Assembly (NCBI RefSeq): GCF_002902965.1
Contig: NZ_CP026108.1
Location: forward strand, 620,001-684,000
Direction of reading: 5' to 3'
DNA length: 64,000 nucleotides
Origin: Paraburkholderia hospita
GTDB taxonomy: Bacteria; Pseudomonadota; Gammaproteobacteria; Burkholderiales; Burkholderiaceae
The stretch's first letter is position 1, and the number at the start of each line of letters is the position of its first letter. The notes beneath the pieces were generated by a model. The model saw only the letters and a list, made by a program, of their open reading frames with translations. It ran no database searches and was not told where the DNA came from. Shown here piece by piece: positions 1 to 64,000 of the stretch. A program made the position numbers and the translations under genes.

Positions 1-855
1 GGAATTTCCAGCGATGTTCATCAATCCGGCCAGAATCTCGACGACTTTGTAAATGCCGTAGCAACCAAGGCCATGCAACTTGTGGAACCTATTGAACTTG
101 CAAACCATGAAGCCACGGCCATACAAAAAACTCAATGCTCGCCTAGAAAGTGCAATTACGGCAAGGTCGAAGCGATCTATGAAGACGTGCTCGCGAGACC
201 CGGTTCACCGCAACGCCAATGGGCTCTGGCTGGGAAAGGCTGGTTACTTATTACGCAAAACCGATCCACGGAGGCCGAACGGCAAATCCGTGATGCGATT
301 TCGGAGTACCCTCATTCTGCAATCTTGAGAGCCACTCTCGGGATAGCGCTTGAACAGCAACATCGGATAGACGACGCGCTTTCGGAGCTAATAGCCGGCA
401 CCCACGAGAAGTCAAGAACGGCCGAAAATGAACGTCTACTTGGCGACGTCTTCCTGCATGCAACTCGTTACGACGACGCGCTTGCCGCTTTCGAACGCGC
501 GGATCGCATGCGCCCCCATGATCCGAATACGCTCCACGACTATGGGGAGGCCCTCGTCAAGGCCGGTCGGTACGACGAGGCAGTCAAGAAGTTGACTCAT
601 GCCGTTCGCATTCGCCCTGATCTCGCGCCATCATACGCAGAATTAGGTCGTGCCCTGGAACACAAAGGCGATTTCCATGGTGCGGCCACGATGTATGCGC
701 AGGCTCTTAAACGAGACACCGGCTCTCTCGATCAAAGAGAGACCAGGATGGCCTCCTGGGAACCGAAGGATTGGACGATGCATCCAGTAAAGACCCGGCG
801 CGTGACTCTTGATGTGACAGAACCCCGCTTATCCGACGTCGCCCTTCAATTCTGA
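1..855 (+). CDS. TPR-repeat protein, 5' end outside the window
   Basis: The reading frame is open from the first base, so the gene begins upstream; the first internal ATG is at 73. The visible part is largely tetratricopeptide repeats with the usual spacing of small and aromatic residues (for example DDALAAFERADRMRPHDP and DEAVKKLTHAVRIRPD), giving about five or six helical hairpins between roughly codons 55 and 240. TPRs act as protein-interaction scaffolds. The arrangement recalls TadD-like pilus-assembly lipoproteins, but no partner gene is visible, so no pathway is assigned. The last 35 codons carry no repeat. The stop lies 31 bp before a 172-bp inserted element, so the C-terminus may have been altered. 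Confidence 0.8.
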   Translation, partial: GISSDVHQSGQNLDDFVNAVATKAMQLVEPIELANHEATAIQKTQCSPRKCNYGKVEAIYEDVLARPGSPQRQWALAGKGWLLITQNRSTEAERQIRDAISEYPHSAILRATLGIALEQQHRIDDALSELIAGTHEKSRTAENERLLGDVFLHATRYDDALAAFERADRMRPHDPNTLHDYGEALVKAGRYDEAVKKLTHAVRIRPDLAPSYAELGRALEHKGDFHGAATMYAQALKRDTGSLDQRETRMASWEPKDWTMHPVKTRRVTLDVTEPRLSDVALQF

Positions 856-885
856 CCAGATACCCCGTCGAAACGAATGTTTGAT

Positions 886-1057
886 GGGGTAGTCGTCCTT
901 TTCGTGCAAAATCTGGCGGTAGTATCGCGCAGAGCCGCTTGCAGCAAGGCACTGCGTGTCGGCGACTACCGAGCAAACCATGATTGTTAAAGTCATTGAT
1001 CAGTATGGGTTTTCAGGATCAAAGCGCCAGATTTTGCACGAAAAGGACGACTACCCC
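886..1057. mobile_element. 172-bp element with 33-bp terminal inverted repeats, copy A (MITE-like)
   Basis: The first 33 bases (GGGGTAGTCGTCCTTTTCGT onward) are the exact reverse complement of the last 33 (1025-1057). The interior carries no complete gene. The same unit recurs inverted at 1496-1667 and, diverged, at 53282-53454. Three copies of matching length with matching ends indicate a non-autonomous mobile element. No clear target duplication is visible at this copy. Confidence 0.75.
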
Positions 1058-1288
1058 TATCACAAGGGGCTACCGATCAGCAGCAGCATTGCCGAGTCCG
1101 CGGTAAACCTAGTGGTCAGCCATCGCATGGCGAAGAAGCGACAAATGCGATGGACGGACGAGGGAGCGCACTGTCTGGCGCAGGTCAGAGTTGCTGTCCT
1201 CAACGAAGAATTCTCGGTTAAGAAACTCGCCGGGTTGACCAATACCTCTGTAGCTGCGAACTCGCCGAATGCGCGCCGGGCGGCGTGA
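1058..1288 (+). pseudogene. ISKra4-family transposase, C-terminal remnant
   Basis: The frame encodes about 76 residues ending at a TGA. The stretch IAESAVNLVVSHRMAKKRQM followed by RWTDEGAH and LAQVRVAVLN is the typical extreme C-terminus of ISKra4-type transposases, recognised from memory of the family. The catalytic core and N-terminus are missing: the frame runs directly into the right end of the 172-bp element, so the gene is truncated at that junction. It is boxed in by two inverted copies of the element. Confidence 0.55.
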
Positions 1289-1289
1289 A

Positions 1290-1443
1290 TCGACCTCCCA
1301 CAGTTTGATTCACTCTCTTTGACAACATTGCATTCCTCTTGTTCGTCGGCAAATGTATTCAACAGGGTCACAGACAGTGCGACAAAGGCCGTCGCGATCT
1401 GAAACAGTCTGGTCCGAGCATTTCGAGAAGTTGGAAAGGGCAT
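1290..1443 (-). pseudogene. 5' fragment of a small secreted-protein gene
   Basis: An ATG at 1443 (complement) preceded by AGGGGAAAA opens a frame with a signal-peptide-like start: MPFPTSRNARTRLFQ, a hydrophobic stretch, then NTFADEQEEC. After about 48 codons the frame runs antisense into the ISKra4 remnant, so the natural 3' end is lost. No family is recognised. The fragment is enclosed between the two inverted 172-bp elements. Confidence 0.4.
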
Positions 1444-1495
1444 GATATTTTCCCCTGCGAATTGGTTCTGGCCGCGATCTAGCAATGCGTATCAA

Positions 1496-1667
1496 GGGGT
1501 AGTCGTCCTTTTCGTGCAAAATCTGGCGCTTTGATCCTGAAAACCCATACTGATCAATGACTTTAACAATCATGGTTTGCTCGGTAGTCGCCGACACGCA
1601 GTGCCTTGCTGCAAGCGGCTCTGCGCGATACTACCGCCAGATTTTGCCCGAAAAGGACGACTACCCC
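1496..1667. mobile_element. 172-bp element, copy B (inverted relative to copy A)
   Basis: Near-perfect reverse complement of copy A over its full 172 bp. The visible difference is one base in the right terminal repeat (TTTTGCCCG instead of TTTTGCACG). The two copies flank 438 bp as a large inverted repeat and could form a composite unit. Confidence 0.75.
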
Positions 1668-1729
1668 GTCACGAGATCGGCCAATGCGGCCTGATCCTTT
1701 CCAGTGATGCGTGCATGAAAACGGGACAT
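1668..1729 (-). pseudogene. 5' stub of an unknown gene cut by element copy B
   Basis: CAGGAGAACAAAC stands just before an ATG at 1729 (complement), a good ribosome-binding site. The frame gives MSRFHARITGKDQAALADLV and then enters the inverted repeat of element copy B. Only the start of the gene remains; the family is not recognised. Confidence 0.35.
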
Positions 1730-2067
1730 GTTTGTTCTCCTGTGACGCGGGCGGGGCCCTATGGTCGGGAACGGCGCAAGCGCCCACCATTTCAATCGCC
1801 ATACGGCGCGCGCCGCCGCCCGACGCGTCTATCACCAAAGTCATATAGGCCGCATTGCACCCGGCATCCATACTGCCTTCATGCGGCGCTCACGCGAGCG
1901 TCACAATTCACGTGTCAACGAAGTCAATCCTGTCCTCCGCAGATCCTGCTGGTTGCTCACGTCTACAGGTCAGGGTGCATGCCCGTTGCAACGCGACGCG
2001 GCGCACGCTGTTCTTCTCGGTCCGGCGCAACCGGATAATGCGCCGTTATGTTCGTAAGGAGCTTCAA
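1730..2067. other. Intergenic, no supported gene
   Basis: Leader region between the truncated stub and the DUF4148-type gene. It presumably holds the promoters of both, but no clear -35/-10 pair or repeat could be assigned. Confidence 0.4.
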
Positions 2068-2340
2068 ATGAAGACGGTGCTCATCCTCTGTGGCGGCGCG
2101 CTCTGCCTGTCGGCGTGGCAAGCCTATGCGCAAGAAGCCACCACAACCAACGTGTCGTCGACCGCGACACCCGAAACCGTAATCAATTCTGAAGGGCCGG
2201 GCATGTCGACGACGTCGATGTCGGGCGGCACGGCCATGCCGCGCGGCAAGACGCGCGCCGAGGTCTATCAGGATCTCGTGCGCTCGCAACGAGACGGCGA
2301 AGCGGATCGCCTGCAAGAACTGTTCAAGGGCGGCAACTGA
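2068..2340 (+). CDS. Small secreted DUF4148-like protein
   Basis: A 90-residue protein starting at an ATG behind the ribosome-binding site TAAGGAGC. The first 21 residues (MKTVLILCGGALCLSAWQAYA) form a Sec signal peptide with an AYA-Q cleavage site. The mature part is low-complexity Thr/Ser-rich and then carries KTRAEVYQDLVRSQRDGEAD, a version of the TRAxVxxDLxxxxxxG core that defines DUF4148-type periplasmic proteins, which are abundant in Burkholderia relatives and of unknown function. It stands alone between an element-rich stretch and a convergent protease gene. Confidence 0.75.
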   Translation: MKTVLILCGGALCLSAWQAYAQEATTTNVSSTATPETVINSEGPGMSTTSMSGGTAMPRGKTRAEVYQDLVRSQRDGEADRLQELFKGGN

Positions 2341-2459
2341 AGTCGGCGCGCGCGTCGCCGTCTGAGCGGCCGGCGAAGGCGACGACCCACGTCGGCTGCG
2401 GACCGAGGGCCCGTCCGCAACGGCGGCCCCTTTCCGCATTCAACGCTCGCGCATTCACG

Positions 2460-4703
2460 CTACAGCCCGACGCCGCGCTTTTTCCATCGCGGCGAAGGAA
2501 AGCGCCCCGCGCCGCCGCGCGGGGCGGGCAGCGCGGGCACCCACGCATGCTGTCCCAGCGGCACGACAGGCGGCTTCGCCGTGCCGGGGCAGGTGCCGAT
2601 CTGATTCGCCATCAACCCGGCGGGTGCCGGATCTTCCGCCTGCGCCCGCTTCCCGACCCAGTCGCGGACCGAATACGGCGGCATCGCAAGCGGGGTGACG
2701 GGCAACGCATTGCCCAGCACCTTCGCGCACGCGAGCAACCGCGCGACCTGCGGCGCAGCCGCGCTCGTTCCCGAGATCGCCAGCAGCGAGCCGCTGCGTG
2801 TGCTCGCGCCCAGCACGCCCGCGCACGCGGGCGAATCCTCGCTGATAGCCGTTGCATCCGGACCGTCCCGCACCGTCGTTCGAAGCGAGGGCCCCGTCGA
2901 CGAATACGTTGCCGCCGTGCCGTCCGTGCGCCGATACGCACCGATCACCACGGTGCTGTCGCCCGTCGCAATCGAATTGAGCGTGCTGCTGCGTCTGATC
3001 CATGACACGGGCTTGACGTCGTCGAAGTCCCGCACATGCATGCCGCCGACAAAGCGTTTGTAGCGCGGATCGTCGAAACGCGACTGGCGTCCACGCATGG
3101 GAAAACCGTAGGCCGTTTCGTTGCGCTGGACCCATGCGTGGATTTCGAGCGAGCCATTCGCCGGCGCATCGTTCGACACCGTCACGGTCCAGTTGCCCGC
3201 AGGCGCCGCGATGCGCGCGGGCTGACGGGTGATGGTCGGCGCGAGCGCGATCAGGATCATGCTGCGTTGCCCCGTTGCGACCCGGTCGAGATACACCGCC
3301 GTGCACAGCACATTGGCGCCGCTTTGCCAGACATGGAGCGTCTTCACGGAGATCACGGGGCTGAGGTCGCCCGAAGGCGTGCTGATCCGCACCGTCACCG
3401 TCGACGGGTTCACGTTCTCCGGCAGCCATATCTCCAGAAAGCTGGGCGTTGCGCAGTCCGGCAGTGCACGCCATGTGAGGTCTTGCGGCGCGCCGTTGAT
3501 CAGATCGACACGCGCATGGCAACGCAGCACGTTGCTGTTCCCCGCAGGCACGACGACGGCCAGATCGGGATGCAGCGCGATCAGCTGGTCGATGGCTCGT
3601 TCGATCACAGAGCTGCCGTCGTGCGGTCCCGCCATGTAGCCGTAGCTCAGATTCAGCACGACGCAATACGTTGCGCCGTTCGCGAGGTCGTCGGCGCGGC
3701 GCAGGATATAGCGCATCGCGTCGAGCGCGTGCACGGCGAACCAGCGCCCCGACGTGTCGCGCACGGTGCGCCCCGCCGTCCTGAACTGCACGCCGATCAG
3801 CCTCACTTTCCCGAGTGCTTCGCGCTGTTCGCGCGCGGATGCTGGCAGAGTCGCGGCATGCAGCGGATTGGGCCGCAAGCCGCCGGCGAGATCCATCACT
3901 TCCGTGCCGTGCGCCCAGCGCTTGCGCACGTTGATGTAGCCCGCCTGCGCGTAGACGGTGTCTTCATCGACCTGTCCCGGCTGCGTGCAGCGCGCCAGCA
4001 GCGTGTCGATATCGGCCTTCGCCAGTTCGCGTCCGTAGTGCAGGCCGGGCGGCGTGCCCGCTGCGTCGTCCTGATTCCAGAAGTAATCGATTCGCGTTGT
4101 CGACGGCTCGCCGGTGGATCGAAAGCGTTCATGCGCGAACGCAAGGCCATCGTCCATCACGCCGAGAAACACCATTTGAGGCGCACCGGCGTTCGCGCCG
4201 GCAGCAGAAGACGAGGCAGCAGGCCCGAACACAGGCCCCGTGCCCGCCGCGAGTTGCGCCGCGCCCGGCGAGGCTGCATCGATCAGATCATCGGGCACCA
4301 CAGGCATACCGAGTTCGAAGCGCTTCACGAAGCCCTTGAGCGTCGTATCGAGTTCGCTGAAGAACTGCTTCTTCACGGCAGCCGTCAGAAAGCCGGTCTG
4401 TTCAAGCGCAGCGGGCGGATAGCGATAGATCGACGAAACGCGTATCCACGCCTGCCATCCCGCGTTGGCACCTTCGAGACTCTGCGCGAACGACTGCGCA
4501 GTCAGCGGTGAACCATCCGGCGCGTTCTCTTCGAGCTCGATGATCACGCGCAGCCAGCCTGCGGGCGGTCCGCCCAGATCGGCGAACCCAGTCGCATCGG
4601 CCCACGTGAGATACGGGTCTGCGCTCGCCGTATCCGCGGCGCGCCCCGTCCAGTCGACTCCGCTCCACGCGCCGCTTGCGCCCGTCAACGATTGCCACGT
4701 CAT
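2460..4703 (-). CDS. Subtilisin-type (S8) serine protease
   Basis: A 747-residue protein with a complete S8 triad: Asp184/185 in GVMDDGLAFAHERF, His265 in RWAHGTEVMD and Ser647 in SGTSAAAPQVARL, plus the oxyanion Asn in PAGNS near 389. The roughly 170-residue N-terminal part has no family I recognise. A beta-rich insert lies between the Asn and Ser motifs (about 400-540). There is no signal peptide or membrane segment, so a cytoplasmic protein or non-classical export is likely. It is the last gene of an apparent three-gene minus-strand unit: the haloperoxidase-like gene ends 31 bp upstream and a class III cyclase precedes that. The substrate is unknown. Confidence 0.85.
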   Translation of the reverse strand: MTWQSLTGASGAWSGVDWTGRAADTASADPYLTWADATGFADLGGPPAGWLRVIIELEENAPDGSPLTAQSFAQSLEGANAGWQAWIRVSSIYRYPPAALEQTGFLTAAVKKQFFSELDTTLKGFVKRFELGMPVVPDDLIDAASPGAAQLAAGTGPVFGPAASSSAAGANAGAPQMVFLGVMDDGLAFAHERFRSTGEPSTTRIDYFWNQDDAAGTPPGLHYGRELAKADIDTLLARCTQPGQVDEDTVYAQAGYINVRKRWAHGTEVMDLAGGLRPNPLHAATLPASAREQREALGKVRLIGVQFRTAGRTVRDTSGRWFAVHALDAMRYILRRADDLANGATYCVVLNLSYGYMAGPHDGSSVIERAIDQLIALHPDLAVVVPAGNSNVLRCHARVDLINGAPQDLTWRALPDCATPSFLEIWLPENVNPSTVTVRISTPSGDLSPVISVKTLHVWQSGANVLCTAVYLDRVATGQRSMILIALAPTITRQPARIAAPAGNWTVTVSNDAPANGSLEIHAWVQRNETAYGFPMRGRQSRFDDPRYKRFVGGMHVRDFDDVKPVSWIRRSSTLNSIATGDSTVVIGAYRRTDGTAATYSSTGPSLRTTVRDGPDATAISEDSPACAGVLGASTRSGSLLAISGTSAAAPQVARLLACAKVLGNALPVTPLAMPPYSVRDWVGKRAQAEDPAPAGLMANQIGTCPGTAKPPVVPLGQHAWVPALPAPRGGAGRFPSPRWKKRGVGL

Positions 4704-4734
4704 CGCGCACCTCGCTCGAACAGGGTCCGTGACC

Positions 4735-6012
4735 TTACTTCGGGAACGTCGTATTCACGAGGCCGTTGCCGTTCCACTCACCCTCGGCCTGATTCCAGAG
4801 CCACGACAGGATGTCCGATCCGTCCACGGCCTTCGCGGCGGGAGGATCCCACGCGAGAAACGGAAACTTCGCTTTCACGGTGGCCTGATCGTTCGGGTCG
4901 TTCGCATTCAGCCCCAACGATGTTGCATATGCCTTGACGTCATCGTCGCTCAATGGCTCGTGATAATCGAAATCGGGATTGGCCGCCACGGTAACGAGAT
5001 AGCCTTTGAATGAGAGCGGCGTGATCGTGCCGTCGCTTCGCGTGCTCATCGCGTCAAGCGGCGGCGCCGGCTTCTTGATGTTGCGTGTGCAGCGCGCGAC
5101 GAAGTATTCGCCAAGCGCCGTGCCGAGCACGTGTCCGGCAATGCTGTCGACAGGAAAGTGCACGCCCGCCACGGTGCGATTGACCGCGACGCGGTACGCC
5201 TGCCGCATCGCCTGCTGGTAGTACACGGAACCGGGCTTCTGATTGAACAGCGCGCACAGCACCACGGCGATGATGAACGCCTGGGTCGAATGCCCGCTCG
5301 GCAACGAGCCGTGCCCCGGCGTCTGGAGCATCGGCTGTATCTGCGACGAGTATTCGATCGGCCGCGCTGCCGCGATCGCGTGCTTGAAGCGGATTTCGGT
5401 GAAGATCGCGAAACGCACGGCCGTGTCGAGCAGTTCGATGGTTTTCGGCGTGCGGCTCGGCTGCAGATAGATCAGCATGCTCCAGAACGCGTGCTGCGAT
5501 CCGAGTTGGCAGAGTATCTCGGCCATGCGGTCGTCGCGCAGGTCCGAATAGAAGTCCAGCCATTCGGCCTGCTGTTCGAAGACTGCCTGCGTCGGACGGC
5601 TCAGGCTGACGATCTTGACGTCGCTGGCGCCTGACGTCGAAGGCCGGTGCCAGAGCTGCGCATACTGGCCTGGCGTCCCCACGTTGTGTGTGGAGAAGCG
5701 CAGGTTCGACAGCAGTTCGAAATCGAACGCTGTCGCGCGCACCCAGGGTTCCCAGCGCCACAATTGCCGATAGTCGTCGAAATCCTGGAAGTTCTGTTGA
5801 TCGAACTTGAGCGTGACGTCCTCAGGCGTTCGCCAGCTGCCGACAATGCCGTCACGATGACCGATCTGTGCCTCCGCGAAAAGCGGTCCGTCGCACGGTA
5901 TGCCGCTGCCGCCCTGATCATAGACGCCGCCGGCTCCGCCTCCGCCCGGCCCTCCCGCTCCGCCTGCTCCCCCTGCTCCGCCCGCGCCTCCTGCACCGCC
6001 CAGTCCGCTCAC
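4735..6012 (-). CDS. Vanadium-dependent haloperoxidase / PAP2-type acid phosphatase family protein
   Basis: A 425-residue protein starting at a GTG behind GAGGAGG. After a Gly-rich head (GGA units, residues 4-29) it carries the three signature motifs of the vanadate/phosphate pocket: Lys210...Arg217-Pro (KHAIAAARP), Pro238-Ser-Gly-His241 (LPSGHS), and Arg279...His285...Asp289 (NRTVAGVHFPVD). The size and motif spacing fit bacterial vanadium chloroperoxidase-like proteins better than the short membrane PAP2 phosphatases, and no obvious transmembrane bundle is seen. The activity (halide oxidation or phosphate-ester hydrolysis) cannot be decided from sequence. It lies 47 bp downstream of the cyclase gene and 31 bp upstream of the S8 protease gene. 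Confidence 0.8.
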   Translation of the reverse strand: MSGLGGAGGAGGAGGAGGAGGPGGGGAGGVYDQGGSGIPCDGPLFAEAQIGHRDGIVGSWRTPEDVTLKFDQQNFQDFDDYRQLWRWEPWVRATAFDFELLSNLRFSTHNVGTPGQYAQLWHRPSTSGASDVKIVSLSRPTQAVFEQQAEWLDFYSDLRDDRMAEILCQLGSQHAFWSMLIYLQPSRTPKTIELLDTAVRFAIFTEIRFKHAIAAARPIEYSSQIQPMLQTPGHGSLPSGHSTQAFIIAVVLCALFNQKPGSVYYQQAMRQAYRVAVNRTVAGVHFPVDSIAGHVLGTALGEYFVARCTRNIKKPAPPLDAMSTRSDGTITPLSFKGYLVTVAANPDFDYHEPLSDDDVKAYATSLGLNANDPNDQATVKAKFPFLAWDPPAAKAVDGSDILSWLWNQAEGEWNGNGLVNTTFPK

Positions 6013-6059
6013 GATAGGCCTCCTCTGTCAGCCATCACGCACCGCATTGACGCCTTCTT

Positions 6060-7844
6060 CTATGCAGGCAGCCCTGCCTGCCGCAATGCTTCCGACCAGG
6101 TCTTCCCCGTCTCGTACGCACCGCTCGGCGAGCGTTCGAGATAGTTCCTGACCGTCAGCGACGGCTCGAGCGCAAGTACCTCGGTGACGGTCAACCGCGC
6201 CGCCTCGAGGTCGCCGAGCAGCGATTGCGCGATCGCCAGCGCGCGCAATGTCGATGTATTGGTGCGGTTCACCCGCAGCGAGCGCTGCGCGAGCTCGACC
6301 GCGCGTTCGTAGCGCCCCGCCGACAACGCCGCCGTCGCGCCCAGCGATTCATAGAAGTAGCGCAACGGATCGAGCGGCGACAGACGCAGCGCGCGCTCGG
6401 TCGCATCGACGGCCTGGCCGCCCTCGCCTTCGAATGCGAGCAGCGTGCCTTTGAGCAGCCATGCAAGCGAATCGTTCGGATTCACCTCGAGCGCGCGCTC
6501 GTAGCGCTGCTGCCCGACGTCGAGCTGCTTGAGCAGGTTGGTGTGCACGAAGCCGTCGATGGTCAGCGCGAGCGAGCAGTCAGGATCGGCGTCGAGCGCG
6601 CGGCGCGTGCAGTCGAGCGCGGCCTGCGCCTGGGCCGCGCGGTCGTCCGTCCAGCCGCGGTTGAAGCGCAGCACATGCCATTTGCCGAGCCACGCATGCG
6701 GCACCGCCTGGCGGCGCGCGCGCTCGATCAGCGCTTCGAGCATGTCGCGCGCGCGATGAAAGTCATGCGAAACGCCGCGATGCATCAGCACGATCGCGCT
6801 CATCAGCAGCGTCGAGCTCGCGAGCGACGGCAGCGCCTGCGAGCGCGCGCGCTGCAATTCGCGGTCGATGATCGCGCCGCTCACTTCGGCGACGACGCGG
6901 TCGATCAGCTCATCTTCTCCGAGCATGATGTGCGTCGCGCGGCCCTTGATACTCTGCGTCCACAGGATATGGCGCGACCGTGCTTCCGCCAGTTCCACCA
7001 CCAGCATGACCTGATCGCCCCACGTGCGATACGCGCCCGACAGCACGTAGCGCGCACCGAGAAACGCGCTGATTTCGTCGAGCGTCGCGCCGCGCTCGCG
7101 AAACGCCGTGGTCGACAGGCGCGAGATCACCTGCAGTTCGGCCGTGCGCGACAGCGACGAAATGATCTCGTCCGCCATCACTTCGCCGAGCACCTGTTGC
7201 TCGGCTTCCCCGCCGCGCGCCGCAAAGGGAATCACGGCGATGGTCGGCCGCAATTGCGGCAGAAACGCGCTGCCGCGCTCGATCACGGGACGCGGGCCCG
7301 GCGGCCCGATCCGATACGCGCGCACCGGCTGCTCGAAATGCTTCAGATGACATTCGCCGAGATCTTCGATGTCCGCATCGAGTTCGGGCGTCAACTGGTC
7401 GCGCACCTGCGCGGACACGACGATCTCGCCCGGCCCGGCGAGCGAGTAAAGCCGCGCGGCCAGACTGACGCCAAGGCCGTAGACATCGCGCTCGTCTTCG
7501 TAAAGCCCGGTGACGTGCAGGCCCATGCGCAGCAGCATGTGCCGCGCGGGCGGCTGTCCCGCGTTCGCATCGACCGACGCGCGCTGGATCGCGAAGGTCG
7601 CCGCAAGCGCATCGCGCAACTCGACGAACGTGACCATCAGGCCATCGCCTTCCGTTCTGATGAGGCGGCCGTGATGGGTCGGCACGATGTCGTTCTCGAT
7701 GCGCGCCTTGTATCTGCGCCACCGTCCCGCTGCTTCCACCTCGTTGTCCTGGATCAGCCGGCACGACTCCACCAGGTCCATGAACAGAACCGTGCGCACG
7801 ACACGCGCGAGCCCATCGGATGAGCAGGAAGAGTCTGCAATCAC
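6060..7844 (-). CDS. Class III adenylate/guanylate cyclase with TolB-like and TPR domains
   Basis: A 594-residue protein with a GTG start. Residues 15-180 form a cyclase homology domain with both metal Asp residues (Asp23 in LFMDLV, Asp67 in TEGDG) and Asp120. The purine-specifying Lys is Arg63 and the transition-state Asn is Ser127 (GVSLAARL), while Arg131 is kept, so activity may be altered. Residues 195-330 resemble the TolB/FlgO-like segment usual in these proteins (TIAVIPFAAR...LSRTAELQVISR). Residues 350-560 are TPRs. There is no transmembrane segment. It is the first gene of the apparent operon with the haloperoxidase-like protein and the S8 protease, and the upstream neighbour on the same strand is a regulator with a cyclic-nucleotide-binding domain. 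Confidence 0.85.
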   Translation of the reverse strand: MIADSSCSSDGLARVVRTVLFMDLVESCRLIQDNEVEAAGRWRRYKARIENDIVPTHHGRLIRTEGDGLMVTFVELRDALAATFAIQRASVDANAGQPPARHMLLRMGLHVTGLYEDERDVYGLGVSLAARLYSLAGPGEIVVSAQVRDQLTPELDADIEDLGECHLKHFEQPVRAYRIGPPGPRPVIERGSAFLPQLRPTIAVIPFAARGGEAEQQVLGEVMADEIISSLSRTAELQVISRLSTTAFRERGATLDEISAFLGARYVLSGAYRTWGDQVMLVVELAEARSRHILWTQSIKGRATHIMLGEDELIDRVVAEVSGAIIDRELQRARSQALPSLASSTLLMSAIVLMHRGVSHDFHRARDMLEALIERARRQAVPHAWLGKWHVLRFNRGWTDDRAAQAQAALDCTRRALDADPDCSLALTIDGFVHTNLLKQLDVGQQRYERALEVNPNDSLAWLLKGTLLAFEGEGGQAVDATERALRLSPLDPLRYFYESLGATAALSAGRYERAVELAQRSLRVNRTNTSTLRALAIAQSLLGDLEAARLTVTEVLALEPSLTVRNYLERSPSGAYETGKTWSEALRQAGLPA

Positions 7845-8175
7845 GTTTCTTCAAGCCTTTAAAGCACACTGGAATCGGCTCGCGACCCGCAAAGCCGCAT
7901 CAGCGATCGTTGACAACGCATCGCAATGCAGCGGCCCCGCACACGAATGCAACGCTGCGCGCGGCTGGTCGAAGTTCGGATGGCCCGCATGTCGCGCCGG
8001 CCGCGGCGGAACGCGCGCCCGGCGGTTCTATTCGACGTGCGATTGATGTGTGTTATAGGTCAAAAAATGCCGTTTAAGACGGCCTTTTTTCTTGCATTGG
8101 ACTTGCGCCGTTCAAACCAGGAAACGCCGCACGCTTATTGATATCGCGTATGTAAATAAACCGCTGCGAACGAAA
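7845..8175. other. Intergenic region between regulator and cyclase operon
   Basis: Presumed promoter region of the cyclase operon. It contains a symmetric hairpin terminator at 8062-8090 and no supported gene. Confidence 0.5.
8062..8090 (-). terminator. Bidirectional-looking intrinsic terminator
   Basis: GCCGT-TTAAG-ACGGC is a perfect 5-bp stem with a 5-base loop, flanked by a run of six A on the left and six T on the right. It can therefore work on either strand. It lies 86 bp past the stop of the regulator gene and upstream of the cyclase gene, so it should separate the two transcripts. Confidence 0.65.
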
Positions 8176-9222
8176 CTAGTTTTTCGCGCGCTGGTTGTCC
8201 GCTTCGAGCCGCCGCGTAATGAGGTGAATCAGATAGGTCGCGAATTCCGGGTCCTGATAGTAGAGGCGCATCGCATCCGTTGCCGAGACTGTCAGCAATT
8301 CGCAATCGCTCAGGCAGCGCGCCGTGCAGGTGCGCCGATGATCCGGCGAAAAAAGTCCGATCTCGCCGAGTATTGTGCCCTGGCCGACTTCGATGTTGAT
8401 CTCGAGAAGACGGACCGTGCCGCGCACGACGTAATACAGCGCGTCGCTCGGATCGTTCTTGCGGAACAGCACTTCGTCTGCCTTGAAGCGCGTCGGCATC
8501 GTGAACGCGAGCAGCCTGCCGACCGAAAGCTGACCGTCCAGCGCGTGATGCAATTGCGCATCGCCGATCTGCTGCAAGCGCGCGGCGGCCACGCTCGCCT
8601 GCCCGCGGCTGCCGACCTTCAACGCTTTATAGACGGTATAGAGATGCACCTTCACGGTGCCTTCCGTGATGTTCAACTGCTTCGCAATTGACTTGTTCGT
8701 TTCGCCGCGCGCGGCAAGCGCGAGCACCTGAATCTGGCGCGCCGTGAGGACATGCGGCTTTGCATCGGCGGACCCATCGGGCGCGGACGCTTCATCAACG
8801 CTTGACGTGCTCGAGGGCATCTCGGGCGGGAGCGCTTCCAGCACGAGCGGCGCGGAGGCGGGATAGCGGCTGCCTGCCAGCAGCAGGCGCAGCGCATCCA
8901 GCAGCGCCCGGCCTGATTCCAGTTTGCCGAGATGCCCCGCGACGCCCGCCGACACGAACTGCTCGACGGTTTGCGGATCGACGGCCGTCAGCAGCACGAG
9001 CACGGGCAGTCCCGCGGTCAGTCGCTGCGATGCCGTCGCCACGCTGAGCGCATCCGGCAGATAGTCGCCGTCGAGCACGATCAGATCGGGGGACTGCCCA
9101 TGCTCGAACGCGTTCGACGCATAGTCCACGCATCGTACTTCGGCCCGCTCGCCGAGATCGGCAAGAAGACGCGCGACGCCATCGCGAAAGAGACCTGTGG
9201 GAGCGACGAACAGAATCAGCAT
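8176..9222 (-). CDS. Atypical receiver / LuxR-HTH / cyclic-nucleotide-binding regulator
   Basis: A 348-residue protein. The ATG at 9222 (complement) is chosen because AAGGAGC precedes it at normal spacing. Residues 1-115 form a receiver-like domain with Asp51 (LIVLDGDY) at the phosphorylation position but without the usual acidic pair near the N-terminus. Residues about 155-215 form a LuxR-type helix-turn-helix (TARQIQVLALAARGETNKSI, then LNITEGTVKVHL). Residues about 240-335 form a Crp-type sensor domain (GEIGLFSPDHRRTC as the phosphate-binding cassette). The order receiver-HTH-sensor is unusual. It lies on the same strand upstream of a class III cyclase gene, suggesting that it senses the product. 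Confidence 0.8.
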   Translation of the reverse strand: MLILFVAPTGLFRDGVARLLADLGERAEVRCVDYASNAFEHGQSPDLIVLDGDYLPDALSVATASQRLTAGLPVLVLLTAVDPQTVEQFVSAGVAGHLGKLESGRALLDALRLLLAGSRYPASAPLVLEALPPEMPSSTSSVDEASAPDGSADAKPHVLTARQIQVLALAARGETNKSIAKQLNITEGTVKVHLYTVYKALKVGSRGQASVAAARLQQIGDAQLHHALDGQLSVGRLLAFTMPTRFKADEVLFRKNDPSDALYYVVRGTVRLLEINIEVGQGTILGEIGLFSPDHRRTCTARCLSDCELLTVSATDAMRLYYQDPEFATYLIHLITRRLEADNQRAKN

Positions 9223-9373
9223 GGGCGTCTGCTCCTTTGCGGTTGAGCGACGGTCCGTGCGCTGCGCGTCGCGGCGTGCGTCTGCCCATTGGTATGAATA
9301 AAGCACGCGGGTGCATCGCTAACCGTTATAGCCCACGCGACGGGATGCGTGTTGCGCAGCGCGCGGTTGCGTT

Positions 9374-10626
9374 TCAGTGCAGAAAGGTCTCGGCCATTCC
9401 CGCCGCCGCGCACAGCAGCACGATGAACAACGGCCGGACGCGCCAGCGTGTGAGCAGCAACAGCGCAATCACGGCGACGGCGAAGTCCGTGGCCGAGAGC
9501 ACGGCGCTCGTCCAGACAGGCGCATGGAACGCGCTCGCCAGCAAGCCGACGACGGCCGCGTTCGCGCCCGCGAGCAGCGCCGCCATCGTGGGACGCGTGC
9601 GCAGCGCCTGCCAGTGCGGCAGCACGGCGATCACGAGCAGCAGGCCCGGAAGAAAGATGCCCAGGGCCGCGCACAGTGCGCCGATCCAATGATGCCCAGG
9701 CGCGCTCATGATCCAGCCCAGGTACGACGCGAACGTGAAGAGCGGACCGGGGACAGCCTGCGCCGCGCCATAGCCCGCGAGAAAGTCGTTTGCCGATATC
9801 CAGCCGTTCGCGACGGTTGCCTGCTGCAGCAGCGGCAGCACCACATGGCCGCCGCCGAACACGAGCGCGCCGCAACGGTAGAACACGTCGAACAGCTTGA
9901 GCGCCCACGCGGCAGGAAGAAGCGCTTCCAGCGCGGGCAGCCCCACCAGCAGCGCGCAGAACAGCGCGAGCGCGCTGCCGCTCGCCGCGCGCGGCAGCGT
10001 GAACGCATGCGTGCCGTGCGATGCGCCGCTTGCATTGGCTGACGCAGGCGTTCGGCAAAAAGCGAGTCCAAGCAGCGCGCCGCCGCCGATCACGATGATC
10101 TGCGCGTACACGGTATCGAGCACACTCAGCACGGCGAGCGCCGCGAGCGCGATGGCGGCGCGCGGACCGTCGGAACACAGGCGTCGCGCCATGTCCCAGA
10201 TGGCCTGTGCGACGACCGCGACGGCCACGAGTTTCAGCCCATGCACGAGGCCCTCGCCGAGCGCGTTGTTCAGCAAACCGGCGAGGCTCGCATAGCCCAT
10301 CATCAGCAGCACCGACGGCAGCGTGAAGCCGAGCCATGCCGCCGCGCCGCCCCGCCATCCCGCGCGCAGCAAGCCGATCGAAACCCCACCTGGCTGCTTG
10401 CCGGTCCTGGCAGAAACTGGCAGAGCGCGAACAGATCGGTGAACGTCGCGTCGTCGAGCCAGCGCCGGCGCTCGACGAACTCGCGGCGAAAGTAACCGAT
10501 ATGCGCAATCGGTCCGCCAAAGCAGATGCAGCCCAGTTGCAGGAAGACGCACAGCACTTCGAATGCGCTGCCTGCACGCGTCTCGCGACGCGACGTGCTT
10601 TCACTTTCCATAGGGGTCGAAGGCAT
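9374..10626 (-). pseudogene. chrA: Chromate transporter ChrA, interrupted by one frameshift
   Basis: The two-domain CHR architecture is present in two frames. The 5' part (VLCVFLQLGCICFGGPIAHI, then FALCQFLPGPASSQVGF) reads in one frame and then must shift by one base at about 10386-10391 (a GGGGTTTCG run) to continue as SIGLLRAGW and the rest of the membrane protein through AAAGMAETFLH. FGGP-AHIGYFRR and the proline-rich LPGP-SSQ motif are CHR signatures. A single missing T would repair the frame, so it is either a genuine recent pseudogene or a sequencing error. The start is uncertain: ATGs at 10611, 10626 and 10656 all lack a strong ribosome-binding site. An intact protein would export chromate or sulfate. 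Confidence 0.75.
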
Positions 10627-10704
10627 GAAGTCCGATGCCGTTGGCGCTGAGCGCATCACTCTAGCGCAAACGCTTGCAACGCGATGCGACGGCAACACGC
10701 CCAA

Positions 10705-10737
10705 CAGCAAAAGCGGGCATCGTCATACGATGCCCGC
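10705..10737 (-). terminator. Intrinsic terminator after the HtrA-type gene
   Basis: GCGGGCATCG (10713-10722) pairs perfectly with CGATGCCCGC (10728-10737) around a 5-base loop. On the minus strand it is followed by TTTTGCTGTT. It starts 15 bp past the stop of the HtrA-type gene. Confidence 0.75.
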
Positions 10738-10752
10738 CATGACGCTTCAGCT

Positions 10753-12312
10753 TCACTTCAGATCGACGGTCACGAAACTGCGCGCGTGATTACGCTGGAT
10801 CAGCAGCGCCGCCTTCTTCCCCGCCTTCGCCGCAAGCGCCGCCAGTTCATCCTGCGACGCGACCAGCGTGCCGTTCAGCGACAACACCACATCGCCCGGC
10901 TTGATGCCGGCGGCGCCCGCCGTGCCCGACACGTCCTCGACCATCAGGCCTTCGGCCAGCCCCGTCGAGCGCCGTTCGTCGTCCGTCAGCGAATGCATGC
11001 TCAGGCCGAGATGATCCAGCGGGCCGACATCGCTCACGCCCGTGCTCGCGTATTGTGCGGATGCCGTCACGTCGACCATGATCGTCATCTGCTTGCGATT
11101 GCGAATCAGCTTCACGGGGACTTCCGTGCCCGCCTGCGGTACCGCATCCTGGTCGGTGAGATCCGCGCTGCGCTCGACGGGCTTGTCGCCGATCTGCACG
11201 ATCACGTCGCCGGGCTTCAGCTTGCTCGTGGCGGCGGGACTGCCGGGCTCGATGGCAATCACCAGTGCGCCCGCCGCGCGCGGCAGACCGAACGCGCCTG
11301 CGAGCCCCGGATCGACGTCCTGCACCTGCATGCCGAACGCGCCGTGCGCGGCGTCTGCGTCCTGAGACTTTGACTGCGCCTGCAACTGCGCGCGCACCTT
11401 GTTCGCCATGGCGATCGGGATGGCAAAAGTCAGACTCTGAAAACGATCGCCGTCGGCGTAAACCTGGACGTGGATGCCGACCACTTCCCCCGCGCGATTA
11501 AACACCGGGCCGCCCGAGTTGTCGGGATTCAATGCGCCGTTGGTCTGGAAGAACGGAAACGTCGTGCCATCCGGCAACGTGCGCGACGTCGCGCTGATGT
11601 TGCCCGCCGTCACCGTGTTCTGATAGCTATCCGGCGAGCCAATCGTCAGCACCTGTTCGCCGACGCGCACACGCGTCGAGTCGCCCAGCTTGACGACGGG
11701 CAGCTTCGTCGCGTCGATCTGGATCACGGCGACGTCGCTTGGCGCATCGACGGCGACGACTCTGGCCTTGAACTCGCGCCGGTCGGTCAGACGGACTGTC
11801 ACGTCATCGGAGCCGTCGACGACATGCGCCGTCGTCAGAATCAATCCGTTGGGGCTGACGATGAAACCCGAGCCCACACCCGACATCGCACGCGGTGAAC
11901 TGCCCTGCCCATCCTGCGACTGCGGCATGGCCTGCCGGAAAAACGCGAACAGTGGGTCGTCACCGTCGATCGCTTCAGAGCTTGCGCCGGAAGTGGGCGC
12001 AGGCGAAGCGGCTGGCGTTGGCGGCGTTGGCGCCGCCAGCGGCTTCTCCGGCAGGATCGCGCGGATGTTCACGACGGCGGGTCCGTAGCGCTCGACAATC
12101 GCCGGAAAGTCGAGCGACGCGCTCGCATTCGCGGGCGCCGTTCGCTTCTCTTTCGCTGGCGCGGATGCGGGCGACGGCGCGGAAGCAGCCGCAACAGGCG
12201 GTGCGATCGCGGTTGCGTTGGCGCAGGGGTATCCGGTGAGGCATGCCGTTGTCACGGCAGTGCAAAACCAGGTGCGGGAGCGGATCGAGTGAAACGCGGT
12301 TGAGTGAAACAC
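10753..12312 (-). CDS. Periplasmic HtrA/Do-type serine protease with two PDZ domains
   Basis: A 519-residue protein starting at a GTG behind a perfect GGAGGT. The N-terminus is a probable signal or anchor segment followed by a Pro/Ala-rich linker to about residue 65. The trypsin-like domain carries His163 (TTAHVVDG), Asp193 (SDVAVIQID) and Ser266. The usual GNSGGP reads DNSGGP, placing Asp264 next to the oxyanion hole. Two PDZ domains follow (about 300-400 and 415-515), each with a GDV-type core (KPGDVIVQIGDKPV; KPGDVVLSLNGTLV). The family degrades or refolds misfolded envelope proteins. It is a single gene closed by its own terminator. Confidence 0.88.
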   Translation of the reverse strand: MFHSTAFHSIRSRTWFCTAVTTACLTGYPCANATAIAPPVAAASAPSPASAPAKEKRTAPANASASLDFPAIVERYGPAVVNIRAILPEKPLAAPTPPTPAASPAPTSGASSEAIDGDDPLFAFFRQAMPQSQDGQGSSPRAMSGVGSGFIVSPNGLILTTAHVVDGSDDVTVRLTDRREFKARVVAVDAPSDVAVIQIDATKLPVVKLGDSTRVRVGEQVLTIGSPDSYQNTVTAGNISATSRTLPDGTTFPFFQTNGALNPDNSGGPVFNRAGEVVGIHVQVYADGDRFQSLTFAIPIAMANKVRAQLQAQSKSQDADAAHGAFGMQVQDVDPGLAGAFGLPRAAGALVIAIEPGSPAATSKLKPGDVIVQIGDKPVERSADLTDQDAVPQAGTEVPVKLIRNRKQMTIMVDVTASAQYASTGVSDVGPLDHLGLSMHSLTDDERRSTGLAEGLMVEDVSGTAGAAGIKPGDVVLSLNGTLVASQDELAALAAKAGKKAALLIQRNHARSFVTVDLK

Positions 12313-13536
12313 AGCGCACCTCCATGGCGTTCGTTATGCCGGCACTGTGAAGACATTATTTCGCGCGCGGCGGCCGGCGACTGTGACATAGCACACCGAA
12401 GAGTTCGAAAAGAAAGAGAACCCATACGGCTGACGCAAACCATGCGGCATGGCGATCCATCCGCGAGTCCGGACAGATGCGATCGACCCTTTGTATCGGT
12501 TCGGGTGGATCGAAGTCGACATGAGATTCAGTTGCATGTTTGCCCGCAATGGACAATCAGGGACGCGAACGGTTGACCCGTCCGTCCTGATTCATTTATA
12601 GGGGTAGCCGTCCGCTTCCAGCTCTCCACGGACCAGGCCGCAACCTCTTGATGGAAGCTGGCGGAGAGAGGGGCAGTATCGCAAGGCGATCAGACGATGC
12701 GCCCCGCTACCGTTTGTGAAACGCGTTGCACGGTGGCACATCAAATCTGTGGTGAAGCGTGCAAGCCATCAATTTGTCAGTATTCCCGATGACCTAGCCC
12801 GGTGCGGAGCATTAGTGAGATCCCCGCTTGCGGGACCGCTTGATTAACTAAACCAGTCGTTGGCTGATTGGAAGTGGCGGCGCGCTTTCCATGTCGACGG
12901 GTGCGGTCGCACGGCCCAAAACGGAAGTCACCGACCGCAGGTCGCATCGCGCATAGCGAGACACTCTCGGCCGGTATCCCGCGCAATGGTCAAGGCCAGG
13001 CAGGAGCTTCGCCATATGCATCGAGCACCACGTACTGAGAGCCACATGTTGATGTTCACTCAGAATCGACCCACCTGCGCCTGTACATCATCACACTGAT
13101 CAACGCGCGAGTTTGGCACGGGCCTACGCAGTGTCGCTTCCCCCAGAAATGGGAGTTTCCAACCTTCGCAGTTGACCAACTCAAGAGCAGCTGCACGCAT
13201 TGCCCCCTCACGCGAACTATGTCAAACGACATATGGCATGTAGACATGCATCAAATCTAGACTCCATATCGTCGGTAATACGGTGAATACGCCAGTCGCG
13301 CTTGTTACGATTCTCGAAATTCTCGGCGGGACCATTGCAGCCATCGACGATGGCAATCGCCCCGGCATTACCCGTGGCGGTCGAACAGGTGGTGCCCGCG
13401 CCCGCCACTATGGCAAGCGTGTGCGCGCTTGAACTCACTGGAAAGTCAGGCGGCGCTTCAATGCCGCGTCCCGTTCGCATCAAGTCGCCTGGCAGAGATG
13501 GCGTCGGGTCCCATCAGAGTTCAAGGAGAAACAACA
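12313..13536. other. Long intergenic region, no supported gene
   Basis: About 1.2 kb between the HtrA-type gene and the exporter. Short open frames exist on both strands, but none has a convincing ribosome-binding site, domain or codon pattern. At 12601 GGGGTAGCCGTCCGCTTC resembles the end of the 172-bp element only weakly. The promoters of both flanking genes must lie here. Confidence 0.4.
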
Positions 13537-14991
13537 ATGTCCCGTTGCAGCGGCCCTGTGAGCATTCTTGAATACAAGGGCGACGACAAACTCATCGCTG
13601 GAATCGTGCTCTCAGTTGTCACCTTCTGGCTTTTCGCTCAGACGACCTTCAACGTGTTGCCCTCAATGAGGACGGAACTGAGGATCGGCAATAGCGTGAG
13701 CGACATCGCCGTAAGCGTGACAGCGCTGCTGACGGGCACGTTCATCGTGGTGGCGGGCGGACTAGCCGACCGCTTCGGCCGCGTCAAGGTGACGTACGTT
13801 GGGCTCGCACTGAGCGCAATGGGATCCCTGCTGATTGCAATCTCTCCATGTGGCACAGCGATTTTTCTGATGACAGGACGCATTATTCAGGGCCTGTCTG
13901 CCGCGTGCATCATGCCCGCCACCTTGTCGCTCATGAAGGCATATTACGATGGCGCGGAGCGTCAGCGGGCACTCAGTTTCTGGTCGATTGGCTCATGGGG
14001 CGGTTCCGGACTGTGCGCACTTCTGGCGGGCGCGGTCGACTCGACGATCGGATGGCGCTGGATCTTCTGGATGTCAACGCTGGTCGCGGTCGTGAGCTGG
14101 ACGCTGATTCGCGGAACGCCCGAAAGCAAGGTGCTCGACGTCGACAGGAGGCCGATCGACTGGACGGGTGCATGGGCCTTCGTTATCGCAATGGTGGCTC
14201 TTAACCTGGTCGTCGCGAAAGGTGCAGAAGTAGGGTGGCAAAGTACCTTCATAGTGACGACGACAGTCATATCCGGTCTGGCTGCCACTGCGTTTGTACT
14301 TCTGGAGCGTCGCGCGAGTTACCCGTTTGTCGACTTCAAACTGTTTGGCAATTCGGCGTACACGGCCTCTACGCTGTCGAACTTTTTTTTGAATGGTGTT
14401 GCGGGCGCGTTGCTCATCTCGTTGTTACTCGTCCAAAGCGCTTTCGGACTTTCGTCTCTTCAGTCCGGATTGATGACCGCCGGGTATCTCGTCGCGATCC
14501 TCGTAATGATCAGGGTCGGGGAAAAGTTGCAGCAGCGTTGGGGGTGCCCACGTCGCCCGATGGTACTCGGCTGCGGGACCACGGTTGTCGGCTTGATACT
14601 GTTGACCGTCACGTCTCTGCCTGTGGCCCAGTACGTGACCTTTGCATTCGTCGGCTTTACTTTGATTGGCGCCGGGCTTGGGATCTACGCGACACCGTCA
14701 ACCGATGCCGCATTGTCGAGCGTTGCGGAATCGAGATCGGGGGCGGCGTCGGGAATCTACAAGATGGCATCCTCGTTGGGTACCGCGTTGGGTGTCGCGA
14801 TATCGGCAGCCATATTTGAGGCACTTGCCAATCTCGATGGTCAATCGGCCCAAGCGTTGGTTGGGCCAGGAAATGATGAGCTACGTTTGGCCGCTGCGGC
14901 AGCATTGTGGTTCAACGTAGCGATGGCCCTGCTCGCACTGGCGGCAGTCGTGTTTGGCATGCCTCGGCGCGCGACCGAAGTTCACTCGTGA
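13537..14991 (+). CDS. MFS transporter, DHA2 (14-TM) drug-exporter family
   Basis: A 484-residue membrane protein. The ATG at 13537 is chosen because CAAGGAGAAACA precedes it, rather than the upstream in-frame ATG at 13429. The MFS motif A GGLADRFGRVKVTY follows TM2, and motif-C-like glycine-rich helices and about 14 hydrophobic segments follow, the count expected for DHA2 proton-driven multidrug exporters. SRSGAASGIYKMASSLGTAL near the C-terminus is also typical of the group. It stands alone with no adjacent regulator or membrane-fusion protein, so the substrate cannot be inferred. Confidence 0.85.
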   Translation: MSRCSGPVSILEYKGDDKLIAGIVLSVVTFWLFAQTTFNVLPSMRTELRIGNSVSDIAVSVTALLTGTFIVVAGGLADRFGRVKVTYVGLALSAMGSLLIAISPCGTAIFLMTGRIIQGLSAACIMPATLSLMKAYYDGAERQRALSFWSIGSWGGSGLCALLAGAVDSTIGWRWIFWMSTLVAVVSWTLIRGTPESKVLDVDRRPIDWTGAWAFVIAMVALNLVVAKGAEVGWQSTFIVTTTVISGLAATAFVLLERRASYPFVDFKLFGNSAYTASTLSNFFLNGVAGALLISLLLVQSAFGLSSLQSGLMTAGYLVAILVMIRVGEKLQQRWGCPRRPMVLGCGTTVVGLILLTVTSLPVAQYVTFAFVGFTLIGAGLGIYATPSTDAALSSVAESRSGAASGIYKMASSLGTALGVAISAAIFEALANLDGQSAQALVGPGNDELRLAAAAALWFNVAMALLALAAVVFGMPRRATEVHS

Positions 14992-15692
14992 CTGCTCGGC
15001 AAGAGAGGCAGTTATTTTCATTGGTGTCATTCGCTCAGCAACGGCATCGGTTCATGAGACCGAGAATCTTGGGGTTTGTTCGACACCTGCCCTTGTCTGC
15101 AAGCTGAGCATCCGAGACGGGACGTGCGGGCAGGCGTTGAATAAACTTGAAGAAAGTACGAATTTGGCTTCCGTGAGACCGGTCATTCGGTCATTCGCGA
15201 CCACCGAACTGCGAGTGTCGGGAAAGCGACCCGTAGCCGCCTGACCAATGTCGATACTCGAATGACGGCTTCGGCCGATTATGCCAGGTCGTTGATTATG
15301 GAAAGTAGCAGGTCGGAACTCGCGTTGGGAACTGATGGAAAGCGGCAAGCACGAATTCCGGCCTTTGCATAATCACAGCGCCTTCAGGAAGTTGAGCAGC
15401 GAGTCAGGTGCCCGATAGCGCGGGACCTTGCTTCCTGGTTCGTGAGGCCTGGCAAGCGCGCGCTCCTTCATGTTCAGGTCGGCTTCGACGTAATGGTGCG
15501 TCCAACTGGTTGCGGGCTTCGATCAGACTCGGTGCAGCGCGGTTGGACGAGCGCCTGGGATGGGAAGAAATGGCTTCGGCGAAGCGTGCGATGCGATGAT
15601 GTGTGTCGTGGCGGGAAGTTTTCGGTATGGCGCAGACGAACGGGATCACGGCGCGATGCGCCGACGGTGGAACAAAGGTCTCGAGCGGGAGA
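14992..15692. other. Intergenic region downstream of the exporter, no supported gene
   Basis: About 700 bp without a frame showing a recognisable domain or a ribosome-binding site on either strand. It probably holds the decayed left flank of the IS5-type remnant that follows. Confidence 0.4.
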
Positions 15693-16361
15693 TCAGCTGT
15701 GGCAGTAGTGACGCAGGTTGATCATCGTATAAGCGAGCGTCTTTAACGCATAGTGCAACTGACTGATTCGCTCGAAACGTAACAGCAGGCGACGGAACTT
15801 GTCTTCCCAGGCGAACACGCGCTCGATCGTCCTGAACCGCTCCTTGAAAATGGCCGGATCGAACAGTGCCTTGCGGCCTCGCTTCTGGCTCTTCCTGCCG
15901 CGCGAATTCGGGTTGATATTGGGCACCATGCCGCGATTGACAATAGCTTTGCGGTTGCGCCGGCAATCGTACACGCCATCCAGACTCACGACGGTTCCCC
16001 GCGGGTCCAGCCCCACCGCGCGGGCGAGGCGCGTGAGTCGCGGCAGCGTCGCTTCGCGCAACAGCGGCGATTCATTGCGATTGCCCGGGGCCGATACGAA
16101 CGGCGCGATCACGTTGCAATTCCGATCGCACAGGGCAACGACCTTGCAGCCCTTGACCTTCTTGTGGCCGCTGAAGCCGAGGTTATCGCCTCCCTTCTTC
16201 GCTGCGCTCGTGGTGCCATCGCCATGGATGACGCGCGTATCAAGACGCGCGTCCTGATGAAGTCTGAGGACCGAGCCCTCGAAAATGGCATCCAGGCATC
16301 CGTCCGCAAGTCGCGCCACGATACGCCTGCAGTATTCGCGGTTGGTAGAATCGCAAACCCC
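15693..16361 (-). pseudogene. IS5-type DDE transposase, 5'-truncated
   Basis: About 220 codons read from just after a TAA at 16362-16364 to the stop at 15693. The product carries a DDE-type core: DTRVIHGDGTTSAAKKGG (first Asp region), SGHKKVKGCKVVALCD, VVSLDGVYDCRRNR (second Asp), and the C-terminal FRTIERVFAWEDKFRRLLLR (catalytic Glu) and HYALKTLAYTMINLR ending typical of IS5-related transposases. The N-terminal third is missing and replaced by unrelated sequence upstream of the TAA. No terminal inverted repeats were found, so this is a dead remnant. Confidence 0.75.
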
Positions 16362-16382
16362 TTACTGCGAGAAAGTCGGTAA

Positions 16383-16610
16383 CCCCGTAACCATGCGAAA
16401 CGCGCCATACATCAGAAGCCGGTTGCTGATCGTCGCGGCGTTCGCGTTCACCTTGTCGCCAAATACCACGTTGGTACGCGCGCAAAGGAAAAGCGCGCCG
16501 TAGCAGATCGAATCGCATCGGAACATGTGCAGGTGATGACACGCGATCCGGATTACTTCCTGAACAACATGAAAAACTGCTTCCTCGACCTGTCGGTTCT
16601 GAAATCCTGA
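16383..16610 (+). pseudogene. 3' fragment of an unknown gene abutting the IS5 remnant
   Basis: After a TAA at 16380-16382 the frame is open for 75 codons to a TGA and has a natural-looking composition with charged helices and the ending MTRDPDYFLNNMKNCFLDLS. There is no start codon with a ribosome-binding site and no recognised family. The most economical reading is the tail of a gene cut by the insertion. The opposite strand is also partly open, so coding is uncertain. Confidence 0.25.
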
Positions 16611-17076
16611 TCCGCGTAGCTGCAGGTGGAACCGTGCAACGAAGTCGATTTTCCTATAAGCGTCAAATGGTGGGCTGAAAAGCGGGTCGAGTGGCCTTGC
16701 CCAAGGTCATCGAAACATTCGAGCATGCATTCGTCTGGATGCCCGCGGCGCATCCACACTGGGTCCAGCGTTCACTTTCTTCACGACGACGGGACGTGGT
16801 GCGTGTTTCCTCCGGACCCTCGATAAGACTTTTTGTAAGTATTTTGTATGCGGTGCCCGGTCGCAACAGGCGTTTAATTCAATCCAGTACGGGATGTCGC
16901 AGCGGGGAGTCCGCTCGGATACTTCAACGATTTAAATTGCCCGGGCTTCACTGCGTTTAACGTTAGTGGACGCCGGCGAGGCGCCATACCGATGAATCAG
17001 TTTTGAAGGGTTACTTGCCTAAACTCCGAGGATGAATTGGGCTTTTAGCGCGCGCAGCACGCAGAAGGAGGTCATT
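16611..17076. other. Leader region of the DUF4148 gene
   Basis: No supported gene. The last 150 bp are AT-richer than the surroundings and probably contain the promoter of the gene starting at 17077. Confidence 0.4.
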
Positions 17077-17406
17077 GTGAAATCGCTATTTTTCGCAGTC
17101 GCGGCCGCATCCGCCCTCGCGGTACCGCTCGCGGCTTTCGCCCAGTCGGACGCGCCAGCTCCCCTCACACGCGCCCAGGTACGCTCTGAACTTCAACAAC
17201 TCGAGCAGGCCGGCTACAACCCCGCAACGGGCGAGGACGTCAACTATCCGCAAGATATTCAGGCAGCTGCAGCGCGCGTGGCAGCCCGGAATGGCACGAC
17301 CGGGTACGGCGGCGTACAGAGCGGATCGTCGGCGTCGGGAGCGCCCGTCGTCATCAGGCCTGCATCTCCCGAAGAAATGAAGCAGATCTATCAGGGTGGT
17401 CAGTAG
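17077..17406 (+). CDS. DUF4148 domain periplasmic protein
   Basis: A 109-residue protein starting at a GTG six bases after AAGGAGGT. The signal peptide is KSLFFAVAAASALAVPLAAF with an AFA-Q cleavage site. The mature protein has the DUF4148 hallmark LTRAQVRSELQQLEQAGYNP followed by YPQDIQAAAARVAARNG. Function is unknown; these proteins are numerous in Burkholderia-type genomes. It is a single gene followed by a GC-rich hairpin. Confidence 0.88.
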   Translation: MKSLFFAVAAASALAVPLAAFAQSDAPAPLTRAQVRSELQQLEQAGYNPATGEDVNYPQDIQAAAARVAARNGTTGYGGVQSGSSASGAPVVIRPASPEEMKQIYQGGQ

Positions 17407-17433
17407 ACCACTGGTCCGCGGCCCAGTTGATAG

Positions 17434-17459
17434 GGCGCCGGATGCAATCAACCGGCGCC
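17434..17459 (+). terminator. GC-rich hairpin after the DUF4148 gene
   Basis: GGCGCCGG (17434-17441) pairs perfectly with CCGGCGCC (17452-17459) around a 10-base loop, 28 bp past the stop. There is no T-run, so intrinsic termination is only possible, not shown. Confidence 0.4.
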
Positions 17460-17515
17460 GGGGCCGCCAAGCCTTCCATCTCGTGGCGACGGACGAAGGA
17501 CAAGCCACCACCTGA

Positions 17516-17893
17516 CTACTGCAATGGTGGCAGTGGCCCAGACCAGCCTGGGTCCGAGCTGTAAGGGCACCCGGATGCAGCGGTGCCGACACCGGGCGAA
17601 GGTCCATCACGGTCCGCCACATGGATGTGCCGCCCGGCCGCCGCATCCGCCTGTTGCTGACGCTCGGCGCGCGCCATCAGTTTCTCGATTTCGAGTTCGA
17701 GTTTCACCCTCTCCCGCTCGGCACGATCCGCGTCACCGCGCAGCCTGGCAATTTCCAGACCGAGTTTTTGCCGGTCCTGTGCCGCGCGGCGGCTGACCAG
17801 AAATCCGAACACGGCGCGCGCAGCAACGGCGAGAACAAGCGGCAACGGCCACATATGCTTCACCCACTCGGTCAGTGCGCTGAGTGTGCTCAT
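17516..17893 (-). CDS. Small membrane-anchored coiled-coil protein
   Basis: A 125-residue protein from an ATG at 17893 (complement) preceded by AAGGGGAA. One hydrophobic helix (MWPLPLVLAVAARAVFGFLV, about residues 14-33) is followed by a charged heptad-like helix (AAQDRQKLGLEIARLRGDAD and ERERVKLELEIEKLMARAER, about 37-80) and a Gly/Pro-rich tail. The layout is an inner-membrane anchor with a coiled coil. The family is not recognised. It is convergent with the DUF4148 gene. Confidence 0.6.
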   Translation of the reverse strand: MSTLSALTEWVKHMWPLPLVLAVAARAVFGFLVSRRAAQDRQKLGLEIARLRGDADRAERERVKLELEIEKLMARAERQQQADAAAGRHIHVADRDGPSPGVGTAASGCPYSSDPGWSGPLPPLQ

Positions 17894-18320
17894 GGCCGTT
17901 CCCCTTGGATATTGCCCCACGGAGTCGGCGCCTTCTCCGGCAGGATCACTTCACCCAGCCGAGGACACAGCCGCCGTGCGGTGCTTTTCACCAATGAAGA
18001 CGGGTGATAAAGCAAAAAAAGAAAACATGACCTACGCACTCCAACCTATCTGCCTCCAGGAATTACTCCGTCTATAAAGACGCACCTCGTGCGCAGTAGT
18101 ATCGGCTACCGTGCGGAGGCTGGGCTTCAAATGCTCACTCCGCTCTTCGTTCTATCGAAAAGAATTCCGCGTCGCGATTGCACGGCATACATTGATTCGC
18201 CCCGTTCTCCTCTGGACGCTGCCAGCACACCCCCATGTGCCGCCTTTCGAGATACCCAAGGCTGGAGTGAATTCTTCTGCGATGCGTCTGCAGGCAATGC
18301 ACCCGAATGGGAGGCGAGCC
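17894..18320. other. Intergenic region before the esterase gene
   Basis: No supported gene. The esterase frame is open upstream to 18111, but the GTG at 18321 has the better ribosome-binding site and places the signal peptide at the N-terminus. The region should hold divergent promoters. Confidence 0.4.
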
Positions 18321-19427
18321 GTGAGAGTCATCCTTTACATCCGTGCCATCGCGTTGTCGATGCTGTCAGCACATGCTTACGGCTATCCGGCCCCCTACCC
18401 GCCATTACCGGCGCTCAACATTGACATCTCGGAAACGTCCGTCTCCGGACTCTCGTCAGGCGGGTTCATGGCGGTGCAACTGGCGGTGGCATATTCGTCG
18501 ATCATCAAGGGCGTCGGGGTTGTCGCGGCCGGGCCATACTACTGTTCCCAAAATGACCTGCTGATCGCCACGTCCCGATGCTCCTGCACCATCCAGCCGT
18601 CCAGCGCCTGCCAGGTCTCGCGAACCAGCACCAATGTGCCGAAGCTCGTCTCGTTGACCAGGGCGTCTTCGGCAAGCCACATCATTGACGATGTCTCGAA
18701 TATCACGCGGCAACGCATCGTCACGCTCTCAGGCGCGAGCGATGTGACCGTCCCGGCACCAGTCGTCACCCAGTTACAGCAGTTCTATGCCGCACTGGAC
18801 GTGCCGGCGCAAAGCATCTCGAAGATCGAACTCGCCGATGCTGGCCACACGATGCCCACCATGAACTATGGCGTTGCGTGCGCAACGAGCGAATCACCCT
18901 TCATCGGCAGGTGCCATGTTGATGGCGCGAAGGACATCCTCGGGTGGATCTACGGTCCTGACCCGCTCGTACCACCCGGTACGGCGAGGCGGCAGGGACG
19001 CTTCATCCGCTTTGACCAGACCCGCTATCTTCCAGCGGACCGTCCTTCGAGTTTCACCTGGACGACGGGCATGGACACTACCGGCTGGGTCTATGTACCG
19101 GGCGCATGTGATGCCGGTGCATCTTGCCGGTTGCACGTCGCGCTGCACGGCTGCGAGCAGGGGCAGGACTACCTGCCGCTCGGCTCGCGGCCTGCCGGCC
19201 TGTTCTATGGGACGACATTCGTCCGGCACGCAGGCTACACGCAGTGGGCGGACAACAACCGGATTGTCGTGCTGTTTCCGCAGGCTGTTTCCATTCCCGG
19301 ACTCAACCCGAACGGCTGCTGGGACTGGTGGGGCTATACGGACAGCCACTTCGCCGACCAGCAGGGCGTCCAGATGCGCTCGATACGTAACATGATCGGA
19401 CAGCTGACATCTGGCGTCAGGCGTTGA
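18321..19427 (+). CDS. Secreted PHB-depolymerase-type esterase
   Basis: A 368-residue protein. The GTG at 18321 is chosen for GGGAGGC just upstream and because the product then starts with a signal peptide (MRVILYIRAIALSMLSAHAY). The alpha/beta-hydrolase nucleophile is Ser45 in VSGLSSGGFMAVQL, the lipase box of esterase-family PHB depolymerases. HTMPTMNYG, the Cys pairs (RCSC, SRTS) and the C-terminal CDAGASCRLHVALHGCEQG and GCWDWWGY motifs also match extracellular poly(3-hydroxybutyrate) depolymerase-like proteins. The likely role is hydrolysis of PHB or short polyesters outside the cell. There is no separate substrate-binding domain. Confidence 0.85.
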   Translation: MRVILYIRAIALSMLSAHAYGYPAPYPPLPALNIDISETSVSGLSSGGFMAVQLAVAYSSIIKGVGVVAAGPYYCSQNDLLIATSRCSCTIQPSSACQVSRTSTNVPKLVSLTRASSASHIIDDVSNITRQRIVTLSGASDVTVPAPVVTQLQQFYAALDVPAQSISKIELADAGHTMPTMNYGVACATSESPFIGRCHVDGAKDILGWIYGPDPLVPPGTARRQGRFIRFDQTRYLPADRPSSFTWTTGMDTTGWVYVPGACDAGASCRLHVALHGCEQGQDYLPLGSRPAGLFYGTTFVRHAGYTQWADNNRIVVLFPQAVSIPGLNPNGCWDWWGYTDSHFADQQGVQMRSIRNMIGQLTSGVRR

Positions 19428-19471
19428 TCGTTGGACAGTGCAGGGCCACGGCGATTCGAGGATATGACCCG

Positions 19472-20877
19472 ATGAGACTAGTAACCGTGCGTCGGGCAGC
19501 AATTGCGGCCCTGACCGCGCTGCTGGTCAGCCTCGCTCACGCGACCACTGCGGGGGAGGCGCTCGGCAGTCCGGGCCTAGCAGCGATGCACGGACCAGCA
19601 CAGAAATCCTTTCTCGGCACGGCGCTCAGTCCCTCCTCCCAGATCTATTTCACCGGGTACCGTGGAATCGTGTCGGAGGTGTATTACCCGGTACTCGACA
19701 CGACGGAGACGGTCGACCTTCAGTTCCTTGTCGGCGACGCAGCGGGCACTTTTGTCGACGAGGAGAAGCTCGTGCCATATAGCGCCGCGCAGACCGATCC
19801 GCGCACGATGAGCTGGCAGGTCACGACGGGCAATGCGGCCCACAACTGGCAGATCGGCAAAACAATCTACACCGATCCCACACGCAATTCGCTGATCGAA
19901 CGTGTCAACGTACAGGTACTGAACGGCAAAAAACTGGGTGATTACCGGTTGTATCTGCTGTTCAAGCCGCATCTGGATAACGTCGGGCTCAGGCAACACG
20001 GCCTACACCGCGGCCAGCCCCAATGGCCGGACGATGCTCATAGCCAACCGCAACTCGCGCTATGCGGCGCTCGCATCTTCGCTGCCGTGGGTGGTGCAGA
20101 CGGGCACGACGATGGTCTCGAACGGCTTTGTCGGGCGCAGCGATGGCTGGACCGATCTGCTTGGCGGGGCATCCCCTGACAAAAAAATGGACTGGACCTA
20201 TTCGTCGGCGACCGGCGGCAACGTTGCGCAAATGGGCTGGCTCGACCTTGGCGACGGAACCGGGACCAGCATCTCGTTCAACGTCGTGCTGTCATTCGCT
20301 AGCACATCCGCCAGCAACGCAATGCAGACCGCGGCCGCCACGCTCGACGACAACCTCGACGACAACCTCGACGACCTGCGATCGCAGTACGACGCTGCGT
20401 GGCATCAGTACGCTTCAGGCCTCTCGACACAAAACGGCACCGCTGACAACGAGTACTATCTCGCCGCAATGGCGCTCAGGACAATGCAGGACAGGAGCAA
20501 CGGCGCGATGATCGCCGGGCATCGGCACGCCGTGGGGCGAGACGCAGGGCGACGGCAATCCCGGTGGTTATCATCTCGTGTGGTCGCGTGATCTGTTCAA
20601 GTTCGCCAATGCGCTGATCACGGCGGGCGACACCACGACGCCCGTTACTGTCGTCCACTATCTCTTCGATACGCTGCAACAGAAGACGGACTGCGGCACC
20701 GCTGAATACAATGCCGCCGGCTGCCCTCAAGGCTTCAGCCGGGTCGGGCGCTTTCCGCAGAATTCATGGGTCAGCGGCTGGCAGTACTGGCAAGGCACGC
20801 TGTCGGGTGAAAGCGGTCACGCGCAGCGATGGCGCGCGGGACCATCCGAACCATGCATCGCTGCTTCGAACCCGTGA
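19472..20877 (+). pseudogene. Secreted glucoamylase (GH15), broken by frameshifts and truncated
   Basis: The ATG at 19472 opens a signal peptide and a GH15 N-terminal beta-sandwich (SSQIYFTGYRGIVSEVYYPV). Two single-base insertions break it: an extra G in the GGG at 19985-19987, after which SGNTAYTAASPNGRT continues in another frame, and an extra C at about 20520, after which GTPWGETQGDGNPGGYHLVW continues in the third. The catalytic-domain motif WSRDLFKFANALITAGD and FPQNSWVSGWQYWQG are readable, then homology stops near 20815 and most of the (alpha/alpha)6 barrel is absent. An intact enzyme would release glucose from starch or glycogen. It is convergent with the tannase gene. Confidence 0.75.
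20343..20378 (+). repeat. Three tandem 12-bp units inside the glucoamylase pseudogene
   Basis: CTCGACGACAAC occurs twice in a row and a third time with the last three bases changed (CTCGACGACCTG), encoding LDDN-LDDN-LDDL. In-frame slippage repeat. Confidence 0.8.
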
Positions 20878-20899
20878 GACTGCGTCGACAACAGTTGCT

Positions 20900-22606
20900 T
20901 CAACTACATGAGAAGCTTGCCGCCGAGTTCACATCACCTCCCTTATAGCGCGCGACCTTCGGATACGGACACAGCGGCCGGGTGCGCCCGGTGCCCCAAT
21001 CAGCGGGCACCTCGCTGTTCGGTATCGCGTTGCTTGCATCGCGCGCCGTCGCGATCACGCTGTCGGGTGCCTGGCCCTGCTCGACCCAAGCGATCATCGG
21101 TGTCAGCATGTCGAACTGGTCGGCCGTTGGACCGCCCGAACAATGGTTCATGCCCGCCACCGTATAGAGCCGCGCGAAGTTGCTCGCATCGCCGGCGTTC
21201 GCAACCGTGAGCCGCTGATACCAGTCGGTCGTATCGTTCGACGAAAACACCGGGTCGCTTGTGCCGTGATACACCATCAGCTTCGCGCCGCGCTGTTTCA
21301 GTGCGCTCAGATTGGTCTCGTCGGGCGGCGTCATGAACGACCACGACGATTCCGTGTAGATGCCACTGGTAGCGAAGATTGTCGGCGCGTCAGTGTCCAT
21401 GCTGAAGTTCAGCGCGTACGACGACAACTGGCTGAGCAACGATGCGCTCTGCGGCGGCGTCGTGAATGTGAAGGCGGCCGCCGCGGGATCGAGCGCGATC
21501 GAATTGCTCTGCTTCCACAAGGTCCAGTTCACGCCGTTGATACCGGCGTCGTATGGAAAGCTCGCGTAGAGTGCGGCACCCGCGCTGTTGCGCGCGCCGG
21601 AGAACACGTTGCCGATCGCGTCCTTCTGCGCGGCGGTCAGACACGTGCCGTCGCGCACGTTGCTGGAGCAGGTCGGCACGTCGTTGGCGAGGCTGAAGTT
21701 CGCCTGACACGCCTTGATGTCGTGCACCATGCCGTCCGCGACGCCGTCGAGCGCATCGCACTTCGCGACGATCCGCGACGCCACCAGTTGTCGCTCGGCC
21801 GCCGTAAAACCCGTCTTGATGTCGGGCAGGCCGTTCGTCGTCGTTGCCGTCGCGACTTTCGCGAACTGCTGCGCTCCCCACATTTCGCCGATCGCCGCCT
21901 TCGGTAAATGAAAGCCCGGGTCGCCGGCAATGATGCCGTCGTACTCCGCCGACGACCTCGCCGCTGCGACCATCGCATGACGCCCGCCGTTCGAGCAGCC
22001 GCCGAAATAGCTGCGGTCGGGCGCCCTGCCGTACGCGGTCTTGATCACCTGCTTCGCCATCGGAGTGAGCGTTGCGACCGCGTTATAGCCATAATCGATG
22101 CGCGCTTGCGGATCGAGACCGAACAGCGGGTTCTGCGACGACGAATGCCCCGCGTCCGAACTGATGACGGCGAAGCCCATGTTGAGGGCATCGTTGAGCG
22201 GGCCGCCTCCGCCGATTTCGCCCGTTGCCGTCAGCACGTTGCCGTCGAGCCCGCCGTTGGCCTGGTAGAAGAAGCGGCCATTCCACGCAACGGGCAGACG
22301 CATCTCGAAGCCGATCGCATACGTCTTGCCATCGACGGAACTCACGCGCTGGTTCATCTGCCCTTCGATCACGCAATGCTCGGCGATCGGCTTGCCCGCT
22401 ACCGTGAGCGTACTCGCAGGCACGTCCTGCACGGACGTAAATGTCGTATTCGCGAACGCGAGCCTGGCCGCGAGCGTCGCGCAGCTTCCGGCGAGCGTCG
22501 CGGGCGTCGCCGCGCTCAGGCGGGGCAACGTCGACGTATTGCTCGACGAGCCGCCGCAGGCGGCAAGCGTGGCCGACACGCACAATGCAATTGCAGAAGT
22601 CTTCAT
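20900..22606 (-). CDS. Tannase / feruloyl esterase family lipoprotein
   Basis: A 568-residue protein with a lipoprotein signal: a hydrophobic start and the lipobox LAAC with Cys17, followed by a Ser/Thr linker. The alpha/beta-hydrolase core has the tannase-family nucleophile Ser205 in GGCSNGGRH, the acid in VYHGTSDPVFSS and His-Cys in GMNHCSGGP, the CS-D-HC triad with a disulfide typical of tannases and feruloyl esterases. The likely role is cleavage of hydroxycinnamate or gallate esters at the outer membrane or in the periplasm. It is the last gene of an apparent minus-strand operon (10 bp after the porin) with a transporter, opposite the feruloyl-CoA pathway operon, which supports a feruloyl/coumaroyl ester substrate. 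Confidence 0.88.
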   Translation of the reverse strand: MKTSAIALCVSATLAACGGSSSNTSTLPRLSAATPATLAGSCATLAARLAFANTTFTSVQDVPASTLTVAGKPIAEHCVIEGQMNQRVSSVDGKTYAIGFEMRLPVAWNGRFFYQANGGLDGNVLTATGEIGGGGPLNDALNMGFAVISSDAGHSSSQNPLFGLDPQARIDYGYNAVATLTPMAKQVIKTAYGRAPDRSYFGGCSNGGRHAMVAAARSSAEYDGIIAGDPGFHLPKAAIGEMWGAQQFAKVATATTTNGLPDIKTGFTAAERQLVASRIVAKCDALDGVADGMVHDIKACQANFSLANDVPTCSSNVRDGTCLTAAQKDAIGNVFSGARNSAGAALYASFPYDAGINGVNWTLWKQSNSIALDPAAAAFTFTTPPQSASLLSQLSSYALNFSMDTDAPTIFATSGIYTESSWSFMTPPDETNLSALKQRGAKLMVYHGTSDPVFSSNDTTDWYQRLTVANAGDASNFARLYTVAGMNHCSGGPTADQFDMLTPMIAWVEQGQAPDSVIATARDASNAIPNSEVPADWGTGRTRPLCPYPKVARYKGGDVNSAASFSCS

Positions 22607-22616
22607 CCGATATCTC

Positions 22617-23759
22617 CTAGAACATGTGCTTGATGCCGACCATCACGCCCGTCTGCCCCATGCCCGCCGCCGGCGTCGTGCCGCCACCGCCGCCGCTCAC
22701 CGAGTAGCGCGCCTTCGCGCTATTCGCGAGATACGCGGCCTGCGCGTAGACGGACGAACGTTTGCTCAGCAGATACGTCGTGCGCAGCGTGCCCATGGTC
22801 GCGCGCGTATCGTGGTCGCTGTTGACGATGCGGAACACCTCGCCATCGACGAGAAACGCCGGCGTCACGTAATACGAAGCGCCGACGAAGAACAGATTCG
22901 AGCGCACGTTCGGCACGGCGGGAGAGTCGGTGACGACGCGGCGCCCGAGCCAGCCCGCGCCGACCTTTACGCCGGCATACTGCGCATACGCGCTGACATG
23001 CGTGCGCGCATCCTTGTCGGCGGCATTGGTGAGCGGCGTGGTCGCAACGCCGTCGAAAAAATTGGCCGCCGCGTTGGCGCCGCCGCGCTGCTCTTCATAC
23101 GACGCCGCCACGCCAAAGTTCGGCGCGTCGTACTTGAGCATCACCGACCAGTCGCGGCATTCCGTTGCGTGTCCCGGCACCGACCCCGCGCACGTTCCCT
23201 GGCCCGGCGAGTTGCCCGTGCCCGCCGAATCGCGTCCGAACGAATACCCCGCACCCAGCGTGACGCCCTTGTAGGTGCCCATGTAGGTGACGGAATTGTC
23301 GGCGCGCGCGTTGGGCACGTACGCATCGAGTGACCCCATGCCATAGATGTCCGGCCCGATGATGTCGGCGCCCTGCAGCGCCAGATAGGTCGTCGTGTAT
23401 TGCCGCCCGAACGCGACGGTGCCATACGTGCTCTTCAGGCCGACGAAGGCCTGGCGGCCGAACAGCCGTCCGCCCTGCCCCGAACTGCCGTCACGCACAT
23501 TGAAGCCGCTTTCGAGCGTGAAGATCGCGCTGTAGCCGCCGCCCAGATCTTCGACGCCGCGCAGCCCCCAGCGCGACGGCAATTCGCCCGTCACAGCCGG
23601 CATGCGAAACACATGATCGCCCGCGGCATTCGCATGCGATACGTATTCGATGCCCGTGTCGATGATGCCGTAGAGCGTGACGCTCGATTGCGCGAAAGCG
23701 GTCGTGCTCAATGTGCAGATTGCGCCGCATATCAGAAAGCGGGCCGGTGTTGTTTGCAT
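22617..23759 (-). CDS. Gram-negative trimeric porin (OmpC-like, Burkholderia type)
   Basis: A 380-residue outer-membrane protein with a signal peptide ending AFA-Q, then the hallmark QSSVTLYGIIDTGIEY first strand, SRWGLRGVEDLGGGYSAIF, GRLFGRQAFVGLKSTYGTV and alternating beta-strands to a C-terminal Phe (GIKHMF), the usual BAM recognition signal. Gram-negative porins of this type form 16-stranded diffusion channels. It sits between the hydroxycinnamate-type transporter (43 bp upstream) and the esterase (10 bp downstream), suggesting co-transcription and a role in uptake of aromatic acids or esters. Confidence 0.9.
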   Translation of the reverse strand: MQTTPARFLICGAICTLSTTAFAQSSVTLYGIIDTGIEYVSHANAAGDHVFRMPAVTGELPSRWGLRGVEDLGGGYSAIFTLESGFNVRDGSSGQGGRLFGRQAFVGLKSTYGTVAFGRQYTTTYLALQGADIIGPDIYGMGSLDAYVPNARADNSVTYMGTYKGVTLGAGYSFGRDSAGTGNSPGQGTCAGSVPGHATECRDWSVMLKYDAPNFGVAASYEEQRGGANAAANFFDGVATTPLTNAADKDARTHVSAYAQYAGVKVGAGWLGRRVVTDSPAVPNVRSNLFFVGASYYVTPAFLVDGEVFRIVNSDHDTRATMGTLRTTYLLSKRSSVYAQAAYLANSAKARYSVSGGGGGTTPAAGMGQTGVMVGIKHMF

Positions 23760-23802
23760 GTCGTTGTCTCCAAACGGTGTGTTTTGTTTTTGAAGTCGAG
23801 AA

Positions 23803-25044
23803 TCAATCGGTCGCGCGCGGGCGGCGGATCAGAAGCAGCGCCGCGACGGCGGCGATCAACGTGACCGGAATGCTTGCGCCGATCACCATCGACGAACTGC
23901 GGCCCATCGCCAGCAGCTGGCCCGCTGCGAGCGGCCCCACCACCGAGCCGGCACGCCCCACCGCCACCGCTGCGCCGACGCCCGTGCCGCGCATCGCCGT
24001 CGGATAGAACACGGCGGAGAGCGCATACAGCACCGATTGCCCGCCGATAACGAACATCCCGGCGAAGAATGCGGATACAGCAAGCGCCGCGAAGCCCGGC
24101 GCAACCGACAATGCCGCCAGCGACGCAATGATCCCGACGTACATGCCGGACACGACGACGCCTCCGCGCAGCCGGTCCATCAGCATGCCGATGCACAGCG
24201 CGCCGAGGCCGCCACCGATGTTGAAGAAGATCTGCACGTAGCCGACTTCGGCCCGCGCGAGACCGCGCGCGGCCATCAGCGACGGCAGCCAGTTGAGCAG
24301 GAAGTACAGGACGATCAGCGTGCAGAAGTAGCTGATCCAGATTTGCAGCGTCGAGAGGCCGCGGCTCGCGCCGAACAGGACTTCGCCGACGGGTGCAGGC
24401 ATCAGGTTCGTGCCGTGCGACGCCTTGCGAAACGCATTGGACTCGGGCAGCAAGGCAACCAGCAGCGGCACCAGCAACAGCGGCCCCGCGCCGCCTACAT
24501 AGAAGATGTGACGCCAGCCCGTATCGCCGATGCTGACGATGCCGATGATCGATGCGATCACGCCGCCAAATGGGATACCGCAATACATCACGCTCACGGC
24601 CGTGTTGCGCGCCTTCGGCGAGACAGCTTCCGACGACAGCGCGATCAGGTTCGGCAGCGCGCCGCCAAGACCGATGCCCGTCAACACGCGTACGAGCACG
24701 AGCATGCTGAAGCTGCTGACGAACGCCGTCGCGATCGACAGCAAGCCGAACACGCACACGCTAAGAATCAGTACGCGCTTGCGTCCGATGCGGTCCGCAA
24801 GACGGCCGCCGAACATCGCGCCGGGCAACAGGCCGAATGTGCCCGCGCTGAACGCGAGCCCCATCTGCGCGACTGTGAGGCCGAATTCGCGCGCCATGCG
24901 TGGCGCGGCGACGCCGACCGATTGCAGGTCGAGCCCCTCCAACAGGGCGATAGCGAAACAAAGGCTCAATGTCATGACGGCACCCGCGCCCGCGATGGGC
25001 TGCATCGTCATGCCGTCTCCTGGCAGTGCTGTTCTGGATTTCAT
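23803..25044 (-). CDS. Aromatic acid:H+ symporter (MFS, AAHS family), probable hydroxycinnamate transporter
   Basis: A 413-residue, 12-TM MFS protein. The ATG at 25044 (complement) has AGGTGA five bases upstream; a GTG three codons earlier is also possible. ALLEGLDLQSVGVAAPRMAR is the conserved TM1 pattern of the aromatic acid/proton symporters (DGxD-like; here EGLD), and GGRLADRIGRKRVLI is MFS motif A. Close relatives carry 3-hydroxyphenylpropionate, benzoates or cinnamates. It is transcribed away from the ech-vdh-fcs operon across a shared region with four palindromic operators, so the likely cargo is ferulate or p-coumarate. Confidence 0.88.
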   Translation of the reverse strand: MKSRTALPGDGMTMQPIAGAGAVMTLSLCFAIALLEGLDLQSVGVAAPRMAREFGLTVAQMGLAFSAGTFGLLPGAMFGGRLADRIGRKRVLILSVCVFGLLSIATAFVSSFSMLVLVRVLTGIGLGGALPNLIALSSEAVSPKARNTAVSVMYCGIPFGGVIASIIGIVSIGDTGWRHIFYVGGAGPLLLVPLLVALLPESNAFRKASHGTNLMPAPVGEVLFGASRGLSTLQIWISYFCTLIVLYFLLNWLPSLMAARGLARAEVGYVQIFFNIGGGLGALCIGMLMDRLRGGVVVSGMYVGIIASLAALSVAPGFAALAVSAFFAGMFVIGGQSVLYALSAVFYPTAMRGTGVGAAVAVGRAGSVVGPLAAGQLLAMGRSSSMVIGASIPVTLIAAVAALLLIRRPRATD

Positions 25045-25101
25045 GTCTGTCACCTGATTGTTGTGTCGATACCTGCAAACGCTTTGAGGCCGCCTCCGTA
25101 T

Positions 25102-25120
25102 ATATCAGGCAACCTGATAT
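25102..25120. promoter_or_regulatory. Palindromic operator O1
   Basis: ATATCAGG-CAA-CCTGATAT, a perfect 8-bp inverted repeat with 3-base centre, 58 bp upstream of the transporter start. A MarR-type site is inferred because marR closes the divergent operon. Confidence 0.7.
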
Positions 25121-25183
25121 TGCGGCCGAATAAAAGCGCGTTCGTGAGAACGCGCAACAGATCACCGCGATGGAGCGCATTTA

Positions 25184-25202
25184 ATATCAGGCACCCTGAC
25201 AA
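25184..25202. promoter_or_regulatory. Palindromic operator O2 (imperfect)
   Basis: ATATCAGG-CAC-CCTGACAA, the same motif with two changes in the right arm, 82 bp from O1. Confidence 0.6.
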
Positions 25203-25366
25203 TGCAAGGCGAATGCTTTTGGTGAATACCCCAGGGAACGCGGACATCTCTATCGCGCGCCGCATCGCGAACGCCGCGCGAAGCCATATCCAGGCGCCGT
25301 CCGTGGCACGCGTGCCGAACGCGCCTACTCCAGCACGAGGGTTTTCACCGAGGACAGAACGATTGT

Positions 25367-25385
25367 TTATCAGGCTGCTTGATAA
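25367..25385. promoter_or_regulatory. Palindromic operator O3 (imperfect)
   Basis: TTATCAGG-CTG-CTTGATAA, a symmetric variant of the same motif, 27 bp (about 2.5 helical turns) from O4. Confidence 0.6.
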
Positions 25386-25393
25386 TAGACTCT

Positions 25394-25412
25394 GTATCAG
25401 GCTACCTGATAT
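25394..25412. promoter_or_regulatory. Palindromic operator O4
   Basis: GTATCAGG-CTA-CCTGATAT, near-perfect copy of the motif, 72 bp upstream of the hydratase-lyase start, a position that would overlap or follow the operon promoter. Confidence 0.7.
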
Positions 25413-25483
25413 TGAAACGCAGTCGGGTAACTCGGACAACACGGCATACATTGATACGCGCAACAGGCGCTGGAGCTACGAAC

Positions 25484-26320
25484 ATGGCAAGTTATGAGGG
25501 TCGCTGGAAGACGGTCGACGTGAAGGTCGAGGAAGGCATTGCATGGGTGATGTTCAATCGCCCGGAGAAACGCAATGCAATGAGTCCCACGCTCAACAGC
25601 GAAATGGTGCAGGTACTCGAGACGCTCGAACTCGACGCCGACGCCAGGGTGCTGGTCCTGACGGGCGCGGGCGATGCATGGACGGCCGGCATGGACCTGA
25701 AGGAATACTTCCGCGAAGTCGATGCAGGCCCGGAAATACTGCAGGAAAAGATTCGCCGCGATGCGTGCCAGTGGCAATGGAAGCTGCTGCGCATGTATTC
25801 GAAGCCGACCATCGCGATGGTCAACGGATGGTGCTTCGGCGGCGGTTTCTCGCCGCTGGTCGCATGCGACCTCGCGATCGCCGCCGACGAGGCCGTATTC
25901 GGCCTGTCGGAGATCAACTGGGGCATTCCGCCGGGCAACCTCGTCAGCAAGGCCATGGCGGATACGGTCGGGCATCGGCAGGCGCTCTACTACATCATGA
26001 CGGGCGACACCTTCACGGGAACGGAGGCCGCCGCCATGGGCCTCGTGAACAGGAGCGTGCCGCGCGAGCAGTTGCGCGCCGAGACGGTCGCGCTGGCTGC
26101 GAAGCTGCTCGAAAAGAATCCCGTCGTGCTGCGTGTCGCGAAGCATGGTTTCAAGCGCTGCCGCGAGCTGACGTGGGAACAGAACGAAGACTATCTGTAC
26201 GCGAAGCTCGACCAGGCCCAGTTGCGCGACCCCGAGAACGGACGTGCAGAAGGACTGAAACAGTTCCTCGACCAGAAGTCGATCAAGCCCGGCCTTCAGG
26301 CCTACAAGCGCGCGGAATGA
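25484..26320 (+). CDS. ech: p-Hydroxycinnamoyl-CoA hydratase/lyase (feruloyl-CoA hydratase-lyase)
   Basis: A 278-residue crotonase-fold enzyme that hydrates feruloyl-CoA or coumaroyl-CoA and cleaves the product to vanillin or 4-hydroxybenzaldehyde plus acetyl-CoA. The ATG at 25484 (MASYEGRWKTVDVKVEEG) is the conserved start of the family. The sequence follows the characterised Pseudomonas HCHL closely, with the residues at the same numbers: Ser123, catalytic Glu143 in LSEINWGIPPG and Tyr239 in NEDYLYAKLD. NRPEKRNAMSPTLN and the oxyanion-hole segment AGMDLKEYF are intact. It is the first gene of the ech-vdh-fcs-marR operon, with operators O3 and O4 just upstream. Confidence 0.95.
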   Translation: MASYEGRWKTVDVKVEEGIAWVMFNRPEKRNAMSPTLNSEMVQVLETLELDADARVLVLTGAGDAWTAGMDLKEYFREVDAGPEILQEKIRRDACQWQWKLLRMYSKPTIAMVNGWCFGGGFSPLVACDLAIAADEAVFGLSEINWGIPPGNLVSKAMADTVGHRQALYYIMTGDTFTGTEAAAMGLVNRSVPREQLRAETVALAAKLLEKNPVVLRVAKHGFKRCRELTWEQNEDYLYAKLDQAQLRDPENGRAEGLKQFLDQKSIKPGLQAYKRAE

Positions 26321-26383
26321 CGACGCACGACGCCCGGCGTGCGATGACGCCGGGCGTTCCGGTCGACAAAGGAGACAGCCATC

Positions 26384-27835
26384 GTGAACGAAGTGAGCAT
26401 GTTGGTCGGCGGCAAGGACTGCGCCGCCGTTAGCGGCGCGACTTTCGCGCGCCTGAATCCCGTCACGGGCGCCGTGGCTTCGCGCGCGCCCGCTGCCACG
26501 CTGGCAGACGCCGACGCGGCCGTCGATGCCGCCGCAGCCGCGTTCCCCGCATGGTCGGCGCTGCCGCCCACGGAGCGCCGCACGCGTCTGCTCAAGGCCG
26601 CCGACATCATGGACGCGCGGGTCGGCGCATTCATCGAAACGGGTATCGCGGAAACGGGCGCGATGGCCAACTGGTACGGCTTCAACGTGCGTCTCGCGGC
26701 GAACATGCTGCGCGAAGCCGCAGCCATGACGACGCAGATCGACGGCAGCATCGTTCCCACCGACACGCCCGACAACCTGGCGCTCGCCGTGCGTCAGCCG
26801 TGCGGCGTGGTGCTCGGCATCGCGCCGTGGAATGCGCCCGTGATCCTCGGCACGCGCGCCGTCGCGATGCCGCTCGCGTGCGGCAATACGGTGGTGCTGA
26901 AGGCATCGGAGTTCTGCCCCGCCGTGCATCGGATGATCTGCAGCGTGTTGCAGGAAGCAGGACTCGGCGACGGCGTCGTCAACGTCGTGACGAATGCACC
27001 CGAAGATGCGCCCGCCATCGTCGAGCGGCTGATCGCGCACCCCGCCGTGCGCCGCGTGAACTTCACGGGCTCGACGCATGTTGGCCGCATCATTGCGATG
27101 CATGCGGCAAGGCATCTGAAGCCCGCCCTGCTCGAACTCGGCGGCAAGGCGCCCGTGCTCGTGCTCGACGATGCGGATCTCGACGCGGCTGTCGAAGCCA
27201 TTGCGTTCGGCGCGTTCTTTAACCAGGGGCAAATCTGCATGTCGACGGAGCGTGTGATCGCACATCGCAGCATCGCGGAGTCGCTCGTCGACAAACTCGC
27301 AGAGAAAGCACGCAAACTGGTGGCCGCAGCGCCGGCCGCGCAGGGTGCCGTGCTCGGCGCGATGGTCAGCGCACAGGCTGCGCAGCGCGCGACGGCGCTT
27401 GTGAAGGACGCCCGCGATCTTGGCGCGACGATACGCGCGGGCGGCCCAACGGATGGCGCGATCATGCAGCCGACCATCGTCGATGGCGTGACGCCCGAGA
27501 TGAAGCTGTACGCGGAAGAATCGTTCGCGCCCGTCGTGACGGTGCTGCGCGTCGATAGCGACGACGAAGCGGTGCGCGTCGCCAACGACAGCGAGTTCGG
27601 CTTGTCGGCTGCCGTGTTCAGTCGCGACATTGCGCGCGCGATGCAGGTCGCCCGACGCATCGAGTCCGGCATATGTCATATCAACGGGCCGACCGTGCAC
27701 GATGAAGCGCAGATGCCGTTCGGCGGCGTGAAGAGCAGCGGATACGGGCGCTTCGGCAGCAAGGCGTCGATTGCCGAATTCACCGATCTGCGGTGGATCA
27801 CGATACAAACGGGTCCATGTTATTACCCGATCTGA
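26384..27835 (+). CDS. vdh: Vanillin dehydrogenase (NAD(P)-dependent aldehyde dehydrogenase)
   Basis: A 483-residue ALDH-superfamily enzyme. A GTG at 26384 follows AAAGGAGAC; an ATG five codons in is an alternative. The Rossmann domain and catalytic residues are intact: Asn150 in IAPWNAPVI, Lys173, Glu251 in LLELGGKAPVL and nucleophile Cys285 in NQGQICMSTE, with the C-terminal PFGGVKSSGYGRFG. It oxidises the aromatic aldehyde released by the hydratase-lyase to vanillate or 4-hydroxybenzoate. The gap of 63 bp after ech indicates the same transcript. Vanillin specificity is inferred from the operon, not from diagnostic residues. Confidence 0.9.
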   Translation: MNEVSMLVGGKDCAAVSGATFARLNPVTGAVASRAPAATLADADAAVDAAAAAFPAWSALPPTERRTRLLKAADIMDARVGAFIETGIAETGAMANWYGFNVRLAANMLREAAAMTTQIDGSIVPTDTPDNLALAVRQPCGVVLGIAPWNAPVILGTRAVAMPLACGNTVVLKASEFCPAVHRMICSVLQEAGLGDGVVNVVTNAPEDAPAIVERLIAHPAVRRVNFTGSTHVGRIIAMHAARHLKPALLELGGKAPVLVLDDADLDAAVEAIAFGAFFNQGQICMSTERVIAHRSIAESLVDKLAEKARKLVAAAPAAQGAVLGAMVSAQAAQRATALVKDARDLGATIRAGGPTDGAIMQPTIVDGVTPEMKLYAEESFAPVVTVLRVDSDDEAVRVANDSEFGLSAAVFSRDIARAMQVARRIESGICHINGPTVHDEAQMPFGGVKSSGYGRFGSKASIAEFTDLRWITIQTGPCYYPI

Positions 27836-28007
27836 ACGCGCCGCTCTGAACGCGCCGATATCGACGCGCCGTTCACGCATACCAATCGAAATCGGGCATG
27901 CTTCGCTCAAGGCGGAGACTTCACGGCAGGCTTCGGCGCGCCGCGCGAGCGAGCCCACACCCGCGTAAGAGTCAAAGCGCCAACGCGGGCCGACAGGAGA
28001 CAACAAG

Positions 28008-29900
28008 GTGAATTCCCAGCCGACGCAATCCGCTGTCGACAGAGAAACGTCCGTGCCTTACCGCGCGGTGCGGATCGGTACTGCGCCCGTCCGCGTTCGC
28101 CGCGAAGGCGACATCTGGTACTTGGAATCGGGCGCGACGCCCGGCGCGTATCCGAAGCGGCTGACCGACCGGCTCGCGAGCGGCGCGCAGGCACATCCCG
28201 ACCGCTGGCTCGTCGCACGCCGCGGCGCCGATGGCGAATGGCAGGGTATCGGCTACGCGCAGATGCTTGCGCGTGCCCGAGCAATCGGTCAGGCACTGCT
28301 CGATCGCAATCTGTCGGCTGAACGGCCTGTCGTCATTCTCTCCGGCAACGATCTCGAGCAGATGACGGTCGCGCTCGGCGCGATGTGGGCGGGCGTGCCC
28401 TATGCGCCGATCTCGCCGGCCTATTCGCTCGTCTCCAGCGATTACGGCAAGCTGCGCCACACGCTCGATCTGCTGACTCCCGGACTCGTGTTCGCCACCG
28501 ATGGCGACACATTCGCCGCCGCCATCGACGCCACCGTACCGGGCAATGTCGAAGTGGTCACGGCCACGGGTTCGTGCGGACCACGCAACGCGACGCCCCT
28601 GTCAGCGTTGCTCGATACGCTTCCCACAACAGTCGATGCCGCACACGACGCGATCGTACCCGATGCCATCGCCAAGTTCCTGTTCACCTCCGGCTCGACG
28701 ATGCTGCCGAAAGCCGTGCCGACGACGCATCGCATGCTGTGCAGCAATCAGCAGATGCTGCTCGACACGTTTCCGGAGTTCGCGGACGAGCCGCCCGTGC
28801 TGGTCGACTGGTTGCCGTGGAATCACACGTTCGGGGGCAGCCATAACGTCGGCATCGCGCTTTACAACGGCGGCACGCTGTACATCGACGACGGCAAGCC
28901 GGTTGCGAAAAAGTTCGACGAAACGCTGCGTAATTTGCGCGAGATCGCGCCGACGATTTACTTCAACGTGCCGAAGGGATGGGAAGAGCTGACGAACGTG
29001 CTCGAAACCGACGAACATTTGCGCGAAACTTTTTTCTCGCGCGTGAAGGTGTATTTCTTCGCGGGCGCGGGGCTGTCACAGGCCGCGTGGGATCGGCTTC
29101 AGAGCGTCACTGAACGCTTTTGCGGGGAGCGCATCCGCATCATGGCCGGTCTGGGCATGACGGAGACGTCGCCTTCATGTCTGTTCACGACGGGCGCCGT
29201 AATGGGCGCGGGCTACGTCGGCATGCCCGCGCCCGGCTGCGAAGTGAAGCTCGTGCCCGTCGCCGGCAAGCTGGAGGCGCGCTTTCGCGGCCCACATGTG
29301 ATGTCCGGATACTGGCGGATGAACGACGCCTCCGCCGCCGGATCGTTCGATGAAGAAGGCTATTACTGCAGCGGCGACGCGCTGAAGTTCGTCGATCCGC
29401 AACACCCGGAACTCGGCCTGGTGTTCGACGGACGCATTGCCGAAGACTTCAAGCTGAGTTCGGGCACTTTCGTGAGCGTCGGGCCCATGAGGGCGCGCGT
29501 CATCTCGGCGGGCGCACCGTATGTGCAGGACGTGGTCGTCACGGGTCTGAACCGCGACGATGTCGGACTGCTCGTATTTCCGAGGCTCGACGATTGCCGG
29601 CGGCTCGCACAGTTGCCTGCATCGGCGGGTGCTTGCGAGATCGTCGGCGCCCCGGCCGTGCGCACGTTCTTCAGCAATCTGCTCGACCGGCTGAACCGCG
29701 AATCGACCGGCAGCGCGACGGCGATCGCGCGGCTGCGGCTGCTCGACGTGGCTCCGTCCCTCGATCTCGGCGAGATCACCGACAAAGGCTCGATCAACCA
29801 GCGCGCGGTGTTGACGCATCGTGCGGAACTCGTCGAGGCAATGCACGACGCGGGGCGCGACGATCCAACCGTGATCTGCGCCGCGCGTTGCAAGGCGTGA
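28008..29900 (+). CDS. fcs: Feruloyl-CoA synthetase
   Basis: A 630-residue adenylate-forming ligase that activates ferulate or p-coumarate with ATP and CoA. It starts at a GTG behind AGGAGA. The AMP-binding P-loop is LFTSGSTMLPKAV (about residues 224-236). VDWLPWNHTFGGSHNVGIAL, the A5-like region MAGLGMTETSPSCLF and the hinge region GLVFDGRIAEDFKLSSGTFV are typical of the feruloyl-CoA synthase branch. It is the third gene of the operon, 172 bp after vdh; that gap shows no gene. It supplies the substrate for Ech. Confidence 0.92.
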   Translation: MNSQPTQSAVDRETSVPYRAVRIGTAPVRVRREGDIWYLESGATPGAYPKRLTDRLASGAQAHPDRWLVARRGADGEWQGIGYAQMLARARAIGQALLDRNLSAERPVVILSGNDLEQMTVALGAMWAGVPYAPISPAYSLVSSDYGKLRHTLDLLTPGLVFATDGDTFAAAIDATVPGNVEVVTATGSCGPRNATPLSALLDTLPTTVDAAHDAIVPDAIAKFLFTSGSTMLPKAVPTTHRMLCSNQQMLLDTFPEFADEPPVLVDWLPWNHTFGGSHNVGIALYNGGTLYIDDGKPVAKKFDETLRNLREIAPTIYFNVPKGWEELTNVLETDEHLRETFFSRVKVYFFAGAGLSQAAWDRLQSVTERFCGERIRIMAGLGMTETSPSCLFTTGAVMGAGYVGMPAPGCEVKLVPVAGKLEARFRGPHVMSGYWRMNDASAAGSFDEEGYYCSGDALKFVDPQHPELGLVFDGRIAEDFKLSSGTFVSVGPMRARVISAGAPYVQDVVVTGLNRDDVGLLVFPRLDDCRRLAQLPASAGACEIVGAPAVRTFFSNLLDRLNRESTGSATAIARLRLLDVAPSLDLGEITDKGSINQRAVLTHRAELVEAMHDAGRDDPTVICAARCKA

Positions 29901-29942
29901 AAGTCAACCGGACGACGTACCGGGCGCGAATGGCGCGGTAAC

Positions 29943-30491
29943 ATGGCGTCTTCGATGACAGCATCCGGCGATCTGATGACGGGCAAATCTCCTGCAAAAA
30001 CGACGAAGGCAACGATAGCAGCATCCGCAAGTGTCGGTCGCCAGCGCCCAGTGCCGACGGCGCGCAAGGCAGCGGCGCGTCCCCGTCTCACCTATCTGGT
30101 CGGCAGCCTGGACCGCATTTTGCGTCGCAAGATAACGGAAGCACTCGCACCGTTGGGTCTGACTCTTGCACAATTCACCGCGCTTTCGGTGCTGGAAGCG
30201 CGGGGCGAGGCGTCAAACGCGCAACTTGCCGAGCGATCATTCATCACACCGCAATCGGCCAACGAAGTCATGAGCGTGATGGCGTCGCGCAACTGGATCA
30301 CGCGCGAACCGGATCCGAATCATGGGCGTATCGTTGTACTTCGCCTCACCGATGAAGGACGCGAAGTGCTACATCGTTGCATGAGTGCGGTGCGGGTTCT
30401 GGAGGCCCGGATGCTTTCGGGGACAGAGGCGAGCGATGCGTCGGCCGTGCAAGAGATGCTCGAACGCTTTGTCCGGAACCTTCGGGAGTAA
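29943..30491 (+). CDS. MarR-family transcriptional regulator of the hydroxycinnamate genes
   Basis: A 182-residue protein. After a basic, disordered-looking N-terminal stretch (about 45 residues) comes a winged-helix MarR domain: LTLAQFTALSVLEARGEASN, the recognition helix area SFITPQSANEVMSVMASRNW and the wing with the MarR hallmark DPNHGRIVVLRLTDEGREVL. It lies 42 bp after fcs and is probably co-transcribed. By analogy with FerC, CouR and similar MarR repressors of feruloyl or coumaroyl-CoA pathways, it probably binds the four ATATCAGG palindromes and is released by the CoA thioester. The start is uncertain: the ribosome-binding site is weak and an ATG at 29976 is possible. Confidence 0.88.
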   Translation: MASSMTASGDLMTGKSPAKTTKATIAASASVGRQRPVPTARKAAARPRLTYLVGSLDRILRRKITEALAPLGLTLAQFTALSVLEARGEASNAQLAERSFITPQSANEVMSVMASRNWITREPDPNHGRIVVLRLTDEGREVLHRCMSAVRVLEARMLSGTEASDASAVQEMLERFVRNLRE

Positions 30492-31193
30492 CGGGCGGCT
30501 CTCAGCCTCTTCAGATAGCTTTGGACTCGACGGCCTATCGTGCCTGCAGCAGGTTCGGTTTGCCTGTAGTCCGCTCCTTTCCTTTTGCGGCGCCCGAATA
30601 ACCTCGCCCCGACGCCCTTTCCACATGCGCCCGTCGGCAAGGTCGAGAACTGGCGCGCGCACGTTCCCTCGCTTTCGCGGTGGACTTCCAGCCGGTAACC
30701 ATAGTCACGTTTTCAGCTCCCACCATTGACCGACTCGATGATCACGCGCTGGCCGCTCGCTTCGGCGATCACGCGCACAATCCGCTCGCCGTAGAGGGGC
30801 GGCCGGAATTCGTGAATATCTGAAGCTTCAGATATGGCAGAGATTTTTTTGGTTGGCGGTCGCGGCAACTAGCGCATCGTCATGTCGTTCGGACCTGATC
30901 CGCGACCGGTAATCAAAAAAATGTTTGTAGTAAACCGCTCCGCAGGCGGTGGCCGCTATGGGCATTGAATGACCACTGCGGTCATTCGTGATGTCGTGCA
31001 AGGGCTATGACGCATGGAGTTCCGGCGATCGCGGGAAGCCTCACGAGCAAAAGACACAGGAAAGTGAGCGTCAACAGGCAAATCCACCGCCGTTTTGGAG
31101 TGCGCTGGTGTGCTGACAGATTGAAGGCACGAGTCTGGCCGCGTTGGCCTCATCGGAACGGGCAAACGTGTCGGGAAACAGGTGTATTCGCAA
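30492..31193. other. Intergenic region with a possible gene fragment
   Basis: On the minus strand, about 30718-30860, a frame reads a conserved-looking stretch (PPLYGERIVRVIAEASGQRV, then IIESVNGG) without a good start, possibly the tail of a small gene. A perfect 8-bp inverted repeat (GAATGACC-ACTGC-GGTCATTC) is at 30967-30987. Nothing else could be supported up to the IS91-type transposase. Confidence 0.35.
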
Positions 31194-32399
31194 CTAGTGC
31201 GCATGGGGAGAACCTGGCGGGGCTCGTGGAAGACTGCCGGGCATATCTTCGATGCGGAACATGTGTCCCTTGCCGCAGACGGGGCAGTCGCGTAGCGACT
31301 TGCCGGTGAGTCGCTGGTAACGGTCACGGTAGTCTTCCTTGGGCTCGGCTGGGGCAGCGGCGGGAGGCTGGACGCCGAGTAGCTGCCGGCAGATGGCGAG
31401 CTTGTCGGCACGGTGGCAGTTGGCGAGCCACCCGTAGCTGCGAATGCGCTTGAAGCCGTCAGGCAGCACATGTAGCAGGAAGCGGCGGATGAACTCGTCG
31501 GCCGTGAGTATCATGGCCCTTTGTCTGGACTCGTGCCGGTAGTCCTTCCAGCGGAACTGCACGGTGTGCCCGTCGAAGGCGAGCAGCCTGTTATTGGAGA
31601 TGGCGACGCGGTGGGTGTAGCGGCCCAGGTAATCGAGCACGTGTTCGGCACCGCCAAAGGGTGGCTTGGCGTAGACCAGCCACTCCGCCCGTGCTGCGGG
31701 TGCAAGCCAGGCTGCGAATTCGACGGGATCGCTCAGGGATTCGAACTGGCCGTGCAGGCGCAGCCCGCCGGCGTCGAACGTGCGCTGCAGCAGTTCGAGA
31801 AACAGGCGGCGAAAGAGCCGTGACAGGACCCGTACGGGCAGGAAGAAGCCGGGACGGCAGGTGATCCAGCGCTCGCCGTCCGGGGAGATGCCGCCGCCCG
31901 GTACAACGCAATGCACATGAGGATGATGGTGCAGATTCTGCCCCCACGTATGCAGGATCGTAATAAAGCCGATCTCGGCACCCAGGTGCTTCGGATCGGC
32001 GGCGATCGTGCGCAACGTTTCGGCGCTGGCGCGGAACAGCAGATCGTAGAGCGTCCTCTTGTTCTGGAGCGCGAGTGCGGCGACGGATTCGGGCAGCGTG
32101 AAGACGACATGGAAATACTCGGTCGAGGGGAGGAGTTCCGCATGCCGGCGTTCGAGCCATTGCGCGCGGGCGAGTGACTGGCACTTCGGGCAGTGCCTGT
32201 TACGACATGAGTCGTAGCTGATGCGCTGATGTCCGCATGCATCGCACTGTTCGAGATGGGCGCCAAGCGCAGCGGTACGACACAGCTCGATGGCACTCAT
32301 CACGCGTCGCTGGACACGACTGAGCACGTCGGCGTGGGCTTGCCTGTACTCGGAACCGCACTGGCGGAAGACGTCCGCCACTTCGAGCGCCGGCCGCAT
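31194..32399 (-). CDS. IS91-family HUH transposase
   Basis: A 401-residue rolling-circle transposase. The N-terminal zinc ribbon has CDACGHQRISYDSCRNRHCPKC (Cys pairs at about residues 52-76). The HUH metal motif is HHHPHVHCVVPGGG (about 155-170) and the tyrosine motif lies in LGRYTHRVAISNNRLL. A second CxxC pair is near the C-terminus (CPVCGKG). It nicks and joins single-stranded ends in IS91-type transposition. The start codon follows the stop of the recombinase gene by only a few bases, so translation is probably coupled. Confidence 0.88.
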   Translation of the reverse strand: MRPALEVADVFRQCGSEYRQAHADVLSRVQRRVMSAIELCRTAALGAHLEQCDACGHQRISYDSCRNRHCPKCQSLARAQWLERRHAELLPSTEYFHVVFTLPESVAALALQNKRTLYDLLFRASAETLRTIAADPKHLGAEIGFITILHTWGQNLHHHPHVHCVVPGGGISPDGERWITCRPGFFLPVRVLSRLFRRLFLELLQRTFDAGGLRLHGQFESLSDPVEFAAWLAPAARAEWLVYAKPPFGGAEHVLDYLGRYTHRVAISNNRLLAFDGHTVQFRWKDYRHESRQRAMILTADEFIRRFLLHVLPDGFKRIRSYGWLANCHRADKLAICRQLLGVQPPAAAPAEPKEDYRDRYQRLTGKSLRDCPVCGKGHMFRIEDMPGSLPRAPPGSPHAH

Positions 32400-32407
32400 G
32401 GCTGCGA

Positions 32408-33286
32408 TCAGAAGTACTCGGGCGCAGCGGGTGGAGATGGGATAGGTTCAGGGTGTGGGAGCAGGTCGAATGGACTCGCGGTGGCACACACGGTGCTGGT
32501 CGCGATGCGTAAGTACTTCGAAGTAGTGGAAAGAGACCGATGGCCCATGAGCAACTGGATCCTGCGCACATCGGTACCGGCTTCGAGCAGATGCGTGGCG
32601 AACGCGTGTCTCAGCGAATGCGGGGTGATGGGTTTCTGGATACCGCTGCGCTCACGCGCGAGGCCACATGCCAGCCTGATCGCGGTCGGGGTGATCGGGC
32701 GCCCGGGGATATCGCCGGGAAAAAGCCAGTCACGAGGATGAGCGCCCTGCCAGTACGTTCGCAGGATCTCGAGCAGGCGTGGCGAAAGCATTACATAGCG
32801 ATCCTTACGGTTTTTACCCTGATTGACGCGGATAACCATGCGCTTGCTGTCGATATCGGTGACCTTCAGGTGCGCCACTTCTGAAACTCTCAGACCTGCC
32901 GCGTACGCGGTCATCAGGATGGCCCGATGCTTTAGACTGGGAATGGCGTCGAAAAAGATCTTTACCTCATCGGAGCTCAGAATGACGGGGAGTCTCAGCG
33001 GCTTCTTCGGTAACGGAAAGTCCTCGTCGCTCCAGTCGCGTTTGAGCGTCACGCGGTAGAGAAACCGCAGAGCGCCAATCGCTGGACCGAGGCTGCTGGG
33101 AGCAAGCTTGCGCTCCTCCCGGAGATAGATGAGCCACGCTCGTATCTCGTCGGGCCCCAGCAGCTCGGGCGAACGACGAAAGTGGCGGGCGAAACTGGAT
33201 ACCTGAATCAGATAGGATGTCTGGGTATTCTCCGCAAGATTGCGGATCTGCATGTCATGCAGCATGCTTTGGCGCAGTGGCGTCAT
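32408..33286 (-). CDS. IS91-associated tyrosine recombinase (integrase)
   Basis: A 292-residue phage-integrase family protein starting at an ATG behind AGGAGG. The N-terminal SAM-like core-binding domain (MTPLRQSMLHDMQIRNLAEN) is followed by the catalytic domain with Arg in YAAGLRVSEVAHLKV, His-x-x-Arg in TPHSLRHAFATHLLE, His in LMGHRSLSTTSKY and the Tyr nucleophile there. Such recombinases accompany one branch of IS91-type transposases; their exact contribution is not settled. Confidence 0.85.
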   Translation of the reverse strand: MTPLRQSMLHDMQIRNLAENTQTSYLIQVSSFARHFRRSPELLGPDEIRAWLIYLREERKLAPSSLGPAIGALRFLYRVTLKRDWSDEDFPLPKKPLRLPVILSSDEVKIFFDAIPSLKHRAILMTAYAAGLRVSEVAHLKVTDIDSKRMVIRVNQGKNRKDRYVMLSPRLLEILRTYWQGAHPRDWLFPGDIPGRPITPTAIRLACGLARERSGIQKPITPHSLRHAFATHLLEAGTDVRRIQLLMGHRSLSTTSKYLRIATSTVCATASPFDLLPHPEPIPSPPAAPEYF

Positions 33287-33616
33287 GGCGAGCCTCCTGG
33301 AGGCAGTGGATGGAATGCCCAGCCGGGCGTTCCCATACTGCTCCTGGCGATGCCGCTCACCACCTCGCCGGGGTTCAGCGCCAGACAACCCTCTTCATGA
33401 AACATCAGCCATAGGCCTGTGCCCACCTCCCACTACCGCGTCAGCGGTTTAGTACTATTACGATTACCCACACCGGCAGATTAGGCGAAGCGCCATGTAG
33501 ATGGCGGCGACACCACGGTGATCAGGCGGGATCGCGCTAGATGAGTTGTGTGGCAATGGTTCGCATAATGTCCTGAACTTTTCCTACCGACCATGGTGGC
33601 CGGCAAGGAGAAGATC
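33287..33616. other. IS91 right flank and left end of the first RIT element
   Basis: No gene. It holds the presumed origin-side end of the IS91-type element, then the left 32-bp inverted repeat of the RIT element (33461-33492) and the leader of its first recombinase gene. Confidence 0.5.
33461..33492 (+). repeat. RIT1 left inverted repeat
   Basis: 32 bp beginning CGATTACCCACACCGGCAGA, exact reverse complement of 36554-36585. Confidence 0.9.
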
Positions 33617-34561
33617 ATGACGCAGTCTGAACTGGCGCGCGGCAAGGAGGGCTCCGCGCGCGCAGCCGAATTCCTCAGCGAGTTTGACGCGTATCTGGGC
33701 ACCGCCAAGGGCCTGGCGGAGGGCACCCGCCGGAAGTATGGCAGGTTTGTCCAAGGCTTCCTGGACGGGTGGTGTGGCGACAGCCCACCGAATTGGCAAG
33801 ACCTGTCAATCGAAGATCTCCGCGCATATCTGCATCACGAACTCTCGAACAAGAGGCGCCGACCATCGAACTCGCCGATCGTCGCGCTGCGCGCGATGCT
33901 GCGTTTTCTCGCCGTCAGGGGGCTCGTGCCGCCTGGTCTCGAGGAGACTCTGCCACGAATCCGGCGATGGCGTCACGCGGCGCTTCCAGCAAACCTGTCG
34001 GTCGACGATGTGGAACAGCTCATCAAATGCGCGTCCGACGCTGCCACGTTTCAGCCGTTGCGGAACACGGCAATCATGCTGCTGCTCGCGAGGACCGGGA
34101 TGCGGGCTGCTGAAGTCGTGCACCTCAGGCTGGATGACGTGGATTGGGCCGGCGGCATCATTCATATCCGAGGGGCCAAGTCTCGTCGTGACCGGGACCT
34201 GCCGCTCTTGCGCGACGTCGGACGCGCATTGCTTGCATACATCAAACGGGAGCGCCCTCCATCGTCATACAGGGAGATCTTCCTGCAATCGGTAGCGCCA
34301 GCGCGACCATTCATGGACTCGAGCGCAATTTCCAAGATCGTTCGGCGCGCCTTGAATCGTGCAGGTATCGCTCCCGCACGCGGTGCAGCACATCTCTTAC
34401 GGCATACCGCAGCAACGGCCATGCTGACACGCGGCGCGAGCTTCAAGAACATCGCCGACGTGTTGGGCCACCAGTCTCTGCAGTCCACCGCCACCTATGC
34501 CAAGCTCGACTTGCCTTCGCTGTCGCGCATCGCCATGCCGTGGCCAGGAGACAGATCATGA
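33617..34561 (+). CDS. RIT1 tyrosine recombinase A
   Basis: A 314-residue recombinase. The ATG at 33617 is chosen for AAGGAG six bases upstream; an in-frame ATG at 33593 lacks one. The N-terminal core-binding domain is followed by catalytic motifs: Arg in LARTGMRAAEVVHLRLDDVD, His-x-x-Arg in AAHLLRHTAATAML and the His...Tyr box LGHQSLQSTATYAKLD. The stop codon overlaps the start of the second gene (ATGA), indicating translational coupling in the trio. Confidence 0.9.
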   Translation: MTQSELARGKEGSARAAEFLSEFDAYLGTAKGLAEGTRRKYGRFVQGFLDGWCGDSPPNWQDLSIEDLRAYLHHELSNKRRRPSNSPIVALRAMLRFLAVRGLVPPGLEETLPRIRRWRHAALPANLSVDDVEQLIKCASDAATFQPLRNTAIMLLLARTGMRAAEVVHLRLDDVDWAGGIIHIRGAKSRRDRDLPLLRDVGRALLAYIKRERPPSSYREIFLQSVAPARPFMDSSAISKIVRRALNRAGIAPARGAAHLLRHTAATAMLTRGASFKNIADVLGHQSLQSTATYAKLDLPSLSRIAMPWPGDRS

Positions 34562-35499
34562 ACGGTGAGGAACTTCAGGATCTGCTGAGCCGCTATCTCG
34601 AACACCGCGAATTGCTGGGTTACAGGCATACCCATCGCGGAATCCTCGCGCGTTTCGTTCAAGACCATGTCATCGAGCATCCAGGCGAATCAATCAGGAC
34701 CATTGACGTACTCGAATGGGTTACCCGGGTTCGCCGTGCGCCGCCGTCGCAGTCCGCTACCCTCAGTGCCCTGCGTGGATTTCTGCGCTTCGTCAAGGCT
34801 GTCGATCCGGCAACCTCGGTTCCAGACAACCATCTGCTGCCATCCCCACGTCGCAGTCCCCCGTACATCCTGAGCGAAGAACAACTGCAATCGATCCTGT
34901 GCGCAGCAACGACCGCACGACCGCGAGGCGGTCTGCGCGCCGACGCCTACGTCGCGGTACTGGGGCTGCTTGCCAGTTCTGGGCTACGCATCAGCGAAGC
35001 GCTTCATCTCAAGGCAACCGACGTACACCTGCGGGATGAGCCGCCCCATGTCGTCGTTCGTGAAACGAAATTCAAGAAGTCTCGCATCGTGCCTTTGCAC
35101 CCGACAACCGCCGCTCACCTGAAGCAGTACGCCGACCGGCGCGAGCATAAGTGTCATGCAAGGCGCTCGACGATGTTCTTCGTCACAGATTTCGGACAGG
35201 CCCTCGATCAGAACTCCCTTTGGCGGTGGTTCTCGTGTGCGACGGCGAAACTCGGATTGCATTTGCCGGATGGACGACGGCCGACATTACATTCGCTTCG
35301 TCACTCATTCGCCGTTCATCGCCTAACGCAATGGTATGAAGACGGGGCGTCGGCAGCAGAACTGGCCCCGACTCTCTCCGTCTATCTCGGTCACGTCAGC
35401 CCCAGAGAGAGCTACTGGTACGTCTCGTCGACTCCTGGGCTACTGGGCTGTGCATTGAACCGTTTCGCCGCATTCGCAGACATGGGAGATCAATCATGA
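34558..35499 (+). CDS. RIT1 tyrosine recombinase B
   Basis: A 313-residue recombinase starting at an ATG that overlaps the stop of recombinase A and follows AGGAGA. Catalytic segments: Arg in LLASSGLRISEALHLKATDV, His-x-x-Arg in TLHSLRHSFAVHRLT and the last box YLGHVSPRESYWYVSSTP. Its sequence class differs clearly from A and C, as expected for the middle member of a trio. It overlaps C by ATGA. Confidence 0.9.
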   Translation: MNGEELQDLLSRYLEHRELLGYRHTHRGILARFVQDHVIEHPGESIRTIDVLEWVTRVRRAPPSQSATLSALRGFLRFVKAVDPATSVPDNHLLPSPRRSPPYILSEEQLQSILCAATTARPRGGLRADAYVAVLGLLASSGLRISEALHLKATDVHLRDEPPHVVVRETKFKKSRIVPLHPTTAAHLKQYADRREHKCHARRSTMFFVTDFGQALDQNSLWRWFSCATAKLGLHLPDGRRPTLHSLRHSFAVHRLTQWYEDGASAAELAPTLSVYLGHVSPRESYWYVSSTPGLLGCALNRFAAFADMGDQS

Positions 35500-36500
35500 A
35501 GCATACCGATGCCCTTGTTGGGCCACTGCTCCAGGAATTCTTCGTCAAGCATCTGATGACGCACCGAAATGTCAGTCCCCAAACGCTCTGGAGTTACCGT
35601 GATGCGTTTCGCCTCCTGCTTCGATTCGTTGCCGCGAAGATGCATATCGAACCGGTGGCACTCAATCTCATTCACCTCAGTCCGTCCGTTATTCTGGCCT
35701 TTCTCGACAGTCTTGAAATGGAGCGCAACAATACGGTGCGATCGCGCAACGCCAGGTTGGCGGCCGTTCGCTCGTTCTTTCGCTGGGTCGCCATATCCAG
35801 GCCCGATTTTGCCGGCCTAGCCACGTCCGTGCTGGCGATCCCGACCAAACGCGCCGACCGTCGTCTGATCTGCGCGTTGTCGCGGCCCGAAATTCAAGCG
35901 ATCCTTGGCGTTCCCAACCTCTCGACGCCGTGCGGACGACGTGATCATGCGATGCTGCTGACGATGTATAACACCGGCGCACGTGTTTCAGAGATTACGA
36001 CAATGGCGTGCAGCCAGGTGGAACTCGGCAGCCGCAGCAGCTTCGTGCATCTCCACGGCAAAGGGCGGAAAGAACGATGCGTGCCGCTTTGGGTCAGGAC
36101 GGCTGATGCGATCAGGAAATGGATGCGCGAGCGGGATGCGGTGCCGACGTCGCTGTTGTTCACCAACTACCGCGGCGAGAAGCTGACCCGCAATGGTGTC
36201 GATTGCATCTTGAAGAAGGCGATCGCCGGCGCAGTGCAGACTTGTCCAAGTCTGTCGAAAAAGCACGTATCGCCTCACGTCATAAGGCACGCGACGGCGA
36301 CGCATCTGTTGCAGGCTGGCGTCGACATCAGCGTCATCGCATTGTGGCTGGGCCATGAAAGCATCGACACGACACACATCTACATGGAGTCGAATCTTGC
36401 GCACAAGGAAGAAGCGCTAGGTCGCCTGCAGCCTGCCGGCCAGCGTACGCCGCGTTTTCACGCAACCGACAAGGTCATGGCGTTCCTCGAAACCCTCTGA
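35496..36500 (+). CDS. RIT1 tyrosine recombinase C
   Basis: A 334-residue recombinase starting within the stop of B. The N-terminal domain contains the SPQTLWSYRDAFRLLLRFVA pattern. Catalytic residues: Arg in TMYNTGARVSEITTMAC, His-x-x-Arg in SPHVIRHATATHLLQ and His...Tyr in LGHESIDTTHIYMES. Fifty-three bases separate its stop from the right inverted repeat. Confidence 0.9.
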   Translation: MKHTDALVGPLLQEFFVKHLMTHRNVSPQTLWSYRDAFRLLLRFVAAKMHIEPVALNLIHLSPSVILAFLDSLEMERNNTVRSRNARLAAVRSFFRWVAISRPDFAGLATSVLAIPTKRADRRLICALSRPEIQAILGVPNLSTPCGRRDHAMLLTMYNTGARVSEITTMACSQVELGSRSSFVHLHGKGRKERCVPLWVRTADAIRKWMRERDAVPTSLLFTNYRGEKLTRNGVDCILKKAIAGAVQTCPSLSKKHVSPHVIRHATATHLLQAGVDISVIALWLGHESIDTTHIYMESNLAHKEEALGRLQPAGQRTPRFHATDKVMAFLETL

Positions 36501-36553
36501 TTATGCGCACCGCAACGGCCGGGGTTTCGTGCTCCAGACGGCTCCCTGGCCGT

Positions 36554-36585
36554 CGCTTCGCCTAATCTGCCGGTGTGGGTAATCG
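36554..36585 (-). repeat. RIT1 right inverted repeat
   Basis: Exact reverse complement of 33461-33492 over 32 bp. Confidence 0.9.
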
Positions 36586-36607
36586 TGAATTTTTCGCCAA
36601 AGTGGCC

Positions 36608-36850
36608 TTATGCCGCTGTTTTAAAAGATAAATCGAAATCGATTGTCGGATCGAGCGGCGGCACCTTCCGATGGAGGTCGAGCAGATAGGAGCCGAGGCG
36701 ATTGATGTGATCCTTGCGGTAAGGCGAGAGTGCCGCGAGCACGGCGGCATCGATTGGATGGCCCCTGCGCTGCAACTCCTTGAGCTTGAGCGACATCCAC
36801 TGCACGTTGTAGAGGATGACCATGTTCGCGACGAGCTGGTTGTACTTGAT
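36608..36850 (-). pseudogene. tnpA: Tn3-family transposase TnpA, 3' fragment separated by RIT2
   Basis: Eighty codons starting IKYNQLVANMVILYNVQWMS and ending SPYRKDHINRLGSYLLDLHR plus an acidic tail: the classic C-terminus of Tn3-family transposases. The frame begins exactly at the edge of RIT element 2. The larger 5' part of the same gene resumes on the other side at 40313, so the two pieces are one gene interrupted by the insertion. Confidence 0.88.
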
Positions 36851-36879
36851 CTATGTGTAGTGCCCCGTTATGTGGAGTC
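36851..36879 (+). repeat. RIT2 left inverted repeat
   Basis: Begins CTATGTGTAGTGCCCCGTTA and ends TGTGGAGTC; pairs with 40261-40289. Confidence 0.75.
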
Positions 36880-36935
36880 CGGTGGGTCAAGGCGCAGTAA
36901 TAGTCGGCAGCCGCGATGCGAACTCCACATAAGTA

Positions 36936-37967
36936 TCAGAGCCGCTTCAACCAGTCGATAATCGGCAAGCGTCCGAATGTTCCACGGTCGGCCGATACCG
37001 TCGTCAATATGTCCGGAAACACTTGAAGGAGTGCCTGGCGCTTCATGTCGATGTCTGATTTCGCATAGCGCATCGTTGTATCGAGACTCGCGTGACCAAG
37101 CCACTGGCTAATCGTTGGGAAGTCTACTCCTGACTTTAACAAGGAGAGCGCTGTAGTATGCCTCAGCGAATGAGGGTGGATGCGTTTCTCCCGGAGTGTA
37201 GGTACGATCGTTCCGGCGGCGACCAGATGCTTGCGAAGCAGGTAGTGCACCCCAAAGCGGGTGAGCTTGTCGCCGCGATTATTGACAAACAGTGCCGTGG
37301 TTGCATCAATCGGGTACGGGCGTTCTTCGACGAGTCGCTGCAACAACCTGGCAGTCTGCGGCCAGATTGGACACACGCGGATCTTGTTTCCTTTGCCTTG
37401 GAGTCTTACCTGGCACGGCCGCTGCACGCGTAGGTCGCACAAACGAAGGTCGAGTACCTCCTGCACTCTTGCGCCGGTATTGAACATCAGTGAGAACAAC
37501 GCGTAGTCACGCCGACCGGCGGCGGTCGTTCGATCGACCGCATTCAGCAGCGCCTCGACCTCGTCCTGCTCGAGATATTCGATCGGCGCTGACCGGGCGC
37601 CGCGCTTGAATGGAATACCGAGGATTGCCTGCGCCGCCGCCAGATCTTCGGGACGCTCAGTTGCCAGGAACCGCGCGAATGTATGAATGGCGGCAAGCCG
37701 GGCATTACGCGTTGCAATGCCGTTGTGCCGGTCTCGCTCGAGAGATGTCAGGAACTGTCCGACGGATTCAGCGGTGATCGCCGCAAGATCCAAACGTTCG
37801 ATGCCGCAGTGTCGCTTCGCACTAAGAAATCGCAGCAGAAGCACCAGCGTGTCGCGATAGCTATGGATCGTGTGCCGACTCATCCCTCGCAACGTAGGCA
37901 GATAATCCTGGAAGAATCGGACAAGACTCCGTCCGAGCTCATCGGAGTAAGGACGCCGTTTCATCAT
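36936..37967 (-). CDS. RIT2 tyrosine recombinase C
   Basis: A 343-residue recombinase. The start at 37967 (complement) overlaps the stop of the previous gene (ATGATGA) and follows GGGAGAG. Catalytic residues: Arg in LMFNTGARVQEVLDLRL, His-x-x-Arg in HPHSLRHTTALSLLKSG and His...Tyr in LGHASLDTTMRYAKSD. It is the counterpart of recombinase C of RIT1, sharing NTGARV and similar motifs, but much diverged. Confidence 0.9.
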   Translation of the reverse strand: MMKRRPYSDELGRSLVRFFQDYLPTLRGMSRHTIHSYRDTLVLLLRFLSAKRHCGIERLDLAAITAESVGQFLTSLERDRHNGIATRNARLAAIHTFARFLATERPEDLAAAQAILGIPFKRGARSAPIEYLEQDEVEALLNAVDRTTAAGRRDYALFSLMFNTGARVQEVLDLRLCDLRVQRPCQVRLQGKGNKIRVCPIWPQTARLLQRLVEERPYPIDATTALFVNNRGDKLTRFGVHYLLRKHLVAAGTIVPTLREKRIHPHSLRHTTALSLLKSGVDFPTISQWLGHASLDTTMRYAKSDIDMKRQALLQVFPDILTTVSADRGTFGRLPIIDWLKRL

Positions 37968-38938
37968 TGCTCTCCCTGAACAAGATAGCCAAATCGCTTC
38001 GCGAACCGCTCGCTCGCCAGCTTCTGGAGTTCCGGAATCCAGCGCAAATAGTAGGCCGTCGATACGATTGATACATGACCCATGTAGAGTGCGAGCTTTG
38101 GAAGGTTGGACTGGACGTCCGCGCCCTGACGATACCATCGCATCAGTGCCTCAATTGCAAAGGAATGCCTAAAGTCCTGAATACGGGGAATCCGTCCATC
38201 TGGATCCCGAATGCCTGCGTCTTGCAGTAATCCCTTGATACCGTCATGCAATCCTGTTCCAGTGTAGCCTCGCAGGCCATGGTGCATATTGCACAGTAAC
38301 GGTGACGACGGCGTAGTGTCGAAAGGGGTAGCGAGGCGGCACATGAGGTAGCGGCGTAGTTCCAGCCGGGCACCGCACGAAAGCGGAACCCACCTCGATT
38401 TATGAAACTTCGATTCGCGTACGTGCAGGACTCCAGCTTGCGCGTCTACGTCGGCCAACGTTAACCGTAGCAACTCCCTTCGCCTCAGCCCGGCGGTGTA
38501 AAGCAGCACAAGCGCCAGGCGCAGGACATACGGCCTGAGTGGCGATGTCGGCGTGGCCTGGCGCGTGCCCGCAAGTTCGAGTACTCGACCAACCTGCGCG
38601 GGAGTCAGGATAATTGGTGCGGCATGTGGTTGCCGGCGTGCAAACCGGTTGATGTCCGGTACGAAACACCGGGGCTCGGTACGTTGCCGATAGAGGCAGA
38701 AATTGCGCACGGTAACCTGACGGGCGCGGCGCACGTTCGAGGTGAGGGAATCGAAGGTCTTGCACCATGATTCGAACAGGGTGTTGTTCAGGTCCGATTC
38801 ACCAGCTCGGACAACGAAGTCCCTCATCGAATGCAAGGTACGCTCCTGGTTGCTGTACTCACGCCCTAGCGCTCGGCGGTGCGCAAGATATCGAATGATG
38901 ACCAGATCAAGTGCGGTTGAGCCGAGTTGGTGTTTCAT
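37964..38938 (-). CDS. RIT2 tyrosine recombinase B
   Basis: A 324-residue recombinase. The ATG at 38938 (complement) overlaps the stop of recombinase A (ATGA) and follows AAGGGGG. Catalytic motifs: Arg in LLYTAGLRRRELLRLTLADV, His-x-x-Arg in RIQDFRHSFAIEALMRW and the final box YMGHVSIVSTAYYLRWIPEL. Middle gene of the trio. Confidence 0.9.
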   Translation of the reverse strand: MKHQLGSTALDLVIIRYLAHRRALGREYSNQERTLHSMRDFVVRAGESDLNNTLFESWCKTFDSLTSNVRRARQVTVRNFCLYRQRTEPRCFVPDINRFARRQPHAAPIILTPAQVGRVLELAGTRQATPTSPLRPYVLRLALVLLYTAGLRRRELLRLTLADVDAQAGVLHVRESKFHKSRWVPLSCGARLELRRYLMCRLATPFDTTPSSPLLCNMHHGLRGYTGTGLHDGIKGLLQDAGIRDPDGRIPRIQDFRHSFAIEALMRWYRQGADVQSNLPKLALYMGHVSIVSTAYYLRWIPELQKLASERFAKRFGYLVQGEQ

Positions 38939-40158
38939 GATGCCCCCTTCATTGAGACTCGACCACGTCCAGGTACCGGAAGGGCAACCTCGCGCAGCGC
39001 CTCCACATGCAGGCGAAGATAGACACACGTGCTCTCGAGGGAGTGGTGACCGAGTAGATCGCCGATCATCTTTACTCCGACACCTCGCTCGAGCAAGCGC
39101 ATGGCGAAGCTATGCCTCAGGCTGCCGGGACTGGTCTGTAGAACGGGCAGGCCACTGAGTCGTGCACGCTTGGCATAGATGTGTTCGATCGTTGCCGCCT
39201 TGATCGGACCGGCCGGGCACCGCACTCGCAGGAATAGCTGGTGCGTGTTCGTTAGGGGTGGTCGACGGCGTAGATAGCGCTCGAGCACATGTCGCGTTCG
39301 GTCGTTGAGCGGCATGACTAATACCGACCGCGTCTTGCACTGGTCCACCCGCAGGATATCGTTCTCCCAGTCTATCGAGTCGAGCGTCAAGCTGGCGACT
39401 TCTGCTGGGCGCAACCCGTAGTAGGCCATCAGGTAGAGAATCGCGTGATCACGGCAACCTTCAACGCTCGAGTGGTCGATCGAATGCAGAAGCCTGCGTA
39501 CCGTCCTCCAATTCAACGCCCGCGGTGGAAGTTCTCCGCGATAGGTACGAGGTGTGTCGATAACATCGAGGCGATCTCTCGTGTAGCGTTGATCGGCGCA
39601 GAACCTCAGAAAGGCACGCAAGTGCGCAATCGTATGCTGAAGTGTCTGGCGGCAAAGACGCCTGCTGGTCTGGTCGACAAAGCGCTCGACATCGTTGGCT
39701 CTGACGCTGGCAAGGCGGCGCTTCGAACAGGCACGCGACAGGAAGCCAGTAACCGTCCTCAGGTGTTGCTCGACTGTTGCGGGAGCAAGTCCGCGCAGAT
39801 CAATGAGATGGGATCGGTATTGCGAAATGAGCGCGTCGAACCGGCTCGGTTTAGCCACCGGAACGAACAGACCTCGATCGCACAAAAAGCGCACTGCCGC
39901 TCGCTGCGTGGCCCGGTACGACGTCTTGTGCGACCACGGTGCGAACCAGCGGGACAGCGCAGTCGAGGTAATCGGCAGGCTGGTGCCAGCCGCTACATGG
40001 TTATAGGCAAGAACCTCACGGAACCGGTGTACGTGGCGCTGTGCGCAAATGCGCGTATAGCCGCGCTCGACGACCCACGCCGAAAAATTGCGGACTAGCG
40101 GTCCTTGCGGGCCGGCAGCATAGTGCGGCCAATCGCGGGGAAAGAGAAATTCCAGCAT
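38935..40158 (-). CDS. RIT2 tyrosine recombinase A
   Basis: A 407-residue recombinase, the first gene of the trio, starting at an ATG behind GGGAGA. It has a longer N-terminal region than its RIT1 counterpart (an extra helical segment in residues 1-110). Catalytic motifs: Arg in LMAYYGLRPAEVASLTLDSI, His-x-x-Arg in SPGSLRHSFAMRLLERG and His...Tyr in LGHHSLESTCVYLRLH. Confidence 0.9.
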   Translation of the reverse strand: MLEFLFPRDWPHYAAGPQGPLVRNFSAWVVERGYTRICAQRHVHRFREVLAYNHVAAGTSLPITSTALSRWFAPWSHKTSYRATQRAAVRFLCDRGLFVPVAKPSRFDALISQYRSHLIDLRGLAPATVEQHLRTVTGFLSRACSKRRLASVRANDVERFVDQTSRRLCRQTLQHTIAHLRAFLRFCADQRYTRDRLDVIDTPRTYRGELPPRALNWRTVRRLLHSIDHSSVEGCRDHAILYLMAYYGLRPAEVASLTLDSIDWENDILRVDQCKTRSVLVMPLNDRTRHVLERYLRRRPPLTNTHQLFLRVRCPAGPIKAATIEHIYAKRARLSGLPVLQTSPGSLRHSFAMRLLERGVGVKMIGDLLGHHSLESTCVYLRLHVEALREVALPVPGRGRVSMKGAS

Positions 40159-40260
40159 GTGAATCTCCCATTCAAGTGAACGGAAGAATCACAGTAGCGC
40201 GGTCTAGTTATGTGTAGTTCGCCGGCCTCAACGTCCCGACGGCGGGAGGTCGCGGCAGTT

Positions 40261-40289
40261 GACTCCACATAACGATGTCCTGCACATAG
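40261..40289 (-). repeat. RIT2 right inverted repeat
   Basis: GACTCCACATAACGATGTCC then TGCACATAG; reverse complement matches 24 of 29 bases of the left repeat. Confidence 0.75.
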
Positions 40290-40321
40290 GTCCAGTAACG
40301 TTATGCAAAACGTTACTGGAC
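40290..40321. repeat. Perfect hairpin at the RIT2/tnpA junction
   Basis: GTCCAGTAACGTT pairs perfectly with AACGTTACTGGAC around a 6-base loop (13-bp arms). It sits exactly between the RIT2 terminal repeat and the tnpA coding sequence and supplies the premature TAA of the 5' tnpA part. There is no equivalent at the left junction. Confidence 0.8.
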
Positions 40322-42950
40322 GACCTTGCGCTGCTCGTGCCGGAGGTTCTCGGCGATGACGTCCCCGCCGAACATCAGCCATTTCGCGAAATCGTTGAAC
40401 TGCTCACTCTTGTTTGTCGCGGCGTGGATCGTGCGGCGCATCTCCGGATCGTTGATGTAGCGCAGAAGGAACATCGTGCGGATGACACGTCCGAGCTCGC
40501 GAAACGCAAAATACAGCTTATTCTTCACGCTCTCGGAGCCGAGACGTCGCAGGATCGTTGATGGCGTCATGAGGCCGGCTTTGATCGAGATGGCCACCCG
40601 CAGCATGTCGGGGAAGTGCCGCTCGATCAGCCCCCAGTCAATGCTCGCTCGAAACAGCGACTCGATGTTCCTGTAGCGTCGGCGCCGGTCGGCCTTGTAG
40701 AAGACGAGATCCTTGACGTCGCGAATGCGGGGCATCAGCCTTATGCCGAGCAGGTGCGCGAGCGCGAAGACCGGCGCGCTTTGCGCGTGCGTGTCGCCGT
40801 GAATCATGTCAGGCTGGATGTCGGACGTGTTCTTGATCAGCCCGTCGAGAATGTAGACCGCCTCATGCACGCCGCATGGGATGAAGTGGCTGAACAGCGC
40901 GATATATTTGTCCGAGACGTGGTAGTAGCCGATGCCACGATAGCCGCCGTAGCGGATGTGGTATTCGGACAGGAGGTTCTGCTCGTAGAGATTCCACTTC
41001 GTGCCGTCGGCCGACACGCGACTTCCCGAGCCCCAGAACTTCGGCAACGTAAACTGGTTGTACGCGTTGATGACCTTTACGATCGCCTTGTCGAGCCGTT
41101 CCTCGGTGATGTGTCGCAGATTGAGCCAAGCGACCTGCTTGCGGCTGAGGTTTTTCACCGAGCGCACGGTCTGCGTGGGGCCGAGGTTGCAGCCGTAGCA
41201 GAACAGCGTCGTGATGAAGCGCTTGCGCGGCTCGTCTATCTTTCCCTCGAAGCCCGAGAGCGGGCCGAAGAGCTTGTGCAGTTCGAGCCACTGCTCGGTT
41301 TCGGTCAGGATGTCGAGGATGCTGACCGGCCGCATCGAAGCCGTGATGGCCCGATCGACGAGTGCCCTGTTCGGTGGGTCGGGCTTTTTGTCTGGCTTGT
41401 GAAGCAGGAGGCCCTGTTCGCCGAACTCGACGTGGTCGTTTTCCGGAAAGGCGGCGTCGACCGTGTCGGCGAGCGCGCCGAGTTCGTCCTTCAGTTGCCG
41501 AACGAAGGCTGCGCTTTCGACCGGGAAGTCGACGAGCTCGCCGTAGCGCGGCAATTCTTCGCGGAACTCGTCCCACGAGACCTGGTGTTCGCGCGGATCG
41601 TCGTACTGGTCGCTGTACTCGACGTACACGTCGCCGGAGTTGAGCTCGCGCATGAGCTGGCTGAACACGCACAGCTCGAAGTACTTCCGGTGCAGCATCC
41701 CGGATGACCGGCCGTGCGGGAACACGGACTTCTCCCATTTTTCCGGGATCCAGTCGAGCGGCAACTGCGCCAGGTCGGCGTCGCCCAGCAGCAGGTATTC
41801 TCGCCGCGACGAGCGGAATTGCCTGAGCCAGCCAAACGCCTTGAGCAGCGCGTCGTCCTGCGAGCTCGACTTCAGCGACAACATGTCGAGGCATTGAAAT
41901 AGCAGCGACCGCAGGTTCTGATACGGCGCGAGCAGGAACGGAAACGCGTGGTTGCCGACGTGCGCGATATGCTCGTTGCACTGGATCAGGACCGAGTCAG
42001 GATCGTCGTTTAGTGCCTCACGCATGCGCGCAAGGCGCACGGCCGCGGGTGTCTCGTCGTCCTGGAGGATCTGGAGCACGTCGCGGAACTGGGTGACGAG
42101 CCCTTGCAGTTCATCGGCGTGCCGCGTGCGATATCGCTCGAGCCTCAGTTTCGCCGTGCTCTCGAGTTTGCGCACGGTCTTGATGAAAATCTCGGCGACG
42201 TCGTCGAGCGCCTTCTGCAACTGCGAGAAGATGAATAGCACCGCGAGCGTGTAGCGCTTCGCTGGCTTCAGGGCGCGCATCTCGTGCATGTCAAGGGCAC
42301 GCGCCTCGGTAACGAACTGCATGCGCTTTGGAACCGACAGGATGTCCGGCGCCGGCGGCAAGCCATCAGCTAACGTGTTCATGACCTCGATGTGCTTGAG
42401 AAAGCTCGTCACCTCGCGCGGGCCGGGGCGTTTCGGCTCCCGCTTAAGCTCATCCCACGGCGTGCGGCCCGCACGCATTTTGAAAAGGTCGTCTAGCCGC
42501 GTTCGCCGCGGTTCGTCCAGAGCCTGGGCGAACGCGCGGTAGATGACCTCGTTGAGCTGGCTACGGGCGTGGCTGGCGATGCGCAAAAGAGTCATGAGTT
42601 GAGGCATCCAGAGGACGAATGCTAGCGTACTCGCGCAGGATTTTCTGGTGCCGCGATTTACTGCCGGAGCGGTCGTAGCGTGCGAGCGCCGTGCTCGGCA
42701 CTGGACGGGCGCCGAGCACGGCGCAGACGTGATCGATGATTGCAAGCGGCACGTCACAAACGGGCGGCATGTATCCGAGACGCTGCAACAGCTTCAGTTG
42801 CGCGAGGATCAGCACACGCGTCGGCGCTTGCCGGAACTGGCCGCAGACGAAGCGGATCTCGGCCGCGCTGGGCGTGTAGACCTTGCGCAGTTCGTCCTCG
42901 CTTACCTCGGCTGGCAGTACCGGGTAGGCAGTCTCATGCACGGTGTTCAT
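40313..42950 (-). pseudogene. tnpA: Tn3-family transposase TnpA, 5' and central part, interrupted
   Basis: The N-terminal part starts at 42950 (complement; MNTVHETAYPVLPAEVSEDE) and reads through ALARYDRSGSKSRHQK; near 42590-42610 the frame shifts, and the rest continues with MTLLRIASHARSQLNEVIYR to the DDE region: DMIHGDTHAQSAPVF (first Asp), PRIRDVKDLVFYK (second Asp) and ATNKSEQFNDFAK (Glu). It ends RHEQRKVV then a stop created by the RIT2 junction. Together with 36608-36850 it would give a near-full-length transposase of about 960 residues. It is inactivated twice, by the frameshift and by the RIT2 insertion. No resolvase or terminal repeat was found. Confidence 0.88.
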
Positions 42951-43067
42951 GCAGGCGGCCTGTACCAGCAAGCCATATGCCAGATAGGTGCGGTGCTAGG
43001 TGCCGTCTCGCGCTAGTTCACACAGCCCGCCTTCGGCAGGATTCTGGATTGACAGACTTATTTCGAT
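42951..43067. other. Short gap between the Tn3 remnant and the SET pseudogene
   Basis: No feature seen; a Tn3-type GGGG terminal repeat was looked for and not found. Confidence 0.3.
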
Positions 43068-43480
43068 CTACGACTGCGACGTATCACCGCGCGACGGTCC
43101 TCCGTGCTTGGCATGGGACTTTTTGCGCTTCAGCCGATGGCCCCAGGCGAGCGGCTCATCGAGTACAAGGGTGAAGTGACCAGCTGGCGGCGCGCTGCCG
43201 CACGCCAGCGATCGGAGGCCGGCCATACGTTCGTGTTCGGCCTGTCTGACGGCCGCGTCATCGATGGCAGTCACGGCGGGAACAGTGCCCGTTCCTGAAC
43301 CATGCGTGTACACCCAACTGTGAGGCAATCGAGACGGGCGATCGCGTCTTCATCCATGCACTCACCAGCCTCAGGCCTGGCGACGAACTTTTTATCGACT
43401 ACGGTCTCATGATCGACGGCGAGATGACCGAAGACATCCGTGTCCAGTACCGTGTCATTGCGGCCATTCCGCTTGCCGTG
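43068..43480 (+). pseudogene. SET-domain protein-lysine methyltransferase, degraded
   Basis: The frame reads LRRITARRSSVLGMGLFALQ, GERLIEYKGEVTSWRRAA and FGLSDGRVIDGSHGGNSAR, then a one-base loss at about 43294 moves the rest to another frame: FLNHACTPNCEAIETGDRVF, then RPGDELFIDYGL. These are the SET motifs (GxG, NHxCxPNC, ELxxDYG) of the short bacterial SET proteins. No proper start codon is present, and the post-SET cysteine cluster expected after DYG is lost. The gene is dead. Intact relatives methylate lysines, but bacterial targets are poorly known. Confidence 0.75.
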
Positions 43481-44209
43481 GATCACTGCTTGGCAGTGCA
43501 TGATCGCGACGTAAGTCGCAGCGCTGCCCACACGTATATGGCCGACTGTATGACGATAGCTGGCTTGTGTATGTCTGCACTACCTGTTTGCACCCGGCTG
43601 CGCATCCTGTGCGGCCCCCGGTTCTTTGCGCTGCCAGCCGACGCTCGTCGATGAGCGGTACCGTCGGTTGTCGTCAAATTGGCAACGGTCGGTATGGAAG
43701 GTCGAGCAGCCGCTCGGTATCCGCAGTCAATGACAAGACATCGGTGGCGCGACCATCGTCCAACGGCGGTTATGATTAGTATTGCTGACGTCGAACACAC
43801 GATCAGGTCGAACGGCAGCTTCGTGCGCGTCTGGAGGACAGTAGCCGACCCTATACTGATGGTCGCGGCATTTGGCGTCCAGGGGCAGCTAACAGAGTGG
43901 TCCGATCATACAACCAAGCATTTCGGGGACGGCGGTTCGGCTTTAATTGGCGTTCAGGTGTCGCCGTGTATGCGGTCCATCGACGATACCCCTGGGAGTG
44001 GTGGGCTTCAGATTCGCCAGGGGAGCGTGACATGGCAGGTTAGAACGGCAGCCACATCACCAAGCGGGAAGACCATGCGTTGAACCGGCAGGAAGATCAC
44101 GAAGCCGAGTCGGCAAACAGGGCAATAGTGTCTACCGCCAGCGACCACAGTACGTAAGATGCAGCCCCTACCTCTCGAGCACAGCGTCCCTGTAGTCGCC
44201 AACGCCTCC
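43481..44209. other. Region without a supported gene
   Basis: About 730 bp. Open frames are short, lack ribosome-binding sites and show no domain I recognise. It probably contains decayed DNA from the mobile-element nest. Confidence 0.35.
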
Positions 44210-44794
44210 TCAGCGTGGTCCTCCTCCCACGTCGAACTTCTCGCCAACCACGCTTTCCTGAGCACGCATGTTGCACGCCGGCGTTGGGCCGCACGTTGTT
44301 TTTCCGTCCAACGCAGTGAAAGGTCCGGCAATTTCTTGGTGGCTTACAACACCGTGAAGTCGGTGACCCCCTTCGGTCAGCACGAATCTAATGTCGATGA
44401 TGGTGGAAGCGATGGGAGCAGGAAACGTAATGTGCATAACGCCCGTGCAGTTCGAAAAGACGGTATATGTGCCGCTTTCGCCCATATCAAATCCGGTCGT
44501 CGGATCTGTTAATCCGGGCCGTTTAAACCCGTCACTAGACACGTAGTCAGACCGGGTGAAAGCACCGGTGCCATCAAACTTCTGGATAAACACTGCATCA
44601 ACGATGTCGGGATTGGGGATTCGGTGTGGATTGCCGTTTGCGTCGAAAAAGCCGATGAATTCGCCACGAAGCGAGAAGCCATAGAGGCCTTTGAGCGTCG
44701 CGTTTGAACACTCATCTTCTGCATGCGCCGTACCACTTGCGGTGAGCAATGCGGCGCTCGCGAGCACCGCTCCTTTCCAGAATTTGCGGGTCAT
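44210..44794 (-). CDS. Secreted protein of unknown function
   Basis: A 194-residue protein starting at an ATG behind AGGAGATG. The Sec signal peptide MTRKFWKGAVLASAALLTAS ends at AHA-E. The mature part begins with DECSNATLKGLYGFSLRGEF, continues with beta-rich sequence (GTGAFTRSDYVSSDG, ESGTYTVFSNCTGVMHITFP) and a Gly/Cys-containing tail. The NATLKGxYGF start with a Cys and regular strands recalls small secreted proteins seen in many soil proteobacteria, function unknown. It is a single gene. Confidence 0.75.
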   Translation of the reverse strand: MTRKFWKGAVLASAALLTASGTAHAEDECSNATLKGLYGFSLRGEFIGFFDANGNPHRIPNPDIVDAVFIQKFDGTGAFTRSDYVSSDGFKRPGLTDPTTGFDMGESGTYTVFSNCTGVMHITFPAPIASTIIDIRFVLTEGGHRLHGVVSHQEIAGPFTALDGKTTCGPTPACNMRAQESVVGEKFDVGGGPR

Positions 44795-45264
44795 TTTTCA
44801 TCTCCTGTTTGCGGGTTGAGAGGGCTGTGGACATCGCCTGCTCCGAACTTTGGTTTTATCCGGGTCCCGATTGGGGCGAGAACGGGCGGGCGGCGCATGG
44901 ATGCCGCCGCAACGCGGACATGGCTCGATAATTCACTATTGGGATGCTTCGTGACCTTTGTGCTGCAACACGTCGAGCGTCTTGACGGCCATACCCGACA
45001 CTCAGGTCGGTATTTCGGTTGGGCTCCTTCGCGCCAGGTGGCTCGGTGGCTTTGCGGCCTGGTGTGACATAACGCTGCCTTGCATCCTGCTACCGGGAAA
45101 GTGCGGACATGATCGTTCTCCTGCAAATATGTCGATGCCCCGTCACGTGGAAGCAAAGCGCGAAAGGAGGGCCATGCGTTAGCCCGATTCGGACGCCGCC
45201 GGTGATGCTGCTCCCAGACGATGCCGGGATGTTATCCGGATCGTCGGGGCGGTTTCAGGTACGG
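44795..45264. other. Intergenic region, no supported gene
   Basis: The promoter region of the secreted-protein gene (minus strand) and the 3' flank of the DUF4148 gene. No repeat or terminator was recognised. Confidence 0.4.
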
Positions 45265-45615
45265 TTAGTTACCGAAGAAAAGGTTGCAGTAACTTGCGGG
45301 GCCGACGCACGACGATGGCGAGGGGTGCGGCAGATGTGGGTCACTGCCGGCGGCTGAAGTGCCGTTGAGCGTCGTGCCGCCAACGGCGTTGGCCGTCTGC
45401 TGGCTGTCCTGTGCGGCGATCTTTGATTCAGCTGCCTGAATCCCTGCGGGATATGTTGTGTGGTCGCCGGTGCCGACATGATAGCCGGCCTCCTCGAGAC
45501 GGATCAGTTCCGCGCGCACTTGCGCGCGAGTGAGGGGTTCGGTGCTCTGAGCGAAGCTGACGACCGGGCTGGCGAATGCACCGATGGCGAGGAGAAGGTA
45601 TGCAAGCGTTTTCAT
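45265..45615 (-). CDS. DUF4148 domain periplasmic protein
   Basis: A 116-residue protein from an ATG at 45615 (complement) with AAGGAGC upstream. The signal peptide is MKTLAYLLLAIGAFASPVVS with a SFA-Q cleavage site. The DUF4148 core LTRAQVRAELIRLEEAGYHV and TYPAGIQAAESKIAAQ follow. The C-terminus has an unusual Pro/Ser/Cys stretch (PSSCVGPASYCNLFFGN) not typical of the family, so the 3' end may have been altered. Confidence 0.85.
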   Translation of the reverse strand: MKTLAYLLLAIGAFASPVVSFAQSTEPLTRAQVRAELIRLEEAGYHVGTGDHTTYPAGIQAAESKIAAQDSQQTANAVGGTTLNGTSAAGSDPHLPHPSPSSCVGPASYCNLFFGN

Positions 45616-46321
45616 GATGAAGCTCCTTGAATCGTTGAAGGAGAACGTCGTGTTACGACAGCTTGAATGCTGATGAGCATCCGAAGTACGCCGTGCAGAA
45701 ACTCGCCGGCTCGACGCAGGCGGACCAGATGTGGCCGCGTTGAAGAAACCGATAGGTGTCGCCGGAGGCGATAGAGCGGACGCGACCTCCTCACGATGTT
45801 CGTCGCACACATGGCAGGTTCTGGAGACTGCCTCTCCTCCTCCCGGCTCGGAAGGAAACGCTTAAGCCGCGCTCGCGCAACCAATAAGGGGCCCGCTTCG
45901 CACCAGAAGGGTCAGAATCACGCGCTTCCGTCTCACATGTCCTCATTTAGGGCGAACTGAACACAATGCCAAATGGCTCGTCGCAGTCGGGGCGAGAAGA
46001 TGTGAGTCCGTCATAGCGCGATGAATTACGCCCTCCTTGCATCAAATTATGTTTCATTATTTCTTCGTTTAACCACGTAATTTGTGATTATGTTGGACAT
46101 TTGATGTTCGGCGTTAAATGTTCCCTTAGGGGCGAATGAATGTTCGAGGTCGATTTCCAATTATTCGTTTAAGTTACTACTTGAAATTACGGTGCGAACA
46201 CCGGTTAAGACAATTAAATGTCGACGCGCCACATTGTGCTGCGACTACCAAAATTTCTCGACTGATGCTGTGGCGCAATGCAGTACCCGCAACTCCCAGT
46301 TGACATCGTCAAGCACGACTA
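45616..46321. other. AT-rich intergenic region
   Basis: No supported gene. Positions about 46020-46320 are clearly richer in A/T than the surrounding DNA (for example runs such as TTTCATTATTTCTTCGTTTA), consistent with acquired DNA. The IS630-type element has inserted at its right edge. Confidence 0.5.
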
Positions 46322-46343
46322 GTACAACATCCCTCAAATAGGT

Positions 46344-46643
46344 TTAATAATTGTCTGGCTGCAAATAAGGCTGCAGGAGCGTGACAACCAGTTGGGCCAT
46401 TTCGGCGAGCGAACCTGAGCCAGGCAGAGGTTCCCATCGCCCGCTATGGCTACGAAAGGCCGCACCATAAAGATTGCGGCTGAGTTCACTTAGGCGTGCC
46501 ACAACAGTCGGCTCCTGATTGTCCAGGCGTTTGATCAGCAGATGACGCCCGTAAGCCTGCGTGACCACCTGGTCGTGGCCCAACAATTCGCGCAGTTGAC
46601 GCTGCAGTTCGCTTGCATGATGTTTCGCGGGTAAGGCAGGCAT
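46344..46643 (-). CDS. Passenger protein of the IS630 element, unknown function
   Basis: A 99-residue protein, 12 bp downstream of the transposase gene on the same strand and fully inside the terminal repeats. The sequence is mixed helix and strand (HASELQRQLRELLGHDQVVT, LLIKRLDNQEPTVVARLSEL, then GRWEPLPG). No family is recognised. The position suggests co-transcription with the transposase. It could be an accessory transposition factor or a host gene fragment carried along. Confidence 0.6.
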   Translation of the reverse strand: MPALPAKHHASELQRQLRELLGHDQVVTQAYGRHLLIKRLDNQEPTVVARLSELSRNLYGAAFRSHSGRWEPLPGSGSLAEMAQLVVTLLQPYLQPDNY

Positions 46644-46655
46644 GACCGCTCCGGT

Positions 46656-47738
46656 TCAGGATGCGCCAGTTTGCAACGGATAGCCGCGGAAAGTCCATCT
46701 GAAGGGACGTGCCGTCTGGTTGCGCTCGCGGATGAACTGCTCTGTACGCTCGCGAAGATGCACCGTGCTGGTGTGGCTGGCGTGACGCAGCACACGGCGC
46801 GTATAGAGCCCAAACCACAGTTCGATCTGGTTCACCCAGCTCGCGTGCAAAGGGGTGAAATGGAAATGAAACCGTCCATCGTGCCGCGCATTGAATGCCT
46901 GCCATACGGCTTGGGCGCGATGCGTGTTCAGATTATCCCAGATCACATGCACCTGCTTGCCCGGATACGCGGCTGCCACACTGTCCATGAAAGTCACCAG
47001 GTCGCCCTGGGTCCGCCGGTCGCGGCAGCTTCCCAGTACCCGTCCGGTATGAACATCCAGCGCGGCAATCAGAGACTGAGTACCGTGACGGATATATTCA
47101 AATTCCCGGCGGCGCAACCGTCCGGCTGCCGGGGCGCGCCCTGGATGCTTGCGCTCGATGGCCTGGATGCCGGTCTTCTCGTCAATACTCAGTACCACCG
47201 CATTCTTCGGCGCCTTGCGGTACAGCTTGCAGATCACGTTGACCTTCTCGCGAAACGCCGGATCCGGACTATGCAGCCACTGTTGCACCCGATGCGGGCG
47301 AACGTCGCCAGCCTGCAGGATGCGCTGCACATGGCTGCGACTGATCTGTTCGACGATCCCTCGCTCGACTGCACGCGTCACAATCTCATCGAGCGTCGGC
47401 GTGGCCCGACCTTGCGCTTCCTGCACTTCACACGCCAGTGCGATCAGCTGCAGCCGCGTCTCCTGCGTGATGCGCGGCGGACGACCACTGCGCTCTGCCT
47501 CCCGAATCCCCTGCGCGCCTTGCCGCGCAATGCGCTGGCGCCACTGGCTGACGGTCTGCACGGACACGCCCAATTCCTGTGAGATCGCCGCGCTCGTGTA
47601 GCCCTCGTGAGCCATTAACGCGATGCGTGCCCGTGTCACATCGCGTTGTGCAGCCGTCGTGCGTCGGATCAGCGACTGCAGCTCCTGTCTTTCCTTCCTG
47701 GCCAGCTTCACTGGCGTTGCATGGCGTCCTCGACTCAT
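46656..47738 (-). CDS. IS630-family DDE transposase
   Basis: About 360 residues. The N-terminal helix-turn-helix region has SAAISQELGVSVQTVSQWRQ and a second winged part with TLDEIVTRAVERGI. The DDE core is Asp in VLSIDEKTGIQAIE, Asp in HVIWDNLNTHRAQAVW and Glu in HASWVNQIELWFGLYTR, the IS630 pattern. The start is uncertain: ATGs at 47756 and 47738 are both possible. The frame is intact. Confidence 0.9.
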   Translation of the reverse strand: MSRGRHATPVKLARKERQELQSLIRRTTAAQRDVTRARIALMAHEGYTSAAISQELGVSVQTVSQWRQRIARQGAQGIREAERSGRPPRITQETRLQLIALACEVQEAQGRATPTLDEIVTRAVERGIVEQISRSHVQRILQAGDVRPHRVQQWLHSPDPAFREKVNVICKLYRKAPKNAVVLSIDEKTGIQAIERKHPGRAPAAGRLRRREFEYIRHGTQSLIAALDVHTGRVLGSCRDRRTQGDLVTFMDSVAAAYPGKQVHVIWDNLNTHRAQAVWQAFNARHDGRFHFHFTPLHASWVNQIELWFGLYTRRVLRHASHTSTVHLRERTEQFIRERNQTARPFRWTFRGYPLQTGAS

Positions 47739-47996
47739 ACCGCCAGGATAAACCATGCAATCAATTATTAAAAGTAATTGCGGGATGTTGTACTAGTGTC
47801 TATAGCCTTACCCTCGCCCGTCAGCTTTTACGGTTTCCAAAAGAAATCGGCACAGTCGAAACCCATATTAAGGATGCCAAACTTACCTGGACACCGAACT
47901 TTTGTTCGGGAAGCAACGGAACACTTGTCCATCGACTTGTTGACGGACCGGTAGCACAATGTAGCGCATGCTGAAGCGGATGCCCGGAGGCCTTCT

Positions 47997-49952
47997 ATGA
48001 GGTCCTGTGCTCAAAAACGACGTGATTCTGACGCCGACGGAACGACTGGGGGCAGCAGATTACCGGGTATTAGTGAAACGATTCAGACAACCGGGCGCCG
48101 CCGACTCGCTGAATTTGTGAATTTTTTTCTTGGACCGGTTGCCGCACTGAGTGCCGAGCAAGATCTCCTCGTCAAACGCGAGTTGTTACGTTCACTGTCA
48201 CGTCGAGCGGCATATTGGATCGCGCTGCTGTTGGGCGGAGGTTTGTTCTGGTTCGTATTTGGATTGTGGGATCCAAACTTCAGATTTGTATCTTTCTTCC
48301 GTACCGTCTGGATCTTCGGACTGTGGTCCATCGTCGCTCCGATGGCAGCATACCTGCTGAATAAGACAATGGCGCTCGCAAAGCACGCCGGCGTCAACGC
48401 GATCGAACGGATGCACTGGGAATGGACTGCACTGGTCATACTGACATCGTTTTGGTGGGCGGCGGCCAGCTTTGGGCTAGTCCCACCCAACTACACGCAC
48501 CCGCCCCTCCATGGTTATTATTTTAAATTGAATGGATATAACTTCGTCGAACTCACAATTATCAGCTATGCATTTGCTTTGTTACTGCTAGCACCCAGTC
48601 TTAGAGCTACCTTAGGTTCACTCATGTTCGGCGTTATCCCGTTCGGGTTCAGCGTGGCACCGATTTTTTTTACTAAACGGCCGGGAATGTTTGACTGGTA
48701 TGCGGCTCTACTAGTTGGATATTTCTTCATGGCATGGTTTATTTGCAACGATCAGAAGCGCTCATGTGTAAACGAGGTAATTCTCGAAGAAGCGCGATCT
48801 CAGGCTGAAGCGGCAATTGCAGAAAAGAACCATTTCATCGCCGCGATAAGCCATGACTTGCGTCAGCCGCTCACCACGCTCGGCCTGAAGTTGAATTATC
48901 TTGGGCGAAACGTTGAATCGGCCCGGCTGGCCGAGGACGTCTCGATTGCGCAAAGACAGGTGGCTGCAATGGAAGGCATGATCAACGGCGCACTGGATAT
49001 CAGCCGCCTCGAGTCCGGCACGTGGAATGTTGAAATTCAGGACGTGGTGCTGCCTTCCCTTCTACTCGACATCGTTGTGGATATGCAGCCGCTGGCCGAG
49101 GCCAAGGGGTTGAAGTTGGGATTCCATAGCCGCCCCTGTCTGGTCCGTACGGATCGACATGCACTGGACAGGATCGTCCGGAATATGGTGATCAATGCGG
49201 TCCGCTACACGCCTTCCGAACAGGGAGGAAAGAAAGGACATGTTCTGGTGAGCTGCCAAAGGCGTGGCAACCACGTGAAGATAAGCGTGTGGGACAACGG
49301 GATCGGTATCCCTGAAGACAGACAGGCGGATATCTTCAAAAGCTATGTACAGGTCGACAACCCCGAGAGAAATCGTGAGAAAGGATTCGGGTTGGGTCTG
49401 TCGATTGTCCAGGGTCTCGCGAACCTTCTTGGTCATAAACTGGACGTGGACTCGACACCAGGGCGGGGATCGCGTTTTTCCGTTACCGTCCCCTTCATAG
49501 GGCTCATACCGCCAGAATTGCACGAGGTTCAAACGGTTGAAAGCGACGACCCGGACCTGACCAATATGGTCGTGGTGATCATCGAGGACGATAGCGATTT
49601 GAGAGTCGAAATATCGATGCGCCTGATCGAGCAGGGATGCTATGTCGTGGCCGGCGAATCATCGCACGACGTCATCACGCAGTTGCGCATTGAGGCTTTG
49701 GCAAGTGGCCCGCACTTCATCCTCTCCGACTACCGGCTGGAACACGAGGACGGTATTGCTGCAATTGCGGCAGTCCGTACCGCTATCGACGCATCGATTC
49801 CTGCGATCCTGTGGTCGGGGGACACCTCGTCAGTGGTGCTCAAAAAAGTCGCCGCCAGCGGCATGCAATTTTTGTCGAAGCCGGTTTCGGAGCGGAGCCT
49901 GTTGACCATACTGGCGAAACACAAGCCAAAGGCATTGACCGAACACGGGTAA
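47997..49952 (+). CDS. Membrane hybrid histidine kinase 1
   Basis: A 651-residue protein; the ATG follows CCCGGAGG. About six transmembrane helices lie between residues 70 and 250. The dimerisation domain has His286 in IAAISHDLRQPLTTL, the ATPase domain has NMVINAVRYTP (N box, Asn400), VWDNGIGIP (G1) and GFGLGLSIVQGLANLLGH (G2), and a C-terminal receiver has VVIIEDDSDLR, Asp578 in FILSDYRLEHEDG and Lys628 in LSKPVS. The DLRQPL H-box belongs to the hybrid-kinase class that often works with LuxR-type regulators. There is no recognisable sensor domain other than the membrane part. The first of two tandem paralogues; an IS630 element sits 204 bp upstream. Confidence 0.9.
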   Translation: MRSCAQKRRDSDADGTTGGSRLPGISETIQTTGRRRLAEFVNFFLGPVAALSAEQDLLVKRELLRSLSRRAAYWIALLLGGGLFWFVFGLWDPNFRFVSFFRTVWIFGLWSIVAPMAAYLLNKTMALAKHAGVNAIERMHWEWTALVILTSFWWAAASFGLVPPNYTHPPLHGYYFKLNGYNFVELTIISYAFALLLLAPSLRATLGSLMFGVIPFGFSVAPIFFTKRPGMFDWYAALLVGYFFMAWFICNDQKRSCVNEVILEEARSQAEAAIAEKNHFIAAISHDLRQPLTTLGLKLNYLGRNVESARLAEDVSIAQRQVAAMEGMINGALDISRLESGTWNVEIQDVVLPSLLLDIVVDMQPLAEAKGLKLGFHSRPCLVRTDRHALDRIVRNMVINAVRYTPSEQGGKKGHVLVSCQRRGNHVKISVWDNGIGIPEDRQADIFKSYVQVDNPERNREKGFGLGLSIVQGLANLLGHKLDVDSTPGRGSRFSVTVPFIGLIPPELHEVQTVESDDPDLTNMVVVIIEDDSDLRVEISMRLIEQGCYVVAGESSHDVITQLRIEALASGPHFILSDYRLEHEDGIAAIAAVRTAIDASIPAILWSGDTSSVVLKKVAASGMQFLSKPVSERSLLTILAKHKPKALTEHG

Positions 49953-50096
49953 CAAGGATGGAAGTCGCAAGAGCGTGTTTCGCCTCGCGCACTACCAGCC
50001 CCTGTCAGGCGAGTAATGGAACACCTGTCCGTCGACTGGCTGGCGGACCGTTAGCACAATGCAGTGCATGCTGAAGCTGATACCCGGAGGCTTTCC

Positions 50097-52043
50097 ATGA
50101 CATCCTGTACTCAAACACGACGTGAGTCTGACGAGAGCCTGAAGCACGGGGCCCGCAGATCACCGAGTGTGAGTGAAGCGGTTCAGACAACCTGGCACCG
50201 CAAACTCGCTGAATTTGTGAATCTATTTCTGGGACCAGTTGCAGCACTCAGTACCGGGCAGAATCTGCTTGTCAACCGCGAGTTATTGCGATCGCTTTCC
50301 CGTCGATCGGTGTGTTGGATCGTGCTACTGTCGGTTGGCAGCTCGCTCCTGTCCGTATATGGGGCGTGGATAAAAACTTCGTATATCTATATCTGTTTTC
50401 GCGCTGTCTGGGTTCTGGGAATGTGGGGAATGGCCGTTCCCATGGCAACATACTTACTGAAAAAGACAATGGCGCTCCCGAAGTACGCCGGTGTCAACGC
50501 GATCGAACGGATGCACTGGGAATGGACTGCACTGGTCATACTGACATCGTGCTGGTGGGCGGCAGGTAGCTTCGGATTAATCCCACCCGACTTCTCGAAC
50601 CATGCTCCTTACATAAAATTGGCCAGATCTGGTTTCTTCGAGTATACGTTGATCAGCCATGCATTTACTTTGCTGCTGCTCGCACCTAGTCTCCGCGCGG
50701 CTTTGGGCTCACTCGTGCCCGGCTCTATGCCATTCTTGTTTAGTATCGTACCGCCGCTATTTGTTTATCGACCATGGATGCTTGTCTTTTATACGGCTCA
50801 GCTCATTGGCTTTTGTTTCATCGCATGGCTTATTTTCCATAATCAGAAACGCGCATGCGTAAAGGGGGTTATTCTTGATGAGGCGAGATCGCGGGCTGAA
50901 GCGGCAAAGGCGGAAAAGAACCAGCTTATCGCCGCGATAAGCCATGACTTGCGTCAGCCGCTCACCACGCTCGGCCTGAAGTTGAATTATCTTGGGCGAA
51001 ACGTTGAATCGGCCCGGCTGGCCGAGGACGTCTCGATTGCGCAGAGACAGGTGGATGCGATGGAGGATATGATCAACGGTGCACTGGATATCTGCCGCCT
51101 CGAAGCGGGCACCTGGAATGTAGAAATTCAGGAAGTGGTGCTGCCTTCCCTTTTATTCGACATAGTTGTGGATATGCAGCCGCTGGCCGAGGCCAAGGGG
51201 TTGAAGTTAGGACTCCATAGCCGCCCATGTCTGGTCCGTACGGATCGACATGCACTGGACAGGATCGTCCGGAATATGGTGATCAATGCGGTCCGCTACA
51301 CGCCTTCCGAACAGGGAGGAAAGAAAGGACATGTTCTGGTGAGCTGCCAAAGGCGTGGCAACCACGTGAAGATAAGCGTGTGGGACAACGGGATCGGTAT
51401 CCCTGAAGACAGACAGGCGGATATCTTCAAAAGCTATGTACAGGTCGACAACCCCGAGAGAAATCGTGAGAAAGGATTCGGGTTAGGCCTGTCGATTGTC
51501 CAGGGTCTCGCGAACCTTCTTGGTCATAAACTGGACGTGGACTCGACACCAGGGCGGGGATCGCGTTTTTCCGTTACCGTCCCCTTCATAGGGCTCATAC
51601 CGCCAGAATTGCACGAGGTTCAAACGGTTGAAAGCGACGACCCGGACCTGACCAATATGGTCGTGGTGATCATCGAGGACGATAGCGATTTGAGAATCGA
51701 AATATCGATGCGCCTGATCGAGCGGGGATGCTATGTCGTGGCCGGCGAATCATCGCACGACGTCATCACGCAGTTGCACATTGAGGCTTTGGCAAGTGGC
51801 CCGCACTTCATCCTCTCCGACTACCGGCTGGAACACGAGGACGGTGTTGCTGCAATCGCGGCAGTCCGTACCGCTATCGACGCATCGATTCCTGCGATCC
51901 TGTGGTCGGGGGACACCTCGTCAGCGGTGCTCAAAAAAGTCGCCGCCAGTGGCATGCAGCTTTTGTCGAAGCCGGTTTCGGAACAGACCTTGTTGACCAT
52001 ACTTGCAAAACATAACCCGCAGATATCGTCCGAAGGCGGATGA
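50097..52043 (+). CDS. Membrane hybrid histidine kinase 2 (tandem paralogue)
   Basis: A 648-residue protein; the ATG at 50097 is chosen because it matches the start of the first copy and follows CCCGGAGG. The domain order is the same: about six TM helices, His in IAAISHDLRQPLTTL, ATPase motifs and a C-terminal receiver (FILSDYRLEHEDGVAAIAAV; LSKPVSEQ). The membrane region differs substantially from copy 1, while the kinase and receiver differ by only a few residues. All catalytic residues are present in both copies, so both should signal. It is convergent with a LuxR-type response regulator. Confidence 0.9.
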   Translation: MTSCTQTRRESDESLKHGARRSPSVSEAVQTTWHRKLAEFVNLFLGPVAALSTGQNLLVNRELLRSLSRRSVCWIVLLSVGSSLLSVYGAWIKTSYIYICFRAVWVLGMWGMAVPMATYLLKKTMALPKYAGVNAIERMHWEWTALVILTSCWWAAGSFGLIPPDFSNHAPYIKLARSGFFEYTLISHAFTLLLLAPSLRAALGSLVPGSMPFLFSIVPPLFVYRPWMLVFYTAQLIGFCFIAWLIFHNQKRACVKGVILDEARSRAEAAKAEKNQLIAAISHDLRQPLTTLGLKLNYLGRNVESARLAEDVSIAQRQVDAMEDMINGALDICRLEAGTWNVEIQEVVLPSLLFDIVVDMQPLAEAKGLKLGLHSRPCLVRTDRHALDRIVRNMVINAVRYTPSEQGGKKGHVLVSCQRRGNHVKISVWDNGIGIPEDRQADIFKSYVQVDNPERNREKGFGLGLSIVQGLANLLGHKLDVDSTPGRGSRFSVTVPFIGLIPPELHEVQTVESDDPDLTNMVVVIIEDDSDLRIEISMRLIERGCYVVAGESSHDVITQLHIEALASGPHFILSDYRLEHEDGVAAIAAVRTAIDASIPAILWSGDTSSAVLKKVAASGMQLLSKPVSEQTLLTILAKHNPQISSEGG

Positions 52044-52081
52044 AAGTGAAGCCAAGGGAAACATCGCGTGGTCAGCAGAGG

Positions 52082-52786
52082 TCAAGACAGTCCCTTATCT
52101 GCTGCCTCCCTTCCAAGGGCCAGTTCGGCGTTGACTCTAAGTGCAGCTTCAACGCGGTTTCTGACTTGTAGCTTGTCGTAAATAACACAGGAAACCTGTC
52201 GGACATGTCCCTCGGAGACGTTAAGCTCTCTTGCGATCTGTTTCCCTGAGAGGCCACGTGCAATGCAACGCGCCAAGTCCCATTCTCGCGGAGACAGTCC
52301 AAGATGACGCTGATTCAGGCTAGCTGAGGGCGCTTGCGTCGAGCAGGTAAAGCGCAGCAAGACTTCTTCCGGAATCCAGAGTTCACCTCCTAGAATCCTG
52401 CTCAGTCCAATGAACATTTTTTTGTGCGCGCCTCCTTTCAAAAGGATTCCTCGAGCGGCGTAGTCGCGCATGCACATTCGCAAAATTTCAACGTCGTGAT
52501 CGTTTCCAAGAGCGAGTCCCGTGCAGATGACCACGGGAACATTGGATGAATTCCCGGCTTGGAAACGTTCAAGTGTCGTGGCGCCACGATTATCGCCATC
52601 CAGATTAAGATCCAGGAATACCAGGTCAGGAGGAGGCGCCTTGGCTACTTCTTCAAGTGCGCTGGCAAGCGTAAATACGGGCGTGACTTCGATTGGAGTC
52701 GCACCCAACTCCGACGCGTGTGTTTGGACGTATTCGGAGAGAGCTACGCAAAGAATCTCGTGATCATCGACCCATAGGATTTTCAT
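52082..52786 (-). CDS. NarL/LuxR-type response regulator
   Basis: A 234-residue protein starting at an ATG behind GAGGAGAA. The receiver domain (1-130) has the acidic pair Asp7-Asp8 (WVDDHE), phospho-acceptor Asp59 in DLVFLDLNLDG and Lys in ILLKGG. The C-terminal LuxR helix-turn-helix is LSPREWDLARCIARGLSGKQ then LNVSEGHVRQVSCVIYDKLQ. It is transcribed convergently 38 bp from the second hybrid kinase and is the likely output partner of one or both kinases, by phosphotransfer or directly; pairing is inferred from position. Confidence 0.88.
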   Translation of the reverse strand: MKILWVDDHEILCVALSEYVQTHASELGATPIEVTPVFTLASALEEVAKAPPPDLVFLDLNLDGDNRGATTLERFQAGNSSNVPVVICTGLALGNDHDVEILRMCMRDYAARGILLKGGAHKKMFIGLSRILGGELWIPEEVLLRFTCSTQAPSASLNQRHLGLSPREWDLARCIARGLSGKQIARELNVSEGHVRQVSCVIYDKLQVRNRVEAALRVNAELALGREAADKGLS

Positions 52787-52801
52787 GCTCGCTTCTCCTC
52801 T

Positions 52802-53281
52802 TTATTTCTTGGAGAAAAGCAATCGATAGCGCGCTACGCTTGTGCACAGCACCGCTTTGTAGCTTAGAGCATATCGGGCGAGGTCGCATAACCCGAAGGA
52901 TGGACAGAGTATATCGAATTGGGCCTCCCCGGCGATCTTGACCAGGACGGTGGTCCGCATTTGGTGGTGGCGCGCCGACAGCTTCGCGGCGAGATGTTTG
53001 CGAAGTACCGACAGCTTGGTGCCCAACATGCGCGACGTGCACCCCGGGACCGTGGTATATGACTTGCCCTGCCTGTCCAGTTCACGCACGGCGTTCAGGC
53101 CAGAATCGGCACAGAACATTTCGTTGCGTCGGCTAATTGCCGTGGAGATAAGATAGATGAAGCCGTCTGCAGCAGTCGAGCGAACGCTCTGCGGACCGGC
53201 TCCATCTATGTCGTCGACCACCAACGTTGCGATAATGCCCGTGCGACGGGCGACGCGGCGAATGCGTTTGTTGCCCGAATC
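52802..53281 (-). CDS. Possible gene of unknown function, 5' end replaced by element copy C
   Basis: An open frame of about 160 codons that continues upstream into the 172-bp element, which would then supply the start. The visible part has plausible helical segments (FIYLISTAISRRNEMFCADS, KLSVLRKHLAAKLSARHHQM) but no recognised family and no ribosome-binding site of its own. It may be the truncated remainder of a gene whose beginning was displaced by the insertion, or it may not be coding. Confidence 0.3.
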   Translation of the reverse strand, partial: DSGNKRIRRVARRTGIIATLVVDDIDGAGPQSVRSTAADGFIYLISTAISRRNEMFCADSGLNAVRELDRQGKSYTTVPGCTSRMLGTKLSVLRKHLAAKLSARHHQMRTTVLVKIAGEAQFDILCPSFGLCDLARYALSYKAVLCTSVARYRLLFSKK

Positions 53282-53454
53282 GGGGTGGTCATCCTTTTCG
53301 TGCAAAATCTGGCGGTAGCATCGCGCAGAGCCGCTTGCAGCAAGGTGCAGTGTGTCGGCGGCTGCCGAACAAACCATGATTTTTCAAGTCATTGATCTGT
53401 ATTGGTTTTCAGGATCAAAGCGCCTAGATTTTGCACGAAAAGGATGACTACCCC
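53282..53454. mobile_element. Element copy C of the 172-bp family (173 bp, diverged)
   Basis: Begins GGGGTGGTCATCCTTTTCGT and ends with the matching inverted sequence to ACTACCCC. It matches copies A and B along its whole length with scattered substitutions and one extra base in the right repeat. It directly abuts the truncated IS66 transposase. Confidence 0.75.
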
Positions 53455-54467
53455 AAACTGGATGCGGTAGAGCAGCCTTTGAGCGATCGCTTACGATTCC
53501 GGTGAGCCGGGGCACGCTGGCACACTGGGTCATCCGCCCCAGCCAATTGCACTACACCCGCCTGTACGACGCGCTGTACAGGACATTGCTGTCGCAGTCG
53601 CTGATCCACGGCGACGAGACCACGCTTCAGGTCCTCAAGGAACCCGGCAGATCAGCCCAGAGTAAAAGCTATGCGTGGGTCTACCGCAGCGCCGAAGACT
53701 GCCCCGAACCCGTGGTGCTGTTCGAGTACCAGCCGGGGCGAGGCCAGGAGCATCCGAAGAAATTCCTTGGCGACTACAGCGGCATGCTGGTAAGCGACGG
53801 ATACAGTGCGTGGCGCACGCTGAAAAAGGCAACGCACTTCGGCTGCATGGCGCACGCGCGCAGGCTGTTCGTCAAGGCGGACAAGGCCGCGCTGAAGAAA
53901 GGGGATGGCGCAAAGCCGAAGCCGCCGAACGCTCGTGTAGCAAAGGCGCTTGAATACTTCCAGGCCCTGTACCGTGTCGAGGCGCTGGCCAAAGGCGATC
54001 TGCCTGCCGGCCAGACACGTGCCGACTACACATACGACCTGCGGCAGAAACACAGCGTGGCGGTGCTCGATGCCTTCAAAGCGTGGCTTGACGAATTGGC
54101 GCCGAAGGTGACGCCCCAGAGCCTGCTCGGTAAGGCAATCGCCTATGCGCGTAACCAGTGGGAATATCTGAGCCGCTACGTCACTGACGGGCGAGCCGCA
54201 ATAGACGACAATATCTGCGAGCGGGACATCAGGCCGTTCGCCACTTCGAGAAAGTCGTGGCTGTTCAGCGACACGGTCGATGGCGCAAAAGCCAGCGCCA
54301 CGATTTACAGCCTCGTGCTGACGTGCCGTGCCTGCGGTGTCGAGCCGTACGACTACCTGTTGCACGTGCTCAAGGAACTACCGCAACGGCCGCCGGACGC
54401 GGATGTGACGGACTTGCTGCCATTCAACTATGCGCGGCAGCAACAGGCCAGGGCACAGGACGGCTGA
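53455..54467 (+). pseudogene. tnpC: IS66-family transposase TnpC, N-terminally truncated
   Basis: About 330 codons of the C-terminal two-thirds: RGTLAHWVIRPSQLHYTRLY, the first Asp in LIHGDETTLQVLKEPG, the second in GMLVSDGYSAWRTL, the Cys/His part HFGCMAHARRLFVKADKAAL and the Glu in AIDDNICERDIRPF. The zinc-finger N-terminus and the accompanying tnpA/tnpB genes are absent; the reading frame enters directly from element copy C. The internal GTG at 53502 has no ribosome-binding site, so the gene is considered dead. Confidence 0.85.
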
Positions 54468-54779
54468 CACATCCGGCGCGCCTCCGCAGTGCCCCTACGC
54501 TCGCCCCTCAGTTGCACGATTCTCCGTTCGGTGTGCTAAAGCTGCCGCTTACGCTCGAGTCGCAGGATCATGGAGCGGATGTGCACCAGGTCCCGTACGG
54601 CCTGATCGGCATGGTTCATGTGTTCTTGGCCCCTTGCTTGTTGTTCTGCCCGCCAGTCCTTTCCACACGACGTTCCTGGTCGTGAAGCACGTGCGGGAAG
54701 TCGGACCTGTAGATGGTGCGTGCCCCTCATCCAGCGTCACCTGCAGCGCCCGTCGGGTCCAGGCACGTCATGCGTAATA
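54468..54779. other. Gap between the IS66 remnant and a small gene
   Basis: A minus-strand frame at 54536-54730 ends with a charged helix (HADQAVRDLVHIRSMILRLE) and could be a small gene, but the start and ribosome-binding site are unclear. The right end of IS66 may lie here but could not be identified. Confidence 0.3.
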
Positions 54780-54929
54780 TCAATTCATGTGCTGGCGCCA
54801 GACAACGGATTCCAGTTGCCGGAGCAACTGCGTCCGCCGATGTTCGCGTCGATAGTGGCCGAACACAAAGATGGCCGCGAACAGCAGGACGGCCGAACCT
54901 AGGGCGGTGCCTAGCCAGGCTTCATCCAT
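54780..54929 (-). CDS. Small single-pass membrane protein (49 residues)
   Basis: ATG at 54929 (complement) preceded by CAGGAGGTGAGG, a strong ribosome-binding site. The product has one hydrophobic helix (WLGTALGSAVLLFAAIFVFG, about residues 5-24) followed by a basic amphipathic tail (HYRREHRRTQLLRQLESVVW). The topology is an inner-membrane anchor with a cytoplasmic basic tail. No family is recognised. Confidence 0.5.
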   Translation of the reverse strand: MDEAWLGTALGSAVLLFAAIFVFGHYRREHRRTQLLRQLESVVWRQHMN

Positions 54930-55109
54930 CCTCACCTCCTGCAATGTGCTATGACCTGCTCTGGTCGTCGATGCGCGCGTGCTGTCGAGTGCGGTTCAGC
55001 GGCTAACGCCTGACACGGACCGCTTGACGGCCTCTCGATGCGTCGGGTGACGATCAGATCACTCCGCCCGGTCAGCTTGCCACGACGGTCGTGGTCCGCA
55101 TATTGTCGC
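54930..55109. other. Promoter region of the small membrane gene
   Basis: No gene. A short perfect hairpin CCACGA-CGG-TCGTGG lies at about 55079-55094, just left of the IS21 end. Confidence 0.35.
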
Positions 55110-55247
55110 TGTCGGATGAATAATCCCCACTTTCGTCGAAGTAAAAATCCCCAGTTGTTTCGAGGATGAGGTGCGCGGCGTAGCCGCGCGCCTCATCGCC
55201 TGATCACCGACGATAGCCCGTTCAGACCCACGCTGACGGGGACGTCG

Positions 55248-56495
55248 ATGACCGATCTGGGAGATGTGATGACGATCTTGGAACTGCATCGGCAGGGACT
55301 GAACGTCTCAGCCATTGCCGCCCGGCTTGGTATGGATCGAAAGACGGTTCGCAAGTACATCAAGGACGGGGTTCAGGCGCCACGGTACGGTCCGCGTGCG
55401 CCGCGACCTTGCGTGGTCGACCCGTTCGTCAGCTATGTGACCGAGCGGGTGCGTGCCTTCCCTGAGCTGAGTAACGAGCGGTTGCTACGGGAGATCCGGG
55501 CGATGGGTTATCCGGGCAGTCGCACCGCGTTGGGCGATCTGGTGCGCGAGGTACGGCCACCGCGCCAACGCGGCTTTGAAGTGCGTTTTGAGACGCCGAT
55601 CGGTCAGCAGGCGCAGGTGGACTTCGCCCATTTCAACGTTGAATTCGACGACACACCCGGCCAGCGCCGTTCGATCTGGCTGTTCTCGATCGTGCTGGGA
55701 CACAGCCGGTATCTATGGGGCCGGTTCGTTGAACATCAGGATCTGCAGACTGTGCTGCGCTGTCACATGGAAGCGTTCGCCCATCTGGGTGGCGTGCCGT
55801 GCGAGATTCTCTATGACCGGATGAAGACCGCTGTGCTCGGCGAACTCGAGCGGCACGTCGTGTACAACGCAAAGATGATTGCATTCGCCCAGCATTACAG
55901 TTTTACGCCGCGTGCGTGCAAGGCATATCGCGCCAAGACCAAGGGCAAGATCGAGCGTCCATACCGCTATATCCGGCAGGATTTCTTCCTCGCACGCCGT
56001 TTCCAGAATCTCGGCGATCTAAACCGGCAACTGCGTGAATGGCTCGATACCGTCGCCAATGTTCGCGTGCATGGCACCACGCAGCGCGTCGTGGCCCAGC
56101 ACTTCAGCGAGGAACGCGCCGCGCTCCAGGCGTTGCCCGCTGGCCTGTTCAATGGTGTGATCCGCCTCGAACGGCGTGTCAGTCACGAGGGTCTCGTCTC
56201 CGTCGGCGGAAACTATTACAGCGTGCCTGACCGAACACGCAGACGCACACTCGAGGTTCACAGCCTGGCACATGAGGTTCGCATCTATGAGGATGGCGAA
56301 CTGCTGGCTGTTCATCCCGTACTCGAAGGCAGACGACGAACCTCGCTGCTGCCGGGTCATCGACGCTCGCATCACCGGCAGCAGTCGGCGGCCCAGCACA
56401 CTGTGCCGCCAGCTTCGCCGGTCGTGAGCCGTCGCCCGCTGTCGTTTTATGACCAGGTGGCGCGGCGCCTGGCGAATGCCGGGAGGTCCGCATGA
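55248..56495 (+). CDS. istA: IS21-family transposase IstA
   Basis: A 415-residue protein. The N-terminal helix-turn-helix is GLNVSAIAARLGMDRKTVRK. The DDE core has Asp in GQQAQVDFAHFNVEFDD, Asp in VPCEILYDRMKTAV and Glu in KTKGKIERPYRYIRQDFF, then the C-terminal SH3-like part SVGGNYYSVPDRTRRRT. The length fits the short IstA class. The stop overlaps the istB start (ATGA), indicating coupled translation. An ATG at 55269 with GGGAG upstream is an alternative start. Confidence 0.92.
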   Translation: MTDLGDVMTILELHRQGLNVSAIAARLGMDRKTVRKYIKDGVQAPRYGPRAPRPCVVDPFVSYVTERVRAFPELSNERLLREIRAMGYPGSRTALGDLVREVRPPRQRGFEVRFETPIGQQAQVDFAHFNVEFDDTPGQRRSIWLFSIVLGHSRYLWGRFVEHQDLQTVLRCHMEAFAHLGGVPCEILYDRMKTAVLGELERHVVYNAKMIAFAQHYSFTPRACKAYRAKTKGKIERPYRYIRQDFFLARRFQNLGDLNRQLREWLDTVANVRVHGTTQRVVAQHFSEERAALQALPAGLFNGVIRLERRVSHEGLVSVGGNYYSVPDRTRRRTLEVHSLAHEVRIYEDGELLAVHPVLEGRRRTSLLPGHRRSHHRQQSAAQHTVPPASPVVSRRPLSFYDQVARRLANAGRSA

Positions 56496-57358
56496 ACATC
56501 ATGCCGGCATCAACACTTGAGCGGATCCGCAGGTACATGGTCGGTCTGCGTATGCCACGCGCACTGGAGGCGCTGGACGCAACACTGGCGCGGTTCGAAC
56601 AGGGCGACAGTTCCATGCTGGAGGTGCTCGAAACACTGCTGGGCGAGGAGTTCACGACGCGGGAAACCCGCCGCATCAAAATGGCGCTGCAGACAGCGCG
56701 CCTTGGCACGATCAAGACACTGGCTGGCTATGACTTCAGCTTCCAGCCGGGCCTGGATCGTGATCGCGTCATGGCACTGGCACAACTCGACTTCATCGAA
56801 CGACGTCAGGCCGTTCACTTCCTCGGTCCGCCTGGAACCGGGAAATCGCACTTGTGCATAGCGCTTGGCGTCGAGGCCGTACGCGCGGGCAAGAGCGTCT
56901 ACTTCGGTACGCTTGCCGAGATCGTCGCGTCGATGATCAAGGCTGAGCGTGAAGGCAACCTCGCACAGCGTGTGCGCTTCCTTGCGCGCAACAGTCTGCT
57001 CATCGTTGACGAGATTGGATACCTCCCTGTCGGCCTCAACGGCGGTAACCTGTTCTTCCAGCTCATCAACGCCTGCTATGAACGGTGCGCGATCATCCTG
57101 ACGTCGAACCGCAGCTTCGGTGAATGGGGCGAGGTGTTCGGCGACAGCGTGGTTGCGGCGGCGCTGCTCGACCGTCTGTTGCATCACGCAGTCGTCATTC
57201 ACATCGAGGGCTCGTCATATCGCCTGCGCGAGCACGCCGACCTGCTTCCCGAGCATTTACGTAACCGGCCGTCTTCACTCAATCCCGCACCCGTCGAACC
57301 CGTCCGTCGACGGCCAGGACGCCCTCGAAGGAACTCACCTGATCACAACGCCGGCTGA
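56492..57358 (+). CDS. istB: IS21-family helper ATPase IstB
   Basis: A 288-residue AAA+ ATPase related to DnaC. Walker A is FLGPPGTGKSHLCIALG (about residues 111-127) and Walker B is NSLLIVDEIGYLPV; a sensor-type ILTSNRSFGEWGEVFGD follows, with an Arg/Pro-rich C-terminal tail. IstB assists IstA in target capture and transpososome assembly. The start overlaps the istA stop. Confidence 0.93.
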   Translation: MNIMPASTLERIRRYMVGLRMPRALEALDATLARFEQGDSSMLEVLETLLGEEFTTRETRRIKMALQTARLGTIKTLAGYDFSFQPGLDRDRVMALAQLDFIERRQAVHFLGPPGTGKSHLCIALGVEAVRAGKSVYFGTLAEIVASMIKAEREGNLAQRVRFLARNSLLIVDEIGYLPVGLNGGNLFFQLINACYERCAIILTSNRSFGEWGEVFGDSVVAAALLDRLLHHAVVIHIEGSSYRLREHADLLPEHLRNRPSSLNPAPVEPVRRRPGRPRRNSPDHNAG

Positions 57359-57493
57359 TCACCGACTACACAGGGTGGGGATTTTTACTTCGACACTTCT
57401 GGGGAAATTACGGTCGACATTGACAGCATATAAAGGAATCCTTGATATGGACCATCCCTGCCATCATATGCTCAGAACCGGATTCCCAGGCGG

Positions 57494-58054
57494 CTATCGC
57501 TTTGCGGCCTGGGATACCGGTTCGCTCCCACGCTTGGTGTCCCCTGATGCGGCCGCCGCGGCCATGTCAAGGTTGCTTCTGGCGACTTCGACCGCCTGCT
57601 GGCTGGTTTTCTGTACGGTTTCGACCAGCGTATGGGCCGCCTTGATCGCGGAGTCCAGCGCGGCGACGACCGCCTCCGAGCCAGCCGGCGCGTTTTTGGC
57701 GACATCCTCCACCACCGACTGCATCTGGCGGACGTACGCTTCGCATTGCGTCTGCGCGACTTTCGCGAATTCGGCCTGGGTCGACAACACGATGTCGAAC
57801 AGTTGCCGCCTGTAGCTTTGCATCTTTTCTGCCGTCGGCGCGGCGAGGCTGTCCTGCAACGCGAGCCAGTCCTGCGGTTCCTTCACGGATAGCGCCTTCT
57901 GCGCCAGATCAAATGAATCCGCCAGCGTCGAGCGGGTCACCTGCACGTTCAGTTCAGCCAGTTTCTCAACGCCTTCGACGACCTTGTTGCCCAGGCCGAA
58001 CAGGATGTCGAGGCTGGCCTTCCGCGTTGCTGTTACCTGTTCCGGGGTCAGCAT
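57494..58054 (-). CDS. phaP: Phasin (PHA granule-associated protein)
   Basis: A 186-residue phasin_2-family protein starting at an ATG behind AGGAG. It is almost entirely amphipathic helix: MLTPEQVTATRKASLDILFG at the N-terminus, LAELNVQVTRSTLADSFDLA, and a Ser/Ala-rich C-terminal region. Phasins coat polyhydroxybutyrate granules and regulate their size and number. It is a single gene; an IS21 element has inserted 74 bp downstream. The window also carries a PHB-depolymerase-type gene and a PHA synthase fragment, consistent with a PHB-producing host. Confidence 0.9.
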   Translation of the reverse strand: MLTPEQVTATRKASLDILFGLGNKVVEGVEKLAELNVQVTRSTLADSFDLAQKALSVKEPQDWLALQDSLAAPTAEKMQSYRRQLFDIVLSTQAEFAKVAQTQCEAYVRQMQSVVEDVAKNAPAGSEAVVAALDSAIKAAHTLVETVQKTSQQAVEVARSNLDMAAAAASGDTKRGSEPVSQAAKR

Positions 58055-58306
58055 GATGAAAACTCCTGTAAGGACGATCCGCGCGAACGTTGTGCCGCCC
58101 AGGGCGGATCACAACGGGAAACGGCGGGGATCGCGTGAAGCCGATGAAGTGCGTGGCTCGGGGCACACGCAGATAGTCCGCAGGTCAACGTTGAATCGGG
58201 GCGACCGATATATCGGATGTCGAACGCCACCGAGTGGCCGCCGCTGTACACGCGACGTCACGGTGTTGCGTCAGTGCGCGGGATCGGACTCGCCGACGGC
58301 TGCTAC
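58055..58306. other. Promoter region of the phasin gene
   Basis: No gene seen; contains the upstream region of phaP and the 3' flank of the 65-residue gene. Confidence 0.4.
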
Positions 58307-58504
58307 CTAGCGTTTTCGGGCAACGGCCTGAAGCACGGAATCGCCGTCGCGGGTGAGGCGGAAACGCTGACCTCCGGACGCGAGTTGTTCCAGTGCGACC
58401 AGTTGCTGTTCCAGCAGAGTGTCAAGTGCTTCGCGGTTCAGGTCGATCTGGTCAGGTGCTGCCTTGACCAGCATTAGCGTGGCGAATTCGTGAGGGCTTA
58501 GCAT
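58307..58504 (-). CDS. Small conserved protein of unknown function (65 residues)
   Basis: ATG at 58504 (complement) with GGAGAGAC upstream. The product (MLSPHEFATLMLVKAAPDQI; LDTLLEQQLVALEQLASG; FRLTRDGDSVLQAVAR) looks like a small winged-helix-like domain, with the Thr-Arg-Asp-Gly-Asp segment as a possible wing. I have seen similar small proteins in Paraburkholderia genomes without an assigned function. Confidence 0.6.
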   Translation of the reverse strand: MLSPHEFATLMLVKAAPDQIDLNREALDTLLEQQLVALEQLASGGQRFRLTRDGDSVLQAVARKR

Positions 58505-58865
58505 GCATGTCTCTCCGTTATCTGGATTATCAGTCGTACTGACGCATCAATTACCGGTGACGCGCCATTTCGATATTCGGTATTTATTCCAGTTTCTTAT
58601 ATCCGGCATTGCGAATTCGGTTTTTCAAAGCCGGACCCAAATATTAAGTCCGAATGGAGGCGGGACGGGATAAAAATAATGCATGAATTTCGCATCTTGA
58701 TAGAGGCGCTTTTGTCCACCGTATCGCGCCCGACGCGCATATGTTTGAAACGTAGTCTCAGTTGGTACCACAGGGCCGTGACCAGAACCATATGTTTAGC
58801 CTCTCAGGCGATGTGGCCAGACTAAATAGCCACTGAACAAATAGCTTTGCTGGTACACCCGGCGC
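58505..58865. other. AT-richer intergenic region left of IS30
   Basis: No supported gene; probably the promoter of the 65-residue gene and acquired DNA at the IS30 target. Confidence 0.35.
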
Positions 58866-59963
58866 TATCAAATCTGAAGTGCAACACCTTCCTCGTGTAA
58901 GGTGCGCACATGCAAAAAAGAAGAACGTATCAACAGCTTCAGCCTGAAGAACGCATAACCATTGCAAGCATGAAGCAGCAGGGTTCGAGTGTTCGGGCCA
59001 TGGCCCGAATACTCGGGCGCCCGGCATCAACCGTGAGCCGCGAGCTGACCAGAAACACGTGTTCTGCCGTGGGCTATGCGTCTGCGCCGGCGCAGTCGCT
59101 CAGCACGAGCCGACGCGAGGCTGCGCGCCCATGTCCCAAGCTGCACCCTCAAAGCGTGTCGTGGCGCGTCGTACTCACCCTGCTGGAATGGAAGTGGTCG
59201 CCCCAGCAGATCTCAGGTACCCTCAAACGAATGTGGCCCAACGATCCGACCCAGCACGTCTCGCACGAGACCATCTACACTGCCATCTATGCGCAGCCAC
59301 GCGGTGAGCTGCGCCGCCAGCTTATCGCCTGTCTGCGCCACGGCCACAGCACGCGTATGTCACGCAAGCGGGGCACTGACCGGCGCGGCCAGATCCCCGA
59401 TATGGTGAGCATCCATGTGCGCCCGCCTGAGGTCGACGACCGGGTGATGCCAGGTCACTGGGAAGGCGACTTCATAAAGGGCGCCGGCAACCAGTCTTCC
59501 GTCGGCGTGCTGGTTGAGCGCACCAGTCGCCTGGTGCTGCTGGCGAAGATGGAAGACGCCACCGCCGCCTCGGCACTGGCGGGCTTCACTGCCAAACTGA
59601 ATTCGATCGCCGCACCACTGCGCAAGAGCTTTACCTACGACCAGGGTAAGGAAATGACCCGGCATCAGGAGCTCAGCGCCGCCACCGGCGTGCGCGTGTA
59701 CTTCTGCGATCCGCACAGTCCATGGCAACGCGGTACCTGCGAGAACACCAACGGGCTGCTGCGGCAGTATCTGCCGAAGGGCACTGACCTCTCGATCTAC
59801 AGTCAGGACGAACTCGATGGCATCGCCGACAGCCTCAACAGCCGACCTCGCGCCACCCATGCATTTCATTCACCATTCGAGGTCTTCGAACGTATGCTCG
59901 CAACCGCTTCGATAACCTCAGCTTCCATTCATTAGCCCCCTGTTGCGCTTCACTCTTGAAACC
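58866..59963 (+). mobile_element. IS30-family element
   Basis: One intact transposase gene with partly matching inverted ends: about 58868-58888 (TGAAGTGCAACAC core) and 59939-59960 (CTGTTGCGCTTCA core). The exact tips and target duplication could not be fixed. Confidence 0.7.
58910..59935 (+). CDS. IS30-family transposase
   Basis: A 341-residue protein. The N-terminal helix-turn-helix YQQLQPEERITIASMKQQGS and SVRAMARILGRPASTVSREL is typical of IS30. DDE core: Asp in MPGHWEGDFIKGAGNQSSVG, Asp in KSFTYDQGKEMTRHQEL and Glu in SPWQRGTCENTNGLLRQYLP. C-terminal signature: LNSRPRATHAFHSPFEVFER. The frame is intact. Confidence 0.93.
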   Translation: MQKRRTYQQLQPEERITIASMKQQGSSVRAMARILGRPASTVSRELTRNTCSAVGYASAPAQSLSTSRREAARPCPKLHPQSVSWRVVLTLLEWKWSPQQISGTLKRMWPNDPTQHVSHETIYTAIYAQPRGELRRQLIACLRHGHSTRMSRKRGTDRRGQIPDMVSIHVRPPEVDDRVMPGHWEGDFIKGAGNQSSVGVLVERTSRLVLLAKMEDATAASALAGFTAKLNSIAAPLRKSFTYDQGKEMTRHQELSAATGVRVYFCDPHSPWQRGTCENTNGLLRQYLPKGTDLSIYSQDELDGIADSLNSRPRATHAFHSPFEVFERMLATASITSASIH

Positions 59964-60014
59964 GCCCCCGATTTAAACCGAATTTGCTTGATTTAAATAC
60001 TAATACTTTTCAGT

Positions 60015-60033
60015 TAATATGATTCTCATTATC
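60015..60033. promoter_or_regulatory. Probable Fur box
   Basis: TAATATGATTCTCATTATC matches 14 of 19 positions of the Fur consensus GATAATGATAATCATTATC, including GAT--TCATTATC. It lies 50 bp upstream of a small open frame starting at 60083, suggesting iron control of that gene. Confidence 0.5.
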
Positions 60034-60082
60034 AAAATGTCAGATTCGCGAGCTACACTTCTACGAAAAATTCACGGCAACA

Positions 60083-60385
60083 ATGAGCGAAGCGATGACC
60101 TCTCAACATGAACGAGCGGGCGTCACCACGAGCCTGACTGTGCGCGCTGCCGCCGGCCAGTTGAGAATTCTGCCTGTCTGGCAGGCGCTGGGCCCCCATG
60201 CCGCGAAGGCCAGACGGACCAGGGTTCACTGCAGCAGGAAGCACAACGTCGACGAGATGACGCTGATGTTTGAGGCGGTTTCAACTTCCGATCTGCGCGA
60301 AGTAGCCTGGCGGCTGAACGCCCAGTCCTGGGTCGTAGCGACCTCGCTTCATACCTTACCGGCCGACTCATCCATTGTCCGGTGA
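60083..60385 (+). CDS. Small protein of unknown function, possibly iron-regulated
   Basis: A 100-residue frame. The ATG at 60083 has a weak ribosome-binding site; an ATG at 60095 follows GAGCGAAGC. The second half (DEMTLMFEAVSTSDLREVAW, then RLNAQSWVVATSLH) has an alternating strand/helix pattern reminiscent of small ACT-like or regulator domains, but no family is recognised. A Fur-box-like site just upstream supports a real gene, possibly a small regulator of iron uptake. No siderophore or TonB gene is visible in the window. Confidence 0.4.
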   Translation: MSEAMTSQHERAGVTTSLTVRAAAGQLRILPVWQALGPHAAKARRTRVHCSRKHNVDEMTLMFEAVSTSDLREVAWRLNAQSWVVATSLHTLPADSSIVR

Positions 60386-60712
60386 GATGGTGGGTAATGC
60401 CTGGTTCATCTGCAGCCAGGATCCTCGCGCTTCTGCTCGCAGTCGCTCGTGGACATCGTAGCGGGAGTAGGACCGGGGCGGAGCGGCGGTTTTGATCCTG
60501 GCAACAGGCAACAGCGAGCCGCTGCGCAACGTCCTCGCAAGGGGTCGCGAATGGCGGTTCGCTACGCCGGCCCGTTGCAGGCTTTCGGGAGCGGGACAAT
60601 GCGCGAACGAGGTCCGGGGCTGCGCTCCTACGTGACACGTCCGACCTGAGCTGGCCCGCTACTGGCCGCCGACCTGGGCAGAGGGTTAGCCCCATATCCA
60701 GCCCCGCTGGAT
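60386..60712. other. Region with decayed DNA
   Basis: No supported gene; leads into fragments of a histidine kinase and a PHA synthase. Confidence 0.35.
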
Positions 60713-60832
60713 GTGGACGGGATCATGACCCATCTTGCGCATCTGCTCGACGATCTGCTCGACAGCGCTCGCATTGCGTCCGGACAGCTTCAACTGAGCC
60801 GCGCGCCGATCGACATGCGTGCGGCAATCGGC
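60713..60832 (+). pseudogene. Histidine kinase fragment (dimerisation helix only)
   Basis: Forty codons reading LAHLLDDLLDSARIASGQLQ then LSRAPIDMRAAI, the end of an HK dimerisation domain just after the H-box. Neither the kinase start nor its ATPase domain is present. The frame then runs on into a PHA synthase fragment. Confidence 0.6.
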
Positions 60833-60862
60833 ACCGGCGGTGGCGTCGGACGGGACGTTGCG

Positions 60863-61010
60863 ATCACTCCGGGCAAGGTCGTGTACCGCAACCGTGTCAT
60901 CGAGCTGATCCAGTATCAGCCGCAGACCTCAACAGTCTGGCGTGAGCCGTATTGATCGTCCCTTCGTGGATACTGAAGTACTACATTCTCGATCTGTCGC
61001 CCCACAACTG
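60863..61010 (+). pseudogene. phaC: Class I PHA synthase (PhaC) fragment
   Basis: The frame reads ITPGKVVYRNRVIELIQYQP then QTSTVWREP, shifts by one or two bases, and resumes LIVPSWILKYYILDLSPHN: about 50 consecutive residues of the conserved region upstream of the lipase-like box of PHB synthases. Everything else of the gene is missing. Confidence 0.7.
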
Positions 61011-61373
61011 CACAACTCACTCGTTCGCTACTTTCCTCGCGGAACCCCCGCAACGAAGCGTGGGATGTCGGCCTGAACGCTTTCTGACCTGAAGCGACAA
61101 CTCCACTGAACTCACTGACAGCCCCGGTTCAACTCGCCGGGACCATTTATGCCTCATTGGCACCAAGGCACGCAGCAACGCCTGCGCTCGACGCGCGGCC
61201 ATTCGCTTCCGTGTGACTGCCCGTGCCCGATTGTGAAGCTTTTTTTGCACGAAAATACGCCATGGGTACGTACGTCAGCCGTCTCGCTACGCGCACGTTA
61301 CGCGTACCGGCGGAAATCGAACCGCAGCCGATCAGCTGGGCGGACAAAAAACTGAAGTTGTCTGGCTTAGGCA
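61011..61373. other. Region without a supported gene
   Basis: Frames here lack start signals and recognisable domains; probably decayed sequence following the PhaC fragment. Confidence 0.35.
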
Positions 61374-61676
61374 CTAATGGCGGGACCCGACTGGTCTCCA
61401 GTTGCCGATCATTTCTGCCGCATCAGCCCTATCGCGCTGAATTAACCGCTCACCAAGGACAAGGACAAAACCATCGAGGTCTCCTGGTCCGTGATTCGCT
61501 ACAAAAGCAGACAATGTTTCGCCGATCGCCTGCATTAAAGAGGATTGAGTAAGGGTACTCGCGATCACCGACGACCCACGGGCTAATTCGAGAGCGTATC
61601 TGGTCTCAATCAGAGAGCGATGAGCTTTGAGCCGACTGCTTTTCGCCACTCGCCTGTTTGCGTTTCTCTCAGTCAT
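61374..61676 (-). CDS. Possible small protein of unknown function
   Basis: A 100-residue frame starting at an ATG at 61676 (complement). It is basic at the N-terminus (MTERNANRRVAKSSRLKAHR) and then more structured (SLMQAIGETLSAFVANHGPG; DLDGFVLVLGERLIQRDRAD). There is no clear Shine-Dalgarno sequence and no family is recognised. A strong palindrome at 61690-61720 lies just upstream of the start, the position of an operator, which mildly supports a real gene. Confidence 0.35.
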   Translation of the reverse strand: MTERNANRRVAKSSRLKAHRSLIETRYALELARGSSVIASTLTQSSLMQAIGETLSAFVANHGPGDLDGFVLVLGERLIQRDRADAAEMIGNWRPVGSRH

Positions 61677-61689
61677 TTAGTTGTGTTAA

Positions 61690-61720
61690 CAACTACAACT
61701 TTTACACAAAGTTGTAGTTG
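61690..61720. promoter_or_regulatory. Perfect 13-bp-arm palindrome, operator-like
   Basis: CAACTACAACTTT-TACAC-AAAGTTGTAGTTG, perfect arms with a 5-base centre, next to a second partial inverted repeat (AGTTGTGTTAACAACT). It lies 13 bp upstream of the minus-strand frame starting at 61676, so it could bind a dimeric regulator. It is not followed by a T-run, so it is not a terminator. Confidence 0.5.
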
Positions 61721-62006
61721 ATCACGTGAATCTCGCAGTTCTCACCTAAGAAAAAATCGTCCGACGCGCAGCATCGGCCTTTAAATGCCGAACTACAAAG
61801 GTACAGCCTTCGGCGACGCAAACGATGTCATTTTCTGACTTGCGCCTCACTCAGAGTTCCCATAACGTGAGAATGACAGGCCGCTGCCATTTAAAATAAT
61901 GCGATGTTGATGAATGTTACTAAATGATCTCCGGAGACGGGAGACAAACACCTCGTCGCTATCCGCCAGATAATTTGTCAGTGGTATTACGACCGGCGAA
62001 AACGCA
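61721..62006. other. AT-rich intergenic region
   Basis: No supported gene; AT-richer than its surroundings. Confidence 0.35.
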
Positions 62007-62186
62007 ATGCCTCAAGGGCCGAAGCTCTCGGGGCCCGGCCAGCCGGCTGCCGATTTCCTGATCCAGGGCACGGCGGCGCATGGGGTGCGCGGGCTCGTGA
62101 ATCTGTTCGGCATCGAATCGCCGGGCTTGACGGCGTGCCTCGCGATCGCGCAGCGTAATTGCGAAAACATTCCCGGACCGGCCTGA
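62007..62186 (+). pseudogene. FAD-dependent oxidoreductase (DAO superfamily), C-terminal fragment
   Basis: Fifty-nine codons reading [16 protein letters not shown] and [20 protein letters not shown] then CLAIAQ, the conserved C-terminal FAD-binding end of the L-2-hydroxyglutarate-oxidase-like branch of DAO-superfamily flavoenzymes. The N-terminal Rossmann fold is absent and no upstream start is seen, so only the tail remains. Confidence 0.6.
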
Positions 62187-62389
62187 GCGGACGAGAGGCG
62201 CGGACTCTGGGCGAGGACGAGAGGAGGCGCACATTTGCGGGAGCGGGCCGCGGCGTTACTCTCTTCATTGCAGCGACGGCAGTGCCACAAACGATCTTCG
62301 TTGTATGCTGCGCGTTGCCGCCGTCGCAAAACGGCGGCAGTAAAGGTCCCTGCCAAACGGGTCCAACACAACACCTGGAGAATCCCCCA

Positions 62390-62704
62390 ATGAAACAGTC
62401 TCGTCGCACGTTTCTGATTACGAGTCTTGGCGCCGCTTCGGCGCTCGCCCTCTCGCGCCAGGCGTTCGCCGATGCACCGCACGTTAGCGAAAGCGACCCG
62501 ACCGCGGTAGCGCTCGGCTACAAGGAAGACGCGACCAAGATCGACAAGGCCAAGTACGGGTCGAAGTACGTGGCCGGCTCAATGTGCAGCAACTGCTCGC
62601 TGTATTCGGGTAAGGCGGGCGACGCCTTTGGCCCGTGTGCACTGTTTGGCGGAAAGCAAGTCAACGGCAAGGGATGGTGCAGCGGCTATACCAAGAAGGC
62701 CTGA
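62390..62704 (+). CDS. High-potential iron-sulfur protein (HiPIP)
   Basis: A 104-residue protein from an ATG with GGAG nine bases upstream. A Tat signal peptide with the twin arginines in MKQSRRTFLITSLGAASALA ends near QAFA-D, so the cofactor is inserted in the cytoplasm before export. The mature part has the four [4Fe-4S] ligand cysteines in the HiPIP spacing: MCSNCSLYSG (two), GPCALFGG and KGWCSGYTKKA. HiPIPs are soluble periplasmic electron carriers between the bc1 complex and terminal reductases or oxidases. It is a single gene. Confidence 0.9.
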   Translation: MKQSRRTFLITSLGAASALALSRQAFADAPHVSESDPTAVALGYKEDATKIDKAKYGSKYVAGSMCSNCSLYSGKAGDAFGPCALFGGKQVNGKGWCSGYTKKA

Positions 62705-62940
62705 TCTACAGGAAGACTGCACGGGCGCGCATTGAGGATCACATCGAGCATCTGCTCGGCGTTTCGGAATGATCCGAATGATGGGTACCGCGATCGGCGT
62801 CGCGGGTGTTCTGGCTTGCGACAGGAGCCGGTTGAGCGCGGCAGGATGACACACGGATTCTTGAGGCCTGTCCGGATCCGTTCGACCCGACCGGATCACA
62901 ATCGTGCAGCCGCTAGCGGCCGGAAATGCGGGAGATCACG
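62705..62940. other. 3' flank of the HiPIP gene
   Basis: No gene or terminator recognised. Confidence 0.35.
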
Positions 62941-63092
62941 TGAAGCGTGTCTATACCTGCCACGGCCTGGAAATCCAGGTCAGTGTCGAGACGTTTGCCG
63001 TTAAGGCGCGTTCGGTAAGTACTCAGCCGTTGTCATGCGCTGTGACGGGAAGGGGTACAGTCGGCGGCCGTCATGTCGGGCAACCATCATGA
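62941..63092 (+). pseudogene. 5' fragment of a small conserved gene
   Basis: A GTG with GGAGA upstream opens MKRVYTCHGLEIQVSVETFA, which resembles the start of small Burkholderia proteins that begin with a basic residue and RVYTCxGxEI. After about 20 codons the resemblance stops and the frame ends after 50 codons. Probably a truncated gene. Confidence 0.3.
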
Positions 63093-63510
63093 CAACCGCG
63101 ATTCGCGGCCCAAAAAGCCGACGCTCGCGCCGGCCGATGGGCGTGTACGGCAGGCTGCTCAATTGGGGTGCAGGTCAGTCTCGATGGGCAAAAGATACAT
63201 GTTGGGGACCGCGACCATTAAGCCGGTCTCGCAGAGTGAGGTTTGGTTGTGTTTGCGGCTTCATCCGCACCGTCAGTCCAGTATTGAACTGGCAAGGCGA
63301 CAAGAACCGTAGCACGTTCGGCGAGTGCGATTCGACGTCCTCTCATGGTCACACGCTGCTTCGAGTAACGACCGTGTCATTCGAAGCAGCCGTACCGACT
63401 GGCCCTTATCGTGGTTCCAACCGGGCAGCAGCAGATTTGCGCTGCCGTGCCCCACATACGCGAGGTCTCAGCGTCCGGACGCAAGTGGGGATTCTCGCAC
63501 GCCTCCCACT
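63093..63510. other. Region without a supported gene
   Basis: Short frames only, none with a recognisable domain or start signal. Confidence 0.35.
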
Positions 63511-64000
63511 TCAACGACCTTTGTAGCTAAGTGTCGCGGGGTCGCTGTTCCTAAAAATCAGGAACCACGGAGACTGTAGCGGACCGCCCACGGAGTTGGC
63601 CGGAACGATGACGTCGCACTGTTTCGTCTTCGTGTCGCAGCGGCGTACCTGCCCCGTTGTCTCAGAAGCGGTTCCCGTAATGGGAATGAATAGCTTTCCA
63701 TCTGGCCTAAAGAGGATTGCCTGTGCGGTGGCTCTGGGGTTGCCGGTTGTCCACAATGAAATTGAGTCCAGAAGACGACCTGTCCTGCCCGAAAGCTTCA
63801 GGATTTTGTCTGTGTCGTTGGGGTCGCTGTTATTGTGAAAGCTCGTAATCCAGAGGTTGCCTTCCCTGTCAAAAACCAGTGCTTCCGGTCGATGCAACTC
63901 GGGCACCGTCTTGTTCGACGCAAACACATCGACGAGCTTCCTTGAAAATGGGTTAAAGCGCAGCAGGTACGCGATGAGCGCGTCATCCGGATTTGTCGAG
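63511..64000 (-). CDS. Beta-propeller (NHL / SMP-30-like) protein, 5' end outside the window
   Basis: The minus-strand frame is open to the end of the window, so at least 162 C-terminal residues are visible. Blade-like repeats are readable: ELHRPEALVFDREGNLWITS, then DKILKLSGRTGRLLDSISLW and AQAILFRPDGKLFIPITG, the pattern (P-x-G-(I/L)-x-(F/V)-D-x-x-G-N-L-W) of NHL/SMP-30-like six-bladed propellers. Possible roles are lactonase or a secreted sugar- or quinone-dependent oxidoreductase; the active site is not visible. It ends SWFLIFRNSDPATLSYKGR-like with no membrane segment. Confidence 0.75.
   Translation of the reverse strand, partial: STNPDDALIAYLLRFNPFSRKLVDVFASNKTVPELHRPEALVFDREGNLWITSFHNNSDPNDTDKILKLSGRTGRLLDSISLWTTGNPRATAQAILFRPDGKLFIPITGTASETTGQVRRCDTKTKQCDVIVPANSVGGPLQSPWFLIFRNSDPATLSYKGR

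Follow-up and report, generated by a model that had tools for sequence, protein, structure and literature searches.

Nested RIT elements and an IS91-type element with its own recombinase in a broken Tn3 transposon of Paraburkholderia hospita

A broken Tn3-family transposon in Paraburkholderia hospita appears to have received two RIT elements, RIT1 in its terminal repeat and RIT2 in its transposase gene tnpA, and subsequently an IS91-type element with its own tyrosine recombinase (IS91+int) that landed in the attachment site of RIT1, the RITs probably moving as circles that offer two equivalent cores. We place the probability of this reading at about 0.8. The window analysed here is a stretch of 64,000 nucleotides, C4:620001-684000 of an 11.5 Mb genome in six contigs, and its best-covered plasmid matches are from Paraburkholderia sabiae.

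The composite locus

Open reading frames, Pfam and NCBIfam identify an IS91 transposase with a tyrosine recombinase upstream, two RIT trios, and pieces of a Tn3 TnpA. The first-pass annotation had proposed seven intact tyrosine recombinases within about 7.7 kb, and seven PF00589 genes are indeed found at 32408-40158 (7.75 kb), all seven retaining the catalytic R, K, RH, H and Y columns; its IS91-type element with an integrase of its own is likewise borne out by the transposase and recombinase genes. The nesting is, however, tighter than had been reported. RIT1 and IS91 do not lie side by side, RIT1 being inserted within the Tn3 terminal inverted repeat and IS91+int within the attachment site of RIT1, and the composite starts not at 31194 but at the Tn3 terminus, 30794, with IS91 starting at 30836.

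The outer terminal repeat of Tn3, GAGGGGCGGCCGGAAT, occupies 30794..30809, separated from the remaining Tn3 by RIT1, and the same sequence terminates Tn3 downstream of tnpA in L004, L025, L033 and other relatives. The transposase gene lies on the minus strand in two parts: the 3′ part (36611..36850; residues 917-994 of an intact relative) ends in the RIT2 target core CTTGAT at 36845-36850, and the 5′ part (40322..42950) carries a second lesion besides RIT2, a frameshift near the N-terminus between residues 123 and 154. TnpA is a pseudogene, with residues 1-123, 154-918 and 917-994 of the 994-aa relative in separate pieces or frames, the first two in different frames, and its 814-aa piece still scores 560 bits against 500 for the Tn3 transposase model NF033527. 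A second Tn3 terminal repeat was searched for and not found, a single end being recognised at the locus. Beyond the composite, the stretch at 43071-43853, which may carry a SET-domain-like frame, is repeated with a constant left boundary at 43071 in many genomes of the same genus and at 93% in G000:C5, and neighbouring genes at 47997-49952 and 50064-52043 encode hybrid histidine kinases that share one domain architecture.

Both RIT1 and RIT2 consist of three adjacent same-strand tyrosine recombinases in A-B-C order with short overlaps, enclosed by terminal inverted repeats, and empty sites and near-identical copies in different targets would be consistent with mobility. The body of RIT1 (33464..36582, plus strand), delimited by an inverted repeat of 33 nt, Pfam, and RitA/B/C profiles on L018, comprises terminal repeats that match at 33/33 nt and the trio ritA (33593-34561), ritB (34540-35499) and ritC (35496-36500), together spanning 33593-36500. 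Its target-side core, TCGTGA (36583..36588), is followed by Tn3 from 36589. On the other side lie the inner core TTACGA (33458..33463), a 20-bp spacer forming a perfect palindrome (30816..30835), and an outer core at 30810..30815 that is again TCGTGA, as in the empty site of L004, where the two flanks (ending at 30815 and starting at 36583) form one continuous stretch. IS91+int (30836..33457, minus strand; transposase 31194-32399, recombinase 32408-33388) is located between the spacer and the inner core, its ends being set from other copies and its last 2 nt uncertain; since it splits the RIT1 spacer from the inner core, it is younger than RIT1.

At the same end of Tn3, RIT1-type elements are also found in Cupriavidus necator NH9 (L003), L148 (one flank seen), L166 and L167. 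The last two are copies within one genome, G073, and the element is oppositely oriented between them, so at least one represents a separate insertion; in L003 and L167 an uninterrupted tnpA lies beside the element. At least some RIT1-type copies at the Tn3 end are thus separate insertions at a preferred site.

RIT2 (36851..40289, minus strand) encodes ritC (36936-37967), ritB (37964-38938) and ritA (38935-40158), a trio spanning 36936-40158 in which the starts of ritB and ritC were chosen by us at 4-nt overlaps, and has terminal repeats of 37 nt with 81% identity. Its att block (40290..40321) contains the inner core GTCCAG (40290-40295), a spacer (40296-40315) and the outer core CTGGAC (40316-40321). 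Of the boundaries first assigned to RIT2, 36850 and 40313, the left one (after 36850) stands and the right one moves to 40321. The tnpA sequence is continuous at this site in nine loci (L003, L004, L020, L025, L027, L033, L036, L037, L167), which amount to eight distinct regions as L020 and L167 are one region; in these, TTGTACTTGAT, or a close variant, is directly followed by GACCTTGCG. That Tn3 came first and RIT2 entered tnpA later, as had been suggested, is supported by these uninterrupted regions, none of which has a different continuous sequence across 36850/40313, while the order of RIT1 and RIT2 is unreadable at the window's junctions. The target core CTTGAT is that of most empty tnpA relatives, whereas both cores carried by RIT2 (CTGGAC, read on one strand or the other) equal the core of intact istB in P. 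sabiae, so this RIT2 may come from an istB site. P. sabiae itself has RIT2 in two istB copies, between which the element is 99.0% and the flanks are 82-85% identical, and istB sites without a RIT are also seen.

Anatomy of RIT ends

RIT loci were collected by RitC profile and more regions were fetched, L134 (Legionella) and L068 (on the same contig as L187) being left out before the trio search. The matches listed contained 112 trios, a set that under-samples distant RIT classes, having been chosen by RitC similarity to the four RITs of the host. Usable ends and flanks were present in 73 trios, representing 71 distinct end contexts, and the other 39 were left out for weak repeats, odd length or short flanks.

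A palindrome touches one terminal repeat in 45 of the 73 RITs compared with 1 of 574 control positions, on the ritA side in 21, on the ritC side in 24 and at both ends in 0, with none at either end in 28. A profile-based test of 71 RITs similarly finds a one-ended site in 46 (24 ritA, 22 ritC), a site at each end in 3 and none in 22. Two simpler rules were dropped: that the spacer always sits at the ritA end is ruled out by RIT4 and the 24/73 elements with a ritC-end spacer, and that B′ begins with GA held in only 19/43. RIT4 itself (L007, G000:C1:3528000-3536500), with its spacer at the ritC end, lies at the start of a fadD-like gene.

Most palindromes resolve into a 6-bp core, a 20-bp spacer and another 6-bp core, with a further core at the opposite end of the element. 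In 24 of 47 rows the target-side core equals the outer core (one of 48 rows, whose repeat match was weak, was left out), and in 37 the two share at least 5/6 bases, against 1.05% and 3.15% of shuffled pairs; 23 of the 47 have unequal cores; with repeats removed, identity holds for 20/43 and agreement in at least 5/6 bases for 33/43. The spacer arms resemble the terminal-repeat ends (6.3/10 positions), which the flanks of the target fail to do (2.5-3.3/10). From these comparisons a general anatomy may be read as target core (6), RIT, core′ (6), 20-bp palindromic spacer, core (6), target.

This arrangement would follow if the RIT leaves as a circle whose junction reads IR-core′-20 bp spacer-core-IR and so contains a pair of sites in inverted orientation, each with a 10-bp arm to the left and right of its 6-bp core. 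Recombination of either circle core with a 6-bp target core would then leave the latter at one end of the element and place the spacer and carried core at the other, beside ritA or ritC. After integration the inner core would be the only core with two flanking arms, and carried cores may originate from earlier sites. It is the circle and the roles of the three Rit proteins that we infer here.

Genome G187 offers a view of such carried cores. Three of its RIT copies share an identical 3,504-bp sequence, from which the fourth departs by a single gap, and their left/inner/outer cores are drawn from a small shared set: GCCGCA/CCGCCG/ACGAAA in L153, CCGCCG/ACGAAA/CCGCCG in L154, CCGCCG/ACGAAA/TGTGAG in L155, and ACGAAA/TGTGAG/CCGCCG in L156. 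L155 could be derived from L156 if excision retained the left core and the element re-entered via the inner core, and L154 likewise from L153 if the outer core were kept.

Alternatively, the att block could act as a folded single strand, in the manner of an integron cassette site or an SE, with strand-biased copy-out. The RIT2 att block folds as a strong hairpin (z −4.8, against z −0.4 for the stretch of the other end), which keeps this route in contention, and the G187 carried cores resemble the 6-bp fingerprint of SEs. Palindromes fold regardless of use, however, and a 6-bp core flanked by two arms would suit double-stranded recombination as well, so that we hold the folded-strand route to be unlikely, if a serious competitor to the double-stranded circle.

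Frames abutting RITs (n=91, chosen from 111) match IstB in 10 cases and the IS66 transposase in 7. Another recurring target, seen in 5 of the 91, consists of frames matching AAA_34/Helicase_C_4 (Strawberry notch-like; alignment A7).

The landing site of IS91+int

The IS91+int transposase is a Y2 transposase with a zinc-binding domain (PF04986, PF14319), and at 453 bits it lies far above the NF033538 cut-off of 125, as expected of the IS91 family; a relative, ISAzo26 of Aromatoleum, has this gene pair too. What sets IS91+int apart within the family is its position at RIT attachment sites. In other genomes one of its flanks is commonly a RIT arm and the opposite flank runs 2 nt, core, arm, and a RIT site is found on at least one side in 30 of 40 distinct close copies (merged by copy). 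Most left ends lie directly beside RIT arms that end in a CATAA-like sequence, and the 99th percentile of the background is reached by 23/30 left and 19/36 right flanks. The 10 misfits include several with group II intron sequence at the right end. A common sequence stands directly at the right end in L013, L024, L034, L179 and L196, within an annotated group II intron region in L013.

Six distant copies with 67-69% nucleotide identity, selected by us out of 50 records listed among 378 (Aromatoleum, two Rhizobium, two Mesorhizobium and Sinorhizobium fredii), all lie at RIT sites, with another annotated tyrosine recombinase within each fetched stretch. Of 20 loci chosen as recombinase-less IS91, 18 match a recombinase after all, 16 of them at about 42-44% identity, and the set therefore serves as a comparison with a second IS91+int subfamily, whose ends are unmapped and which has a strong spacer at 2/20 loci. 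The IS91 pieces in the pair of RIT2 copies from P. sabiae share 76-92% identity, compared with 99.0% for RIT2, which suggests separate insertions at one point.

It is conceivable that IS91+int recognises just a short tetra- or pentanucleotide such as CATAA at its end, which RIT sites merely contain. The left profile signal does lie mostly in the first 5 positions, arm positions 6-10 alone being hardly enriched (4/30 at the 95% level), and as the 10-bp profile alone is thus weak for IS91 targeting, the palindromes and both flanks were used instead. Palindromes (at least 8/10 pairs) abut 14/30 left ends and lie at the expected offset beyond 8/35 right ends, against 0.11% of random 20-mers, and the spacer is on one side in 6/6 distant copies, which makes recognition of a short motif improbable.

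The geometry of arm, IS, target core and arm is what would be expected from a tyrosine recombinase cutting at the arm|core boundary, and the inner core is where most IS91+int copies lie, at that boundary; the IS91 recombinase itself probably makes that cut and selects the site. More broadly, this IS91 subfamily may be a specialist RIT parasite, a proposal to which we give about even odds: it would insert, probably as a circle via its own recombinase, at the sole two-armed site, could ride as cargo within the RIT outer cores, and the RITs would keep two 6-bp records of earlier targets. The reverse nesting is seen in L012 (about 5026-8423), where a RIT trio interrupts the transposase gene of an IS91+int copy. 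In L031 (about 1079-3709) IS91+int has the same RIT-type spacer palindrome on both sides, and no RIT trio was found in the locus, which is perhaps a remnant of a lost RIT.

Orientation of the spacer

Instead of forming circles, RITs could acquire opposite orientations by in-place inversion through their terminal repeats, either site-specifically or by RecA. The host's RIT3 is inverted between two near-identical segments of the same contig, with the spacer palindrome staying with the flank, and its 88-nt terminal repeats (94%) could serve RecA; all repeat mismatches from position 29 inward have moved with the interior. Both segments (L005, G000:C4:227000-235500; L006, G000:C4:526500-535000) have RIT3 within an IS21 istA-like gene. 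Three multi-copy RITs from C. necator UYPR2.512, Mesorhizobium sediminum and G187, with 10 copies in all, behave differently: the spacer changes ends while its orientation stays constant relative to the element and does not follow the flank, as a circle entered via either core would produce and in-place inversion would not. Inversion can therefore not be the only source of orientation, and RIT2 is also present in unrelated targets, having apparently moved between them. As a general account without circles, in-place inversion is improbable.

That the pile-up reflects chance accumulation in dispensable DNA, as the already frameshifted tnpA might suggest, is scarcely credible given that RIT1-type elements recur in the Tn3 terminal repeat (L003, L148, L166, L167) and that the position of IS91 relative to the RIT recurs across species.

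Relation to known systems

IS91 elements usually target tetranucleotides, and such targets probably do not account for a location at RIT sites. The dif site of XerCD consists of two inverted arms around a 6-bp centre. A RIT site shares these inverted arms and 6-bp centre and differs in that two such sites stand back to back, in a transposon encoding three recombinases.

RITs and IS91 are already known, and the prior work consulted here in part comprises PMC3414803, PMC2864759, PMC10214605, PMC5385486 and PMC8138268. The relevant parts of PMC3414803 and PMC2864759 describe RITs as three adjacent overlapping tyrosine recombinases of about 3.1-3.5 kb with terminal inverted repeats, as observed here, and already mention transposase genes as RIT locations as well as a palindrome close to the ends. 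Additional to those descriptions are the threefold 6-bp core, the 20-bp spacer on one side, insertion by either end, the carried cores, and RIT1 in a Tn3 terminal repeat. GInts (PMC5385486) and SEs/Tn554 (PMC10214605), as far as these excerpts describe them, likewise have several recombinases, 6-nt staggered cuts or a 6-bp footprint, and circles (a circle being presumed for the RIT), but are four-gene islands or carry Tn554 genes with cargo, whereas the RIT has two back-to-back inverted sites; a possible counterpart of the carried 6-bp footprint of SE/Tn554-like elements is the core set shared among the G187 copies. In the open-access literature searched, no account was found of the full RIT core anatomy or of IS91 insertion at RIT sites. 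For RITs, a comparison from 2023 (PMC10214605) enters target specificity, the empty site and movement as untested, and its authors knew of no laboratory reproduction of RIT transposition.

From the anatomy described here the circle junction and the empty site can be predicted exactly, as can insertion by either end, which would make RIT movement testable. The comparison also ties a subgroup of IS91 to a site made by another transposon, and suggests that istB and IS66 genes are frequent RIT targets.
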